Assembly (NCBI GenBank): GCA_016928575.1
Contig: JAFGKK010000069.1
Location: 1-56,064 of the forward strand
Source: Anaerolineales bacterium
GTDB taxonomy: Bacteria; Chloroflexota; Anaerolineae; Anaerolineales; RBG-16-64-43
Reading direction: 5' to 3'
DNA length: 56,064 bases
Shown: piece by piece, positions 1 to 56,064 of the stretch
How positions within the stretch are numbered: the stretch's first letter is position 1
Layout of the letters: each line of letters starts with the position of its first letter
Made by a program: the position numbers and the translations under genes
The notes under the pieces: generated by a model
What the model was told of the DNA's origin: nothing
The model's database searches: none
What the model saw: the letters and a program-made list of their open reading frames with translations, nothing else

Positions 1-387
1 ATTGATGGTTTCAAATAATTACATCCTTTTTTTCCGCTGTTATGGGGCTGGGAGAAGGTGCCCGAAGGGCGGATGAGGGGGAGGGTGGGTAGGTGCGAGA
101 AATGTACGATAGCGCAATGGGGATTGGATGGCGAGCGGTTGCGACGGGTTTCTTCCCCATCTCCGGATACAAGACGCTCGCGAGATCTTCGCGGCAGAAA
201 CGGGTCGATGGTCATCGCTCGACGGGCGGGCGCCGGGGGAGGGGGAAGCCGGTCCTCGAGCGGCCTGTCCTGAGCGTGGCGAGAAAAAGAGGGGGAGAGT
301 GTGGGAATCGGAGAATAGGATATTGAAAGGGTGGGATTCTGAGATACCGCCGATCATTGTATACTTTGCGTTTGGAAAGTCCCGTTG
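1..387. other. Intergenic, no gene recognised
   Basis: No coding frame with a ribosome binding site or recognisable family was found here. The long minus-strand frame that crosses it is the shadow of the lipid kinase gene that follows. A TATACT hexamer near the right edge could be a -10 element for that kinase. Confidence 0.5.
360..365 (+). promoter_or_regulatory. Candidate -10 element of the lipid kinase gene
   Basis: TATACT lies 22 bases before the ATG at 388. No good -35 hexamer stands at the usual distance (the best is TTCTGA at 337-342), so this is only a candidate. Confidence 0.25.
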
Positions 388-1314
388 ATGAGCGGTTTTG
401 CGCCACACCCACGCAAGGTGTTCCTGGTATTGAATCCCGTTGCGGGCCAGGCATATTCGGACAATATCCGCCGTGCCTTCGCGCTTTTCTTCCCCGCCGG
501 CGAGTGGCAGGTGGATATTCTCGAAACGACCGGCGCCGAATCCATCGAAGCCGGAGTCCGAGAGGCCGTCCAAAAAGGCGTATACCTGGTGATCGCCGCG
601 GGCGGGGACGGCACCATTTCGAGGGCCGCCAACGGATTGCGGGGGACGAACATTCCGCTGGGAATTCTTCCGGCTGGAACGGGGAATATTTTGGCGCGCG
701 GGCTTGGGCTCCCGTTGGGCATCGACGCCGCGATGCGCCTGCTGGCGGGCGAACACGATTTGATGGATCTGGACGTCCTGGCGATCGGCGGACAATGGTA
801 CGTGCTCAATGTCAGCGTCGGCCTCACCTCCAACGCCTTGCGGAGCGTCGTTCCCGAACAAAAGCGTCAATTGGGCGTGTTGGCGTACCTCTTCGCCGCG
901 CTGCAATGGTTTGGCTGGCAGCCGCGGAGGTTCGAGATGGTGGTGGACGGAAAGGAACGGCGAGTCCGGGCTTCGGAAATCCTGGTTTCCAGCGGGGAAG
1001 TGCTGCGCGGACTCTCTGTCCCCGTCGGACCGCCGTGCACGTTTTGCGACGGACAATTGGAAGCCTACATCGTGAGGGCCCGATCCGCCATGGATTACCT
1101 CGCGGTGGTGTGGAATATGCTATTCCGGCGCGGGAAATCGCAACCCGGTTTGCGGCATCTCCCCGTGCGGAACATGATCCGCATCGATTCCGGCGCGAGG
1201 GAACTGCCGGTTCAGGCGGACGGCGATCCGATCGGCATGACGCCGGTGGAAGTCCATATCATCCCCAAGGCGGTACGGGTGGTTGTTCCCAAGGCGCGCG
1301 CCTTTGCGGGATGA
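388..1314 (+). CDS. Diacylglycerol kinase family lipid kinase (YegS/DagK-like)
   Basis: The 308-residue protein has the diacylglycerol/sphingosine kinase catalytic fold. Seen in the sequence: the N-terminal NPVAGQ motif near residue 15, the nucleotide-binding GGDGT at about residues 72-76, and LPAGTGNILARGLG just after it. The C-terminal half ends with the family's DGDP...PVEVHI pattern. Family members phosphorylate lipids such as diacylglycerol or related glycolipids at the inner membrane face; the exact substrate here is unknown. A TTG lies directly before the ATG at 388; the ATG is preferred. The gene stands alone, with 585 bases of apparently non-coding DNA behind it. Confidence 0.9.
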   Translation: MSGFAPHPRKVFLVLNPVAGQAYSDNIRRAFALFFPAGEWQVDILETTGAESIEAGVREAVQKGVYLVIAAGGDGTISRAANGLRGTNIPLGILPAGTGNILARGLGLPLGIDAAMRLLAGEHDLMDLDVLAIGGQWYVLNVSVGLTSNALRSVVPEQKRQLGVLAYLFAALQWFGWQPRRFEMVVDGKERRVRASEILVSSGEVLRGLSVPVGPPCTFCDGQLEAYIVRARSAMDYLAVVWNMLFRRGKSQPGLRHLPVRNMIRIDSGARELPVQADGDPIGMTPVEVHIIPKAVRVVVPKARAFAG

Positions 1315-1899
1315 AGCAAATCCTCCTCCCGCCAGCGAATGGGCCGGACCGCCTTTGCCGGAGATGGCCGCGAATTCCGTCCGGAGGGCGGATGGCGCGA
1401 GGTAAAAAACAGGCTTCTCCCGGCACCGGTCCGAATGCGCAAGCGGTTAACGGTCTGCGGGCATGACGCCGACGGATAGCTCCGCGGCAGTCGCTGACTC
1501 CCAGGCGTTTTTTTTTTTGACTCTTTGAACTACCGGGGTCTTCCATGGTTTTTTCAAGGGATCCGTGCGGGAAGGGTTTTGGCGGTCAGGTTGCTTGCGG
1601 AGGATTCGGCAGGAACATATAATGGAATCTCATCCATCCGAATAGTGGTGCCCGGGATCACAACCCTCGATGGCGTAACCCGTTGATTTGGAGGGCGGAC
1701 ACGGATGATCCGACGCGGCCGGCAACCATTCAGAAGCGGACTCCGCGCCTTCTTCCGTGCATTTGCAGGGAATTCGGGCGCATACCTCGCCGGCGGTTCA
1801 TGCCCCAACCGCGGGATCCGGAGTTTCCCGGGTTCCCCGTTCACGCCCGGATGGGTTGGCGGAAGGCAGCCTGCCGAGGAAAAACATTCAAAAGGAGGA
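1315..1899. other. Intergenic, no gene recognised
   Basis: Open frames here are shadows or upstream read-through of the following lipoprotein. The only functional signal I see is the strong AAAGGAGG ribosome binding site at its right end. A run of T near 1509-1518 could mark a terminator, but no clear stem precedes it. Confidence 0.45.
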
Positions 1900-2628
1900 A
1901 TGATGAAGAAACACGCTTTGCGCTGGGCGTCGATCGCCCCGGTGTTGGTGTCTTTAGGTTGCGCTCTTCCGATGTTAGGCGGCGAGCCTCCCACCCCGAC
2001 TCCACAGCCGACGGCGACGGCGGAGCCTTCGGCCACCGCCACGGCTGTCCCGCCCACTTCCACTCCGCGGCCGACCAACACCCCAATGCCGACCGCGGAG
2101 CCGAAAGTCACCGTCGGCGAATTTGAAGAGGCCTTGGAAGACGCCGGCTATACGGCGCATCCCTCGCCCGACGGCGGCTCGACGACCTGGGTGATGGATA
2201 ATTGGCTCGAACTCACCGTTACCTCCGCGAGCGGCAGTGTGTCAATGCAGGTATTAAACAACGTGTCCACGCGCCTCGACCACATGGAGAAAAAATTCGC
2301 GGTCATGGACGGCTTGTTCGCGGCGGATTTCATGGCCGAGTTTCGCGCGGCAAACGAAGCCTATGCGGAAACGGTCGGCGCCGGGGTAACCGGGCAGCCC
2401 GTAGAAAAGTATGGACCCGACCCCGGGGATTTCCTGCAATTTCAATATGCCTACTACAACGTGTCCGAACAGGAGATCGACGCCTATTGGGTCCGCTTTT
2501 CACTTCTCTACATGCAATTCACCTGCCCGGAAGGGTATTCCTGCAGCATACCCTACTTTGGAAACATAGAATTCGCGGGACAGGCGTCGTTTACCTTCTA
2601 TGAGGTTATTCTGTTTTTGGCAGAATGA
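1900..2628 (+). CDS. Lipoprotein of unknown function with Thr/Pro-rich tether
   Basis: The start at 1900 is chosen because AAAGGAGG directly precedes it and because it gives a clean lipoprotein signal: two lysines, a hydrophobic stretch and the lipobox VSLGC. The frame is open for another 65 codons upstream, but that part lacks any signal. After the lipidated cysteine comes a tether of about 45 residues built from Pro, Thr and Ala (PTPTPQPTATAEPSATAT). The remaining about 170 residues form a domain I do not recognise, with many aromatic residues and a C-terminal pair of cysteines (TCPEGYSC). It is probably anchored on the outer face of the cytoplasmic membrane. The product is 242 residues. 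Confidence 0.75.
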   Translation: MMKKHALRWASIAPVLVSLGCALPMLGGEPPTPTPQPTATAEPSATATAVPPTSTPRPTNTPMPTAEPKVTVGEFEEALEDAGYTAHPSPDGGSTTWVMDNWLELTVTSASGSVSMQVLNNVSTRLDHMEKKFAVMDGLFAADFMAEFRAANEAYAETVGAGVTGQPVEKYGPDPGDFLQFQYAYYNVSEQEIDAYWVRFSLLYMQFTCPEGYSCSIPYFGNIEFAGQASFTFYEVILFLAE

Positions 2629-2869
2629 CCGGCGGCGGGGCTGCGGATCCTGCAGGGAGGCGGCGGCCGAGCGGGATCGGGATTGACGAACGCCGATTGA
2701 CCGGGCATGCCGGAGCAGTCGCGGGCATGGCCAGTTTCCTTCGCGATTCCGCCTCGGAGGGGACGTCCAAGAAGAGGCAAGCCGAATCGGCTGGGCATAA
2801 TCCAGCGGCTTCCGGCCGTCTATCCATGGGGCATCGGCTCGGCCGGAAGAAAAAAACGGGAGGCGGAGG

Positions 2870-3295
2870 ATGGCGGTCGACGAACGGTTGTGGAAAATCA
2901 TGCAAAAGCGGCTGGGCTATTCGGACGGAGAGTTGGCCGAGTTCCGCAAGGATCCGCGCAACGAGGACGTGCTTTCCAAAGCCGATGTGCTGGCGAAAAA
3001 ATACATCATTTTGGAGGCGGTCGATGCCCGCGGGTGCAACAGCCGCCACAAGACGGGCGATCGGATCTACTTCGACGGGGCGGGGAATCTGCTTTCGGAA
3101 CTAAGCCCGAAGAGGATCTGCGTCTATGCGCTGAGCAACGCCCTGCTGTTGATCTACGCCGCGAACGAGATGATCTACGCCGGCGTCGACCCGAACGAAA
3201 TGCGCTTCAAGCGCACCGGTTGCGTCGACGTCGGGCTGCGATGCGGCGGATGGGGGCATGTGGTTTGGGAATTGCGCGTGGAAGACCGCCCGTGA
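2870..3295 (+). CDS. Small uncharacterised protein, TIGR04076-like
   Basis: This 141-residue protein begins with an ATG directly behind a purine-rich GGGAGGCGGAGG. Its C-terminal two thirds carry the layout I associate with TIGR04076: a Cys followed by HKTGDRIYFDG, then SPKRICVYALSNALL, and a closing part with GCVDVGLRCGGWGHV. The first about 45 residues form a separate helical-looking head (LWKIMQKRLGYSDGELAEF). No enzymatic role is known to me for this family. The family assignment rests on memory of the pattern and is only moderately sure; the gene itself looks real. Confidence 0.7.
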   Translation: MAVDERLWKIMQKRLGYSDGELAEFRKDPRNEDVLSKADVLAKKYIILEAVDARGCNSRHKTGDRIYFDGAGNLLSELSPKRICVYALSNALLLIYAANEMIYAGVDPNEMRFKRTGCVDVGLRCGGWGHVVWELRVEDRP

Positions 3296-3583
3296 GCGGG
3301 GCGTATCGCCCGCTGCGGCGCGGAATGTATCGCAGCCGACGCTCCGTTCATACATGGCATGAGCGCGTTCCGGATGCCGGGAAGCTTCCGGAGGGTATCC
3401 GGAGCGGGGCCGGGTTGGTGGAGGCGATGCGGAGGCGCATCCTGGCCTACGGCGAGGGGGACGGATATTGCCGGCGCTGAGGCGCTCCCGGGGACCGGCT
3501 CCAATCCCTGCCTGTGGGATGGGACGGTCCCGTTCTCCAAATCCGACGGCGAGGTTCGTACCATGGTCGATGGAGGAAAACGG

Positions 3584-4768
3584 ATGAACCGACGAATGAT
3601 GGCGGCGTTTTTTTGCGGCGCGGCGCTTCTGGCGGCGTGCCGCCGGACGGAGGCGCCTGCTTCCGAAATTCGGGCGGAGGCAAGCGTCGTGCGCGCGGTG
3701 TATCAAAAGCCGGACGGCCCGTACGTTTGGACCGAGGGCGGGCAGCCGCGGAACCTCGCCGAAGGCGCAAACACGGAGGAGATCTGCATTTCCGACGACG
3801 GCTCGACGGTAGCCTACCGCAGTGATTTCGGGCTGCACGCCGTCCGGGTTGAAGGAGGCGAACCGGTCTTGTTGATCGACCGCGCATATCTGGACGCCCT
3901 GGGACTCGAAAGCGGCGGGTTCGTCACCGTCAACCAATTCGGCTTCGGCGCTGGCAGTCAACACCTGTACTTCAATACCAAAATACCCGCAGGCCAGCAG
4001 TATGACCTGTACCGCGTGGACATCGAAGGTCCCGCGCCGGAACGCCTCTTCGCTCCGGGCGAGGGCGGGAATTTCACCTTTTCGCCGGACGGAGAGTGGA
4101 TGACGGTCTTCCATGCCGGCGAGATCGTGCTGGCGCGGCCGGACGGGAGCGCAACGCGGACGGCGTTCACCTACGAAAACGCGCCCATCGGCACCGACGG
4201 ACCGCAGGTCGTATGGGCTCGGGATTCCTCGGGATTTTCCATCCTTTCCTATGGCGAGAAGTCGAACACAAAACCGCAGCCGATCACCGTCTGGTTCGTG
4301 CCGGTACGGGGAGAACCCGAGCGGCGCTGGAGCTTTCAGGGATATCTGACCGTGAGGCTTTCACCCGACGGCGGACGGGCGGTGTATCTCAACCGCCACG
4401 ACGGGACGACCGACGTCCACTACGCGGATTCCTCCGGAACGGACCGGCTGTACGCCTCGCTCGGCCAATCCGTCCTCATCATGGATTGGGCGCCTTCTTC
4501 CCGGCGCTTCCTTCTGGTCTACTTTCAATACCGCGAGGATTCGCCGGAGATGATCAGCGTGCCCTACGTGTGCGCGCCGGGGGAGGATCCCCTGCGCCTG
4601 ACCGACACGCCGACGGCCTACCCGGCCTACTGGGTGGACGACGACCGCGTGCTGTACAGCATGGAAAGCGCCGAGCTCCGTTTGCAAGAGGTGGGCAAGC
4701 CGAGCCTGCTGATCGACGACGGCCTGCTGATCAACGATTTCGATTTCACTCTGCTCCCGGCGGAGTGA
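3584..4768 (+). CDS. Lipoprotein with TolB/WD40-like beta-propeller
   Basis: The start at 3584 follows TGGAGG at 8 bases spacing and opens a lipoprotein signal peptide (MNRRMMAAFF...) ending in the lipobox LLAAC; an in-frame ATG at 3563 is the alternative. The mature part of about 375 residues repeats a beta-propeller pattern: FSPDGEWMTVFHAGEIVLARPDG, LSPDGGRAVYLNRHDG and similar blades with internal Asp-Gly turns. Such TolB-like or DPP-IV-N-like propellers usually act in protein interaction at the cell surface. No catalytic domain is attached. The gene is monocistronic as far as can be seen. Confidence 0.8.
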   Translation: MNRRMMAAFFCGAALLAACRRTEAPASEIRAEASVVRAVYQKPDGPYVWTEGGQPRNLAEGANTEEICISDDGSTVAYRSDFGLHAVRVEGGEPVLLIDRAYLDALGLESGGFVTVNQFGFGAGSQHLYFNTKIPAGQQYDLYRVDIEGPAPERLFAPGEGGNFTFSPDGEWMTVFHAGEIVLARPDGSATRTAFTYENAPIGTDGPQVVWARDSSGFSILSYGEKSNTKPQPITVWFVPVRGEPERRWSFQGYLTVRLSPDGGRAVYLNRHDGTTDVHYADSSGTDRLYASLGQSVLIMDWAPSSRRFLLVYFQYREDSPEMISVPYVCAPGEDPLRLTDTPTAYPAYWVDDDRVLYSMESAELRLQEVGKPSLLIDDGLLINDFDFTLLPAE

Positions 4769-5067
4769 TCTGCAACCGTGCAGACGGGATCCCGGTCTGT
4801 CCGTTTTTCGCTGAGGCCGCGTTTTTCCCTGCCGGGTCTTTCCGCCTGGGGTTCTTCGGAAATCGGTGAGAAGGAATGGGGCGGGTGGATGGATTTTGCC
4901 AAATCCCGCTCCGCCGCACCGGTCCGCCTTCAGGCCATCCAGAGAGGGGGGCGTTGAAAAAGCCCTGAGGCGTCAGCGCGATCCGCGCCCCGCTGTGCCA
5001 TGACAAATTCCCAGCGGCGCCGGGAAAGGTTTTTTCAACACCCCGGGTTTGGGAAAGGAGGGTTGCC
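4769..5067. repeat. Intergenic with a widely spaced inverted repeat
   Basis: GTTGAAAAAGCC (about 4953-4964) and GGTTTTTTCAAC (about 5028-5039) are inverted relative to each other with one mismatch, enclosing about 65 bases. This could be the end pair of a small palindromic element or a large stem. GAAAGGAGGG just after it is the ribosome binding site of the DinB gene. Confidence 0.4.
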
Positions 5068-5520
5068 ATGGAACTTCCGGACATCCAATCCATCTTCGAG
5101 GAGAATGCCGCCGAACACCGACGCTTGGTGAAATGCATCGCCGACTTGACCGATGAGCAACTCTCCCGGCCGTTGGATTCCGGCTGGACGGTCGCCGCGC
5201 TGCTGGCCCATCTGGCCTTTTGGGACGCGCGGGCGGTGGTGCTGATGGAAAAGTGGCGGCGCACGGGGATCGGGCCTTCGCCGGCGGACGTCGACGTGAT
5301 CAACGATGCGGTCAAGGAACTGTGCCTGGCGATTCCGCCGCGCGCGGCGGCCGAGCTGGCCGTGCGGAAATCGCTCGAGGTCAACCGGATGATCGAGTCG
5401 CTCTCCACGGAAACCGCCGAAGCGATCCAAACCCGCGGAACGGCGGTTCACCTGAGGCGGTATGAACACAAACGGATCCATTTGGCGGACATCGAACGGG
5501 CGTTGGGGAACAGGCATTAG
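5068..5520 (+). CDS. DinB-fold protein (DinB/YfiT superfamily)
   Basis: A 150-residue four-helix-bundle protein preceded by GAAAGGAGGG. The segment DSGWTVAALLAHLAFWDA with its central histidine, and the C-terminal YEHKRIHLADIERAL, correspond to the metal-binding histidine positions of the DinB/maleylpyruvate isomerase-like superfamily. Members are thiol-dependent transferases or metal-binding proteins of varied role, so no substrate can be named. It reads as a complete, ordinary-length member. The next gene on the same strand begins about 90 bases later behind its own candidate -10 box, so co-transcription is not implied. Confidence 0.85.
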   Translation: MELPDIQSIFEENAAEHRRLVKCIADLTDEQLSRPLDSGWTVAALLAHLAFWDARAVVLMEKWRRTGIGPSPADVDVINDAVKELCLAIPPRAAAELAVRKSLEVNRMIESLSTETAEAIQTRGTAVHLRRYEHKRIHLADIERALGNRH

Positions 5521-5583
5521 CGGATCCGCCATTGCGTTACCAAATTGGAACAATCCTGTCACAATCCCAAGACCATAATTACC

Positions 5584-5589
5584 TATACT
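5584..5589 (+). promoter_or_regulatory. Candidate -10 element of the first RCC1 gene
   Basis: TATACT lies 23 bases before the ATG at 5613, in a locally AT-richer stretch. No convincing -35 hexamer is present at 16-18 bases, so confidence is low. Confidence 0.28.
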
Positions 5590-5612
5590 TCTGTTGATGG
5601 GGAGGGGGGCGG

Positions 5613-7817
5613 ATGAAAAACGCAACAACGGCGGTTTTCATGCTGATAGTCTTGTTTCTTACCGGTTGCTCCGCGGGGCAGACGGCAACCGATCCGGCCG
5701 ACACCGCGGGTGTCCCGGCTTCGCCGACGCCCGCCGCGGTTTCGGAACCCCCGGAACCGGGCTTCGCCCCGATCTTGACTCCGACTCTGACTTTCACTCC
5801 GATTCCGCCGACGGCGACCCCTGAAAAGCTGGCCAACCTCGCGTTGTCGGTGGCGGCAGGCGGCAGCCATACTTGCGCGATCACAAAACGAAACGGGCTG
5901 AGTTGCTGGGGGAACAACGAGCACGGCCAGCTCGGAGACGGCACGGTGACGGACAGCAGCAGGCCGGTGGAAGTCGCCGGTTTGTCCGGCGGAGTGAAAG
6001 CGGTTGCGTTGGGATGGGGGCATACGTGCGCGGTCACTCTCAAGGGCGCCGTGAAATGCTGGGGGTACAACAAGAACGGCGAGCTGGGGAACGGCTTGAC
6101 CGCCGACAGCGCAACGCCCGTGGATGTGGAAAGTCTGGGGTCGGGCGTGACGGCGATCGCGGCCGGCGACGACCACACCTGCGCGGTGACCGGCGGGGGC
6201 GGGGTGAAGTGCTGGGGATACAACGCCTACGGCCAATTGGGCGACGGCACGACCGAAAGCCGCGCCTTTCCGGTCGATGTCGCGGGCGTCACCGGCGGCG
6301 CGACCGCCGTCGCGGCGGGATGGGGTCACACCTGCCTGCTCACCATCCGGGGCGGCGTGATGTGCTGGGGTAACAACGAGGGCGGGCAACTGGGAAACGG
6401 GCGTCCGGAGCCGATGCGATTCAAGATCGCGGACGTCAGCGGATTAACCGCCGGCGTATCGGCGATCGCCGCCCACGGAGGCCATACCTGCGCGATGACC
6501 GCCGAAGGCGGTCTGAAGTGCTGGGGGTATAACAAATACGGCCAGCTCGGCGACGGCACGTCGGAGAATCGCAATCTTCCGGCGGCGGTGAATAGGATCG
6601 GCCAGGTTGTGGCCGTAGCGCTGGGATCGAACCATACCTGCGCGCTCGCCCGCGACATAGCCGCGTGCTGGGGGGACAACTTTACCGGGCAACTGGGAGA
6701 CGGGACGCAAACCACCCATCCGGAGCCGGTGCCAGTTGCAGAGGATCTGATCGCGATCGCGGCCGGCGGCGCGCACACCTGCGCCGTCACCGCCGGGGGA
6801 GGCGTGCGATGCTGGGGGAGCAATTCCGCCGGGCAATTGGGAGACGGGACGACAAGCAACCGGAACGCGCCCGTCTATGCGGTCGGCTGGGATGAATGGA
6901 TCCTGGAGCTCGGCGGGCTGGACGCGCAAACCGGCATAGTGACGGCCCTGGCATTTTCCCCGGATGGAAAGCTGTTGGCCTCGGGCGGGACCGATGGAAA
7001 ACTGCTCATGTGGGATACCGCCGCGGGAGAACGGCTTTTCGCCGTGCAGTACGACTTGGTCGAAATCATCCACCTCTCCTTTTCGCCGGACGGATCCATG
7101 CTCGCCTCGGTGAGAGCGGATGGAAAAATTATCTTTCTGAATTCGTCCGACGGGCGGATGATTCGAAGCTTGGATGGATTGTATTGGGGAGTGGTGTCGC
7201 CGGATTGGAAGACCGTCGCCTACGTACTCCGGGATGATTGCGGGGACTTTTCCCTCCGGTTGTTTGACCTCGCCGAGGGAAAGGATCGGTACGATCTCGG
7301 CGCCTGTCGCGAGTGGCTTGCGTTTTCCCCGGATGGCAAAATGCTGGCTTGCGGAGTTGTCGCCGGGAATATCAGATTATGGGATACCGCCACCGGCGGC
7401 CTGTTAAGCTCGCTGACGGGGGAGATGGGCTATTCCGGCCCGCTTTCGTTTTCGCCGGACGGGAAATGGATCGCCGCGGCCACGGACCGGAATTCGCAAG
7501 GTGGTGGGTTCGGGTTGTGGAGCGTCGAACAGGGTAAGGAAGTCCTCGTCCTCCAAGGGCGGGTGAGCAGCGTCATTTTTTCCGGTGACGGGAATATCCT
7601 GATTTCCGGGTCGTATGACGGTATGCTGAAATTCTGGGATGCCGCGACCGGGCGGTTGCTGCGCACACTGAGGCAAACTACGGAGAGGGATGCGTACGGA
7701 TGGTCCTCCGAGGGGATTGCCTCGCTCGCCCTGTCGGCCGACGGCGAGCTGTTGGCTGCGGGCCTGATAAACGGATCCGTCCGCTGGTGGCGGATTTCTA
7801 CGCCGCCGGCGAGTTGA
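5613..7817 (+). CDS. RCC1/WD40 twin-propeller lipoprotein (paralog A)
   Basis: The 734-residue product has a lipoprotein signal ending in LFLTGC (Cys19), a Pro/Thr tether to about residue 72, seven RCC1-type blades (about 76-428) and then seven WD40-type blades (about 437-734). Each RCC1 blade carries the pattern HTC, nine residues, CWG, followed by GQLGDGT; the first cysteine of blade 1 is residue 88. The WD blades end in LLMWD, IRLWD, LKFWD and similar, each introduced by FSPDG. Seven blades is the closed number for both folds, so two complete propellers on one lipid anchor are expected, facing outward. RCC1 and WD40 folds are interaction scaffolds; no ligand or enzymatic activity is predicted. 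Paralog B follows 138 bases downstream with the same architecture. Confidence 0.92.
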   Translation: MKNATTAVFMLIVLFLTGCSAGQTATDPADTAGVPASPTPAAVSEPPEPGFAPILTPTLTFTPIPPTATPEKLANLALSVAAGGSHTCAITKRNGLSCWGNNEHGQLGDGTVTDSSRPVEVAGLSGGVKAVALGWGHTCAVTLKGAVKCWGYNKNGELGNGLTADSATPVDVESLGSGVTAIAAGDDHTCAVTGGGGVKCWGYNAYGQLGDGTTESRAFPVDVAGVTGGATAVAAGWGHTCLLTIRGGVMCWGNNEGGQLGNGRPEPMRFKIADVSGLTAGVSAIAAHGGHTCAMTAEGGLKCWGYNKYGQLGDGTSENRNLPAAVNRIGQVVAVALGSNHTCALARDIAACWGDNFTGQLGDGTQTTHPEPVPVAEDLIAIAAGGAHTCAVTAGGGVRCWGSNSAGQLGDGTTSNRNAPVYAVGWDEWILELGGLDAQTGIVTALAFSPDGKLLASGGTDGKLLMWDTAAGERLFAVQYDLVEIIHLSFSPDGSMLASVRADGKIIFLNSSDGRMIRSLDGLYWGVVSPDWKTVAYVLRDDCGDFSLRLFDLAEGKDRYDLGACREWLAFSPDGKMLACGVVAGNIRLWDTATGGLLSSLTGEMGYSGPLSFSPDGKWIAAATDRNSQGGGFGLWSVEQGKEVLVLQGRVSSVIFSGDGNILISGSYDGMLKFWDAATGRLLRTLRQTTERDAYGWSSEGIASLALSADGELLAAGLINGSVRWWRISTPPAS

Positions 7818-7955
7818 AAATTTGAACTCTGCTCAGGCTAGGGCCGTGGAAAAAGATCCCGGTCATCCCGTTATCCCTCAATTCCGAAGGAATGGGGGGA
7901 CGTGATCTTGAGGGGAAAATGAATCGAACTTCCTCGGCGCTTTAAGGAGTCGAAT

Positions 7956-10219
7956 ATGAACCCCAAAACGTTCCTGTCCGGATGGATTTTTCTCCTGCTC
8001 GCCGGATGCGGATCTTCCGGCGCCGTTTCGGATTCCACTCCGTCCATTGCCTCCCCGGGGCTCCCTGGGCACACGAATACCCCGTCGATGACTCTGACGC
8101 CCAGCCCGACGGTGGGTTCCTCTCCGATATCCGCTCCGACGGTCCTTATTCCCACAATCGCTGTTCCGTCCGCCACTCCCCCGACGGCTTTCGGTTTGGA
8201 TGTCGCCGCCGTTCTCGCCGCCGCCGGCCCGGATCACACTTGCGTCACGACGACGGCCGGGGGGGTGAAATGCTGGGGGAAGAACGACCGCGGGCAATTG
8301 GGCGACGGGACGACCGCCGACAGCAACAAGCCGGTCGATGTAAAGGGATTCGCCGGCGGGGTCAAGGCGATCTCGGTGGGCGGGGCGCATACGTGCGCGT
8401 TGTCGGATTCCGGCAGGGTGATGTGCTGGGGGGCGAATGACCGGGGGCAATTGGGAATCGGCACCACCGCTGACAGCAGCCTGCCGGCGGAGGTGCAAGG
8501 TCTGAGCGAACGCGTATCCGCGATCGCCGCCGGCGGGAGTCACACGTGCGCGGTGACGGTCGGCGGCGGCGGGTTCTGCTGGGGCGCCAACGAAAGCGGC
8601 CAACTCGGTGACGGGACGACGGCCGATCGCCTCATCCCTGTTCGGGTCGGCCCTGAAGCGGATGCATGGAAGGGAGTCGCGGCAGGCCGGGGGCACAATT
8701 GCTTTCTGACCACCGCCGACGGCGTGAAGTGCTGGGGCGCCAATCAAAGCGGTCAGCTCGGCGACGGCAAGGGGGTGGAATCCCGCGCTTTGCCGGTGGA
8801 TGTCGTTGGATTGGCCGGCGGTGTATCCGCGGTCGCTGCCGGGGGCGAGCATACCTGCGCGCTCATGGCAACCGGCGGCGTGAAATGCTGGGGCGACAAC
8901 CGGTACGGCCAGCTCGGCGACGGCACGCGCACCAACCGCTATGTCCCGGTCGTCCTGCTGGCGCTGGGCCGCGGCGTATCCGCGGTGGCTGTCGGAACGA
9001 CCCATACCTGCGCCGTCCTCGGAGGAACGGTGAAATGCTGGGGGTGGAATTACTACGGACAATTGGGCGACGGGACGAAAATGACCCAGAATTATCCGGT
9101 GTCCGCGAAAGCCGTGCCCGCGGATGTTTCCTCGATCGCCGCCGGGGATCACACTTGTGCGGTGACGGGGCGCGGGGGCGTTCTCTGTTGGGGCAGAAAT
9201 GTCTCCGGCCAACTGGGGGATGGGACAACCTTCGACAGCGCTTCGCCGGTCGACGTGCCCACGCTCCACGATCCCCTGCGGATGTCGGAAATCCAAGCTC
9301 TTTCCGAGTGTGAAGGCAACGATTCTCTGCCGCTGGCGGCGTTTTCGCCGGACAGCGGACACCTGGCATGCATTGCCGATTCCCAGGAGGTTGTCGTGTG
9401 GCGGCTTTCGCCGTGGCAGGAGGAGAGGAGGATCTTCGTTGACCGCGGCGGCTTAAACGCGATCGGGTTTTCTCCCGACGGGAGAACGCTTTTGCTGGCA
9501 TCCTTTATTTTTCGTGGATCGCGAATCCTGACCATCGGATTATTCTGTGGGATCTGGAGACGGATCGAGAATTGGCATCCTTCCCCGGAATGCAGCCGGT
9601 GGCTTTCTCCCCGGACGGAAATCGGATCGCGGTCTGTTCGGAAACCTGCGGTCTCTCCTCCTATTGCATCGAGGTATGGAATCGAACCTCCGGGGAAAAG
9701 GAAATCACCTTGAAGCTGAAAGAAAATTCTTACGAAACGTGCGACTCGGTCTCGTTCTCGCCGGACGGCAAGAAGCTCGCCGGCAATTGCAGATGGTTGC
9801 GCGTATGGGATCTCGGCACCGGAAACCTCTTGGTAAAACTGAAGTCGAAAAACAGCGGTTACCATAGCGCGATCTTCGGAGCGTTTTCTCCGGACGGGAA
9901 GAGCTATGCCTACGTGCCGGAATCCGATCCGCCGGAGCGCGTCGATTTTGTGGATCCCGAGACCGGCCAGCTCCTTCGCACCATTCCGCAGGCGGAAGAT
10001 TCCGGGTATTCTTTTTCCTTTCTGTTCTTCCTCCCGGGCGGCGGTTTGCTGGCCGTCGGAGGACCGCAGGGCGTGACGTTTTGGAATGTGGGAACTTCGA
10101 AAATGATCCATGCGATCGGCATGCGGGGATGGGTTCGCAATTTGGTCGTTTCTCCGGATGGACGGTGGATGGTTTCCATAGAGGCGACCGGATACATGCT
10201 GTGGGGGAGTCCGAATTAA
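7956..10219 (+). CDS. RCC1/WD40 twin-propeller lipoprotein, frameshifted (paralog B)
   Basis: This gene starts at an ATG behind AAGGAG and encodes a lipoprotein signal with lipobox LLAGC, a Pro/Thr tether and seven HTC...CWG blades, then WD40 blades. The first frame runs to 9713, but its WD pattern breaks after LNAIGFSPDGRTLLLASF near 9505. The pattern resumes one frame back at DHRIILWDLETDRELASF (from 9530) and continues to a stop at 10217-10219. Joining the frames yields exactly seven WD40 blades, matching paralog A, so the ancestor was intact. The break sits by TTTATTTTT, so a one-base loss, real or from assembly, is likely. No classical slippery heptamer is in the correct frame, so programmed frameshifting is not favoured. 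Confidence 0.82.
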
Positions 10220-10508
10220 TCGTGTGGCGGAATACGGTGCGCGGAAGATCGCCTTCAAATTAATCGCGGCGGCTTGCCTCGCTGTTCGAAAATATTACCC
10301 GGTCAACCGGGCGGTTGAGGATCTTTCCCCGGGAAGGGTGGATCCCGTGCTCACGGTCGGCCGCGTCGGTGCGGGTTAACGCAAAGGCGGTTCTCGGAGC
10401 CGTACAATGAGGCGATTTTGCCGCCCGCCATTCCGGGAGGCAACGCGGATAAAAAAACCGCCGGCCGACAGTCAGTATTCGGACCGTCGGCCGTCGGCCG
10501 CCGGGCTT

Positions 10509-12002
10509 TCACCAAAGCGAAATGATCCCGTCGAACGCCTGCTGAAGCCGATCCTGCAGCAGGTCCAATTCGCGGTCCAAGTCCAAACCCGGCGTGGATT
10601 CGTACAGATCCCGGAACGCTCCGAGGATTTCCCCGGACGCATCCGGGTTGGGGAGCCGCTCCTGGTGATGGGGTTTGTCGACGTACCCCATCGCGTCCAG
10701 AAACACCTGGTAATCCGCGTCCGGAAAAGCCCCCCGGTTCCGTTCGATCGCCGCCGGTTGCAGGCTTGTCCGCGCCGGGAGGCCGTAATAAAACAATTCG
10801 TCCACGAAATCGTCGGGATGGTCCCAGAGGAATATCACATCCAGCAAGTCTTGCGCGTACTCTCCCAGAAGCAACGCCAACGCATCGAAGGAAGCCTGCG
10901 GGTTTTTCGCCAGCCGCAGAACGCCGAACACGTCGGCCTGCAGCCGGGCGACCGGGCGGTTGCCCGGAAAGGAGGGGATGGCGGCCACATCCCAGTCGAT
11001 CGGCTTTTCCCGCCAGAAACATCATGTCAACCAGGTGTTCTGGGGCACCATCGCGACCATCCCGCTGGCCAGGTGAGCCCCATACAGGTTATCCAATGAG
11101 GTGTTCTCCGTTCCCGTGGGGAGGAAATGGTCGTTCCACATCCCGCGGTAGTGCCACTCCGCAGCCCGGCGCCAGATGTCCGGTATGACGGCGCTTCCAT
11201 CCCCGCCGACCATGCTCGCCGCTCCCAAAAAAATCCATTGCCCGCGGATATCATTGGGCCATTGCGAGTAATACCCCCACTGTACGGTTTCGGCTGGGTT
11301 AAAACCCGGATCCGCGGCGTTCCTTCCGGAGGCGTCGAGCGTCATCTGCATCCCGATCCTGCGCAATGCGTCGAAGGTCCACGGTTTGCCCTGGTAATCC
11401 GATTCCCAGCTGTGGGGGGGATAGGGAATTCCGGCGGCGTCGAACAATGCCTTGTTGTAAAAAAGCGCGGAAGGAAACTCGACGATCGGCAGGGCTTCCA
11501 GCCCGCGGCCGGGGCTGCGCAGCGTATCGATCAACGCGGGGTGGAAATCGCTCAAGTCGTACCCGGTTTCCGCGACCAGCGGGTCGAGGTCGAGCCACGC
11601 GTTTTCCATGCCCCATAAGCGGTCTACTCCCATCGGCCCGACGATGTCGGGGGGATCGCCGGAGGCGATCTCCGATTGCAGAACCTCCGCTGCGACCGCG
11701 TTGGTGTAAATTTCAGGGACGAGAACGAACTTCCCCTGTTGATCACGGTTGAACCGTTCCACGAATGCCCTCAGGTTTTCAAGCCGTTCCGGCTCGTTGC
11801 CGGTGTGCAGGCCAATGAACCAGCGGATCGTCACCGGCCCGCTCGGCGTCGCGCTGGGGGCGGGCGAGGCGGCGGCGGTTTCCTGCTCCGTGGCGGAGGG
11901 GATGACAGGGGCGTACGTCGGCGTCAGGGCGGAGAATGTGCTGCAGGAGATGGATAAGAATCCAAAACCTACGGCGAGCAGGGTCAGGGCTTTTCTCTTG
12001 AG
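10509..12002 (-). pseudogene. Broken ABC sugar-binding lipoprotein (extracellular solute-binding protein family 1)
   Basis: Conceptual translation gives a typical carbohydrate ABC solute-binding lipoprotein: hydrophobic signal with SISCS, a Thr/Pro tether, TIRWFIGLHTGNEPE, GDPPDIVG, LFYNKALFDAAGIPYPP, a WTFDALRR segment, and IDWDVAAIPSFPGN towards the end. Two lesions are visible. A TGA at 11022-11024 interrupts the frame between PQNTWLT and CFWREKPIDWD, while both sides stay in the same frame. No ATG, GTG or TTG exists in frame between the signal peptide and the palindrome upstream; the codon where a start is expected (12000-12002, before KRKALTLL) is CTC. No permease genes lie beside it. 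Probably a decayed orphan. Confidence 0.75.
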
Positions 12003-12100
12003 GCTTCCGGTTTTTCCCCTTGCAATTTCTTTTACTCGGGCGAATCGGCGGAATTCGTAATTGCGTGGCCGGCATCCGTGGGATCGTCGAATGTCGGCGG

Positions 12101-12149
12101 ACCCCGGCTTCGAGCACCCACGCGGAGCGTGGGTGCTCGAAGCCGGGGT
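12101..12149. repeat. Perfect 23-bp inverted repeat, member of a dispersed family
   Basis: The left arm (12101-12123) begins ACCCCGGCTTCGAGCACCC and the right arm (12127-12149) is its exact complement, with the three-base loop GGA. The core CCCCGGCTTCGAGCACC recurs at about 26871, inverted at about 34817-34836, and degenerate at about 42870. It sits directly upstream of the broken solute-binding gene. Confidence 0.9.
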
Positions 12150-12478
12150 GACGGAAAAAACCTGGAACGCGGCAGCGCCAGGTTGAGATGATTTCCTGGA
12201 AATCAACAGCCGAAACAGACCGGGATTTTAACACCTCTCTCCGTAGATCGCCTGTCCGGCATCGATCGCGAGGCTGAAGGCCGGCCGAAGTCGCCCCCGC
12301 CTTTTCTCTCATTCCCCGCTCTGTCCCGCTCCGATCCGCATGGAAGGCGCATGGTCTGGGAGAAAAATGTCCGGCGAAACGGCCGTTCCGGAGATGCAAA
12401 ATTGCCACAAGTCCGTAACGCCTCGAAAAACGGATCGCCTATAGAATGGAAGGGAATACCTTTCTGCGAGGAGGCGGC

Positions 12479-14887
12479 ATGAACATTCGAACCGAGTCGG
12501 CGGCTAAGGGAATTCTCACTCTGGTTTTCCTGGCACTGGCGGGCTGCGCGCCGGGCGGAACGGTTGAGGGCGGCGGGGGATTTCCCCCGCCGGCGACCTG
12601 GACGTCCCCGCCGACCGAATTATTTGAATCCACACCGACCCCGTCCTCAACGTCCACGCCTTCTTTTACCCCTGCACTTGGCATCGAAGCCGCCGCGATT
12701 TCGGCGGGCCGCCGGCATACCTGCGTCCTCACTCCGGGGGGAACGGTGATGTGCTGGGGCGAGAACGAGGACGGGCAGCTGGGCGACGGAACCACGATCC
12801 GCAGGACCGCCGCCGCGGATGTGTCCGGTCTGTCGGAAATCTCGGAGGTGGCCGCCGGATTCAACCACACCTGCGCCCGGACGGCCGACGGCGGCGTGTA
12901 TTGCTGGGGGAACAACGCCTACGGTCAACTGGGCGACGGCACCCAGACCAGCCGTACCCCTCCCCAGCAAGCCCGCCTTCCGATACTGGCCATGTCGATC
13001 TCCTCCGGCACCATGCACTCCTGTGCGACCGACGGCCGTTCGGTCTATTGCTGGGGGATCGTGGAACACCGCTTGATGCAGGGGGAGTACGTTGTCGAGA
13101 TATCCTTCAAGCCCGCGCAGATCGATCTCGGCTGCCTCCCGCTCGGGACGCAGATCGCGGAGATCCGCTCCGGAGCGAACCACGATTGCCTGCTCACCGC
13201 CGCAGGCGAGGTGTATTGCTGGGGGCGCAACGATCTCGGCCAGTTGGGGCAAGGGCGGGTTTCCTTCTCCAGCAACACTCCCGTGCGCGTCGACGGATTG
13301 AAACGGCCGGTGAAAAGCTTGGCGGTGGGGGGATACCACACGTGCGTCGTCCAATCGGATGGAACGGCGGCTTGCTGGGGATACGACCGCTACGGCCAAA
13401 CGGGCGAACTGTACGCATCCGCCAGCGTGGTGACAATCCCGATGAAAGTGCCGGGGATCCAATCCGCCTTGGCGATTTCGGCGGGCGCCTATCATGCCTG
13501 CGCAACCGACTCGGGGGGAACCGTTAAGTGCTGGGGCGACAACCGCCATCGCCAGGTGTTCCCGTTGAAGCTGGATTTCGGCGAGATCGGAACCATCCCC
13601 GGGGACTACCGCGCGGTCGCCGCCGGCGGATACCATTCCTGCGCGCTGACGGCGGACGGCGCGGTGCTGTGTTGGGGAAACAACAAATACGGCCAGTTGG
13701 GGGAGAACACGGCCGTTCCGCTGACCGAACCGACGGCGGAGCCCACCCGCGGAGAGACCAAGGCGCCGCCGACATCCACCCCGTCTCCGACCCCGGAACC
13801 GGCGAACCGGGCTGTTTCCATCGCCGCCGGACGCAGCCACTCCTGCGCCGTGACCACGGCGGGAGGCGTGCGCTGCTGGGGCAAAAACGAGCATGGCGAA
13901 CTCGGCAACGGGACCTTCACCGACAGCATCATCCCGGTGGACGTGATCGGGCTGTCCTCCGGCGCGGCGGAGGTGGCGGTCGGTTGGGGGCATTCCTGCG
14001 CCTTGATGGCGAACGGCGGCGTAAAGTGCTGGGGATACAATAAAAACGGCGAGCTCGGGAACAGGTCCGGCGAAGACCTTAACCGGCCGGTGGATGTGCG
14101 CGGGTTGTCCGGTGGAGTGGCGGCCCTGGAGGCCGGCGACGACCATACTTGCGCGCTTCTTTCCGACGGCCGGGTGAAGTGCTGGGGCTTCAACCTCTAC
14201 GGCCAGCTGGGCGACGGCACGGCCGAAAACCGAAGTGCGCCGGTGGAGGTCGCCGGCTTGCACGGCGCGGTGAAGGCCGTCGCCGCCGGCTGGGGCCATA
14301 CCTGCGCGCTCTACGAAACGGGCGGCGTGAAATGCTGGGGCAACAACCATTACGGCCAGCTGGGCATCGAGGCCGAGAAGGAGAACATCCACGAGCCGGT
14401 CACCGCCAGCGGGTTGGCCTACGGCGCCACGGCGCTCGCGGCCGACGGCGGGCAGACCTGCGTGATCACCGATCGAAACCTGGTGATGTGCTGGGGCAAC
14501 AACAAGTACGGCCAGCTGGGAGACGGCACGGCGGAAGTCCGCAAGCTCCCGGTCGTCGTCGTCGGTCTGACCCTCAAACCGGCGGCGATCGGCGTGGGCT
14601 GGAATCACACTTGCGTCGTCGACGCCGAGGGCGAGATGGCCTGCTGGGGTTGGAACTACTACGGCCAGCTGGGGAACGGCATGCGCACCACGAGCACCGT
14701 GCCTCTCCGCGCCGACGCGATGATGGGCGGGATCGTGCGGATCGCCCTCGGCTGGGGCCACGTGTGCTCGATCGCCGACGGCGGCGGCGCGCAGTGCTGG
14801 GGATTGAATGAGTTCGGGCAGGTGGGGGACGGTTCGACCGCGGATTCCTACCTGCCCATCGATGTGCTCGGTCTTTCCGGCTTGTAG
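12479..14887 (+). CDS. Double RCC1 propeller lipoprotein (paralog C)
   Basis: The ATG at 12479 follows GAGGAGG and opens a signal peptide ending LALAGC; an ATG 11 codons upstream lacks this spacing. The 802-residue protein has a short Pro/Thr tether, seven RCC1 blades, an internal Pro/Thr linker (PPTSTPSPTPEPA) and seven more RCC1 blades. The first propeller is eroded: blades 3, 5 and 6 have lost the GQLG motif, although every blade keeps both cysteines. The second is regular and matches, blade for blade, the propellers of paralogs A, D, E and F (for example GWNHTC with WNYYGQLG in its sixth blade). This looks like fusion of an old and a younger propeller. Predicted to be surface exposed; ligand unknown. 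Confidence 0.92.
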   Translation: MNIRTESAAKGILTLVFLALAGCAPGGTVEGGGGFPPPATWTSPPTELFESTPTPSSTSTPSFTPALGIEAAAISAGRRHTCVLTPGGTVMCWGENEDGQLGDGTTIRRTAAADVSGLSEISEVAAGFNHTCARTADGGVYCWGNNAYGQLGDGTQTSRTPPQQARLPILAMSISSGTMHSCATDGRSVYCWGIVEHRLMQGEYVVEISFKPAQIDLGCLPLGTQIAEIRSGANHDCLLTAAGEVYCWGRNDLGQLGQGRVSFSSNTPVRVDGLKRPVKSLAVGGYHTCVVQSDGTAACWGYDRYGQTGELYASASVVTIPMKVPGIQSALAISAGAYHACATDSGGTVKCWGDNRHRQVFPLKLDFGEIGTIPGDYRAVAAGGYHSCALTADGAVLCWGNNKYGQLGENTAVPLTEPTAEPTRGETKAPPTSTPSPTPEPANRAVSIAAGRSHSCAVTTAGGVRCWGKNEHGELGNGTFTDSIIPVDVIGLSSGAAEVAVGWGHSCALMANGGVKCWGYNKNGELGNRSGEDLNRPVDVRGLSGGVAALEAGDDHTCALLSDGRVKCWGFNLYGQLGDGTAENRSAPVEVAGLHGAVKAVAAGWGHTCALYETGGVKCWGNNHYGQLGIEAEKENIHEPVTASGLAYGATALAADGGQTCVITDRNLVMCWGNNKYGQLGDGTAEVRKLPVVVVGLTLKPAAIGVGWNHTCVVDAEGEMACWGWNYYGQLGNGMRTTSTVPLRADAMMGGIVRIALGWGHVCSIADGGGAQCWGLNEFGQVGDGSTADSYLPIDVLGLSGL

Positions 14888-15180
14888 CAGGGATGCCCGG
14901 GCGGATTCTTCGCATGGGCAAGATTCCGAAAAACAACCGGCCGCGGATGTTGCAGCTGCGGACGGTTGTCCTTCCTCCCCCCATACGCCCGGCGCCTTTT
15001 CCAAGAAATGCGTTCCTCCCCGCCGTAGGAGAATTCCGGGTGATTCCCCTGTATTTTGGGGCGGGACCTATGTCGGTTTTGACACACCTCTGCCGGAATC
15101 CCGTCACCCGATTCTGATAGAATTTCGCTTGATGGCGGTATTCTTTGCCCCTCTCCGCGGGGAATTGCGAAGGAAATAGC
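14888..15180. other. Intergenic, no gene recognised
   Basis: Nothing coding was recognised. A GAAGGAAA ribosome binding site for the LCP gene lies at the right end. TTGACA occurs at 15079-15084 and TAGAAT at 15118-15123, but 33 bases apart, so they do not form one promoter. Confidence 0.4.
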
Positions 15181-16302
15181 ATGCGCTCTCTGTTCAAACC
15201 CCGCAATCTTCTGCTTGTGGCGCCGGTCGTCCTGATCGCGGCCTGCCTGGCGGCCTACGGCGGATTCCGCCATTGGGCGCCGGCCGCCCCGCGCGAGGAT
15301 CTGACCCCCACCTGGACCCCTTTTCAGCCCGCCACCGATACGCCGGACGCTCCCGCAAGCCTCCCGACCCGCGGAGGGCCGACCGAAACCGTCGCCACTC
15401 CCCGCCCGCTCGCCACGCCGACTCCATCCGGCATCGCGCCGCCGTGGTCGCCCTTCGCCGGCCCGGTCCACCCCGCCTCGACCCAAATCCCCACCCCGGC
15501 CGCGGAGATCGAAACCGGCGCGGATTCGATGACCGTCGCCCTGCTTGGAATCGATAAAAGCGAAACCGCCGGCGCGTACCGCACCGACGCGATCATGGTC
15601 CTCCACCTCGATAAGGAGCATTCCTTCGGCTCGCTGATTTCCTTCCCGCGCGACCTGTACGTCTACATCCCCGCCTATGGGATGCAGCGCATCAACATCG
15701 CCTTCCAGCAGGGGAAGGAACTCCACTATCCGGGCGGGAGCTTCGCCCTTTTCCGCGACACCCTGCTCTACAACTTCGGCTTGCGGGTCGATCATTACGC
15801 GCTGATGAACTTCCAGGGCTTCAAGGACATGATCGACCGGCTCGACGGAATCGACGTGAACGTGGAGCGGACACTCATCGACTACCGGCACGGGTACGGC
15901 AGCCGCTACACGATCGAAGCCGGGATGCGGCACATGGACGGATCGACGGCGCTCTGGTATGTGCGCGCCCGCCAGACCACCAGCGATTTCGACCGCACCC
16001 GCCGCCAGCAGGAAGTGATCGTGGCGATCGCCAACCGCCTCCTGGACCTGCGCGCGATCCCGAACCTCCCGGGCTTTTTTAATATCTTCATGGAGTATTT
16101 CGAAAGCGACCTGACGCTCGACATCATTTCCCCCTTCGCGGAAATGGCGGGATCGGTCTCGCTCTCCTCCCTCGGCCGCTACCGGATCACCTCCCCGGAG
16201 GGCTGCAGCAATTGGAAGACACCCGAGGGGGGGATGGTCCTGCTTCCGAAGTACGACGCGATTCGCGCGATGCTGAGGGAGGCGTTAAGCCCGCCCGGGT
16301 GA
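15181..16302 (+). CDS. LytR-CpsA-Psr (LCP) family glycopolymer transferase
   Basis: The 373-residue protein starts at the ATG behind GAAGGAAA. It has one N-terminal membrane anchor (LLLVAPVVLIAACLAAYGG), a Pro/Thr-rich extracytoplasmic stretch to about residue 110 and an LCP domain. Family marks include ALLGIDKSE near 120, YRTDAIMVLHLD, the arginine motif SFPRDLYVYIP near 157, and YVRARQTTSDFDRTRRQQ. LCP enzymes transfer undecaprenyl-linked glycopolymers to the wall or to surface proteins. The C-terminal segment with SPEGCSNWKTPEG resembles the usual end of such proteins. It lies 60 bases upstream of RCC1 paralog D on the same strand, so it may be co-transcribed with D and E. Confidence 0.9.
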   Translation: MRSLFKPRNLLLVAPVVLIAACLAAYGGFRHWAPAAPREDLTPTWTPFQPATDTPDAPASLPTRGGPTETVATPRPLATPTPSGIAPPWSPFAGPVHPASTQIPTPAAEIETGADSMTVALLGIDKSETAGAYRTDAIMVLHLDKEHSFGSLISFPRDLYVYIPAYGMQRINIAFQQGKELHYPGGSFALFRDTLLYNFGLRVDHYALMNFQGFKDMIDRLDGIDVNVERTLIDYRHGYGSRYTIEAGMRHMDGSTALWYVRARQTTSDFDRTRRQQEVIVAIANRLLDLRAIPNLPGFFNIFMEYFESDLTLDIISPFAEMAGSVSLSSLGRYRITSPEGCSNWKTPEGGMVLLPKYDAIRAMLREALSPPG

Positions 16303-16362
16303 CCGTGCGGGCAGGGCGGGGACCCGCGGCCGGTGCGGACGGATTCCCTCAAGCGAGGAATT

Positions 16363-18849
16363 GTGCCGAGGAAAATCTTGATTGCCTTCAGCTTCGCGTT
16401 CTTCCTGGCCGGTTGCGGCACGCTGAACGTGCATATCGAACTCGGAGATACTCCGGTGTCCTCTCCGACTCCGGCTTCCTTGGAAGCCGCCGGCGCAACT
16501 CCCGCCCCGAGTGCGACGCCTTCGAAAACGCCCGAACCTGGCGGACCTCCTTTTAATTCTCCCACGGACGAAGGTCAAATCCCGCAGGGGATCCAAGTGG
16601 TCGATCTGGCGGCCAATCGGGATCATACCTGCGCGGTGACCGATGCGGGCGGGGTGAAATGCTGGGGAAACAACGAACACGGCCAGTTGGGAAACGGGAC
16701 GATAGTCAGCAGCAGCCTCCCGGTAGATGTGTCCGGGGTGACGGACACCGTGGCGGTCACGGCCGGTTGGGGGCACGCCTGCGCGCTCACCGCCGGCGGC
16801 GGGGTGAAATGCTGGGGCTACAACGCCAACGGCGAATTGGGCAACGGACGAACCGCGGACAGCGCCGTGCCGGTGGACGTCCAGGGATTGGAATCGGGGG
16901 CGGTCGCCGTCGACGCGGGCGACGATCACACTTGCGCGGTGACGGAAGACGGCGGATTAAAATGCTGGGGGTGGAACGACTACGGCCAGCTCGGCGATTG
17001 GACGAAGGACGCGCGCAGCATCCCGGTCGCTTCGCCGTTCTTCGGGGGCGGGGTGGCGGACGTGGCCGCGGGCTGGGGCCATACCTGCGTCCGGACGGCC
17101 GAAGGCTGGGCGAAGTGCTGGGGGAACAACGAATACGGGCAATTGGGATTCGGCAAGACGACCGATATCCACCTCCCGGCGGCGGATGTGGTCAACTTGA
17201 GCGGCAGGGTGTTGCAAGTCACGGCGGACGGCGGCCAGACCTGCGCCCTTACCGCCGGAGGCGGAGCGCAATGCTGGGGGAACAACCGCTACGGACAGCT
17301 GGGGGACGGCGCAAATCAAAAGAAGTATGAACCCGTTCCGGTGCAGGGGTTGGCGTCGGGCGTCGGGCGCATCGAAGCCGGTTGGAACCACACCTGTGCC
17401 TCGGCCGGCGGAGGCGAGCTGTTGTGCTGGGGCTGGAACTACTTCGGCCAGCTGGGCGACGGGACGACGCTCAACCGGAATACGCCGGCGCGCGTCCGTC
17501 ACCTGACGGACGGGGTGGTGGAGATCGCCCTGGGTTGGGCCCACACCTGCGTGCTGTCCGAACTCGGCGCGGTGAAATGCTGGGGGGCGAACTCCTCCGG
17601 ACAGCTGGGCGACGGAACCGTGAAGGACAGCGCGGTTCCGCTTGCGGTCGTCGGCCTGCCCGGGGCGGGAGGATCGGCTTCGGAGCGGACCGTCGCGCCC
17701 TCACCGACCGGCCGGGAGACGGAACGGCCGACCCCCGCCGCCACCGCGACCCACACCCCGCCGCCGGAGGTTTCGCGGGCCTTGGCCGTCTCCGTCAACA
17801 GCACGTTCACTTGCGCCTTGATGAGCTGTGGTGCGGTTAATTGCTGGGGAGACAACACCTACGGAGGGTTGGGCGACGGCACCGTGCACGACAGCGCTCT
17901 GCCGGTGGCGGTCCAGGGACTCCGCGGCGACATCGCCGCGATCGCCGTCGGCTCCGCCCACGCCTGCGCGCTGCGGACCGACGGCGCCATGCAGTGCTGG
18001 GGGAAAAACACGTCCGGCCAATTGGGGGGAGGATTTGTTTCCAACGGCAGCAATACCCCGGTGGATGTCGTTGTCCTCGACGGGGAAATCAACGCCATGG
18101 CTCTGGGTTCGGACTATACCTGCGTGTTGACCGCCGCCGGCGGGGTGAAATGCTGGGGCTGGAACCACTCCGGCCAATTAGGCGATGGAACCAATGTCGA
18201 AAGCCGAACGCCGGTCGACGTCGTCGGCCTTTCCGGCGGCGTGATCGCCGTCTCGGCGAGGCTGTCCACCACCTGCGCATTGCTCGAGGGCGGATCGGTG
18301 GAATGCTGGGGCGGGATGGTCGGCGAACCGTCGGGCGACGGCGCGCCTGCGGACAGCAACGTGCCTCTTCCAATTAAAGGATTGTCTTCCGGGATGACAA
18401 GCATCTCCGCGGGCTGGTTTCATGCCTGCGCGCTGACGGCCGGGGGCGGCGCCAAATGCTGGGGGGGCAACAATTACGGCCAGTTGGGAATCGGAACGAA
18501 GTCGCTATGGGAATTCCCGGCGGACGTCGTGGAGCCGGCGGATGATTTCCTGGACATCCGGGTCGGCAACGCGTTTACTTGCGCCCGGACCAAGGCGCGG
18601 GGCGTGAAATGCTGGGGATCGGTCAACGAGGCCCGCCTTTTTGAAGCGCCCTCGTTCACCGATCAGCCCCTGCCGCTGGAGGTTGGCGGACTCTCCGGGG
18701 GCGTCGCCTCCCTGGACGTGGGTTGGGGATACGCGTGTGTGATCACAACCGACGGCGACGTTATGTGCTGGGGATCCAACCGGGACGGGCAATTGGGAGA
18801 CGGCACCCATACGGACCGCATGGCCCCCGGCGTCGTGGTGGAGCTGTGA
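16363..18849 (+). CDS. Double RCC1 propeller lipoprotein (paralog D)
   Basis: The GTG at 16363 is favoured because AGCGAGGAATT precedes it and the signal peptide (PRKILIAFSFAFFLAGC) then has normal length; a GTG at 16333 is the alternative. The 828-residue protein carries seven regular RCC1 blades, a Pro/Thr linker (RPTPAATATHTPPPE) and seven divergent RCC1 blades. In the second propeller blade 4 reads CWGGMVGEPSGDG and blade 6 CWGSVNEAR, so the turn motif is lost while both cysteines stay. The mature start CGTLNVHIELGD is echoed in paralogs E (CGTLQIDIDYGW) and F (CGTLRVDVDLAS). Its stop overlaps the ATG of paralog E (TGATG), suggesting translational coupling. Confidence 0.91.
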   Translation: MPRKILIAFSFAFFLAGCGTLNVHIELGDTPVSSPTPASLEAAGATPAPSATPSKTPEPGGPPFNSPTDEGQIPQGIQVVDLAANRDHTCAVTDAGGVKCWGNNEHGQLGNGTIVSSSLPVDVSGVTDTVAVTAGWGHACALTAGGGVKCWGYNANGELGNGRTADSAVPVDVQGLESGAVAVDAGDDHTCAVTEDGGLKCWGWNDYGQLGDWTKDARSIPVASPFFGGGVADVAAGWGHTCVRTAEGWAKCWGNNEYGQLGFGKTTDIHLPAADVVNLSGRVLQVTADGGQTCALTAGGGAQCWGNNRYGQLGDGANQKKYEPVPVQGLASGVGRIEAGWNHTCASAGGGELLCWGWNYFGQLGDGTTLNRNTPARVRHLTDGVVEIALGWAHTCVLSELGAVKCWGANSSGQLGDGTVKDSAVPLAVVGLPGAGGSASERTVAPSPTGRETERPTPAATATHTPPPEVSRALAVSVNSTFTCALMSCGAVNCWGDNTYGGLGDGTVHDSALPVAVQGLRGDIAAIAVGSAHACALRTDGAMQCWGKNTSGQLGGGFVSNGSNTPVDVVVLDGEINAMALGSDYTCVLTAAGGVKCWGWNHSGQLGDGTNVESRTPVDVVGLSGGVIAVSARLSTTCALLEGGSVECWGGMVGEPSGDGAPADSNVPLPIKGLSSGMTSISAGWFHACALTAGGGAKCWGGNNYGQLGIGTKSLWEFPADVVEPADDFLDIRVGNAFTCARTKARGVKCWGSVNEARLFEAPSFTDQPLPLEVGGLSGGVASLDVGWGYACVITTDGDVMCWGSNRDGQLGDGTHTDRMAPGVVVEL

Positions 18850-20303
18850 TGAAACTGTCGCTTGATTTTCTTGTTCGGTCATGGGCAAGGGCGAGGCGCT
18901 TGCGGCGGACGGCGAAAGCGGAACGCTTGCCGGCGGTGACGTTGTGCCTCCTCCTGGCCGGCTGCGGCACCCTGCAGATCGATATCGACTACGGATGGAC
19001 CCCGGCTTCCGCGGGTTCGCAAACCGCCACCCTCTCCGCGACGCAAACGCTGTCGCCGCTCCCCCCCACTCCGTCGCGGACCTGGAGCCAAACCCCCGCC
19101 CGGCTGGAGACCGACACCCCGGCCCCGGGGGCTCCGTCCATCCTCCGCGCCGCCGCAATTACCTCCGGCGAAAACCACACCTGCATCGTCACCGACTCCG
19201 GCCGGGTATTGTGCTGGGGCAACAACGAGCACGGCCAGCTCGGCGATGGAACGATGGTCAACCGTGCCGTCCCTGTCGCGGCGGCCGGGGTGGAGAACGC
19301 CATGGCGGTGGCCGCGGGCTGGAAGCACACCTGCGCCCTTACCTGGGAGGGGAAGGTGCTATGCTGGGGCTACAACAGGAACGGCGAACTTGGCAACGGC
19401 AAGACTGTCGACAGCAGCCTTCCGGTGGAGGTCGGCGGCCTGGCTTCCGGGATCCGGACGATCGGCACCAAGGAAGACCATACCTGCACCGCGTCGATCG
19501 AAGGCGGCGTGCAGTGCTGGGGGTACAACGAATTCGGCCAGTTGGGCGACGGGACCCGGACCAGCCGCAGCGTGCCGGTTGATGTTCCGGGATTGGCGGC
19601 TGTGGTCTGGGAAGTGGTGACCGGGTGGGGGCACACGTGCATCCTTTCCGAGGACGGAGCGGTGCGGTGCTGGGGGAACAACGAGTACGGACAATTGGGG
19701 TACGGCCAGGAGGCGACCCTGCGGCTTGCTCCGGTGGATGTCCTCGGCCTGCAAAGCGGGGTGATCGGCATCAGCGCCGCCGGCGCCCAGACCTGCGCGC
19801 TCCTTAACGGCGGCGCGGTCCGCTGCTGGGGGAATAACAAATACGGCCAGCTCGGAGACGGGACGACGGAGATCCGCCTCGGCCCGGCGGCGGTCGCGGG
19901 GCTCGGGCAGGGGGCCGCCCGGGTAGCGGCGGGGTGGAACCACACCTGCGCCGTGATGGGCAACGGCGAATTGAAATGCTGGGGCTGGAATTACTACGGG
20001 CAGTTGGGCGATGAAACCAAAATCCTGCAGACCCGGCCGGTAAACGTGCGCCGTTTGATGGAGGACGCGGTCGAGGCCGCCCTCGGCTGGGCGCATACCT
20101 GCGCCATCACGGCCGGAGGCAGCGTGAAATGCTGGGGGCGGAACGATTCCGGCCAGCTCGGCGACGGGACAACCATCGACAGCCCGGTCCCGCTGGCCGT
20201 CGTCGGATTATCCGGGACCTCCGGTTTGACCCCGACGTCGGAATTCAGGCCGACGTTGACCGGCACGCGGGCCGTAACCTACACGGCAACCCCCGGAGAA
20301 TAA
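18849..20303 (+). CDS. Single RCC1 propeller lipoprotein (paralog E)
   Basis: The ATG overlaps the stop of paralog D by one base. The 484-residue product has a long, strongly basic N-region (RSWARARRLRRTAKAER) before the hydrophobic core and lipobox LLLAGC, then a Pro/Thr tether and seven RCC1 blades. Blade signatures match those of A, the second half of C, the first half of D, and F: NNEHGQLG in blade 1, NRNGELGNG in blade 2, EDHTC in blade 3, NNEYGQLGYG in blade 4, NNKYGQLGDGT in blade 5, WNYYGQLG in blade 6. A Thr/Pro-rich tail of about 30 residues follows the last blade. The basic N-region may reflect an over-long start, but no better start is visible. Confidence 0.9.
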   Translation: MKLSLDFLVRSWARARRLRRTAKAERLPAVTLCLLLAGCGTLQIDIDYGWTPASAGSQTATLSATQTLSPLPPTPSRTWSQTPARLETDTPAPGAPSILRAAAITSGENHTCIVTDSGRVLCWGNNEHGQLGDGTMVNRAVPVAAAGVENAMAVAAGWKHTCALTWEGKVLCWGYNRNGELGNGKTVDSSLPVEVGGLASGIRTIGTKEDHTCTASIEGGVQCWGYNEFGQLGDGTRTSRSVPVDVPGLAAVVWEVVTGWGHTCILSEDGAVRCWGNNEYGQLGYGQEATLRLAPVDVLGLQSGVIGISAAGAQTCALLNGGAVRCWGNNKYGQLGDGTTEIRLGPAAVAGLGQGAARVAAGWNHTCAVMGNGELKCWGWNYYGQLGDETKILQTRPVNVRRLMEDAVEAALGWAHTCAITAGGSVKCWGRNDSGQLGDGTTIDSPVPLAVVGLSGTSGLTPTSEFRPTLTGTRAVTYTATPGE

Positions 20304-20509
20304 AAAGCCCATCCCCGGGAGTCTCCGGGAAGAAATTGTGATCTCCATAAAAAACTCCCCCCAAGAGCACTTCCCCCCATGCTTTTGGAATGGGGGGCTG
20401 AGGAATTCATCCATAACCTATATGGAACCCGGGGAGGAGGGCGCGCGGGCCCGCGCGGGAGCGGCAAAATGATCGTTGCGACCACGGATTTTTTGGAGCG
20501 GAAAAGGCG
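20304..20509. repeat. Intergenic hairpins between paralogs E and F
   Basis: CCCCCCAT (20373-20380) pairs with ATGGGGGG (20390-20397) as a short stem, and CGCGCGGGCCCGCGCG (20442-20457) is a perfect 16-base palindrome. Neither is followed by a T run, so they are not typical terminators. GGAGCGGAAAAGGCG just before 20510 serves paralog F. Confidence 0.5.
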
Positions 20510-21979
20510 ATGCGGATAACGAATGGGGCGGTGCCGCTTGCGGCCGCCGGGCTGACAGCCTTGCTGGTGGGCTGCGGGACTCTCCGGGTCGACGTGGATC
20601 TGGCATCGAATACCGGGGGCACCGCCACGGCTTTCCCTTCCTCCACGTCCCTTCCACCGCTGGTGTTTGCGCAAACGCGCATATCTCCCAGCCCCTCGCC
20701 GACCCGGGAAGCCACGCCGACGCCGACGGTCCACGGCCTGGCTTTTTCGGGCGCCATCGCCGTCGCGGCCGGCAAGGCGCATACCTGCGCCGCATTCGAC
20801 GACGGCGTTGTGAAATGCTGGGGGTTGAACGAGCATGGACAATTGGGGAACGGCGGGGCGGTCGACAGCAACGTCCCGGTTGCGGTGGCGGGGTTGGCGG
20901 ACGCACGGGCGCTCGCGGCGGGTTGGGCTCACACCTGCGCCCTGACCCGTTCCGGCGGCGTGAAATGCTGGGGATACGGCAGGAACGGCGAACTCGGCAA
21001 CGGCGGAAACGCCGACAGCCACGTACCGGTGCAGGTCGTCGGCCTGACTTCGGGCGTGGTCGCGATCGAAGCCGGGGACGACCACACCTGCGCGGTGACC
21101 GCCGCCGGCGGCGTGAAATGCTGGGGATACAACCCCTACGGCCAGCTGGGCGACGGGACAACGGCCAACCGCAGCGTTCCCGTCCCGGCGAACGGCTTGG
21201 CCGGCGGAGTCCGCGCGGTGACGGCCGGGTGGGGGCACACCTGCATCCTCACGGCGGAAAAGAGCGTCCAGTGCTGGGGCAACAACGAGTATGGCCAGCT
21301 GGGGTACGGCGAAACGGAGGAGTACCGATTCACCCCGATGAACGTGAAAGGATTGGCGCGGAGCGCCGAACAGATCTCGGCCGACGGCGGCCAGGCCTGT
21401 GCGCTTACGATCTACGGCGGAATCCGATGCTGGGGCAACAATGAATACGGACAGCTGGGCGACGGGACGGTGGTAAACCGCAGCGCCCCGGTTGCGGTCG
21501 GAGGTTTGGCGCAGGGGATGCGCTGGGCGGAAGCCGGCTGGAACCACACCTGCGGCATCGACCGGAACGGCGCCGTGCTGTGCTGGGGATGGAACAATTT
21601 CGGACAGTTGGGCGACGGAACGAAGGCGACCCGGTCCAAACCTTCCGGAGTGTACGGGTTAACCGAGGGAACGGCGGCCGTCGCCGTCGGCCGGGCTTAC
21701 ACCTGCGCGGCGGCGGAATCGGGCGGAGTGAAATGCTGGGGGCTGAACGACGTCGGCCAACTCGGCGACGGCACCTACGAGGACAGCCAGGTCCCGGTGC
21801 GGGTTTTCGGATTGGGGGATCGGACCTCGCCGGCGGAACCGCCCGCCGAAACGGGCGTTCCGACGGCAACCGTCACGCCGGCCACCCCGACGATGACATC
21901 GACGGCGGTCCTTCCGACGGACAACGTGCCGCCCCCGGGGATGAAGATGGCGACGCACACGCCCACCCCGAAGCGGTAG
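20510..21979 (+). CDS. Single RCC1 propeller lipoprotein (paralog F)
   Basis: A 489-residue lipoprotein with signal MRITNGAVPL... and lipobox LLVGC, the mature start CGTLRVDVDLAS shared with D and E, a Thr/Pro tether and seven RCC1 blades. The blade-specific signatures of the family are clear (LNEHGQLG, GRNGELGNG, GDDHTC, NNEYGQLGYG, GWNHTC with WNNFGQLG). Every blade holds the paired cysteines nine residues apart. It ends in a long Thr/Pro/Val-rich tail of about 55 residues (GVPTATVTPATPTMTST), which looks like a linker to a lost second domain. It is 206 bases behind paralog E with hairpins between, so it may have separate transcription. Confidence 0.91.
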   Translation: MRITNGAVPLAAAGLTALLVGCGTLRVDVDLASNTGGTATAFPSSTSLPPLVFAQTRISPSPSPTREATPTPTVHGLAFSGAIAVAAGKAHTCAAFDDGVVKCWGLNEHGQLGNGGAVDSNVPVAVAGLADARALAAGWAHTCALTRSGGVKCWGYGRNGELGNGGNADSHVPVQVVGLTSGVVAIEAGDDHTCAVTAAGGVKCWGYNPYGQLGDGTTANRSVPVPANGLAGGVRAVTAGWGHTCILTAEKSVQCWGNNEYGQLGYGETEEYRFTPMNVKGLARSAEQISADGGQACALTIYGGIRCWGNNEYGQLGDGTVVNRSAPVAVGGLAQGMRWAEAGWNHTCGIDRNGAVLCWGWNNFGQLGDGTKATRSKPSGVYGLTEGTAAVAVGRAYTCAAAESGGVKCWGLNDVGQLGDGTYEDSQVPVRVFGLGDRTSPAEPPAETGVPTATVTPATPTMTSTAVLPTDNVPPPGMKMATHTPTPKR

Positions 21980-21989
21980 AAGGATTAAG

Positions 21990-22090
21990 CCGGTTTTTCG
22001 TTACTCCTCGGCTGGCGATTGTCATGCCGGCGCCAGCCCTCGGCGTGTTCTTCGCCGGGGGCAGGCGCCGGCGTGACGATCGCCGGCCGA
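21990..22090. repeat. Dispersed palindromic repeat, copy 2
   Basis: The stretch with TCATGCCGGCGCCAGCCC and the near-complement GGGCAGGCGCCGGCGTGA (22022-22076) forms a large imperfect palindrome around GTGTTCTTC. The segment 21990-22062 reappears in reverse complement at about 34873-34944 with few differences. It separates paralog F from the histidine kinase gene. Confidence 0.8.
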
Positions 22091-22263
22091 GAAGAAACAT
22101 TTTCCAAAGCCATCATTCTTTAGAGATGGGCTGGGAGAATTTGCTTTGGAACGCAGTGATGGAAGGAGGGGATGAGGGGGAACAAAAAAGGTTTTTCCCC
22201 GGCCGTTTATAAAATTCCTTCATTGGGGTGTGGCAGATACCTTCTGAAGGTTTCCTATTGGGC

Positions 22264-23178
22264 TCACGCCACCGGCAATGAGACGGCGAAGATCGTCCCG
22301 CGCCTGCCGTCCCGCCGGCTGCGGACCGTCACGCTCCCCGCGTGCCGGTCCGCGACGCGCCGGACCAGCGCCAACCCCAACCCGCTGCCCTCGCATCCGC
22401 GCGCGTTCGAGCCGCGGTACAGCTCCTCGAACAGGCGCGGAATCTCGTCCGCGGGAATTCCCGGGCCGGTGTCGGCGATTTCCACCAACACATGGCGGGC
22501 TTGCTCGATCGCCCGCACCTCCACCGCGTCCCCGCGGCCGCTGTACTTCATCGCGTTCTCGACCAGGTTGAAGAACATCAGGCTGAGCAGGTCGCGGTCG
22601 CCGGTGATCTGGGGCAGCGGCCAGGGGACGCTCGGCACCACCAGCCGCAAATCCCGACCGGCCCCCGACGGATGCGCCCGCATGGCGTCGACCGTCTCCC
22701 GCAGAAGTTCGCCGAGGTCGACCTTGGCATTTTCCAGAGGGATCTCCTCCAAGTCCGCCAGCTTGCGCAAGCCCGAGGTCAGACGCGCCAACCGTTCCAC
22801 TTGATGCTGGATGTCGGGGATGGCGGAAGCCGCCGCCCCCGGCGTTCCGGCGCCTTCCAGGTTGGCCAGCGCGGCGCGGATCCCCGTCAGCGGATTCTTA
22901 AGCTCGTGGTCCAGCCGGCGGATGAAGCGCCGCTGGGCTTCCGCGTGCTTCATCCGTTCGCGGGCGGTAAGGAAGCTGCGCTGGCGGACGAAAGCCCGCC
23001 GGCTCAGCACGGCGGACAGCCATACGGCGCTGAGGAGCAGGCCGCCGAAGAACGCCAGCAGGCCGAAGTCGATCTTAACGCTGAGCAGCGGGACGGGTTG
23101 CCAGAGACGCTGAAGCAGGACCATGGCCGCCGCGCCCAGGAGCGCCGGCGCGCAGGCCGCCGCGATGCGCAGTTTCAT
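22264..23178 (-). CDS. Sensor histidine kinase
   Basis: The 304-residue protein has two N-terminal membrane segments (about 6-23 and 36-58) with almost no extracytoplasmic loop, then a HisKA-type helix pair with the H-box RRLDHELKNPLTG (His91). The HATPase_c domain shows the N-box NLVENAMKYS, DTGPGIP and GSGLGLALVRRV. The lack of a sensory loop suggests it senses membrane state or relies on a partner. Its ATG overlaps the stop of the response regulator by four bases (ATGA), so the two form a two-component operon inside the RCC1 array. Confidence 0.93.
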   Translation of the reverse strand: MKLRIAAACAPALLGAAAMVLLQRLWQPVPLLSVKIDFGLLAFFGGLLLSAVWLSAVLSRRAFVRQRSFLTARERMKHAEAQRRFIRRLDHELKNPLTGIRAALANLEGAGTPGAAASAIPDIQHQVERLARLTSGLRKLADLEEIPLENAKVDLGELLRETVDAMRAHPSGAGRDLRLVVPSVPWPLPQITGDRDLLSLMFFNLVENAMKYSGRGDAVEVRAIEQARHVLVEIADTGPGIPADEIPRLFEELYRGSNARGCEGSGLGLALVRRVADRHAGSVTVRSRRDGRRGTIFAVSLPVA

Positions 23179-23894
23179 TGCTCGCCTTCCACCGCCGCGC
23201 GGTAGCGGTACCCTTCGCCGGTGACCGTCTCGATGTAGCGCGGCTCCTCGGCCTCATCCCCCAGCGCGCGGCGCAGTTCGGCGATGCGGGTGTCCACCGC
23301 GCGGGTTCCGGCGGGGTAATCCCAGCCCCAGACCGCATCCAGCAGCCGCTCGCGGGTGATCAGCTCGTCCGGGTGGGTCATCAGGTATTCCAACAGCGAG
23401 AGCGCCTTGGGTGTGAGGTTGATGACTTTCCCGTTCAGCGCCGCCCGCCGCGCGCGCCGGTCGAGGACCAATCCGGCGGAGGTGATCTTCCAGGCCGAGG
23501 ACAGCGGGACCGGCGAGCTTTGCGCCCGGCGAAGGACCGCCCGCGCCCGGGCCAGCAGTTCGCGCGGATCGAACGGCTTGTTGAGGTAATCGTCCGCCCC
23601 CTCCTCGAGCGCCATCGCGCGTTCGCCGGCCTCCCCCACCTGGGTCAGCAGGATCACCGGCAGACGGCTGCCCTGCGAGCGCAGGGTCCGCAGCACCGCC
23701 CGCCCGTCCATCTTCGGCATCAATACATCGAGGATCATCAGGTCCGGCGCCTGCTTCTCCACTTCCTGCAGGGCGGCTTTGCCGTCGGCCGCGCAACGCA
23801 CGCCGTATCCCGCGCGCTGCAGGAACGCGCTCAGGTGCTCGGTGATCGAGGGTTCGTCGTCGACCAGAAGGATGTTCGCGGCCGGTTGGGTCAT
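23175..23894 (-). CDS. OmpR/PhoB-family response regulator
   Basis: The start at 23894 gives a 239-residue protein whose receiver domain begins at once with ANILLVDDEPSITEHL; the upstream extension has no family sense. The phospho-acceptor is Asp56 in LMILDVLMPKMDG, and the conserved lysine is in DDYLNKPFDPREL. The C-terminal winged helix (about 140-235) shows LTPKALSLLEYLMTHPDELITRERLL and GEGYRYR. It is the cytoplasmic DNA-binding partner of the overlapping histidine kinase. The 242-base region upstream is shared with the divergent RCC1 paralog G, which makes G a natural regulatory candidate, though no operator was identified. Confidence 0.93.
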   Translation of the reverse strand: MTQPAANILLVDDEPSITEHLSAFLQRAGYGVRCAADGKAALQEVEKQAPDLMILDVLMPKMDGRAVLRTLRSQGSRLPVILLTQVGEAGERAMALEEGADDYLNKPFDPRELLARARAVLRRAQSSPVPLSSAWKITSAGLVLDRRARRAALNGKVINLTPKALSLLEYLMTHPDELITRERLLDAVWGWDYPAGTRAVDTRIAELRRALGDEAEEPRYIETVTGEGYRYRAAVEGEQ

Positions 23895-24136
23895 GGGCGT
23901 CTGCCTTGGCGGATTCCGCCGGGGAATGGGGTATATGATACTGTGTTTTCCGGCGGAGCGGTATCGCGCCGCCGCCCGGATCCTGCGCCGACCGCCGACG
24001 ACGGTCACGCCCAACGCCGAGAGCGGCGGCCGGATTTGGGATACAATCAACGTACCCGGGCAGGTTTTTTCGGCGTGATCCGGAACGGATCGCACGCAGG
24101 CTGCCTGACGGAAGAATCCCTCTGGAGGTGGGCACC

Positions 24137-25258
24137 ATGCGCCGTTCACCAGCAATCGCCGCCGGATTATCCCTGCCGCTGATCGCGTTCGCCTCCGCCT
24201 GCGGCCTATCCATGGGAGGCGGGGCGTCAGGCTCCTCCGCCCTCTCCGCCGGAGGGAACCAGACCTGCCTGATTGCGGCCGGCGGCGCGAAGTGCTGGGG
24301 CGACAACCGCGTCGGACAGCTCGGCGACGGGACGATGGAGAACCGCAACGTTCCCACGCCGGTCACCATCCTGAGCGAAAAGCCAACCGCCATCGCCGTC
24401 GGGTACACCTACGCCTGTGCCCTCACCGCGTCCGGCGGGATCTTTTGCTGGGGCAGCATGGTCTTGGATTCTCCGGATGGCGGACAATTCGACGGATATC
24501 GGGCGGTGGCCGCCGGAACCACCCATATCTGCGGTCTGACGACCTCGGGCGGGGTGAAATGCTGGGGCAGCAACGCTTTCGGCGCCCTGGGGGACGGCAG
24601 CACCGAGGACCGGCCGGTCCCCGTCGAAGTCTCGGGATTGGGACGCGGGGTGAGCGCCATCGCCGTCGGCGTGGATTTCTCCTGCGCGGTGCACAACCGC
24701 GGCGTGAAATGCTGGGGGTCCAACGACACCGGCCAGCTCGGCAACGGATCGTATTCCGGAAGCATCATCCCGTCGGATGCGTCCGGGCTGCAATCGGACG
24801 TGGCCGGCATAGCGGCCGGCGTGTTTCACGCCTGCGCCTGGAAAACTTCCGGCGAAGTCTGGTGCTGGGGGGACAATCTGATCGGGGAACTGGGCGACGG
24901 AAGCGGGACCAACAGCCCCTTCCCGGTCCGGGTGATCGGCCTGGAGGAGGGGGCGAAGGCGGTGGCGGTCGGCGGCAGCCATACCTGCGCGTTGACCAAG
25001 ACCGGCGGTGTGAATTGCTGGGGCGGCAACTCCTCCGGGCAGCTGGGCGACGGCTCGACGACCGATCGCAACGCCCCCGCGACCGTATCCGGGCTCTCGA
25101 GCGGCGTGGCCGCCATCGCCGCGGGCGGAAGCCACACCTGCGCCCTGCTCGATAACGGTTCGGTGAAGTGTTGGGGATTGAACGACGACGGCCAGTTGGG
25201 GAACGGGGGCAACGCCAACAGCAACACCCCGGTCAACGTGGCCTTCCCGGCGGGCTGA
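24137..25258 (+). CDS. Single RCC1 propeller lipoprotein (paralog G)
   Basis: The ATG at 24137 follows TGGAGG; a GTG at 24128 overlaps that site and is less likely. The 373-residue protein has a lipobox FASAC, a very short tether and seven RCC1 blades. It lacks the Thr/Pro linker and most blade-specific signatures of paralogs A to F. Blade 2 is shortened (CWGSMVLDSPDGGQFDGY), and blade 3 has GALGDG in place of GQLGDG. The cysteine pair is present in all seven blades. It is transcribed away from the two-component operon. Confidence 0.9.
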   Translation: MRRSPAIAAGLSLPLIAFASACGLSMGGGASGSSALSAGGNQTCLIAAGGAKCWGDNRVGQLGDGTMENRNVPTPVTILSEKPTAIAVGYTYACALTASGGIFCWGSMVLDSPDGGQFDGYRAVAAGTTHICGLTTSGGVKCWGSNAFGALGDGSTEDRPVPVEVSGLGRGVSAIAVGVDFSCAVHNRGVKCWGSNDTGQLGNGSYSGSIIPSDASGLQSDVAGIAAGVFHACAWKTSGEVWCWGDNLIGELGDGSGTNSPFPVRVIGLEEGAKAVAVGGSHTCALTKTGGVNCWGGNSSGQLGDGSTTDRNAPATVSGLSSGVAAIAAGGSHTCALLDNGSVKCWGLNDDGQLGNGGNANSNTPVNVAFPAG

Positions 25259-25475
25259 AAGGGGCCGCAAGGGGCTTGGGGTAGTCGTGGCGTGCCCCGC
25301 TCCGCTTCCTCGAGCGGGGCCGGGGTAGCCCGCGCTTCCTGCGGGCGAATCCCTGGCCCAGCCCGGCCGGGCGAAACCATCCTTTTTTACACTTTTCAGG
25401 ACACGCCAAGGTTCAGCAGGACCCGCTCGCCAAGACGATTTCCAAACGCCGCAGGGAGCACCTTTCTCCGCTCCC
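25259..25475. repeat. Convergent intergenic hairpins
   Basis: GCCCCGCT and AGCGGGGC (about 25295-25322), and GCCCGC with GCGGGC (about 25329-25347), form two adjacent GC stems between the convergent paralog G and mreB-like gene. They could act as a bidirectional terminator, but no T tract follows. Confidence 0.4.
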
Positions 25476-26483
25476 TCAGGCTTGCGGCAGGTAACGCTTG
25501 AACTGCTCCAACTGGTGCAGGACGAGCTCGGCTCCGATGGCCAGACAGCCGACCGGTTCCTCGGCCAGGTAGGTCGGGATCCCGGTGGCCTCGGTCAGGT
25601 AGCGGTCTACGCCGCGCAGCAGGGCGCCGCCTCCGCAGAGCATAATCCCGCGGTCGATGATGTCTGAGGTAAGTTCCGGGGGGGTCCGCTCGAGGGTGGT
25701 TCGGACGCAGCCGACGATCTCCTCCAGCGGTTCCTCGAGCGCTTCCACCAGGTCCGCGGTGGACACGGTGACGGTGCGGGGAAGGTTGTTGACCTGGTCG
25801 CGGCCTTGGATTTCAAGGGTTTCGTTGGGTTCGACCGGCATGGCGGCGCCGATCCGCAGCTTGACTTCTTCCGAGACCATTTCGCTGATGACCACGCCGT
25901 ATTTACGGCGGATATAGGCGGCCAACAACTCGTCCAGCCGCCTTCCGCCCATGCGGATGGTATTGGCCACCACCGGGCCGTTCATGGTGATCACCGCCGC
26001 CTCGGCCACGCCCCCGCCCAGGTAGACGACCATGTTGCCCGAAGGGGTGGAAATCGGCAGGCCGGCGCCGACGGCGGCGGCGAGGGTCCGCGTGACCAGG
26101 AACACCTCGCGGCATCCGGCGCGCAACACCGCTTCGCTGGCGGCGCGGCGTTCCACGCTGGTGATGCCGTGCGGGATGGTCACCATCGCCCGCGGTTTGA
26201 ACGGACTGACCGGACCGCAGACTTTGCGGATGAACCACGTCAACAGCACCTGCGCGACTTCGAAATCCGCAATCGCCCCGGCTTGCAGGGGATGGACGAC
26301 TTCGTACCCTTCGGGCACCCGGCCGTACATGTGCCGGGCCTGCTCGCCCACTTCCACGACCTTCTGTTCGTCGACGTCGATCACCACCATCGTCGGTTCG
26401 CTGAGGACGATTTGACCGCCTTCGGCGATGATGGTGTTGACCGTTCCCAGATCGATTCCGAGTTCCTTGTAGAATAACGCCAT
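25476..26483 (-). CDS. mreB: MreB/actin-like rod-shape protein with degenerate ATPase site
   Basis: A 335-residue MreB-family protein of normal length. The phosphate-1 loop GIDLGTVNTIIA and the adenosine-site CGGGALLRG are kept. The part that carries catalysis in MreB differs. Known MreBs read roughly LPVxE...G.MVVDIGGGTTE; here it is LPISTPSGNMVVYLGGGVAE, so the catalytic Glu position holds Thr, the Asp of the second phosphate motif is Tyr, and TT is VA. This suggests weak or absent ATP hydrolysis. It acts at the cytoplasmic membrane face in cell-shape control if family behaviour holds. No mreC or mreD is adjacent, unlike classical shape operons, so this may be a second, specialised copy. 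Confidence 0.88.
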   Translation of the reverse strand: MALFYKELGIDLGTVNTIIAEGGQIVLSEPTMVVIDVDEQKVVEVGEQARHMYGRVPEGYEVVHPLQAGAIADFEVAQVLLTWFIRKVCGPVSPFKPRAMVTIPHGITSVERRAASEAVLRAGCREVFLVTRTLAAAVGAGLPISTPSGNMVVYLGGGVAEAAVITMNGPVVANTIRMGGRRLDELLAAYIRRKYGVVISEMVSEEVKLRIGAAMPVEPNETLEIQGRDQVNNLPRTVTVSTADLVEALEEPLEEIVGCVRTTLERTPPELTSDIIDRGIMLCGGGALLRGVDRYLTEATGIPTYLAEEPVGCLAIGAELVLHQLEQFKRYLPQA

Positions 26484-26635
26484 AAGGTTTCAGTCCGCGC
26501 TCCCGGCGGAAATCCAAGATTTTATTGCATGCCGGAAGCAATTGTACCTTATCTGAGGGAGGTAAAAAAATCGGGAGGACGGCGTTTGTAGGTAAATCCG
26601 CAGAACGGTTCGGTCGTCTTCCCCGCTCGGTTTTT

Positions 26636-27010
26636 TGCGGGAAATCGAGATCGCGCGGCATGGTTCCCCGCGTGGGACACCCCCGTTTCCCCCGCTTCTC
26701 TTGCGAAGCCAGGGCGGGCGCGAGGGCGGACGCCGGGGTGACGGTCAATACCAACAGCGCCGGTGATGTTATGCTGAGATTATTCTGTCGGAATTTTCTG
26801 CCTCAGCCGGCGATCGTCATGCCGGCGCGATCTCAGCCGGCATCCGGTAAACCTTCGAAAAATACTAGACCCCGGCTTCGAGCACCCTCGCTTACCTTGC
26901 GAAGCCAGGGCGGGCGCGGGGGCGGGCGCCGGGGTGACGGTCAATACCAATAGCGCCGGTGATGTTATGCTGAGATTATTCTGTCGGAATTTTCTACCCA
27001 GGCAGTAACG
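26636..27010. repeat. Dispersed repeat copy 3 with 99-bp internal direct duplication
   Basis: 26701-26799 and 26897-26995 are nearly identical 99-base direct repeats, 196 bases apart, from TTGCGAAGCCAGGGCGGGCG to TCTGTCGGAATTTTCT. Between them lie TCATGCCGGCG and the CCCCGGCTTCGAGCACC core shared with the 12101 palindrome. The rest of the 26484-27092 gap holds no recognised gene. Confidence 0.88.
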
Positions 27011-27092
27011 GGATTTCTTTTTCCTACTGAACAGGCTGAGATACACGACATAACGAAACCATCCGCACCGGATTGTCTCCGTCAGGCCGTCC

Positions 27093-29405
27093 TTATTCCA
27101 ATCCGACCACCTCCACCGGCAGAGTGCTGTTCACCGTCGAGCCGTCGCCAAGCTGGCCGTAGAGGTTGTTCCCCCAGCATTTCATCCTTCCGTCGGCCGT
27201 TACGGCGCAGGCGGTGTAGTAGCCGGCCGCCAGTAAAAGCGCTTTGGATTCCAACCCCAGCACGCTGACCGGCGTGTGATGGACCGCGTTGGTGCCGTCT
27301 CCCAGCTGGCCGAATTCGTTGTTACCCCAGCAGCGCAGGTTGCCCGCGCGCATAATCGCGCAGGAAAAATCGTAACCGGCCGAGACGGACGCCGGAGTGC
27401 CCGCCAGCCACTTGACGTCCGCCGGCAGGGGACGGTCGGTGGCCGTACTGTCTCCCACCTGGCCGAAGGCGTTCCCTCCCCAGCACTTGAGCGCCGTTCC
27501 GGCGACGATCGCGCAGGAGTGGAATCCGCCGGCGGCGATCGAATCGACCCCGGCCGCCAATCCCTCGACGCCGACCGGCGCGGGACGGTCTTCCACGGAA
27601 CCGTCGCCGAGCTGTCCGTATCGATTGGATCCCCAGCACTTCACGGCTCCGCCGCGGGTCAGGGCGCAGGTATGGTTCCCGCCGGCGGCGATCGCGGCCA
27701 CTCCCTCGGAAAGCCCAGCGACGTCCACCGGCCGCGCGCTGTTCACCACGGCGCCGTTTCCCAACTGGCCGAAGGCGTTCGCCCCCCAGCATTTTACGCC
27801 TCCGGCGGCGGTGAGGGCGCAAGTGTGGTCCTTGCCCGCCGCCAGAGCGATCGCCGCTTCCGGCAAACCGACGACGTCCACCGGCGTGTTCTGATCCGAA
27901 TTCGCTCCGCTCCCCAGCTGGCCGTAGTCGTTGCGCCCCCAGCATTTCACGCCGCCCTTGGCGGACAGGGCGCAGACGTGTCCGCCGCCGACCGCCACGG
28001 CGATCCGCTCCGCATCCAACCCTTTCACCCGGACCGGTTGGCCGCTGTCGGAATACGTTCCATCGCCCAACTGGCCTCCTCCGTTCAATCCCCAACAGCG
28101 GATTCCTCCGCCGGGTTGGATCAAGGCGCAGGCGTTCGACCAGCCGACCGACACCTGCGCCGGCCCCGCGCCCATCCCCACAACATCGCCCGGGATCCGC
28201 CGGCCGGCGGGCGTCCCATCCCCGAGTTGGCCCTCGTTGTTCCAACCCCAGCATTGGATGCGCCCGTCGGCAAGAACCGCGCAGGTGTGACCGAACCCCG
28301 ACGCAATCCGCACCGCCCCGCCCGCCAATCCGTCCACGTCCACCGGAGCGGTTTGATTCCCATACCCCCCGTCGCCCAATTGGCCGGATTGGTCGTCCCC
28401 CCAGCATTTAACCCCCCCGTCTTCCAGACGCGCGCAGGTGTGCGCGCCCCCGGCGGCAATTTCCACAACTCCGGAAAGCCCGGCGACCGCGACCGGAATG
28501 CCGCTTCGGGTCCGGGTGCCGTTTCCCAATTGGCCGCTGGCGTTCGCGCCCCAACAGGCGACGGTCCCGTCCGCAAGCAAAGCGCAGGTATGCTGATCGC
28601 CCGCCGCGACGGCCAGCGCGGGTCCGGGCAGGCTTGCCACGTCCGCCGGAACCCGGCTGTCGGTGGCGGTTCCGTTCCCCAATTGTCCGGAGGGATTCCA
28701 TCCCCAGCACTTCACTGCGCCGTCGTCCATCACCGCGCAGGTATGCCCGGCGCCGGCATCCAGCCCCGCCGCGCCAACCTCCATCCCCGGAACGTCGACC
28801 GGGAGATTGCGGTTCACGCCCGTCCCGTCGCCCACGCATCCGGAGGCGTTCTCGCCCCAGCATTTCACGGCCCCCGTTTCCATCACGACACAGGTATGGC
28901 GATGCCCGGCCGCGACCGATTCCACCCCCGTGGAAAGGCCGGAGACCGCCACCGGGGCCCGGCTGTCGGTATTCGTCCCATCCCCCAACTGGCCCTTGGC
29001 GTTGGCCCCCCAGCATTCCAATCCGCCGCCCGCGCGCAGCGCGCAATTGTGGGACCATCCGGCCGCAACGGCGACGACCCCAGAGCTCAGCCGGCCGATC
29101 GGCGCGGGAAGGGCGCTGTTGATCACTGTTCCATTCCCCAATTGACCGTAGCGGTTGTTGCCCCAACAGGCGATTCCGCCGGCGGGGGTGATGGCACAGG
29201 TGTAGTTGCCGCCGAGCGCCAGGGGGGACGTGGAGCCGGATTCCACCGCCGGGGCCGTCGGCGAGGGAACCACGATGCGGACGGTCGGCGTGAATCTTTC
29301 CTTTTCGGGCGTGGCCGTCGCGCTGTCCGCTTCCGCGGGCCCGCAGGAGGCGCCAAGGATTGCGAGGAGGAGGAGCAGGATTGTCCCAAAGATTTTCATT
29401 TTCAT
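27093..29405 (-). CDS. Double RCC1 propeller lipoprotein (paralog H)
   Basis: The ATG at 29405 (or 29399 two codons on) begins a signal peptide with a long Leu core (KIFGTILLLLLAILGASC); the frame remains open upstream without sense. The 770-residue protein has a Thr/Pro tether (TPTVRIVVPSPTAPAVE) and fourteen consecutive RCC1 blades without a linker in the middle, which equals two propellers. The blades are regular and similar to each other, and do not carry the position-specific signatures of paralogs A to F, so this copy belongs to another branch. One blade has GCVGDG in place of GQLGDG, giving an extra cysteine. It is on the minus strand, divergent from the NlpC/P60 lipoprotein gene. Confidence 0.92.
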   Translation of the reverse strand: MKMKIFGTILLLLLAILGASCGPAEADSATATPEKERFTPTVRIVVPSPTAPAVESGSTSPLALGGNYTCAITPAGGIACWGNNRYGQLGNGTVINSALPAPIGRLSSGVVAVAAGWSHNCALRAGGGLECWGANAKGQLGDGTNTDSRAPVAVSGLSTGVESVAAGHRHTCVVMETGAVKCWGENASGCVGDGTGVNRNLPVDVPGMEVGAAGLDAGAGHTCAVMDDGAVKCWGWNPSGQLGNGTATDSRVPADVASLPGPALAVAAGDQHTCALLADGTVACWGANASGQLGNGTRTRSGIPVAVAGLSGVVEIAAGGAHTCARLEDGGVKCWGDDQSGQLGDGGYGNQTAPVDVDGLAGGAVRIASGFGHTCAVLADGRIQCWGWNNEGQLGDGTPAGRRIPGDVVGMGAGPAQVSVGWSNACALIQPGGGIRCWGLNGGGQLGDGTYSDSGQPVRVKGLDAERIAVAVGGGHVCALSAKGGVKCWGRNDYGQLGSGANSDQNTPVDVVGLPEAAIALAAGKDHTCALTAAGGVKCWGANAFGQLGNGAVVNSARPVDVAGLSEGVAAIAAGGNHTCALTRGGAVKCWGSNRYGQLGDGSVEDRPAPVGVEGLAAGVDSIAAGGFHSCAIVAGTALKCWGGNAFGQVGDSTATDRPLPADVKWLAGTPASVSAGYDFSCAIMRAGNLRCWGNNEFGQLGDGTNAVHHTPVSVLGLESKALLLAAGYYTACAVTADGRMKCWGNNLYGQLGDGSTVNSTLPVEVVGLE

Positions 29406-29836
29406 CGCCGATGCGGCTCCGTGAGGATAATTGTAATCGATGCCGCTTTTCAAACCATCCATGCGCCGACGCACACCATCCTCATGATCGGAAATCCATC
29501 CCTCGCGCCCGCCCTTGATTCGCCCGGGAAGCGAGGGCGGCGGGAGTGTTTCCGTCGAGCGCCCGCTTGCCAAATCCCGGGAGCGCCGCCAAAATCACTC
29601 GGGCGCGACGATCAAACGACGGTGAGCCTTTGACCAAGAACGCCTGCCCCGCCCTTGGTCGCGGATTGGTTCTCAAATAACTTTTCGCGGTTTGAAGCGC
29701 GGTGTTCCATCCCCAGCGCCCGCCGCCCTGGGCGGTGCATGCCTCGGCATGCGCGGCGCGAGGAACCAACGGCTTTGGTATACTCCTGCGCAGTCAATCC
29801 GCCATCCTCCCGCGAGAATCCGGAATCTTCCCGCAT
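29406..29836. other. Divergent intergenic region, no gene recognised
   Basis: This 431-base region separates paralog H (minus) from the NlpC/P60 lipoprotein (plus), so it should contain promoters for both. I found no convincing -35/-10 pair. It shows a short GCATGCCTCGGCATGC palindrome near 29740. Open frames crossing it are shadows. Confidence 0.4.
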
Positions 29837-30910
29837 ATGGCCGAGCCGCAGAAACACTCCCGCACCCCGTTTGCTTTGCATAAACCGCCCGCGCACACCC
29901 TCCCCGGAGGATTGCCTTGGTGGGCGTCCGCGTTTTGCGTGATCGGCATGCTGTCCGGATGCCGGGAAAACGCGAGCCCTCCCCCGCAGCTCAGCGCGAC
30001 GGCAGTTGCGGCGGATCCTTCCCCCAGGCTGCCGGCGGCCGCCACGCCCTCGGCGGAGGTGCTGCCTTCGGAAGCGCCGACCGCCGCCCCCGCGCCGGAC
30101 TTGCCGGAGTTCGCCGTCCGGACAACCAAGGCGGATGTGTGGAACGCTCCGGAAAATGAAAATTCCTATTGGGATCTGCAGACCCAACTGATCCTCGGGG
30201 AAAGGGTGTTGGTCCTCGAAGCCCTCGGCGAATGGTCGCGGATCGCGGCCGTGGAACAGCCTTCGCATAAGGACCCGCGCGGATATCCCGGCTGGGTCCG
30301 GTCGGAATTCCTCACCCCCAGCTCTCCCGCCGCCGAACGGTACGCCGTGGTGATGACCGCGCGCACGCATCTCGGATCGGATTCCGCGGACAGGGACGGG
30401 ATGCTGGTTTACCTGGATACGCGGCTGCCGGCGGAGGAAGTGCTGGAAGACCGGGTGGTGGTGCGCCTGCCGGACGGCGGCAAGGGATGGCTGCCCCGCA
30501 AGGATGTGCGCCTGACGGACGATCTTGCGCGCCCCGTCCCGGCGGATGGGATTTTCGCCCTGGCGGAATCCATGACCGGAACTCCCTACGTGTGGGGCGG
30601 CACGACCTCCGATACGCTGGATTGCGCCGGCTTCCCCTACCGCCTCTTTCATGCCTACGGGATCCTGATCAGCCGGGACGCGGACGATCAGATGCTGGAA
30701 GGCGAGTACGTCGACCGGTTTTCGGTGCGGCGGGGGGATTTGATCTTCGCCGCCGAAAGCAGCGGCGGGGAGGTCGCCCACGAGGTCATGTATTGGGGCG
30801 ACGACATGGTGCTGGACGTCGATATCCACCACGGCGTCATGCTGCGCCCCATGCCGGATTTCTTCCTCCAGTATTATTTCTGGATCGCCGCCCGCCGGTT
30901 TTTGCCCTGA
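29837..30910 (+). CDS. NlpC/P60 (C40) peptidase lipoprotein with SH3-like domains
   Basis: The start at 29837 places the lipobox MLSGC at Cys42 after a fairly long N-region (alternatives upstream give no better signal). After a Pro/Ala/Thr tether come two SH3-like wall-binding segments (about 85-150, with GEWSRIAAVE and GYPGWVRSEFL, and about 160-215, with GKGWLPRKDVRL). The NlpC/P60 domain (about 235-357) has GTPYVWGGTTSDTLDCAGF with catalytic Cys263 and HEVMYWG with His315. Such enzymes cleave peptidoglycan stem peptides, typically gamma-D-Glu-diamino acid bonds. DCAGF replaces the more common DCSGL. Predicted lipid-anchored murein hydrolase; no clear ribosome binding site was seen. Confidence 0.87.
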   Translation: MAEPQKHSRTPFALHKPPAHTLPGGLPWWASAFCVIGMLSGCRENASPPPQLSATAVAADPSPRLPAAATPSAEVLPSEAPTAAPAPDLPEFAVRTTKADVWNAPENENSYWDLQTQLILGERVLVLEALGEWSRIAAVEQPSHKDPRGYPGWVRSEFLTPSSPAAERYAVVMTARTHLGSDSADRDGMLVYLDTRLPAEEVLEDRVVVRLPDGGKGWLPRKDVRLTDDLARPVPADGIFALAESMTGTPYVWGGTTSDTLDCAGFPYRLFHAYGILISRDADDQMLEGEYVDRFSVRRGDLIFAAESSGGEVAHEVMYWGDDMVLDVDIHHGVMLRPMPDFFLQYYFWIAARRFLP

Positions 30911-30934
30911 CCCGCCCCGCCGCCCGGCGGGACT

Positions 30935-31888
30935 TCAATCCCCCCCGCCCATTCCCTGCCAAACGGCCGTGAGGGTTTGCAGGGCGGTGACGTTGCGCAC
31001 CGGCACGGCGACCTGCATGCTGTAGGTGTATTCGAGGTGGTTGGGATCGGCCCAGGTCAGGTGGCCCTGCTCGTTGGCCACGCCGTGTTTCGGCAGCGGC
31101 TGTACGGCCAGCCAGAAGTTCCACAGCGGGACGTCGTATTCGTAGGCCAAGCGGGCGACGATTTTGTTGAAGGCGTTCCCGCCTTCGCGGTTGTCGGCTT
31201 TGGTCGCCAGAATGGGGACGATCCCGCGGGCGATGCTGGATTCGACGATCCGGCGCATGCGTTCCTCGTAAACCTCCGGTTCGACCGTCCAATCGTCGGT
31301 TCCCAGGCTGATGATCGCGTAGCTGGGGCGGTGCACGCGGAATTCGCAGGCCATCGGGGATTCGCCTTTTTGGCATTGCTTCGGATCCGCCCGCAAGGGG
31401 GAAAGCACCGCCGCGGTGTTGAATCCGTCCCCGACCGAGATGCTCGTCCGCGTGAACGAATCGACGAACCAGTCGATCACCGGCTGCAAGTAGGCGTAGT
31501 CCCCCAGGTTGTACTTGCCCGGCTTGCCGTAATTTCCAAACAGGTTGATTGGCAGGCTGAGGCAGTCGCCGAGGATCGAAAAGGCGTGCGGGTCGTTGCC
31601 GAGTTCCCGCCCTTCGGCGTAGATGCGGCGGGCGGTTTCGCTGACGGCGGGAATCACCGGCATGGTTTCCCAGTCGTCGTCGGCGAGGGTCGGAGTGATC
31701 GACGGCGTGTTTGTCGCCGCCGGCGGGGGGGCCGCCGTCTCAGTCGGGTCCGGAATCCCGCCGCCGGATTCCGTCCGGGACGCGGCCGGCGCGATGCCGG
31801 CCGGCGGCGTTGCGGACGGAGAGCCGCCGCACCCGGCCGCAGCCGCGCAGAAAAGCAATAAGGCGAATGGAAGGGAGATGTTTCTCAC
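30935..31888 (-). CDS. SGNH/GDSL-like hydrolase lipoprotein
   Basis: A 317-residue lipoprotein: signal MRNISLPFALLLF, lipobox AAAGC, Pro/Thr tether to about residue 70, then an SGNH-type domain. The block I position reads FSILGDCLSLP, block III IISLGTDDW, and the catalytic dyad region near the C-terminus DPNHLEYTY. The usual nucleophilic serine of GDS is a cysteine here; a serine stands two residues later. If active it would be an extracytoplasmic esterase or acetyl-hydrolase. It is convergent with the NlpC/P60 gene, 24 bases apart. The fold assignment is fairly sure; activity is not. Confidence 0.75.
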   Translation of the reverse strand: MRNISLPFALLLFCAAAAGCGGSPSATPPAGIAPAASRTESGGGIPDPTETAAPPPAATNTPSITPTLADDDWETMPVIPAVSETARRIYAEGRELGNDPHAFSILGDCLSLPINLFGNYGKPGKYNLGDYAYLQPVIDWFVDSFTRTSISVGDGFNTAAVLSPLRADPKQCQKGESPMACEFRVHRPSYAIISLGTDDWTVEPEVYEERMRRIVESSIARGIVPILATKADNREGGNAFNKIVARLAYEYDVPLWNFWLAVQPLPKHGVANEQGHLTWADPNHLEYTYSMQVAVPVRNVTALQTLTAVWQGMGGGD

Positions 31889-32530
31889 CGTTTTTTTTCC
31901 TGCATCCCGCCGGGGATGAAATACCGGCCGATTATATCAGCGGCCGGGCGGATGCACCGGGCGGGTTGCCGGAAAAGGCGCGCCTCCTCCGCCCGAAACC
32001 CCGGGGAGGACGGACCGCGCCGGCTTGCGTTATGCCATTTTTCGGAATGATTGTGGTTGACGAAGACTGCGTCGGCCGGCGGGAGCGCCACGCTCCGATT
32101 GCGGTATCTATTCACGAGTATCCAGGATTCAAGCATGTTGATTTGTGTGCCGTCCGAATTGGATCCCAGCTTCTGATTGATGTGTTGTTGTTCTTGCTCC
32201 CAGTCGCCTGCGCATCTGACGGAAGAGGAAGGCTGTAGCATCCTGACGGGTAGCCCCAACCGCCATAGTCAGAATTTCCACTCTTTCCCGGACTAACCAT
32301 CCCTCCACATCGATACCAAGTTTCACGACGACGTCAGGCTTCAACTTCATCTGCCCGTTGGCATGTAAAATCACAAGGGCTTGCCGGATGAGCGCTTTAT
32401 TTCAACAATCGGGGAATTGGAAAGCGAGAGGCAGAGATCTTCCGGTGGATACCAAGAGGTAGTATTTGAATTACCGATAGAAAAGTGGAACATACCTTCA
32501 GCAGGAATCTGGCCGCTCTTCGGGATGAGA
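31889..32530. other. Intergenic with duplicated hydrolase-gene fragment
   Basis: 31981-32046 repeats 33659-33724 (66 bases, one mismatch), which is the 3' end and downstream flank of the metallo-hydrolase gene. Directly after it, 32052-32090 resembles 34203-34240 inside that gene (encoding LPPADAV...NHNHSE, compare LPPADAVLVTHHHFDH). So a copy of the hydrolase gene with an internal deletion of roughly 480 bases lies here. A minus-strand frame at 32129-32374 (81 codons) is possible but unrecognised. The stretch becomes AT-richer to the right. Confidence 0.75.
31981..32046. repeat. 66-bp direct repeat, left copy
   Basis: Begins CGCCTCCTCCGCCCGAAACC and is matched at 33659-33724 with a single mismatch (32039 T against 33717 A). 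The two copies flank the acyltransferase gene. Confidence 0.92.
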
Positions 32531-33592
32531 TTATATGATCCTTTTAATAATCGGGATCCTGGAAATCAAATAAGACATAAATATCGAAATGATAAAAACC
32601 GACACGGCTGTAACAGGAATCGAGGCGTATGGGGTATAGGCGAAAACACCGAGTTTCCAATAATTTAAAATCTCGATAAATATTGGATGGATCAGAAACA
32701 CCCCGATAGTTAGCGACGCAAGACCTTGTCCGAAGGCTTCGCTCACGAAGGGTCTGTTCCAATGTTTAAGTAGGAAAATGGCGCTCACGGACATCGGGAC
32801 TACAGTTAGACTAAGGTAATTATAAAAGTAAAGACCGGCATCTAAATCCGAGAACTGGCTGACCAAGAAACAACCCACTGCGGTTAGCATAACGGAGCTG
32901 GCGAAAACCGCCGCCGGAATCTGCCATGGCAGGGGTTCAGCTGCGCTAACGACGTATCCGAGAAGAAAATAGGGCAGATAGGGAAGAAAGAGTTCGGTAA
33001 AAAGGCCGAAACCTCCGGTGGGGAAAGCGGCTCGATAGGCGACACTTGTAACGGAAATTAAAAACGCCATCGCAATAAGCAATTTCAATTCCTGCGCCGA
33101 TGAGAGTAAGTATATTTTTCGGAGGAACGGCGTTAAAAAATAAAGCCCGAGAATCATATATAAATACCACAAGTGCACGTAGGGGCGCCCGGCCAATATG
33201 GATTCGCCAAGTGCGGTGAAGGTTGGAGGGTCGCTCCGGAGAACCCCTTTCGCATAGGACCAGAGTAGAAAAAAGGCGGACCAAAACACGATAGGCCAAA
33301 AAACTCGAGAAAGCCGTTTCCGGTAAAAAGATAAAGCAGTTTCTTTCTTGCTTTTGTCCAACAATAGTGCTCCGCTAACCATCACCAAAACAGGGACGCA
33401 CCAGCGGGAAAGCGAATCGAAAACATTGCCAATCCACCAAGGAAATGAACCGATCTCGGCGCGGATCACGAGCTCCCCCGAAACGTGTAGGAGTACAACC
33501 GCGAAGACTGCTACGATCCGTGCGTTCGTCAGCCAGTGTATTGGGTGATTCTCTTGGTATCCGGGTGGCGCAATTATCTTTTCCGAATCCAT
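32531..33592 (-). CDS. Integral membrane acyltransferase (acyltransferase 3 / OafA-WecH type)
   Basis: The 353-residue protein has about ten hydrophobic segments and the N-terminal layout of membrane acyltransferases that O-acylate surface polysaccharides: NARIVAVFAVVLLHVSGE with the conserved His, then RWCVPVLVMVSGALLLD and YRKRLSRVFWPIVFWS. The conserved second Arg region (RLSR) and LWYLYMILGLYFLTPFLRK fit the family. Codon use is visibly AT-richer than in neighbouring genes, and the gene lies between 66-bp direct repeats, which suggests recent acquisition. The acceptor polysaccharide is unknown. Confidence 0.88.
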   Translation of the reverse strand: MDSEKIIAPPGYQENHPIHWLTNARIVAVFAVVLLHVSGELVIRAEIGSFPWWIGNVFDSLSRWCVPVLVMVSGALLLDKSKKETALSFYRKRLSRVFWPIVFWSAFFLLWSYAKGVLRSDPPTFTALGESILAGRPYVHLWYLYMILGLYFLTPFLRKIYLLSSAQELKLLIAMAFLISVTSVAYRAAFPTGGFGLFTELFLPYLPYFLLGYVVSAAEPLPWQIPAAVFASSVMLTAVGCFLVSQFSDLDAGLYFYNYLSLTVVPMSVSAIFLLKHWNRPFVSEAFGQGLASLTIGVFLIHPIFIEILNYWKLGVFAYTPYASIPVTAVSVFIISIFMSYLISRIPIIKRII

Positions 33593-33658
33593 TCTTCTCC
33601 ATCCAATTTCGTAGTTTCTAAATAGCTTCCCATGACACTACCCCGCCTGTATCTGAGC

Positions 33659-33724
33659 CGCCTCCTCCGCCCGAAACCCCGGGGAGGACGGACCGCGCCG
33701 GCTTGCGTTATGCCATATTTCGGA
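33659..33724. repeat. 66-bp direct repeat, right copy
   Basis: This copy spans the last codons and the downstream flank of the metallo-hydrolase gene and equals 31981-32046 except for one base. It marks the right edge of the acyltransferase insert. Confidence 0.92.
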
Positions 33725-34400
33725 TTCGGACTTCGATATCCTGCTCGTTCTTCAGCAGCCCGACCAGCTTAGCCATGTCCGTGTCGCTGAAGTGATACGG
33801 ATAGAGGATCCGCGGCCGAATTGTCCGCGCGGCGTCGGCCGCCATTTCGGGTGACATGGTGTAGGGCAGGTTGACCGGAAGGAAGGCGACGGCGATCCGT
33901 TCGAGATTTTTCATCTCGGGGACATTTTCGGTATCGCCAGCGACGTAGACACGGGTATCGCCGAAGGTGAGGATATATCCGTTTCCTTCGCCCCGGATAT
34001 GGTAAGGTTCCCCGCTTGGCCGTTTGTGGACGAGGTTGTAGGCCGGCACCGCCTCGACCGGGATGCCCTCAACAATTTGGGCGTCGCCGTTGCCCATCAC
34101 GATGCCGCCGGGCTGCTTGGCGGCGCAGGCCGGGGTGTAGACCACCCGGGTTTTTTGCGTCCGGATGCGCCCGAGCGCCTGCAGGTCGAAATGGTCGAAA
34201 TGGTGGTGGGTGACCAAGACCGCGTCGGCCGGCGGGAGCTTCGAATAATCCGCCGCCTCGCCGAACGGGTCGATGTAGATTTGTTTTCCGCCGAAGGCGA
34301 AGAGCAGGCTGGCGTGGCCGAGGAAGGTCACGGCCAGGTCGCCGGCGGCGGTGGCAAGAACGTCTTTTTCGAAATCGACGGTCATGGATTCTCCGGTCAT
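33708..34400 (-). CDS. MBL-fold metal-dependent hydrolase (UPF0173/YtkL-like)
   Basis: The 230-residue protein begins at the ATG behind GGGAGGCAGG (an ATG at 34385 with GGAGAATCC is equally possible). It has the metallo-beta-lactamase layout: VTFLGHASLLF, IYIDPFG, and the metal motif VLVTHHHFDHFD. Further ligands sit in VYVAGDTENVPEM (Asp) and LYPYHFSD (His). UPF0173-type members hydrolyse simple phosphodiesters or lactones in the cytoplasm; the substrate is unknown here. Its 3' end is duplicated 1.68 kb downstream. Confidence 0.88.
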   Translation of the reverse strand: MTGESMTVDFEKDVLATAAGDLAVTFLGHASLLFAFGGKQIYIDPFGEAADYSKLPPADAVLVTHHHFDHFDLQALGRIRTQKTRVVYTPACAAKQPGGIVMGNGDAQIVEGIPVEAVPAYNLVHKRPSGEPYHIRGEGNGYILTFGDTRVYVAGDTENVPEMKNLERIAVAFLPVNLPYTMSPEMAADAARTIRPRILYPYHFSDTDMAKLVGLLKNEQDIEVRIRNMA

Positions 34401-35217
34401 CCTGCCTCCCGCATGCGGTTGATTATACGTCCCTTCCCTCCAAACGCATTTCCCCCCAATCCGCAAGCCGGAATGGGGGATAATCAGGCACGCTCCCGGA
34501 GTAGCGGGTGCCGCGGATTTGTACCTTCATTACGCGTTGCGTGAAGCCGCCGCATTCGTCGATTCCAATTCACTAGCTTCGAAAGCCACTGCCTATGGCA
34601 GTGAGTACCCTGAAAAGGTTCTACCGTGGGAGCGAAAATTTTTATCTTGATAGAAAAAACGTAACTGCTTAGGCAGCTTATTTCGACTGAATAATCTCAG
34701 CATAACATTACCAGTGTTATAGGTTTTGTCCGTCACCCCGGCGTGGCTCCCCCGCGCCCGCCCTCGCGTCTGCCTCCGCTCCCGCCCTCGCGCTTGCCCT
34801 CGCGGAGCGGGGGAAGCGGGGCTCGAAGCCGGGGGCTAGTATTTATTTAGATTTACTGGATGCCGGCTAATTTTACCCCCGGCGAAGAACACGCCGAGGG
34901 CAGGCGCCGGCATGAAGATCGCCAGCTGAGTAGTAACGAAAAAACATACGAAAAATAAGCCAATGTGTTCGCCTCGAAGGATCCGGAAAAAAGGCTTCCT
35001 TACGCACACGGTTCGATTACCCTCCCCCCTGGGTTCCGACATTTGAGGGAAAGGCTCATCTCCCCCCATCCCATAGGGATGGGGGGAGATGAAATTGGGG
35101 GGATGGAGACCGAGGGAACTGTTCCTCCATCGGAATGCAAATTCGAACGAGCAGAACCGGAAGGAGCTCGCCTTCGAGGTGCAGTGTTCTCAAGCCGCCG
35201 TGTTCGTCGATTCCATT
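34401..35217. repeat. Repeat-rich intergenic region (dispersed repeat copy 4)
   Basis: No gene is recognised in 817 bases. About 34684-34740 is the reverse complement of the TTATGCTGAGATTAT segment at 26767-26785 with its flanks. 34800-34868 is the reverse complement of the 26840-26890 segment (AATACTAG, GGCTTCGAGC). About 34873-34944 is the reverse complement of 21990-22062. Together these form one long inverted copy of the dispersed family. A short GCCGCC...TTCGTCGATTCCA motif at about 34550-34576 is repeated at about 35195-35222, over the end of the next gene. Confidence 0.8.
35057..35091. repeat. Perfect 16-bp stem hairpin
   Basis: CATCTCCCCCCATCCC (35057-35072), loop ATA, then the exact complement (35076-35091). 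It lies downstream of the Dph6-like gene (minus strand) and could act as an RNA stem, but has no T tract. Confidence 0.85.
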
Positions 35218-35904
35218 TCACTCGGGGATGGCCGACGGCACGGCGGTCACCGGGAGGAACCAATGATCTCCGTGCCGGACCGGGTCTCCCGCGGCAAGTC
35301 GGATTCGGGAGTGGAAGATCGGGCCGCCGGTCACGACCGTGTGGTATTCGCCCGCCTCGCCGGACGGATCGATTCCCAGCTTTTCCAATTCCGCAACCGC
35401 TTGCGCGTCGATCCTGCGCCCCAGCCATTCGGGACCCAGGCAGTCGGCCCGGGCGGCGATGATCGTCGCCGCAAACCCGAGGCCGATGAAGTCCTCAAGC
35501 AATTCGCGGCGCGGGCGTTTCCACAGCGGGTGGCAGGCGGCGAGTCCCTTGGCGGCGCACACGCGCGCGCACCACGCGCGGTGTTCCTCGAGGTCGATGT
35601 CGCCGAAGACGCCCGCGGCCATGCCTTCGGCGCGGAAATCCTCCAGCGCGGAGGAAAAAACGCTTTCGTAAGCGGCCCAAGACGCGGAGCGGAAAACGAT
35701 CGGGATGCCGATCCGCCGCGCCTGCTCCTCCAGCACCTCCCGCGCCAGGCCGTGCGAGCGCGACCCGTGCCCGTCCTCGGACATCATCGTCAGCAGGCGG
35801 AGCGGCCGTCCGCCCCCGCGGATGGCATGGAACAGCGCGAGCGCGGAATCCTTCCCGCCGCTCCAGGAGCAGAAGAATTTCCGCGAAGGAGTGGATGGGA
35901 TCAA
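35218..35904 (-). CDS. Dph6-related ATP pyrophosphatase
   Basis: A 228-residue PP-loop protein. The N-terminus FFCSWSGGKDSALALFHA contains the ATP pyrophosphatase loop SGGKDS. Also seen are LLTMMSEDGHGSRSHG, GVFGDIDLEEHRAWCARVC, and the family's C-terminal GIDPSGEAGEYHTVVTGGP. In eukaryotes and archaea Dph6 amidates diphthine on elongation factor 2. Bacteria lack diphthamide, so the bacterial homologues have another, unassigned ligase role. It is the last gene of a run on the minus strand behind the ABC exporter genes. Confidence 0.88.
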   Translation of the reverse strand: MIPSTPSRKFFCSWSGGKDSALALFHAIRGGGRPLRLLTMMSEDGHGSRSHGLAREVLEEQARRIGIPIVFRSASWAAYESVFSSALEDFRAEGMAAGVFGDIDLEEHRAWCARVCAAKGLAACHPLWKRPRRELLEDFIGLGFAATIIAARADCLGPEWLGRRIDAQAVAELEKLGIDPSGEAGEYHTVVTGGPIFHSRIRLAAGDPVRHGDHWFLPVTAVPSAIPE

Positions 35905-36002
35905 AGTGTCTCCTGTCGGATTTGGAAAGCCCGACTCGACCCCCTCCTTTTTCCTTTCTCGTTAGCTGAACTGCGGCGAACAAGGGAGGACAGAGGAAGG
36001 AG

Positions 36003-37199
36003 CTACCGCCCCGTTTCCTTCTGAAACCGCCGCACGGCCAGCAGGTACGCCGCCAGCGCGTACACCAGCAGAATCCCCGCGGGAAGCAGAGCGGATTTCC
36101 AATCCGCCGCACGCAGGATGATATCCTGAAAACCCCGGATTGCCCAAGCGCTGGGCAGGGCGCGGCCGACGGCGGCGTAGGATTCGCCGGCCAGGTCGAG
36201 CGGGAAAAAGGCCCCGCCCAGGAATCCGAACACGAGCGTCGCGCCCATCACCAGCAGCACCACCTGATTCTCGCCGCCGGCGACCGTCCCGATCAGCAAG
36301 CCGAAGCCGGCGGAGAAGCAGGCCAAAGCCCCCGCCAAAAGGATCAGCGCCGCCGGATCGCGCCAGTACCCCAGCCCGAAAGCCGCTTGGCCGAAGGCGG
36401 CCAGGAGCAGAATCTGCGCGAAGCACGTCGCGAACATCGCCAGCGCGTGCCCGGCGATGATCTCCGCCCGGCGGATGCCGGTGGTGAGCAGGCGGGCGAG
36501 CGTCCGCGTGCGGCGTTCGGCCAGGAGCAGGGAACCGGGCGTGATCATTCCGATGGTGACGAACAGGACCATCATCCCCGGCGAGGATTGGGCGAAGCCT
36601 TCCGTTCCGGAGGCGGCGGCGCCCGCCGGGCGCAGGCGGACGCTTGCCCGCGGATCCGCCCAGGCCGCGGCGGCGTAGGCGAGCGATTCGAGCAGATATT
36701 CCCGCCGCTCCTCCGGGCCTGCAAATCCGCCGCGGGCCTCGGTTGCGAGGCGCGCGGCTTCCACCGCCCCGAGCAGGCGGGTGGAGGCGAGTTGGATCGC
36801 GCGGTCGGCCGCCTGGCCGGCAGGCGTGCCGCGGTCGAGGATCACCTCAAGGCGCGGGAGGTCTCCATCCAGCATCGATTCGCTGAAGCCCTCGGGGATG
36901 ACGACCGCCGCCGCCGCTTTCTGTGAGCGGACCAGTTCCGCAAGCGCCGCCGGATCATTCTCCCCGGGATCGGCCGGCTTGACCGTGTCGGAGTATCCAA
37001 GCAGGGCGGCGAAGTATCCGCCGAGCGGGCCGTCGTCGAGCGCCGCGACGGCCACCGGCAGGCGGGGATCGCCGTTGCGGTCGAACATCGTGCCCATCAG
37101 CCCGGTGAACAGCGCGGGCAGGAGGAGCAGGAACAGCGCGGATTTCTTCTGCCGCAGAATTTGATGAAGATCTTTGAGTGCCAGATGCACCATGCGCAT
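36003..37199 (-). CDS. ABC-2 type transporter permease
   Basis: The ATG at 37199 (or two codons on, 37193) follows GGAAAGG. The 398-residue protein has an N-terminal membrane segment (SALFLLLLPALFTGLMG), a large extracytoplasmic domain (about 45-190) typical of NatB/YhgE-type exporters, and five or so C-terminal membrane segments, with LLLAERRTRTLARLLTTGIRRAEIIAGH between. It is similar in plan to the next gene, and the two likely form a heterodimeric channel driven by the ATPase gene of the same operon. Substrate unknown; such systems export drugs, lipids or peptides. Confidence 0.88.
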   Translation of the reverse strand: MRMVHLALKDLHQILRQKKSALFLLLLPALFTGLMGTMFDRNGDPRLPVAVAALDDGPLGGYFAALLGYSDTVKPADPGENDPAALAELVRSQKAAAAVVIPEGFSESMLDGDLPRLEVILDRGTPAGQAADRAIQLASTRLLGAVEAARLATEARGGFAGPEERREYLLESLAYAAAAWADPRASVRLRPAGAAASGTEGFAQSSPGMMVLFVTIGMITPGSLLLAERRTRTLARLLTTGIRRAEIIAGHALAMFATCFAQILLLAAFGQAAFGLGYWRDPAALILLAGALACFSAGFGLLIGTVAGGENQVVLLVMGATLVFGFLGGAFFPLDLAGESYAAVGRALPSAWAIRGFQDIILRAADWKSALLPAGILLVYALAAYLLAVRRFQKETGR

Positions 37200-37392
37200 G
37201 GTATGTGCCTTTCCGGTTGGGAATTGCGCGTTCCGCCCATTCATTCCGGGGCGGGCGAAGCAATCTGCCCATAAAATGTCAGCGCACACTCCGTTCCGGA
37301 TGGGTCTTGCGGTCCGGAACAGGCGAAGCATTTTGGTTCGCGTATCGAAAACCGCCGATCGCTTCCGCGCTTTGCCTCGCAATCCCTACCGC

Positions 37393-38643
37393 CTATTTCC
37401 ATCGCCTGCTTATCTTCCACGACGCGATTGCATAGAACGCCGCACCCGTCCCCACCGCGACGAGGGCGGGGACGGCCGCCTCGGCGAAGCTTGCGCCGTT
37501 CATCGCGGCGGTGAACCCGCGGACGATCCAGCCCTGGGGTGTCAACAGGTTGAGGGTTGTGAAGGCGCCGGGCAGGTCGGCGAAGGTGGTGGTCATCGTC
37601 CCGCCGGCCATCCCGGTGAGCATCACCGCGCCGCCCATGACCAGGAACGCCTGGCGGGTGGTGCGCATGAAGCTGATCAGCATCACCCCGAACCCGCCGG
37701 CGGCGGTCATCAGGCCCAGAACGTTGGCCATCACCGACAACGGATCGCCCCAGGCGATCCCGAACAGCGCGCCGCCGACGGCGATCAGCAGGCCCGCCTG
37801 CAGCGCCAGGAGCAGCGCGACGGCGGCGGCTTTTCCGGCCAGGATCGCGGCCTGCGAAAGCGGAGTCCGGCACAGCCGCGCGAGAGTCCCCTGTTCCTGT
37901 TCGCGCAGGATGGATTGGGCGGAGACGGCGCCGACGAAAAAGGCGAAGAAGACCAGCATGCCGACCATCACCGGACCGATTTTGATCTCCATAACCCTCC
38001 CGGTTTCGCGCGCGCCCGACGGAAGGCGGTAGGCGAGGGCCGGATGACCGCCGCCCTCGAGCCGCTCGCCCACCCGCCGGGCCCATTCCCCATAACGCCG
38101 CATCAGCTCCTCGCGCGCCGGCGGTTCCAGCGGAGCGTCGCGCCCGGCGGTATCGGCGGCGATCAGCGTCCCGGTGAATCCGTCGAGAAAGCCGGTCACG
38201 ACGTCGTGGACGATCGCCGGGCCGAGGGTGAGCGCCGGATCGTGATAAATCTCCACTTCGGTCGTGGCGCCCTCCCGGAAGAGGGAGGCGGTGAAATCGG
38301 CCGGAATGATCACGGCCGCGTCCGCCTCGCGCGCATCCACCGCGGCCCGTGCGGCGGCTTCGGATTCCGCATCCGCCGTTTCGAGCAGATCTTGCAAGCT
38401 TTCCTCGCGGAACATATCCGCCAGCATCCCGCCGGCCAGCAAGCCGGGATATTCGGCGACGGGGAGATCGAGGTTGACGATCAGCACGCGCGTCCGCTGG
38501 ACGTCGAACCCGGAGGCGAGGCCGGAAAAGGCGAGGTACGGGAGCCCGGCTTCCGCGAGCGGAAGGACGAGCATGAAGGCCAGCACTTGCGGGCTGCGCA
38601 ACGCGCGCGCAAGGTCTTTCAGGATGATGTGCAGAACGGGCAT
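37393..38643 (-). CDS. ABC-2 type transporter permease
   Basis: The 416-residue protein begins MPVLHIILKDLARALRSPQ followed by a membrane segment, a long extracytoplasmic domain and a C-terminal membrane bundle. The cytoplasmic coupling element REQEQGTLARLCRTPLSQAAILAGK is the counterpart of the one in the neighbouring permease. It lies between the ATPase gene (96 bases upstream) and the second permease (193 bases downstream), all on the minus strand. Confidence 0.88.
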   Translation of the reverse strand: MPVLHIILKDLARALRSPQVLAFMLVLPLAEAGLPYLAFSGLASGFDVQRTRVLIVNLDLPVAEYPGLLAGGMLADMFREESLQDLLETADAESEAAARAAVDAREADAAVIIPADFTASLFREGATTEVEIYHDPALTLGPAIVHDVVTGFLDGFTGTLIAADTAGRDAPLEPPAREELMRRYGEWARRVGERLEGGGHPALAYRLPSGARETGRVMEIKIGPVMVGMLVFFAFFVGAVSAQSILREQEQGTLARLCRTPLSQAAILAGKAAAVALLLALQAGLLIAVGGALFGIAWGDPLSVMANVLGLMTAAGGFGVMLISFMRTTRQAFLVMGGAVMLTGMAGGTMTTTFADLPGAFTTLNLLTPQGWIVRGFTAAMNGASFAEAAVPALVAVGTGAAFYAIASWKISRRWK

Positions 38644-38739
38644 GGCAGTCTCCTGATCATTGGCCGCCGATCCTCCGCTTTCCGCCGCTGGGCGCGGGCG
38701 CGCGGCTCGGGGCGGCGGGGAATCGGGCTCCGCGCCGGA

Positions 38740-39684
38740 TCAATCCCTCAGCGCCGTGCCGGTCAGGTGCAGGAATACTGCCTCCAGGTCCGGTTCCTGG
38801 ACATCCATGGCGGTGATGCGCGTCTCCTCGCGGGCGGCGGATTCGAAGAGCGTAGGCAGGACCTGGGCGCTGTCGCGGACCAGCAGGCGGACCTGCTCCT
38901 CCTCCTCGCTCACCGAGTGCACGCCGGCGAGCATCTGCCACAACTCGAGCAGCCGCGCGGGCTTGCGGCTGAGCGAGAGGCGGACTCGGTGCAGACCGCC
39001 CACCAGCCGGATCAGCTCGGCGTGCGTCCCCTGGGCGACGAGCTTGCCGTGATCCATGACCGCGATCCGGTGCGAGAGCTCCTGCGCCTCCTCCATGTAA
39101 TGGGTGGTGTAGAGCACGGTGGTGCCGCGGGCGTTGAGCTCCTTCACTCCGTCGAGGATCCGCCGGCGGGATTGCGGATCGATCCCGACCGTCGGCTCGT
39201 CGAGGATGACGATCCGCGGCTCGTGGAGCAGGGCGATGCCGATGTTGAGCCGGCGTTGCATCCCGCCGGAAAAATGCCCGGCGCGGTTCATGCGGCGGTC
39301 GGTAAGGCCGGTCAACTCGAGCACCTCGGCGACGCGGCGGGCGAGCCGTTTGCCGCCCAGTCCGTACATCCGCCCCCAGAAGAGGAGGTTTTCCTGCGCG
39401 CTCAGGTCGTCGTAGAGCGCGATCTCCTGCGGGACGACGCCGAGGTTTTGCTTAACGCAACCGGGCGCGCGGGTGATGGAATAGCCGAGTACCAGGGCGT
39501 CGCCGGCGGTCGGCGGAAGCAGGCAGGAGAGCATCGAGATGGTGGTGCTCTTCCCGGCGCCGTTGGGCCCGAGCAGGCTGAAGATCTCGCCTTCGCGGAC
39601 GGAGAAATCGAGTCCCTGCACGGCGGCGAGGCCGTTGTAGCGTTTTTCCAGATTTTGCACCTTGATGGCGTAGGTTTCGGTCAT
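38740..39684 (-). CDS. ABC transporter ATP-binding protein (ABC-2 exporter)
   Basis: The ATG at 39684 gives a 314-residue protein; a TTG 12 codons earlier is possible. Seen: Walker A LLGPNGAGKSTT, Q-loop VVPQEIALYDDLSAQENL, signature HFSGGMQRRLNI, Walker B RIVILDEPTVGIDP and the switch histidine in YTTHYMEEAQ. A C-terminal extension of about 85 residues is typical of the DrrA/NatA class. It energises the two permeases encoded downstream at the cytoplasmic membrane. A 16-base palindrome lies 116 bases upstream. Confidence 0.93.
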   Translation of the reverse strand: MTETYAIKVQNLEKRYNGLAAVQGLDFSVREGEIFSLLGPNGAGKSTTISMLSCLLPPTAGDALVLGYSITRAPGCVKQNLGVVPQEIALYDDLSAQENLLFWGRMYGLGGKRLARRVAEVLELTGLTDRRMNRAGHFSGGMQRRLNIGIALLHEPRIVILDEPTVGIDPQSRRRILDGVKELNARGTTVLYTTHYMEEAQELSHRIAVMDHGKLVAQGTHAELIRLVGGLHRVRLSLSRKPARLLELWQMLAGVHSVSEEEEQVRLLVRDSAQVLPTLFESAAREETRITAMDVQEPDLEAVFLHLTGTALRD

Positions 39685-39799
39685 TTTTCTCGGCTTCCGG
39701 CCTTTGCCTTTCTCCTGCAAATCGCCGGGAACCGGAGAAAGGGATAGGCGCTTTTTTTCGGATTGGGCCTATCGTAGCCAGGAAGAGGGTGACCGGTGC

Positions 39800-39815
39800 T
39801 CACCCGATCGGGTGA
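39800..39815. promoter_or_regulatory. Candidate operator palindrome upstream of ABC exporter operon
   Basis: TCACCCGATCGGGTGA is a perfect 16-base palindrome. Its half-site GGGTGA occurs again at 39788-39793 and just after, near 39825. It lies upstream of the ABC exporter start in a 326-base gap that holds no recognised gene. The form suits a dimeric TetR- or GntR-type repressor; none is encoded beside it. Confidence 0.5.
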
Positions 39816-40010
39816 ATGGGGAGGGTGATTCGGCAAACAGATGAATAACGGCACTGCTCGGCGCGGAGCATTATTCAGGAAATCGCTGAGGATCCCACGC
39901 GGATGTGGGGCTGGGAAACTGCTTCCGGTTTACTTCCGGGAAAGGCGCCCGGAGGACGGTGAGGATTTTGTCGGATCCCGTGGACGACGCGGACAAAGGA
40001 TTTATGAAGC

Positions 40011-42616
40011 CTATAAAATGTTCAGTTCCTGCGCCTTGAGCAGCGCCTGGCTGCGGTTGTGCACGCCCAATTTGCCGAAGACGCTTTTTACGTGGGCCTT
40101 GACCGTGTTGAGCGAGACGTACAGGGCCTCGGCGATCTCCGGGTTCGAGCGCCCGGCCGCCAGGAGCCGCAGCACATCCAGCTCGCGTTCGCTGAGCGGC
40201 TCCGCAAGCGCGGAAACCGCGGCGGGGGCCGGAGCCGCGATCCGTCCTGCCAGCGGCGGACGAGCGCAACGGCGGGTTCGCCCTCGTCGAGGTAAATGCG
40301 GGTGAACCCTTCCGGTTCGGAGAACGCCAGCGCCCCCTCGAGCAGTTCCTTCACCCGCGGGTCGTCGGGGCGTTGCGCGGCAAAATTCATCGCCCTCAGC
40401 AAGCCGGCTTCGATCTCCGACACGCGGCTGCCGGTCTTCGCCGCCCCGCTTTGAATGCGCTCCAACAGGCTTTCCGCCGAATCGCGTTTCCCCTCCCCGG
40501 CCAGCACGCGTGCCAGTGTCAGCAGGCCGACTTCGCGGTGGAAGATCGGTGATTCCTCGGCCGAATAACCGCTCTCCCGCGCCCATCGCGAGGCGGCTTC
40601 GAGGTTTCCGGCGGCCAGGTCGATCCGCGCCTGCTGGAGCAGAACCGAATCCAGCGACCAAGCCGAAATCACGCTCGCCACCCGGCGGGCTTTATCAAGC
40701 GTTCCGGCGGCCGCGCCGAAATCGCCGCGCCCGCGCTGGATGCGAGCCAGCACCACGTAGGCCGTCATCAGGAGCTCCGCCTGCCCGAGCAGTTCGCACA
40801 TCTCCACGCCCTTCTGCGCGTACCTGAAGGCTTCGTCGAGCCGGTTCCATTCGCGCAGGATGTCGGCCAGGTGGGCGTAGGCGTACCCCGGGCCGAGCAG
40901 GGCCGAAGCCTCCGTCAGCCCCAGGCTGTCCTTGTAGATCCGGTAGGCGTCGTTCAGGCGGCCGCGTGCGGCGGTGATCTGCGCCAATCCGACGCTGCCG
41001 AGCATGGCGTTGAATCGATTGCCGCCGGCCAGGCTGAGCGCCTTGGCGCGTTTAAAGGATTCGGCCGCGGCGGAAAAATCTCCGGTGTAGCCGAAGGCGG
41101 CGCCCTGGATCATCGCGGTGGTGGCGTTGATAACGAAATCCTCCGGCGCGAGCTTGCCCATCGTATCGGCGGCTTGGCGGATCGCCTCGGCGATCCCGCC
41201 CTGGATGAAAGCCACCTGCGCGCGGACCGCGGCGGCGTAGCCGCGGATCCGTTCGGCTTCGGCTGGCGGCAGCTTCCCCGTCTGCAGCGCGGCGTCCGCG
41301 TCCTGCAGACGCGATTCGATCGCCTCGGCTTGCCCGGTGAGGATGAACATCCAGGCGTCCCACACGCACAGCCAGGGGCGCGCGCGGAGAATTTCCTCCG
41401 GCAGGAGGCGCAGCCATCCGATGAGCGTGCCCACCTCGCTCCGGGCCAGCACTTGCAAGAAGCAACGCTCCACCGCCTGCGCCGCGCGGCCGGGTTCGCG
41501 CGCCGCCAGCGCGTGGCGGATCTCGCCCGCCGGATCATCGTTGCGGGCGTACCAATCCGCCGCCCGCAGGTGCAGGCCGGGCAGCGCTTCGGCGTTCTCC
41601 TCGGCCAGCCGGCGCCGGAGCAGGTCGGCGAACAAAGGGTGGCAGCGGTACCAGCGCCGCTCGGAATCCAGCGGGACGAGGAAGGTGTTGGTCGATTCGA
41701 GCTTTTCCAGAAGCGCCTGGCCGTCGTCCCGTCCGGTGAGGCGGTTGCAGAGCGGGGCGCTCAGTTTTTCCAAAATCGAGATGGCCAGCAGGAAGGAGCG
41801 CATGCCGGGCGGTTCGCGCTGCAGGACCTCCTCCAGAAGATAGTCCAGGACGAAGCGGTTGTTGCCGGTGAAGGCGCGGATGAACCCGGCCGGATCCGGA
41901 TTGCCCTGCATCGAGAGCGCCGCCATTTGCAATCCGGCGATCCAGCCCTCGGTGCGCGCCTCGAGCGCCGCCGTGTCGGCGCCGGTGAGCGGCAGATTCA
42001 TCGTGCGGGTGAGGAACTCGGCGGCTTCCGCGGGGGTGAAGCGCAGGTCCGCAGTGCGGATCTCGCACAACTGCGAACGCGCCCTCAGCCGGGCCAGGGG
42101 CAGGCTCTCGGGGTCGGCGCGCGTGCCGATGGCGAGCTTGAGCGAATCCGGCAGGTGATCGACGAAGAAGGCCAACCCTTCGAAGATCGGCGGAGCCGCC
42201 ACCAAGTGCAGGTCGTCGAGGACGAACAGTGCGGGCCCTTCGGGCCGCGGCGCGGAAATGCCGTTAATCAGGACGGTCAGAAACGCCGGCGGCGGGACGG
42301 GCCGCGCGGCGCTCAGCATCGGCAGGCTGTCCGCCCCGGCCGCCGGCCAAAGCGTTTGCAGTGCCGCGGTGACATACGACCAGAAGCGGACCGGGTCGTT
42401 GTCGCCCTCGTCGAGGGACAGCCAGGCCGCAGGATGGCCGCCGCCGTGCGCCCAATCCGCGAGCAGGGTGGTCTTGCCGTAGCCCGCGGGGGCCGAGACG
42501 AGGACCAGGCGGCTCTCAAACCCGCCCTCGAGCCGGTCGTTCAGCCGCGCCCGCGAAACCAACGCGGACCGGATCCGGGGAATGGCGAGTTTGGTTTCGA
42601 TCAACGGGAAGGGCAT
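40011..42616 (-). CDS. MalT-type LuxR transcriptional regulator, frameshifted
   Basis: The protein starts ETKLAIPRIRSALVSRARL, the usual opening of MalT-like STAND regulators. Walker A is APAGYGKTTLLADW near residue 45, AWLSLDEGDNDPVRFW follows, and about 400 residues of helical TPR-like repeats fill the middle. The first frame runs to 40088, but its last 50 residues are nonsense. The expected C-terminal LuxR helix-turn-helix is in another frame: LSERELDVLRLLAAGRSNPEIAEALYVS..., ending LGVHNRSQALLKAQEL at 40011. A one-base change near 40224-40228 (five G on the plus strand) would join them. It is either an assembly slip or a mutation that removes DNA binding. The full length would be about 868 residues. 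Confidence 0.85.
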
Positions 42617-43502
42617 AAGGGGATTTTAGCACCGGAGCGCCGGGCGGGAGATTGCCGGATGGCGGGGTGAAGGCGGATGGGGGATAAGCGTCGGGGCGGA
42701 GCGCCGATAGAATGATTTTTCGGGCCGGGGCATCGCTCCGGTCCGGATGCGAATCCTATTCGCACGCAACAGCTCAGGTTGTCCAGTTCCATGTGAGCAT
42801 CTCAGCAAAGCGTCACGGGTGTTCTTGGTTTTATTCGTCATGCCGCGCCCGCACTCGCACAGCGGGAATGCTCGAAGCCGGGATCTTGTGATTTTCGATG
42901 GCGCAATGGATGCCGGCCAAATTCACCATCGGCAGAAACCGCGCCGAGGGCGGATGCCGGCATGACGATCGCTGGCTGAGCAGTCGCATTCCGTCGTTCT
43001 TAACGGTGCTCAGATGCTGAACCCGCGGATTTAAATGCGCCGCCTGCCCAAAGCGGTCGTCGGCAAGGTTTAAGATTGCACCGGCTCGGAGATGAGGCTC
43101 TCCCCGTTGTTCGGCTTGCCGTTCAAGGCGTTCCTGCCGCCCGATTCCGCAATGTACGACGCGAGCCTGTGGTCCGTCCTTTTGCTCTGCCCGGTTTTTC
43201 TCTGGGACTTTAATGTTTGTGATCCCCTCGTGCCGGACCTGCTCCGCTTTGTTGCCATCGCGCCGCAAATTCTCGTCCTCAAGAGTACCGAGAAGAAGGA
43301 TTATCGGGAGCCGGGTTGCCATGTCCGCGACGGGGGGAAAAGGACGATCCCGGCCATTATCGGCGCGGTTTTCCGGGGGCGTCGGCGTTCTGGTTCCGGA
43401 TCCGGGCCGGCCGAGGGCCAAGGAATCCGGCGCGGTCTGCCCGACTCGCCAACGGAAGTGTTCTGCGTTTTTAGGGTCTTGACGGTGATTAGGGTTGGGA
43501 GG
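42617..43502. repeat. Intergenic, dispersed repeat copy 5, no gene recognised
   Basis: About 42836-42985 contains GTCATGCCG, GCTCGAAGCCGGGA and GCCGAGGGCGGATGCCGGCATGACGATCGCTGGCTGAG, a diverged copy of the dispersed palindromic family. From 43000 to 43502 I see frames in both directions but no start signal or family; this part is unexplained. Confidence 0.65.
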
Positions 43503-43931
43503 CTATTTGCGGGACTTCCGCGCCGCATCGAGGCGCAGCTGCGAGCGCCGCAGGGAGGCCATCGCTTTGAGGTATTCGTCGGTCCGTTCTCCGGGCGCCT
43601 GCTTTAGCAGTTCCTCGGCCCGCGCCTTGGCGGCCTCGGCCCGCGCCACGTCGATCTCTTCCACGCGCTCGCCCACGTCCGCCAGCACCGTCACCGCGTC
43701 CGGCAGGACTTCCATGATTCCGCCCGCGATCGCAAACGCCTGCTCCTTTTCGCCCTGCTTGACGACCAGGATCCCGTAGGACAGCGTGGTCAACAGCGGC
43801 GTGTGATGGGGGAGGATTCCCATCACGCCCTCGCTTGCGGGGGCGATGACCATGTCCGCCTCCCCCGAAAACAACGGCCGGTCCTGGGTGACGATGTCGC
43901 AGCGGATGGGCACGGAGGTATCCTTCCTCAT
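43503..43931 (-). CDS. atpC: ATP synthase F1 epsilon subunit
   Basis: The 142-residue protein shows the epsilon beta-sandwich: IRCDIVTQDRPLFSGEADMVIAPASEGVMGILPHHTPL is the family's start, and FAIAGGIMEVLPDAVTVLAD ends the sandwich. A C-terminal two-helix domain (ARAEAAKARAEELLKQ) follows. It belongs to the rotor stalk and can inhibit ATP hydrolysis. It is last in the run atpA-atpG-atpD-atpC, separated from atpD by a 77-base gap that carries a strong hairpin. Confidence 0.94.
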   Translation of the reverse strand: MRKDTSVPIRCDIVTQDRPLFSGEADMVIAPASEGVMGILPHHTPLLTTLSYGILVVKQGEKEQAFAIAGGIMEVLPDAVTVLADVGERVEEIDVARAEAAKARAEELLKQAPGERTDEYLKAMASLRRSQLRLDAARKSRK

Positions 43932-43944
43932 CCCTATCCCCCGT

Positions 43945-43988
43945 CCCCTTCCCCCTCTCCTGACTTATGTCAGGAGAGGGGGAAGGGG
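43945..43988. repeat. Hairpin repeat in the atpD-atpC gap
   Basis: CCCCTTCCCCCTCTCCTGAC (43945-43964), loop TTAT, and the exact complement (43969-43988). The same sequence returns at the right edge of the window (about 56030-56064) with TTATGCCAGGAGA. On the mRNA this 20-bp stem could affect atpC expression or stability. Confidence 0.88.
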
Positions 43989-44008
43989 TGAAGGGGTAGG
44001 GGGTGAGG

Positions 44009-46377
<2,369 letters not shown>

Positions 46378-46381
46378 CGGC

Positions 46382-48043
<1,662 letters not shown>

Positions 48044-48051
48044 GTAGGATC

Positions 48052-49122
48052 CTATGCGGTCAGCGCGGCGACGGCCGCGGAATCCAGCTTGCGCAGGACG
48101 GCCAGGAGCAGCTGGAGCGCCGCATCGTAATCCGCGCGGTGGAGGATGCCGCTGTGCGAGTGGATGTGGCGCGTCGGAACCCCCAGCACCACGGTCGGCA
48201 CGCCGGTCTTGTGCAGGTGGATCGCCGCGCCGTCGGTCGCGCCGCCTTCCATCACCGAGGTCTGCAGCGGAAGCGAGAGCTCCTGGGCGGTGTCCATCAC
48301 CAGGTCGCGCAGGCGCAGGTTGGGGATCATCCGCGCGTCGAACAGCATCACCGTCGGCCCCCGGCCGAGTTTGACCGCCGACTGGTCTTCGGTGATCCCC
48401 GGCACGTCGCCGGCGATGTCGGATTCGAGGACGATCGCCGCGTCGGGATGGACGGCCTCGACGCTGGTGGTCGCGCCGCGCAAGCCGACTTCCTCCATCA
48501 CCGTGGCCGCGCCGCAGACGGTGTTGGGGTGGCTTTCGCCCTTCAGCGCCTCGAGGGCTTGGATCATCAGCGCCACCCCGACCCGGTCGTCGAAGGCCTT
48601 GGACAGGTAGGTGCGGCCGCCGGCCAAGGCGGTGAACTGGGCTTGGGGTACGGCCGGATCGCCTGCGCGGACGCCGGCCTGTTCGACTTCCTCCTTGGAG
48701 GTGGCGCCGATGTCGATGTACATGTCCTTCTTCTTCACCACCTTCTCGCGCTCGTCGGGAGGCAGCAGGTGCGGCGGCTTGGCGCCGATCACGCCCGCGA
48801 CCTTTCCTTTCGCGGTCATGATCGTCACCCGCTGGCCGAGCAAGACCTGGTCGAACCATCCGCCGAGGGGGACGAACTTCAGAAATCCCTCCTTGGTGAC
48901 CAGCTTGATCATGAATCCGATCTCGTCCATGTGCCCGGCGATCATCACCGTCGGGTTTTTGGCGGCGCCCTGTTTGCGGCAGATCAGGCTTCCGATTTTG
49001 TCCTTTTCGATCGCGCCCAGGCCGGCTAGGCGTTTTTCCACCACGGCGCGGATTTCCGCCTCGTGGCCCGAGACGCCGTTGGCTTCGGTGAGTTCCTTTA
49101 ATAGAAGGGTTGTGTCGTCCAT
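48052..49122 (-). CDS. M42 family metallopeptidase (FrvX/glutamyl aminopeptidase-like)
   Basis: A 356-residue cytoplasmic di-zinc aminopeptidase. Metal and catalytic positions are visible: [11 protein letters not shown] (His and Asp), [11 protein letters not shown] (bridging Asp), [11 protein letters not shown] (catalytic Glu pair), [12 protein letters not shown] (Asp) and [11 protein letters not shown] (His). The family forms tetrahedral dodecamers that trim peptides released by proteases. It lies directly upstream of atpA with 8 bases between, an unusual place, suggesting co-transcription with the F1 genes. Confidence 0.92.
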
Positions 49123-49171
49123 GGGGGTCTCCGAAAATCCGGGAAATCATACCGGAACGGGATGGATTTGT

Positions 49172-49357
49172 CTAGCAAATGGGTTTTCGAAGGCGCGGCC
49201 TCAGGCGTTGGCGTCGGCGGGCGGTGGAAAATTGAAAGAAGGTATTCAGATCGGCTCGATTGTGCAGGGCTTGGAACAACGGAACGCGGTAGGGGAGGAT
49301 TTCGTTGTTGAGGAAGACGACCAAAGGCGTTCGGAAGGCGGATGGGGAGGCGGCCAT
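49172..49357 (-). pseudogene. Truncated glycosyltransferase N-terminus
   Basis: The 61-codon frame reads MAASPSAFRTPLVVFLNNEI then LPYRVPLFQALHNRADLNTF. FLNNEILPYRVPLFQAL is the typical first strand and helix of a GT-B glycosyltransferase. Everything after about residue 45 is lost and the end is Arg-rich filler. It starts 16 bases behind ruvA on the same strand, so it may still be transcribed. A full gene probably once followed ruvA. Confidence 0.6.
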
Positions 49358-49373
49358 CGAAAAGGAGGCGGCC

Positions 49374-49952
49374 TTATTTCCGGTCGAGCGATTGCAGTGC
49401 CAGGCGCAGGCGGGTTTCCGCATCGGCGGGTGCGTCGGCCGGGATGCGCTGCAGCGCCGCCTGGGCCTCGACGATTGAATAACCGAGCGAGGTCAGCGCG
49501 GCGACCACCTCGGTGTCGGTCTCGCTCCATCCCGGTGCGGCCGCACCCGCTTCGCCCGCGAGCCGGTCCTTTAAATGAAAGATGATTTTTTCGGCGGTCT
49601 TCTTTCCCACGCCGGGAATCCCGGAGAGCCGCTCCGGCGCCCCACGCGCCACGGCCTGGCGCAGGGTGTCGGTGGAAAAATGCGAAAGCAGCGAAAGCGC
49701 GACTTTCGGACCGATCCCGCTGATGCCGAGCAGGAGTTCGAAGAAGGAGAGTTGGTCGGGGGTGTCGAAGCCGAACAGCGCCAACGCATCTTCGCGGACC
49801 AGCAGGTGGGTGAATAAGGCGAGGTCCTGTCCGGCGCGGGCGCGGGCTGCCAACGGGGCGGGAACCGACACCCTGACCCCCAGGCCGCCAAGATCGATGA
49901 TGATCCAGGAATCCCCGGTTTGTTGGACGCCGCCCCGAATGGATGCGATCAT
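49374..49952 (-). CDS. ruvA: Holliday junction branch migration protein RuvA
   Basis: The 192-residue protein has the N-terminal OB-fold (MIASIRGGVQQTGDSWIIID), the tandem helix-hairpin-helix region (FELLLGISGIGPKVALSLL and LSGIPGVGKKTAEKII) and the C-terminal domain III (EVVAALTSLGYSIVEAQAAL) that touches RuvB. It binds four-way junctions. The start overlaps the ruvC stop by four bases; ruvB is not in the window. Confidence 0.95.
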   Translation of the reverse strand: MIASIRGGVQQTGDSWIIIDLGGLGVRVSVPAPLAARARAGQDLALFTHLLVREDALALFGFDTPDQLSFFELLLGISGIGPKVALSLLSHFSTDTLRQAVARGAPERLSGIPGVGKKTAEKIIFHLKDRLAGEAGAAAPGWSETDTEVVAALTSLGYSIVEAQAALQRIPADAPADAETRLRLALQSLDRK

Positions 49953-50443
49953 CCCGCCTCCGCGATGCGCGCGATCTTATACGAGTGCGCGTGGCAGATG
50001 GCCACCGCCAGCGCGTCGGCGGCGTCGTCCGGCCGAGGAATCTCCGCCAACCGGAGCAGGGTTCGGACCATCGTTTGCACTTGGCGCTTCTCCGCGCCGC
50101 CGTAGCCGGTGACGGCCTGCTTGACCTCCAACGGCGTGTACTCACTCACCGGCAGGCGCCCTTCGGCCAAGGCCAGCAGCGCGGCGCCGCGCGCCTGGCC
50201 GACCGAGAGGGCGGTGCGCACGTTCTTCTGGAAAAACAGACTCTCCACCGCCGCCGATTCGGGCGCATGGAGAGCGAAGATTTGGATCAGGCGGTCGTGC
50301 AGTTCCAGCAGGCGCAACGGCATCGGCATATCGGCCGGCGTGCATATCGTCCCGAAGGCGATCGGGGTCAGCCGGCCGGCGTTTTCCTCGATCACCCCGT
50401 ATCCGGTGGTGGCGGTTCCAGGATCGATTCCGACGACGCGCAT
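49949..50443 (-). CDS. ruvC: Holliday junction resolvase RuvC
   Basis: A 164-residue RNase H-fold endonuclease. Acidic catalytic residues are visible in VVGIDPGTATTGYGV (Asp7), AVESLFFQKN (Glu) and PDDAADALAVAICHAH (Asp pair). It cuts Holliday junctions symmetrically with RuvAB. It overlaps ruvA by four bases and follows the YebC gene by 12 bases, so yebC-ruvC-ruvA form one operon, a common bacterial arrangement. Confidence 0.95.
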   Translation of the reverse strand: MRVVGIDPGTATTGYGVIEENAGRLTPIAFGTICTPADMPMPLRLLELHDRLIQIFALHAPESAAVESLFFQKNVRTALSVGQARGAALLALAEGRLPVSEYTPLEVKQAVTGYGGAEKRQVQTMVRTLLRLAEIPRPDDAADALAVAICHAHSYKIARIAEAG

Positions 50444-50455
50444 GCACCTCCCCGC

Positions 50456-51214
50456 CTAGGCGGCGGTTTCCATCGCCGCCACCGCTTCGTCGGTCACGAG
50501 CAGGTTGGAATACACCGTGTTCACGTCGTCCAGCTCCTCGAGCTGTTCGATGACCTTCATTACCTGGACGGCCTTTTCGGCGTTCAGCTCGGTGTGCTGG
50601 TTGGGCTCCATCCGCAGGGTGGATTCTTCCGGGGCGATTTTGTCGATCCGCAGTCGTTCGCTGATGCCTTTGAAGGCGTCGACGGGGGCGAAGATTTCGA
50701 TCGTGTCCTTGCCGATTTGCACGTCTTCGGCTCCGGCGTCGACGGCCGCTTCGAAGATCTTATCCGGGTTGAGCCCCGCGGCCGGGATGGAGAAGTAAGC
50801 CTTGCGGGAGAACTGCCAGGCGACCGAACCGCCCTCGCCCAAGCTGCCTCCGGCGCGGGTCAGGATCCGCCGCACCTCGGCCACCGCACGGTTGCGGTTG
50901 TCGGTCACCACTTCAATCAGCAGAGCGATTCCGTGCGGGGCGTACCCTTCATAGGTCACCTGTTCGATCGCGCCGCCTTCCTTGTCCTCGCCGGTTCCGC
51001 GTTTGATGGCCCGCTCGACGTTCTCCTTGGGCATGTTGTTGGAGCGGGCTTTGTCCACCGCCAGACGCAGTTTAAAGTTGCTTTCCGGATCGCCGCCGCC
51101 CTCGCGCGCCGCGAGGACGATCTCGCGGGCGAGGCGGGTGAACAGTTGGCCGCGTTTGGCGTCGGCGGCGCCCTTCTTGCGTTTGATGGTTGCCCACTTG
51201 GAATGGCCGGACAT
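50456..51214 (-). CDS. yebC: YebC/PmpR-family protein
   Basis: The ATG at 51214 behind AGGAG opens the invariant MSGHSKWATIKRKKGAADAKRG. The 252-residue protein also has NMPKENVERAIKRGTGEDK and YEGYAPHGIALLIEVVTDNRNRA. Family members are described as transcriptional regulators and, more recently, as factors that relieve ribosome stalling at proline stretches. The latter would suit a genome so rich in Pro/Thr tethers, but this is inference. Upstream frames belong to the repeat region. Confidence 0.95.
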   Translation of the reverse strand: MSGHSKWATIKRKKGAADAKRGQLFTRLAREIVLAAREGGGDPESNFKLRLAVDKARSNNMPKENVERAIKRGTGEDKEGGAIEQVTYEGYAPHGIALLIEVVTDNRNRAVAEVRRILTRAGGSLGEGGSVAWQFSRKAYFSIPAAGLNPDKIFEAAVDAGAEDVQIGKDTIEIFAPVDAFKGISERLRIDKIAPEESTLRMEPNQHTELNAEKAVQVMKVIEQLEELDDVNTVYSNLLVTDEAVAAMETAA

Positions 51215-51290
51215 AGGGGATTCTCCTGGAAAACAACGTTTGGACGCGGAGGATGTGAGGTTGTGGAACGCGCGGATTATACCATTCCCG

Positions 51291-51660
51291 CCCCCTCCTC
51301 TGTCCTCCCCCGATAAGCCTAAACCGCTTATCGGGGGAGGATTTCTCCCGGCGGAATCCTCCCCCGTTTCTTGCGAAGCGGAAACGGGAGAGGGAGGGGA
51401 GGGGTCGCACGGTTCCCCGATTCTGTCCTCCCGGCGGAATCCTCCCCCGTTTCTTGCGAAGCGGAAACGGGGGAGGGAGGGGAGGGGGCGCACAGTTCCC
51501 CACTTCTGTCCTCCCGGCGGAATCCCCCCCGCTTCCCGCGAAGCGGAAACGGGGGAGGGAGGGGAGGGGGCGCACGGTTCCCCGATTCTGTCCTCCCGGC
51601 GGAATCCTCCCCCGTTTCCCGCGAAGCGGAAACGGGGGAGGGAGGGGAGGTGGCAGAATT
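51291..51660. repeat. Hairpin block plus 83-bp tandem repeats
   Basis: A 16-bp-stem hairpin, TCCTCCCCCGATAAGC at 51303-51318 with its complement at 51326-51341, is followed by about four tandem units of 83 bases (GCGGAAT at 51351, 51434, 51517 and 51599). Each unit holds an inner inverted repeat around GCGAAGC (TCCCCCGTTTC against GAAACGGGGGA). The gap 51215-51730 has no gene besides these repeats. Confidence 0.92.
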
Positions 51661-51730
51661 CCTAGCGGTAAAATTGAGTATTATTGGATCGGTATTCCTA
51701 TTACCATAAAAACGAAGCGAAGGAGGAGCC

Positions 51731-52300
51731 ATGGTCGTCAAAGGAGGACGGAATATCATTCTGGGCGCCGTCGTTCTGACATTAGCCTGCAGCGGCGTTT
51801 CCAACGTGTCAAGGTCAACGCGGACGCCTGTTATTCCTTCGGATATTCCGATACTTATCGAGCGGACCGCGGAGGTCGAGCAGAACCTCGCGCCCAGCCG
51901 AACGGCGCTTCCTTCCCCGACCGCGACTCCGTCCAGGGAACCCGTCCCGGGGATCGACTCCCCGGTTGTCGTCCAAGAGATATCCCTTAAAGTATACAAG
52001 GCGGAGGTTGTCGATTCCTGGGAGGGCTATTCTCCCAAAGATGGGGGCCATTTCCTGGTCGTGTACGTCAAGGTTGTGTCCGGAGTCATTTCCATGTCCG
52101 ACCTCATTGATTGGAAGATGGCTTTGACCGACACAAAGGGAACGGTGTACCGGCGGGCAGGAGCGATGGTTCATACGGATGATTCGCCGGACGAAGCCTC
52201 CTGGGGCGAATGGGTTTTTGATATTCCCGGTTTGGGACCTTCATTCCTGTTCCATTTTCCGGAAGGCCCCGCGGTTCCCTTGGATTCTCTCATCGCGTGA
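51731..52300 (+). CDS. Small lipoprotein of unknown function
   Basis: The ATG follows GAAGGAGGAGCC. The 189-residue product has a signal (GGRNIILGAVVLTLAC) with lipidated Cys20, a Ser/Thr/Pro tether (LPSPTATPSREPVPG) and a domain of about 110 residues rich in beta strands (EISLKVYKAEVVDSWEGYS, HFLVVYVKVVSG), reminiscent of DUF4352-type immunoglobulin-like domains. The family assignment is tentative. The gene is flanked on both sides by copies of the same hairpin block. Confidence 0.75.
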   Translation: MVVKGGRNIILGAVVLTLACSGVSNVSRSTRTPVIPSDIPILIERTAEVEQNLAPSRTALPSPTATPSREPVPGIDSPVVVQEISLKVYKAEVVDSWEGYSPKDGGHFLVVYVKVVSGVISMSDLIDWKMALTDTKGTVYRRAGAMVHTDDSPDEASWGEWVFDIPGLGPSFLFHFPEGPAVPLDSLIA

Positions 52301-52314
52301 TCCGTAATCGGCTT

Positions 52315-52430
52315 CCCCCTCCTCTGTCCTCCCCCGATAAGCCTAAACCGCTTATCGGGGGAGGATTCCTCCCGGCGGAATCCTCCCCCGTTTTACCGCG
52401 AAGCGGGAATGGGGCAGGGAGGGGAGGGGC
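52315..52430. repeat. Second copy of the hairpin block
   Basis: 52315-52393 equals 51291-51369 with one mismatch, same orientation, 1024 bases apart, including the hairpin at 52327-52342 and 52350-52365. Here only one 83-bp-like unit follows. It lies just upstream of the sigma factor gene. Confidence 0.92.
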
Positions 52431-52470
52431 CGGGTGTTCTGCGTTCGGGAATCTAGTATCATTGCCCGCC

Positions 52471-53085
52471 ATGGACGAAGGTTTACTGATCCGGGAAGCC
52501 CAGGGCGGAGACCTGGACGCGTTCAACCGGCTGGTGCTGGCGCACCAGAACCACGCCTATGGATTCGCCTACCGGATGCTGGGCGAATCGGAAAGCGCGG
52601 CCGACGCCGCCCAACAGGCGTTCCTCTCCGCTTACCGCCATCTGCGCGAGCTGCGCGGACAATCCTTCCGGGCCTGGCTGCTGCGGATCGTCGCCAACGC
52701 CTGCTTCGATGAACTGCGGCGGCGCAAGCGCCGCCCGGCGGTCTCGATCGAGGATCTCAGCGCGGGCGATGAAAACGGCGGCGGAGAATCGCTCCAGATC
52801 CTGGCCGATCCGGCGGAGGGGCCGGAGTCGGCCGCCGTGCGGTCGGACCTCCGCCGGGCGATTGAGGACTGCCTCGCCGAGCTTCCGCCGGATCAGCGGG
52901 CGACCATCCTGTTGGTCGACGTCCACGCGCAGGATTACTCCGAAGCGGCCCGCGCCCTGCGGGTGGCGTTGGGCACGGTCAAGAGCCGGGTCGCCCGCGC
53001 CCGCGCCCAGTTGCGGGATTGCCTGCGGTCGAAGGGGGAACTTCCGCGGGCGGCGCGCCGTCTGGAGAGTGAGGCCCGAGCATGA
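52471..53085 (+). CDS. ECF-type RNA polymerase sigma factor
   Basis: The 204-residue protein has region 2 (about 5-75: LIREAQGGDLDAFNRLVLAH, AADAAQQAFLSAYRHL, FRAWLLRIVANACFDELRRR) and region 4 (about 125-185: CLAELPPDQRATILLVDV, ALRVALGTVKSRVARARAQL). The start at 52471 fits both the domain and family length; the open frame upstream runs through repeats. Its TGA overlaps the ATG of the next gene by four bases. It should direct transcription in response to an envelope signal, released by the anti-sigma factor encoded next. Confidence 0.93.
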   Translation: MDEGLLIREAQGGDLDAFNRLVLAHQNHAYGFAYRMLGESESAADAAQQAFLSAYRHLRELRGQSFRAWLLRIVANACFDELRRRKRRPAVSIEDLSAGDENGGGESLQILADPAEGPESAAVRSDLRRAIEDCLAELPPDQRATILLVDVHAQDYSEAARALRVALGTVKSRVARARAQLRDCLRSKGELPRAARRLESEARA

Positions 53086-53858
53086 ATCCCCGCGCGCCGC
53101 AGGACGCCCGTTTGCTGGAACACCTCTCCGCATTCCTGGATGGAAAACTGACGGTTGCGGAGCAATCCACGTTGGAGGAACGGCTGGAGCGGGACGCGGA
53201 CCTCCGCGAACAGCTCGAATCCTTGCGCGCGGTCCGGGAGGTTTTACGGTCCCTGCCGCCGCAGGCGCCCCCGCGGCCGCTTACGCTTTCTCCGGCGCAA
53301 GCCGGCACAGCCCCGCGGCGGACGGCTTCCTTATCCCCGCGCTGGATGTCGCTGGGCTCGGCGTTCGCCGCCCTGGCGTTAGTGGTTGTTGTGTTGACGG
53401 ACGTGTCCTCCACCCGATCAACGCTGAATGCCGCCGCCCCGGAGGCTCCGCAGATGCTGTTCGCCGTCCCCGGGGAAAACCGCACCGCCGACGATGCCGC
53501 CGCGGAATGGGCGGGGGAGGACGCCGCGCCGGCCGCTGCCGAGGAAAGCGCCTCGCCGCCGCCCGCCGCGACCCGGTCCGGCACTCAGGAGAAATCGGCC
53601 GGGATAGGCGCCGCCGCGGAGCGGACCGAACCGCCCGCGCCGACTTCCACGCAAGCCTTGGACGTTTGCGAGGCGCAAAGCGGAACCGATGGGGCGCTCG
53701 ATCCATGCGGTCCGACTGTCGCTTTCACCCCGCCGCCGGTGCGGGTATCTTTTTCCCGCGTGGGTTTTCGAAGCATTGCTCCGTACCTGGAAACAGCCCT
53801 CGCCCTGACGGCGGTGATCCTTGGCGCGCTGGCTATGGTCCTCCGGAAAAGAAAGTAG
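53082..53858 (+). CDS. Predicted membrane anti-sigma factor
   Basis: The 258-residue product overlaps the sigma gene (ATGA). Residues 1-60 form a helical cytoplasmic domain (LLEHLSAFLDGKLTVAEQST, RLERDADLREQLESL), like the anti-sigma domain of zinc-free family members: no His-x3-Cys-x2-Cys motif is present. A membrane segment lies at about 90-108 (SAFAALALVVVVLTDVSS), then an Ala/Pro-rich extracytoplasmic region with two cysteines (DVCEAQSGTDGALDPCG), and a second membrane segment near the C-terminus (ALALTAVILGALAMVLRKRK). Confidence 0.82.
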   Translation: MNPRAPQDARLLEHLSAFLDGKLTVAEQSTLEERLERDADLREQLESLRAVREVLRSLPPQAPPRPLTLSPAQAGTAPRRTASLSPRWMSLGSAFAALALVVVVLTDVSSTRSTLNAAAPEAPQMLFAVPGENRTADDAAAEWAGEDAAPAAAEESASPPPAATRSGTQEKSAGIGAAAERTEPPAPTSTQALDVCEAQSGTDGALDPCGPTVAFTPPPVRVSFSRVGFRSIAPYLETALALTAVILGALAMVLRKRK

Positions 53859-53892
53859 CCCCCTTTCCCCGCCTTCCGGTAAAATGCCTCGT

Positions 53893-54396
53893 ATGAAAAA
53901 CCCGCCGTGTAAAATCCGGCCTCTCCTTCCCGGGGATTGGCCCTCCGTCCGCGCGATCTACTTGGAGGGCATCGCTACGGGAGAGGCCACGTTCGAATCC
54001 GAAGCCCCGGGCTGGGAGGAGTGGGATTCCAAGCATCTGCCGGCCGGGCGGTTGGCCGCTGAAGCGGACGACGGCCTGGCGGGTTGGGCGGCGCTCGCTT
54101 CCGTTTCCGGCCGGCGCGTCTATGACGGGGTCGCCGAGGTCAGCGTGTATGTGGCGGCGGCGGCGCGCGGGATGGGAGAGGGGCGGGCGCTCCTCTCCGC
54201 GTTGATCGGAGAATCCGAACGGAACGGAATCTGGACCCTGCAGTCAGGGATCTTTCCGGAGAATACTGCCAGCCTGGCCTTGCACGAAACGTGCGGCTTC
54301 CGCATCGTCGGCCGGCGCGAACGGATCGGGAAGATGAACGGACGCTGGCGGGATGTGCTGCTCCTGGAAAGGCGCAGCGCCGTGACCGGACGCTAG
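53893..54396 (+). CDS. GNAT N-acetyltransferase, phosphinothricin/methionine-sulfoximine acetyltransferase-like
   Basis: The 167-residue protein (ATG at 53893; an ATG three codons earlier is equally possible) opens CKIRPLLPGDWPSVRAIYLE and has GEATFESEAPGWEEWD, the marks of the Pat/MddA branch of GNAT enzymes. The acetyl-CoA segment reads EVSVYVAAAARGMGEGRALL, and the branch's NTASLALHETCGFRIVGRRE follows. It probably acetylates an amino acid or analogue in the cytoplasm. It starts 34 bases after the anti-sigma gene. Confidence 0.9.
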   Translation: MKNPPCKIRPLLPGDWPSVRAIYLEGIATGEATFESEAPGWEEWDSKHLPAGRLAAEADDGLAGWAALASVSGRRVYDGVAEVSVYVAAAARGMGEGRALLSALIGESERNGIWTLQSGIFPENTASLALHETCGFRIVGRRERIGKMNGRWRDVLLLERRSAVTGR

Positions 54397-54460
54397 GCAT
54401 CCGCGGAACGCGCCGGCTTCTCCGTCCGCGCGCGGTTTTTCCTCCGCCCGGTGATTAGGA

Positions 54461-54466
54461 TATAAT
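54461..54466 (+). promoter_or_regulatory. Candidate -10 element upstream of the partner/GTPase genes
   Basis: A consensus TATAAT 31 bases before the ATG at 54498. The -35 position (54438-54443, TTTCCT) is weak. Confidence 0.42.
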
Positions 54467-54497
54467 CTTTTCACCGAGAGGAAGCGGTGTACGGTCC

Positions 54498-55226
54498 ATG
54501 AATTGGCTGCAGCGGTTGCTCTCCAAGCCGGAAAAACCACGAACGGAACAAGGGAAGCCCGCGGCCGGCCCCCAGGCTCCGGCTCCGCCCGCGCGCCCCG
54601 GAGGAACCGGTGCGCTCGACGTCTCCGCGGTGATGGATTCGCGCATCGACGCGGAAAAGCACCTGCGCGAGGTGCAGGAGAAAACCAACAAGCTGGCGGA
54701 GGATTTCGCCCGCGGCGAAGTCAACCGCGCCACCTTCATCCACCTCTACCAGCATTACCAACAGCAGCGCTCGGCCATCGAGCGGATGCTCGAGATCTCG
54801 CCGGAAAAATGGCGCCAGGCGGTCAGCCAGGGAGTGAGCATCGCCATCCGCCGCGAACACCACGCCAAGGCGCTCGGGTTTTCCATCTACGAAAGCGCCA
54901 GCGGAATGCCGATCTCGACCCTCGGCAAGTTCGACCTCGACCCGGCGCTGATGGTGCCGATGCTCTCCCAGTACCGCGAGGCCACGCGCGAGATCTTCGG
55001 ATCGCGCATGCGCTCGGGCCAGATCGAAAGCGGCCGCTGGCTGTGCTTCGTATCCGGCCAATTCACCACGCTGATCGCGCTTTACAACACCGAGCCGGCC
55101 GCGCGCCAGTTGCAGCTGCTCGAGGAGACCCACCTGTTCTTCGAGCGCGCCAACAAACCGCGCCTGCAGCAATCGCCCATCTCCGCCGAAGGCCTGGTCT
55201 TCCCGCACGAATACTATCTGCAATAA
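54498..55226 (+). CDS. Predicted GTPase partner, longin/roadblock-like C-terminal domain
   Basis: The 242-residue protein has a basic, Pro-rich N-terminus, a helical segment (about 45-100: SRIDAEKHLREVQEKTNKL, HLYQHYQQQRSAIERMLEIS) and a C-terminal alpha/beta domain of about 110 residues (KALGFSIYESASGMPIST, YREATREIFGSRMRSGQIE, WLCFVSGQFTTLIALYN, LLEETHLFFERANK). The pattern suggests a longin or roadblock-type fold, the class that serves as platform or GAP for Ras-like GTPases. It ends 33 bases before the Rab-like GTPase gene. The fold call is inference from pattern and neighbourhood; no named family was recognised. Confidence 0.6.
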   Translation: MNWLQRLLSKPEKPRTEQGKPAAGPQAPAPPARPGGTGALDVSAVMDSRIDAEKHLREVQEKTNKLAEDFARGEVNRATFIHLYQHYQQQRSAIERMLEISPEKWRQAVSQGVSIAIRREHHAKALGFSIYESASGMPISTLGKFDLDPALMVPMLSQYREATREIFGSRMRSGQIESGRWLCFVSGQFTTLIALYNTEPAARQLQLLEETHLFFERANKPRLQQSPISAEGLVFPHEYYLQ

Positions 55227-55259
55227 CCGCGCCCTCGGGCGGCGCAAGGAGCCTCGAGC

Positions 55260-55754
55260 ATGTCGGATATTCCTCTGTTCAAAGTGTCGGTGGCCGGGGA
55301 TGAAGCGGTCGGCAAGACCTCGCTGATCCGGCGCTATTGCGAGGGAAAATTCGAGCAATCGCGGGTCGCCACCATCGGCGTGGATTTCCAGACCAAGGTC
55401 GTGGAACTGCCCTCCGGCGCGGTCAAGCTTTCGATCTGGGACATGGCCGGGCAGGCCCGGTTCGAGGTCGTGCGCACCGGGATGTACCGCGGCAGCCGCG
55501 CCGTCGCGCTGGTGTTCGATCTGTCGAATCCGGAGACCCTGGAACACCTGCCCGCCTGGCTGACCGAAGCCCAGACCAACGCCAAGGGCACGAAAATTTT
55601 GGTGGTCGGAAACAAGCTGGACTTGGCGCCGGCGCGCGGCGCCGGAAAGGCCTTCGCGGATTCAGCCGGCGCGCCGTACGTGGAAACCAGCGCCCAATCC
55701 GGCGAGGGCGTGGCGCAAATGTTCGAGACTTTGGCGACCCTGGCGGTGGGCTGA
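55260..55754 (+). CDS. Rab/Ras-like small GTPase
   Basis: A 164-residue single-domain GTPase with all G boxes: P-loop GDEAVGKTS (13-21), switch I ATIGVDFQTK with Thr38, switch II WDMAGQARFEVVRTGMYRGS (Asp61, Gln65), NKLD (118-121) and TSAQ near residue 143. TIGVDF and the catalytic Gln are as in eukaryotic Rab proteins. There is no C-terminal cysteine for prenylation, so membrane binding would need a partner. It is encoded directly after the predicted partner protein, with which it likely forms a polarity or regulatory module in the cytoplasm. Confidence 0.93.
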   Translation: MSDIPLFKVSVAGDEAVGKTSLIRRYCEGKFEQSRVATIGVDFQTKVVELPSGAVKLSIWDMAGQARFEVVRTGMYRGSRAVALVFDLSNPETLEHLPAWLTEAQTNAKGTKILVVGNKLDLAPARGAGKAFADSAGAPYVETSAQSGEGVAQMFETLATLAVG

Positions 55755-55798
55755 CCTCTGCACCGGGAGTGATGAGGTTGGGGAAAAGGGGGATCGAA

Positions 55799-55981
55799 AT
55801 GCCAAAGCGGGTGTGTTCCGGTCAGCGAATTTATCCATCGAAATATTGGGAATCCGAATCTCTCCGTCGATGCATGACGCCGGCGGAGAGATTGCTTTGA
55901 TACCGATTAAGGAAAAATCGGATTGGCGGAATGCACTTCCGCAGACAGCAAATTATTGCCGGGTTCATTGTTGATTTTTAG
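55799..55981 (+). pseudogene. DUF559 endonuclease-like gene remnant
   Basis: Starting at the ATG behind AAGGGGGATCGAA, the frame reads MPKRVCSGQRIYPSKYWESE then LRRCMTPAERLL, a TGA (55898-55900), YRLRKNRIGGMHFRRQQII, AGFIVDF and a TAG (55979-55981). DUF559 proteins read closely like MTPAE.LLW..LR...GG..FRRQ.....FIVDFYC. Both stops fall where the family has Trp and Tyr, so they look like point changes TGG to TGA and TAT/TAC to TAG. The C-terminal half is replaced by intergenic repeat sequence. Confidence 0.75.
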
Positions 55982-56001
55982 TATCTCCTCAGCCCCCCGT
56001 C

Positions 56002-56064
56002 CCTGCCCTTTCCTCACCCCCAACCCCACAACCCCTTCCCCCTCTCCTGACTTATGCCAGGAGA
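56002..56064. repeat. Second copy of the atpD-atpC hairpin repeat, cut by window end
   Basis: CCCCTTCCCCCTCTCCTGAC is followed by TTATGCCAGGAGA up to the last base, the same stem as at 43945-43988 with one change (GTC to GCC). The right arm is cut off. Confidence 0.85.

Follow-up and report, generated by a model that had tools for sequence, protein, structure and literature searches.

The closest solved structure to the bacterial propellers described here is that of UVR8, the plant UV-B photoreceptor with an RCC1 fold (TM 0.93-0.94, 33% identity). In UVR8, Trp285, Trp302, and Trp337 are located at the dimer interface (PMC7455749), and a GWRHT motif is found in blades 5 to 7 (PMC12692308). As for the history of propeller rings, the G-protein beta subunit represents the old, differentiated type, in which equivalent blades are closer across homologs than blades are within one propeller, and freshly amplified propellers show the reverse (PMC9218822). 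The G-protein beta subunit belongs to the WD40 family, however, and not to RCC1, and the pattern reported below is found among paralogs of one bacterial genus. Secreted RCC1-repeat proteins of bacteria (PF00415, PF13540, PF25390) have two Cys per blade in 942 of the 985 external blades, and BLIP-II, a secreted beta-lactamase inhibitor with an RCC1 fold, appears as a weak match in our fold search (3qhy, rank 49, TMq 0.57). Literature searches for bacterial surface families with RCC1 repeats, for disulfides within blades, and for this organism returned nothing specific.

Gene row and domain organisation

The window, i.e., the whole 56,064-nucleotide stretch of DNA that was analysed, is one contig (C69) of a 3.84 Mb draft genome with 106 matches to PF00415. 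Eight of its genes (A to H, Table 1) hold 77 RCC1-type blades, a count that a sequence-only reading had put forward and that we could confirm with blade boundaries set at the CWG motif; offsets within a blade are given relative to the Cys of this motif (offset 0). The assignment to the RCC1-repeat proteins is based on seven repeats over the curated cut-off (PF00415/PF13540/PF25390) in a seven-bladed propeller, with HTC...CWG and GQLGDG motifs present and all seven blades matching RCC1 Pfam profiles.

Table 1. Features of the gene row, with positions in the window
Feature	Positions	Strand	RCC1-type blades	Organisation
Gene A	5613..7817	+	7	predicted lipoprotein (LTGC), Pro/Thr linker; code propeller 5826-6911, followed by a WD40-type propeller
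Gene B	7956..10219	+	7	predicted lipoprotein; weaker-code propeller 8193-9287, then WD40-type repeats broken by an apparent frameshift near 9510
Gene C	12446..14887	+	14	predicted lipoprotein; divergent RCC1 propeller C1 12674-13771, without code; code propeller C2 13796-14884
LytR-CpsA-Psr family gene	15145..16302	+		between C and D; also kept in the sister genome
Gene D	16333..18849	+	14	predicted lipoprotein; code propeller D1 16582-17679; RCC1 propeller D2 17764-18846, without code
Gene E	18849..20303	+	7	predicted lipoprotein; code propeller 19134-20231; Pro/Thr-rich tail
Gene F	20510..21979	+	7	predicted lipoprotein; code propeller 20738-21835; Pro/Thr-rich tail
Gene G	24128..25258	+	7	one RCC1 propeller, without code
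Gene H	27093..29573	-	14	two RCC1 propellers without code, H1 28176-29246 and H2 27096-28175

Genes A to F are co-directional, with the LytR-CpsA-Psr gene interposed, and the stop codon of D and the start codon of E overlap in the sequence TGATG, such that E begins on the final base of the D stop. The neighbours of the row also include genes for MreB and NlpC/P60. Read by eye, the N-termini of A to F are lipobox-like (LTGC in A, LAGC in B, C, D, and E, and LVGC in F), and a Pro/Thr-rich linker follows in each. The second module differs between the genes and is an RCC1 propeller in C and D and of WD40 type in A and B. It is absent in E and F, and a search within the window found no relics of a second propeller downstream of either gene.

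Likeness of blades by position

In five propellers of the row, A, C2, D1, E, and F, each blade carries residues that are shared with the blade at the same position in the other genes, which we refer to as the code. Identity is 0.548 between blades at the same position across these propellers, as compared with 0.457 between different blades within one propeller. For each propeller pair, the score of the natural order was ranked among those of all 5040 blade orders; all ten pairs among the five gave p values of 0.0002 to 0.0006 (z 3.4 to 5.0), and the unrotated order was the best of the circular shifts in every pair. A leave-one-out profile test recovered the same core (z 3.3 for A, 4.8 for C2, 4.7 for D1, 4.7 for E, and 4.9 for F) and added B (z 3.5) and a gene outside the window, C87 (z 3.7), with a second off-window propeller, C38, scoring lower (z 2.5). 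The profile test detected no code in C1, D2, G, H1, or H2. Circular permutation of these five relative to the code members was also considered and rejected, since all seven rotations gave nothing above chance for approximately 950 tests.

A maximum-likelihood tree was built from all 77 blades. For the 35 core blades, 8 changes of position label are required on it, where the minimum is 6, as compared with a mean of 24.5 and a lowest value of 20 in 300 shuffles of the position labels. Gene labels on the same tree require 27 changes, against a shuffled mean of 21.9. The sequence-only reading held that the blades were distinct before the genes multiplied and predicted that the blades of A, C2, D1, E, and F would cluster by position; permutation, profile, and tree tests agree on the former, and the tree bears out the latter. 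Clustering by gene in every paralog, the opposite outcome, is not seen in the 77-blade tree. The blades of H, on the other hand, had been expected to cluster by gene and do not, the 13 changes required being at the shuffled level (13.1). Because a blade is closer to its positional counterparts in the other genes than to its own neighbours, we conclude that whole propellers were duplicated after their blades had differentiated. According to a contrary account, each gene amplified its blades afresh, and their positional likeness is due to chance or convergence. The new amplification of single blades is common in propellers (PMC9218822), but here the identity within a propeller is below that of same-position blades across genes, and in both the permutation and the tree tests the blades follow position and not gene, which leaves this account with hardly any probability.

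In a tree of whole propellers, C38, B, A, C87, C2, D1, E, and F form a single clade, in which B joins the remaining members at 95/76, and each of the pairs D1/D1', E/E', and F/F' (primes denote the sister genome described below) is joined at 99-100%. The code family thus comprises A, B, C2, D1, E, and F together with the off-window C87 and C38, and the code is weaker in B and C38; the five members listed in the sequence-only reading hold, but B and the two off-window loci had been missed. Propellers G and H had been described as devoid of the code and as one separate branch. The first part is correct, whereas the second is not: G/G', H1/H1', and H2/H2' are placed apart from one another, and H2 groups with an off-window propeller, C135, rather than with H1. 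An internal duplication of H can likewise be rejected, as H1 and H2 fail to match in every rotation and the tree does not place them as sisters.

The signature motifs that had been assigned to each blade of A, C2, D1, E, and F are present at the blades named, with a number of exceptions. Propeller A deviates in blades 4 to 7 (NNEGGQLG, HGGHTC, GSNHTC/DNFTGQLG, and AGGAH), F deviates in blade 5 (DGGQAC/NEYGQLG) and blade 7 (VGRAY), blade 5 of E reads AGAQTC, and blade 2 of C2 reads NGELGNR.

Location of the code and a putative binding face

The code columns are found in the AB loop at offsets -15, -14, and -13 (z 5.5 to 10.7) and in the CD loop at +3, +5, +6, +8, and +11 (z 6.2 to 8.9). The D strand and the DA loop hold some code as well (mean z about 4), whereas the BC turn and the C strand have no code columns. 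A structure prediction for the E propeller (pLDDT 95.3, 28 strands) supplied the strand boundaries. Because the AB and CD loops share one end of a four-stranded antiparallel blade, the main code would be expected to lie on one face of the propeller; this assignment follows from the strand topology of the predicted model and from homology to UVR8.

The predicted face is rich in aromatic side chains. C2, D1, E, and the three sister orthologs have Trp at -14 in blades 2, 4, 6, and 7, and F has three of these four. Further aromatic residues are a Trp at +3 of blade 6 and Tyr or Phe at +3 or +6 in blades 2 to 6, and part of the aromatic set is missing in A, B, and C38. Among 134 external seven-blade sets, 117 have no Trp at -14 and none has four; this position in unrelated RCC1 propellers is mostly Gly, Ser, Tyr, or Ala, and Trp is rare. 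Between the two species, the AB-loop code sites of D1, E, and F are 81% identical, as compared with 49% at the BC turn. In addition, three residues of the E propeller, Trp268, Trp285, and Trp319 (counted from window base 19134), align with UVR8 Trp285, Trp302, and Trp337. The sequence-only reading had deduced a specific ligand face. The location of the main code in the AB and CD loops and its correspondence with interface Trp sites in UVR8 lend indirect support to the face, while the ligand is putative.

The same sites could have been conserved for structural reasons, if neighbouring blades of the founder had become co-adapted and their contacts were kept for folding, with no shared ligand. 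Such a scenario leaves the duplication history unchanged and differs only in why the sites are conserved. It is consistent with the position of the code sites in loops near the next blade, and with the presence of some code in the D strand and DA loop. However, unrelated RCC1 propellers of the same fold rarely use Trp at -14, the BC turn is equally variable yet shows no conservation by position, and the equivalent Trp sites in UVR8 are interface residues. We consider a purely structural origin unlikely, though it is the main alternative.

The explanation that we favour, and find probable, is that the proteins are genus-specific surface lipoproteins that originated by repeated duplication of one propeller, with a common aromatic binding face and an exchangeable second module. 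The founder was a single seven-bladed RCC1-type propeller that was already differentiated when it was repeatedly copied, and the copies retain its blade-specific residues. A Pro/Thr stalk would tether each lipoprotein to the cell surface, and the two Cys in each blade may form a cross-strand disulfide outside the cell. The AB and CD loops would build an exposed aromatic surface on one face of the ring that could recognise a single class of partner, either a protein or a glycan, with the gene-specific second module presumably supplying a separate specificity.

In a narrower form of this explanation, the aromatic face would bind carbohydrate, i.e., envelope or environmental glycans. The abundance of Trp and Tyr on the face, the predicted surface lipoproteins, and the LytR-CpsA-Psr, MreB, and NlpC/P60 neighbours are in line with such a role, but the neighbourhood is suggestive at most and structure searches did not find RCC1-fold lectins, and we regard binding restricted to glycans as doubtful. 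By analogy with UVR8, the Trp face might instead act as a dimerisation surface through which the paralogs self-pair or cross-pair, thereby presenting combinations of second modules; we judge this to be distinctly improbable. UV-B sensing was set aside because the code propellers lack the UVR8 arginines and the proteins appear to be secreted, and binding of Ran, a trait of the RCC1 guanine exchange factor, is not expected for a secreted bacterial protein.

Distribution, history, and comparison with known systems

Across 84,980 species genomes, the scan recovered 77 loci, 76 of which are external and contain approximately 98 external propellers. The code is absent from these propellers (best z 2.76, with several offsets for each). 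Samples of the order (301 genomes) and the class (396 genomes) yielded no locus with the code, and there was no match in the family's three other genomes. With no carrier among the external, order, class, or family genomes searched, a code older than the genus was rejected. The code family is genus-specific so far, in the samples searched, so that the code marks its carriers as descendants of a single founder propeller and is no trait of RCC1 proteins at large.

The nearest relative compared, a sister genome of the same genus (G001), preserves the gene order in D', E', F', G', and H', with H in inverted orientation to the others, and the row adjoins the LytR-CpsA-Psr, kinase/regulator, and MreB genes that are also its neighbours in the window. 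A one-to-one match of blades between the species is seen in D1, E, F, G, H1, H2, and C87 (z 5.2 to 5.6), such that H1 and H2 each keep their own blade order. Since the orthologous blades correspond in this way and orthologs pair in the tree, the duplications that gave rise to D1, E, and F predate the split of the two species. Genes A, B, and C are absent from the sister genome. A leftover blade that resembles the last blade of C is located just upstream of the LytR-CpsA-Psr gene (G001 C56:12520-12657), and gene C was therefore probably lost in the sister. A decayed lone blade is also found downstream of E' at 18044-18181.

The two propellers of gene D have behaved differently. While D1 and D1' are 75% identical, D2 and D2' are only 40% identical, which is the level of unrelated propellers, and show no blade correspondence (z -0.55). 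Either D2 was replaced or it diverged beyond recognition, two possibilities that are inseparable because synonymous sites are near saturation. The dN/dS values of the propellers, 0.14 to 0.26 with synonymous sites at this level, indicate purifying selection, and for the same reason timing and tests of conversion are coarse.

Concerted evolution by gene conversion among the tandem copies would make the likeness between blades recent, rather than a trace of the founder. The tandem arrangement of the genes and the cross-matching of RCC1 blades across hundreds of bases speak for such a process. Nevertheless, E shares 73% identity with its ortholog, whereas its identity to A, D1, and F of the same genome is only 54-57%. 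Orthologs are the first to pair in the tree, and no near-identical DNA tracts are seen between paralogs of one genome. Identity between paralogs at four-fold sites is also low, 0.36 to 0.56, because of which we do not attribute the likeness by position to recent gene conversion; conversion as its source is very improbable.

The gene row offers a clean bacterial example of a repeat ring whose differentiation came before its copying as a whole within a single genus, and the code-free propellers of the same row serve as an internal control. Sites conserved by position indicate one face and provide a short list of residues for mutation, and the shared face residues suggest that all copies may grip the same kind of partner. 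A constant propeller combined with an exchangeable second module, as for D2, which is unrecognisable between the sister species, makes a testable model for the diversification of surface binders.

Compared with UVR8, the code propellers are alike in having Trp at the -14 and +3 sites, but the arrangement is different. The -14 Trp residues of UVR8 are in blades 5, 6, and 7 and are followed by Arg, whereas those of the code propellers are in blades 2, 4, 6, and 7 with no Arg. Accordingly, GWRHT with Arg286 and Arg338 of UVR8 has no counterpart, and motifs of the GWGHT, GWNHT, and GWAHT type occupy blades 2, 4, 6, and 7. Unlike UVR8, the code proteins are predicted secreted bacterial lipoproteins with two Cys per blade, and the resemblance does not imply a function in light sensing. 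From the sampled bacterial RCC1-repeat relatives outside the genus, the family is set apart by the position code and the four-Trp face. The distinctive point is that the pattern of differentiated blades occurs in the gene row of a single genus, beside code-free propellers, and is combined with a Trp face.

Paired cysteines in the RCC1 blades

The RCC1-type blades carry two cysteines each, at offsets -10 and 0 counted from the Cys of the CWG motif, and both are invariant in the aligned propellers. The same pattern is present in 942 of 985 external RCC1 blades. As the two residues occupy cross-strand positions, they are likely to form one disulfide per blade, and hence seven per ring.

Gene content and comparison with the sister species

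In genes A and B, an RCC1 propeller and a WD40-type propeller are fused within a single putative lipoprotein, and the WD40 halves of the two share only ~28% identity. The reading frame of B changes amid the WD40-type repeats; the gene is broken there, or else the assembly is wrong. The solute-binding protein may be truncated or frameshifted, since only the first part of the family profile is matched. The genes next to G and H constitute an envelope neighbourhood, and the orientation of H relative to its neighbours is inverted compared with the sister genome (G001, same genus).

The first propeller of gene D and the neighbouring genes are conserved in the sister species, unlike the second propeller, which lacks a blade-by-blade counterpart in the ortholog D'. 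Two leftover single blades are also seen there.

Features of the window and of the sister genome (contig C56, L041 and L042 joined)
Feature	Position (strand)	Remark
Genes A and B	5613-10219	
Frame change in B	about 9510	
Solute-binding protein	11022-12206 (-) and 10351-11025 (-)	
Gene D, second propeller	17764-18846	
MreB / NlpC/P60 protein with SH3 domains	25476-26483 (-), 29702-30910 (+)	adjoin G and H
Gene H	27093-29573	
Sister, single blade	12520-12657	probably the end of a lost C gene
Sister, D'	14071-16653	
Sister, single blade	18044-18181	decayed; directly after E'

RCC1 loci outside the window

A single RCC1 gene is divided between the ends of contigs C38 (locus L012) and C135 (locus L011), with a 29-residue overlap, and because it spans both ends the contigs probably join. 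Two further proteins (L014 on C103 and L015 on C131), each of more than 2100 residues, carry an RCC1 propeller at the end, preceded by a long series of repeat units, each with the ending ...YRFR...FWSG..NHC..PGC. The propellers of the two proteins correspond to one another blade by blade (z 5.1).

Follow-up and report, generated by a model that had tools for sequence, protein, structure and literature searches.

Two adjacent genes at the right end of an Anaerolineales contig, both on the forward strand at 54498-55226 and 55260-55754 and separated by 33 nucleotides, encode a partner protein with a predicted roadblock/longin fold and a Rab-like small GTPase. We place at roughly 0.6 the probability of the platform explanation taken as a whole, in which the two genes make up an operon-like unit, one encoding a small GTPase switch and the other a platform dedicated to it; on this reading the partner, tethered to the membrane, serves through its roadblock/longin domain a Rab-like switch that is not prenylated. 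The window, by which we mean the whole stretch of 56,064 nucleotides that was analysed, is one entire contig of a 3.84 Mb genome. The genes of the pair and the signal between them are as follows.

54498..55226, forward strand: partner gene, 242 amino acids, ATG to TAA; the open reading frame encodes an N-terminal hydrophobic segment, a linker, a predicted helical hairpin and a predicted roadblock/longin-fold domain
55246..55251, forward strand: Shine-Dalgarno-like AAGGAG, 8 nucleotides 5' of the GTPase ATG, recognized in the sequence
55260..55754, forward strand: Rab-like small GTPase gene, 164 amino acids, ATG to TGA, without a C-terminal cysteine

The genes 5' of the pair encode a GNAT acetyltransferase, a weakly anti-sigma-factor-like protein and an ECF-type sigma factor (Pfam), and nothing suggests that they belong to the GTPase/partner unit. 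A single scan of genome contigs returned one near relative, an Anaerolineales MAG with a partner that is 81% identical. At L017:1440-1982 (+), L019 and L152 the genome of the window also contains two GTPases that read as MglA-type, one of them preceded by a gene for a DUF4388 protein, as well as a roadblock gene of MglB type that stands separately.

The GTPase and its relatives

The Rab hallmarks named in the sequence-only reading, TIGVDF, DMAGQ and NKLD, are present in the GTPase at these positions.

55371..55388, forward strand: switch I motif TIGVDF (RabF1), residues 38-43
55440..55454, forward strand: G3 motif DMAGQ, residues 61-65, with catalytic-type Gln and Asp
55611..55622, forward strand: G4 motif NKLD, residues 118-121

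The protein matches Pfam Ras with an E value of 5.2e-41 and Rab1A with an E value of 1.5e-33. In both the single-sequence and the profile searches of the PDB, the best 60 matches listed were all Rab, Ypt1/Sec4 or Rab-like proteins, a Thorarchaeota Rab among them. Motifs were counted in 23 GTPases of the downstream-paired type as defined in the tree, with L073 (genome G006, where the pair is split by contig ends) included and L141 left out. With motif letters that we take to be those of the Rab family, the RabF1 (IGVDF) and RabF2 patterns each occurred in 23 of the 23, RabF5 in 20 and RabF4 in 16; NKxD was found in 21. The G3 pattern D-x-[ASG]-G-Q was present in all 23, compared with none of 12 in the Rup-like group, and D61 was invariant in 20 of 20 aligned rows. 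Since the G3 Asp and Gln are both kept, the GTPase is probably capable of ordinary GTP hydrolysis. No cysteine, the residue by which prenylation of Rabs is judged, lies near the C-terminus of the window GTPase, in keeping with the earlier statement that it has no prenylation signal, nor did any of the 23 have one among the final six residues covered by the domain match.

In a tree of 63 rows the window GTPase falls inside a clade made up of Chloroflexota only (43 rows, 98/86; 39 rows, 95/81), is split from two MglA-type rows at 100/95, and stands apart from the Rup-like rows, which form a 12-row clade of their own (100/100). RAB7A, RAN and RAB1A lie just outside the Chloroflexota clade in an order that is not firm, five of the six eukaryotic rows being sequences supplied by hand. 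A phylogeny against Rab and MglA had been proposed beforehand; it upheld the separation from MglA but did not firmly order the eukaryotic proteins beside the Chloroflexota clade, and it does not tie the GTPase to eukaryotic Rabs. Two assignments were rejected: MglA, on account of the 100/95 split and of the G3 Asp where MglA has Thr; and Rup Group 1, on account of the G3 Gln and the separate Rup clade. Judged by its motifs, its PDB matches and its place in the tree, the GTPase belongs to the Ras superfamily and is Rab-like, the latter as the sequence-only reading had it. A scan of viral contigs for outside GTPases found no relative.

Other architectures occur around this type of GTPase. In the f51 loci (L088:1444-2400 (-), L089:1090-2022 (+), L090-L093, L095 and L096) a receiver domain is fused to a Rab-like GTPase in one open reading frame; the L088 fusion matches Pfam Response_reg at 1.3e-23 and Ras at 7.9e-41, L089 does likewise, and the fusions group inside the Chloroflexota Rab-like clade. 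The L088 stretch also contains two roadblock-type open reading frames. In f24 (L097, L098 and L100) the same type of GTPase has an N-terminal extension which, by eye, is like a degenerate receiver domain, and its G3 motif reads GGQ.

The partner protein: predicted fold and N-terminal segment

Sequence searches of Pfam, NCBIfam and the PDB gave nothing usable for the partner. The window protein was assigned to no Pfam or NCBIfam family, its only Pfam match being sub-threshold and to another family, and it fell below the cut-off of Roadblock/LC7 (PF03259). Robl_LC7 was also absent from the best 25 of 65 Pfam families listed for the partner family, 75 sequences collected from Chloroflexota genomes. 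Comparison of the family profile with a 32-row roadblock alignment by hhalign gave a probability of 4.9%, the control against the GTPase giving 1.0%. The partner is thus invisible to the Pfam roadblock model, and surveys that use this model would miss it.

The fold was approached through an AlphaFold2 model built on the 75 sequences, with a mean pLDDT of 87.1 and a pTM of 0.75; an earlier model on nine rows, with a pLDDT of 52, was kept out of the fold claims. The model has a disordered N-terminus, then a helical hairpin, then a domain of roadblock/longin fold, with helices at residues 42-71, 77-100, 113-121, 149-165 and 202-218 and strands at 125-132, 138-143, 171-175, 181-186 and 190-196. 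The parts of the protein are the following.

54498..54524, forward strand: residues 1-9, MNWLQRLLS, putative membrane-binding amphipathic helix
54525..54620, forward strand: residues 10-41, Pro/Ala-rich linker of variable length, with low pLDDT in the models and gaps in the alignment
54621..54797, forward strand: residues 42-100, predicted helical hairpin (stalk), with the family motif FAxGxINRxQFxxLYxHY and a block pLDDT of 83-98
54834..55223, forward strand: residues 113-242, predicted roadblock/longin-fold domain

Residues 122-242 of the model match solved roadblock and longin domains. Five Foldseek matches had E values of 0.001 or lower, namely the Sec22b longin (two chains), dynein Roadblock, a Streptomyces Roadblock and Asgard Roadblock2, with 5.5e-4 for the Sec22b longin and dynein Roadblock. 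The VIA Z scores were 11.9 for the Fuzzy longin, 11.1 for Sec22b, 10.7 for Asgard Roadblock3, 10.5 for synbindin and 10.4 for MglB, whose rows ranged from 9.2 to 10.4. On this model the domain is of the roadblock/longin superfold, with a five-stranded sheet and a matching order of helices and strands. The helical stalk and longin-like alpha/beta domain that had been read from the preceding gene are therefore borne out by the structure check of the 242-residue protein.

Longins are told from roadblock proteins by an extra C-terminal helix in place of the N-terminal helix. The model has mixed features, with a helix (113-121) before strand 1 and short helices after residue 218. The VIA alignments covered mostly 111-126 residues for longin rows and about 92-102 for roadblock rows, and in the predicted model the C-terminal extension aligns with longins.

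Most downstream-paired partners begin, at their likely N-termini, with a short hydrophobic segment (MNWLQRLLS, MFNWLKRVLGG, MSLWTRFIAWL), which is followed by a variable linker. The hydrophobic moment exceeded that of shuffled sequences at p <0.1 in 13 of 23 paired proteins and in one of eight controls, and W or F occurred in the first 14 residues of 21 of the 23 and of two of the eight; the controls were these eight only, picked by hand (L060 being of the upstream type), and start codons were likewise chosen by hand. For single proteins the moment is weak, with p 0.10 for the window and 0.76 for L009. Such segments may resemble the membrane-binding helices of MreB, FtsA and MinD, and residues 1-9 of the partner may bind the membrane. 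In f111, which belongs to another class, hydrophobic spans precede the domain in 5 of 5 homologues handled (of 6, L131 being left out); the window protein has none. Several such spans come before the hairpin and domain in the partner-family proteins of L127-L132.

Conservation of the pair and the likely docking surface

A GTPase gene is next door on the same strand at 28 of the 75 partner loci, directly downstream at 23, one of these an in-frame fusion, and directly upstream at 5. At one further locus it lies 4.7 kb away on the other strand, and at 46 there was none within the stretch read, which for most loci included only about 1.5 kb of flank. The sequences of L004 and L011 end 2 and 0 nucleotides after the partner match. 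The counts leave out L012 (spurious), L015 (a partial copy at a contig end), loci repeating a place already included, and the G399, G111:C5, G259 and G320 places; close copies, for example those of four f58 genomes, were counted as separate loci.

Within the clade of the window's partner (17 rows, 100/98) the GTPase is downstream in 16 of 16 testable cases, the seventeenth contig ending 2 nucleotides past the partner match. Among 395 genomes of the class, 15 have a GTPase match of at least 236 bits, and the partner adjoins it in 13; in G006 contig ends separate the two genes, and in G113 no partner was matched. In a 400-genome sample of the phylum, an unfused GTPase of at least 150 bits occurs in 10 genomes, each of which also has the partner. 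The order and strand of the pair are kept in many Chloroflexota families, and locus L125, outside the class, retains it; such recurrence with order and strand kept is more than chance. The joint presence is sporadic, as with G333 in f11. In L006 partner and GTPase form one in-frame open reading frame of 383 codons with no linker. Sequence identity among the partners tracks that among the GTPases across 22 pairs (r 0.88, Mantel p 0.0005, uncorrected for species kinship). The sequence-only reading had proposed conserved pairing as a check on its claim, and the pairing holds in these counts; it made no mention of the hydrophobic segment at the N-terminus, of the fusion in L006, of the homologues with membrane spans or of the paralogues that stand unpaired.

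No recognisable MglB-type roadblock gene was present in 30 pair stretches scanned, several of which cover one place at different widths. The idea of a larger conserved operon was rejected: 21 regions were compared, 20 neighbourhoods and the end of the window, and apart from the two families no cluster occurred in more than 5 of them. At L004 (f3) a two-domain AAA ATPase gene (L004:3-1496 (+), IstB/DnaA-like) overlaps the start of the partner by a few bases, an arrangement that is not general, and L015 holds a similar gene.

GTPases upstream of a partner gave far lower scores at four of the five loci. Those at L042:737-1261 (+) (f67) and L060:6695-7333 (+) (f58), each directly preceding a distant paralogue of the partner, have lost IGVDF and D-x-x-G-Q and are possible pseudo-GTPases. 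In f111 the partner and GTPase genes are unlinked, and in five genomes the GTPase adjoins a gene that reads, by its sequence, as a methionyl-tRNA formyltransferase. Unpaired paralogues of the partner occur in f33, f58 and others, and the 46 loci with no such GTPase in the stretch read show that the predicted roadblock/longin domain also serves without a nearby GTPase of this type. Distant paralogues in f4 (L010, L011, L013 and L014) have an additional hairpin-like match at the N-terminus, and the stretches around them contain no GTPase.

Comparison of 24 downstream-type partners (L004 included) with 39 unpaired ones pointed to one region of the protein.

54942..55028, forward strand: residues 149-177, central helix and next loop, likely GTPase-docking surface

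Twelve of the top 20 pair-specific columns fall in residues 148-178, which make up 31 of the 204 columns (hypergeometric P 1e-6) and correspond to the helix that lies between strands 2 and 3, with the loop after it. S157, R160 and E165 are pair-specific positions of this helix. Ancestry may account for part of this contrast, because the paired proteins are also grouped by phylogeny. The hairpin residues K62, F80 and Y87 are conserved in both paired and unpaired members. In the MglA-MglB structure the alpha2 helices of MglB hold the beta2 strand of MglA (PMC6785124). By analogy of fold, the central helix of the modelled partner would correspond to the MglA-binding helix of MglB, and the GTPase probably sits on it.

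Proposed mechanism, alternatives and known systems

In the mechanism that we propose, the amphipathic N-terminal helix of the partner would lie in the inner face of the cytoplasmic membrane, and the flexible linker and helical hairpin would hold the roadblock/longin domain off the membrane. This domain, probably dimeric, would hold the GTPase via its central helix. The partner would position at the membrane a GTPase that has no lipid anchor of its own, and it would bias the nucleotide state of that GTPase as a GAP, a GEF or both, as reported for MglB. The genes themselves, the predicted fold, the conserved adjacency, the single fusion and the clustering of pair-specific residues are results, and binding, dimer, membrane tether and regulation are what we infer in this scheme. 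Counted against it are the weak hhalign result, the weak hydrophobic moment of single proteins, the kinship left in the correlation of identities, the lack of a roadblock Pfam match, the 46 of 75 loci without a GTPase, the one control of eight that scores in the moment test, the unlinked f111 genes and the degenerate upstream GTPases.

It is unlikely that the partner is a soluble, mainly catalytic MglB-like GAP (perhaps a GEF), with an N-terminal helix that binds protein and with the pair timing polarity or motility. The GTPase retains the Asp of G3, which MglA is without, and is placed well away from MglA in the tree, and the membrane spans of the f111 homologues point to the membrane; these facts have to be set against the VIA Z scores of the MglB rows, the location of the pair-specific surface on the central helix, as in MglB, and the report that MglB is both GAP and GEF (PMC6785124). 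Less probable again is an effector role, in which the GTP-bound GTPase would recruit or release the partner, the hairpin would act elsewhere, and the unpaired paralogues would give the same output under other control. The loci with no GTPase in the stretch and the hairpin motif common to paired and unpaired proteins speak for such a role, but a hairpin common to both, together with a roadblock/longin surface that varies with pairing, fits the platform better, and GTPase-binding roadblock/longin proteins have been described mainly as GEFs and occasionally as GAPs (PMC10933270). That the genes are merely co-transcribed neighbours whose products make no contact is very improbable: binding is deduced here and f111 genomes keep the genes apart, but the pair is kept in otherwise differing neighbourhoods, is fused in L006, is sporadic in its joint presence (G333, f11), and is complete in 10 of 10 genomes with an unfused GTPase (>150 bits).

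The platform reading can be set beside several known systems. MglA/MglB of Myxococcus xanthus and Thermus thermophilus is likewise a Ras-like GTPase with a roadblock-fold partner encoded nearby, the partner's central helix being the likely contact. Unlike MglA, the window GTPase has Rab switch motifs and the G3 Asp and Gln, and lies far off in the tree; unlike MglB, the window partner is missed by the roadblock Pfam model and has a hairpin and an N-terminal hydrophobic segment. The eukaryotic TRAPP, Mon1-Ccz1, Fuzzy-Inturned and Ragulator complexes are of the same fold class and act as platforms for small GTPases of the Rab and Rag types; chains of Fuzzy, TRAPP and Ragulator match the partner model at VIA Z 9-12. 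The window partner differs from them in being one gene rather than multi-subunit, and sequence similarity to them was not detected. Ragulator anchors a GTPase that carries no lipid itself, and the window partner may do likewise. Roadblock/longin platforms for small GTPases are known from MglA/MglB, TRAPP, Mon1-Ccz1 and Ragulator (PMC10933270, PMC6785124).

Rup GTPases resemble the window GTPase in that they are bacterial members of the Ras superfamily near the eukaryotic Rab/Ras/Rho/Ran group (PMC4316618). Rup Group 1, however, has no Gln in G3 and different neighbouring genes, whereas the window type keeps the Gln and has a roadblock/longin partner. The 2014 survey by Wuichet and Sogaard-Andersen found coupling to MglB for MglA but for 0 of 121 Rup sequences (PMC4316618). 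Archaeal Rab-like proteins without C-terminal cysteines have been described (PMC4915359), and Asgard archaea, like the organism studied here, have such GTPases and roadblock and longin folds (PMC4915359, PMC10933270). In the Asgard strain MK-D1, by contrast, such GTPase genes reportedly do not as a rule share operons with roadblock or longin genes (PMC10933270). No paper describing such a pair in Chloroflexota came up in a literature search that covered few subscription journals.

In eukaryotes, membrane identity depends centrally on Rab-type GTPases and roadblock/longin platforms, which are usually sought in Asgard archaea. Coupling to such partners, familiar on the MglA side of the Ras superfamily, reaches its Rup/Rab side with the pair described here, which offers a two-gene system for measuring docking, GAP or GEF action and anchoring, as a simple model of switch control. 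Somewhat short of even odds, we tentatively suggest that Chloroflexota may run a minimal membrane-docked Rab-like switch with its anchor on the partner and not on a prenylated tail, which would be a single-gene counterpart of TRAPP or Ragulator, and a Rup-side GTPase coupled to a roadblock/longin protein of a kind absent from the 2014 prokaryotic survey.
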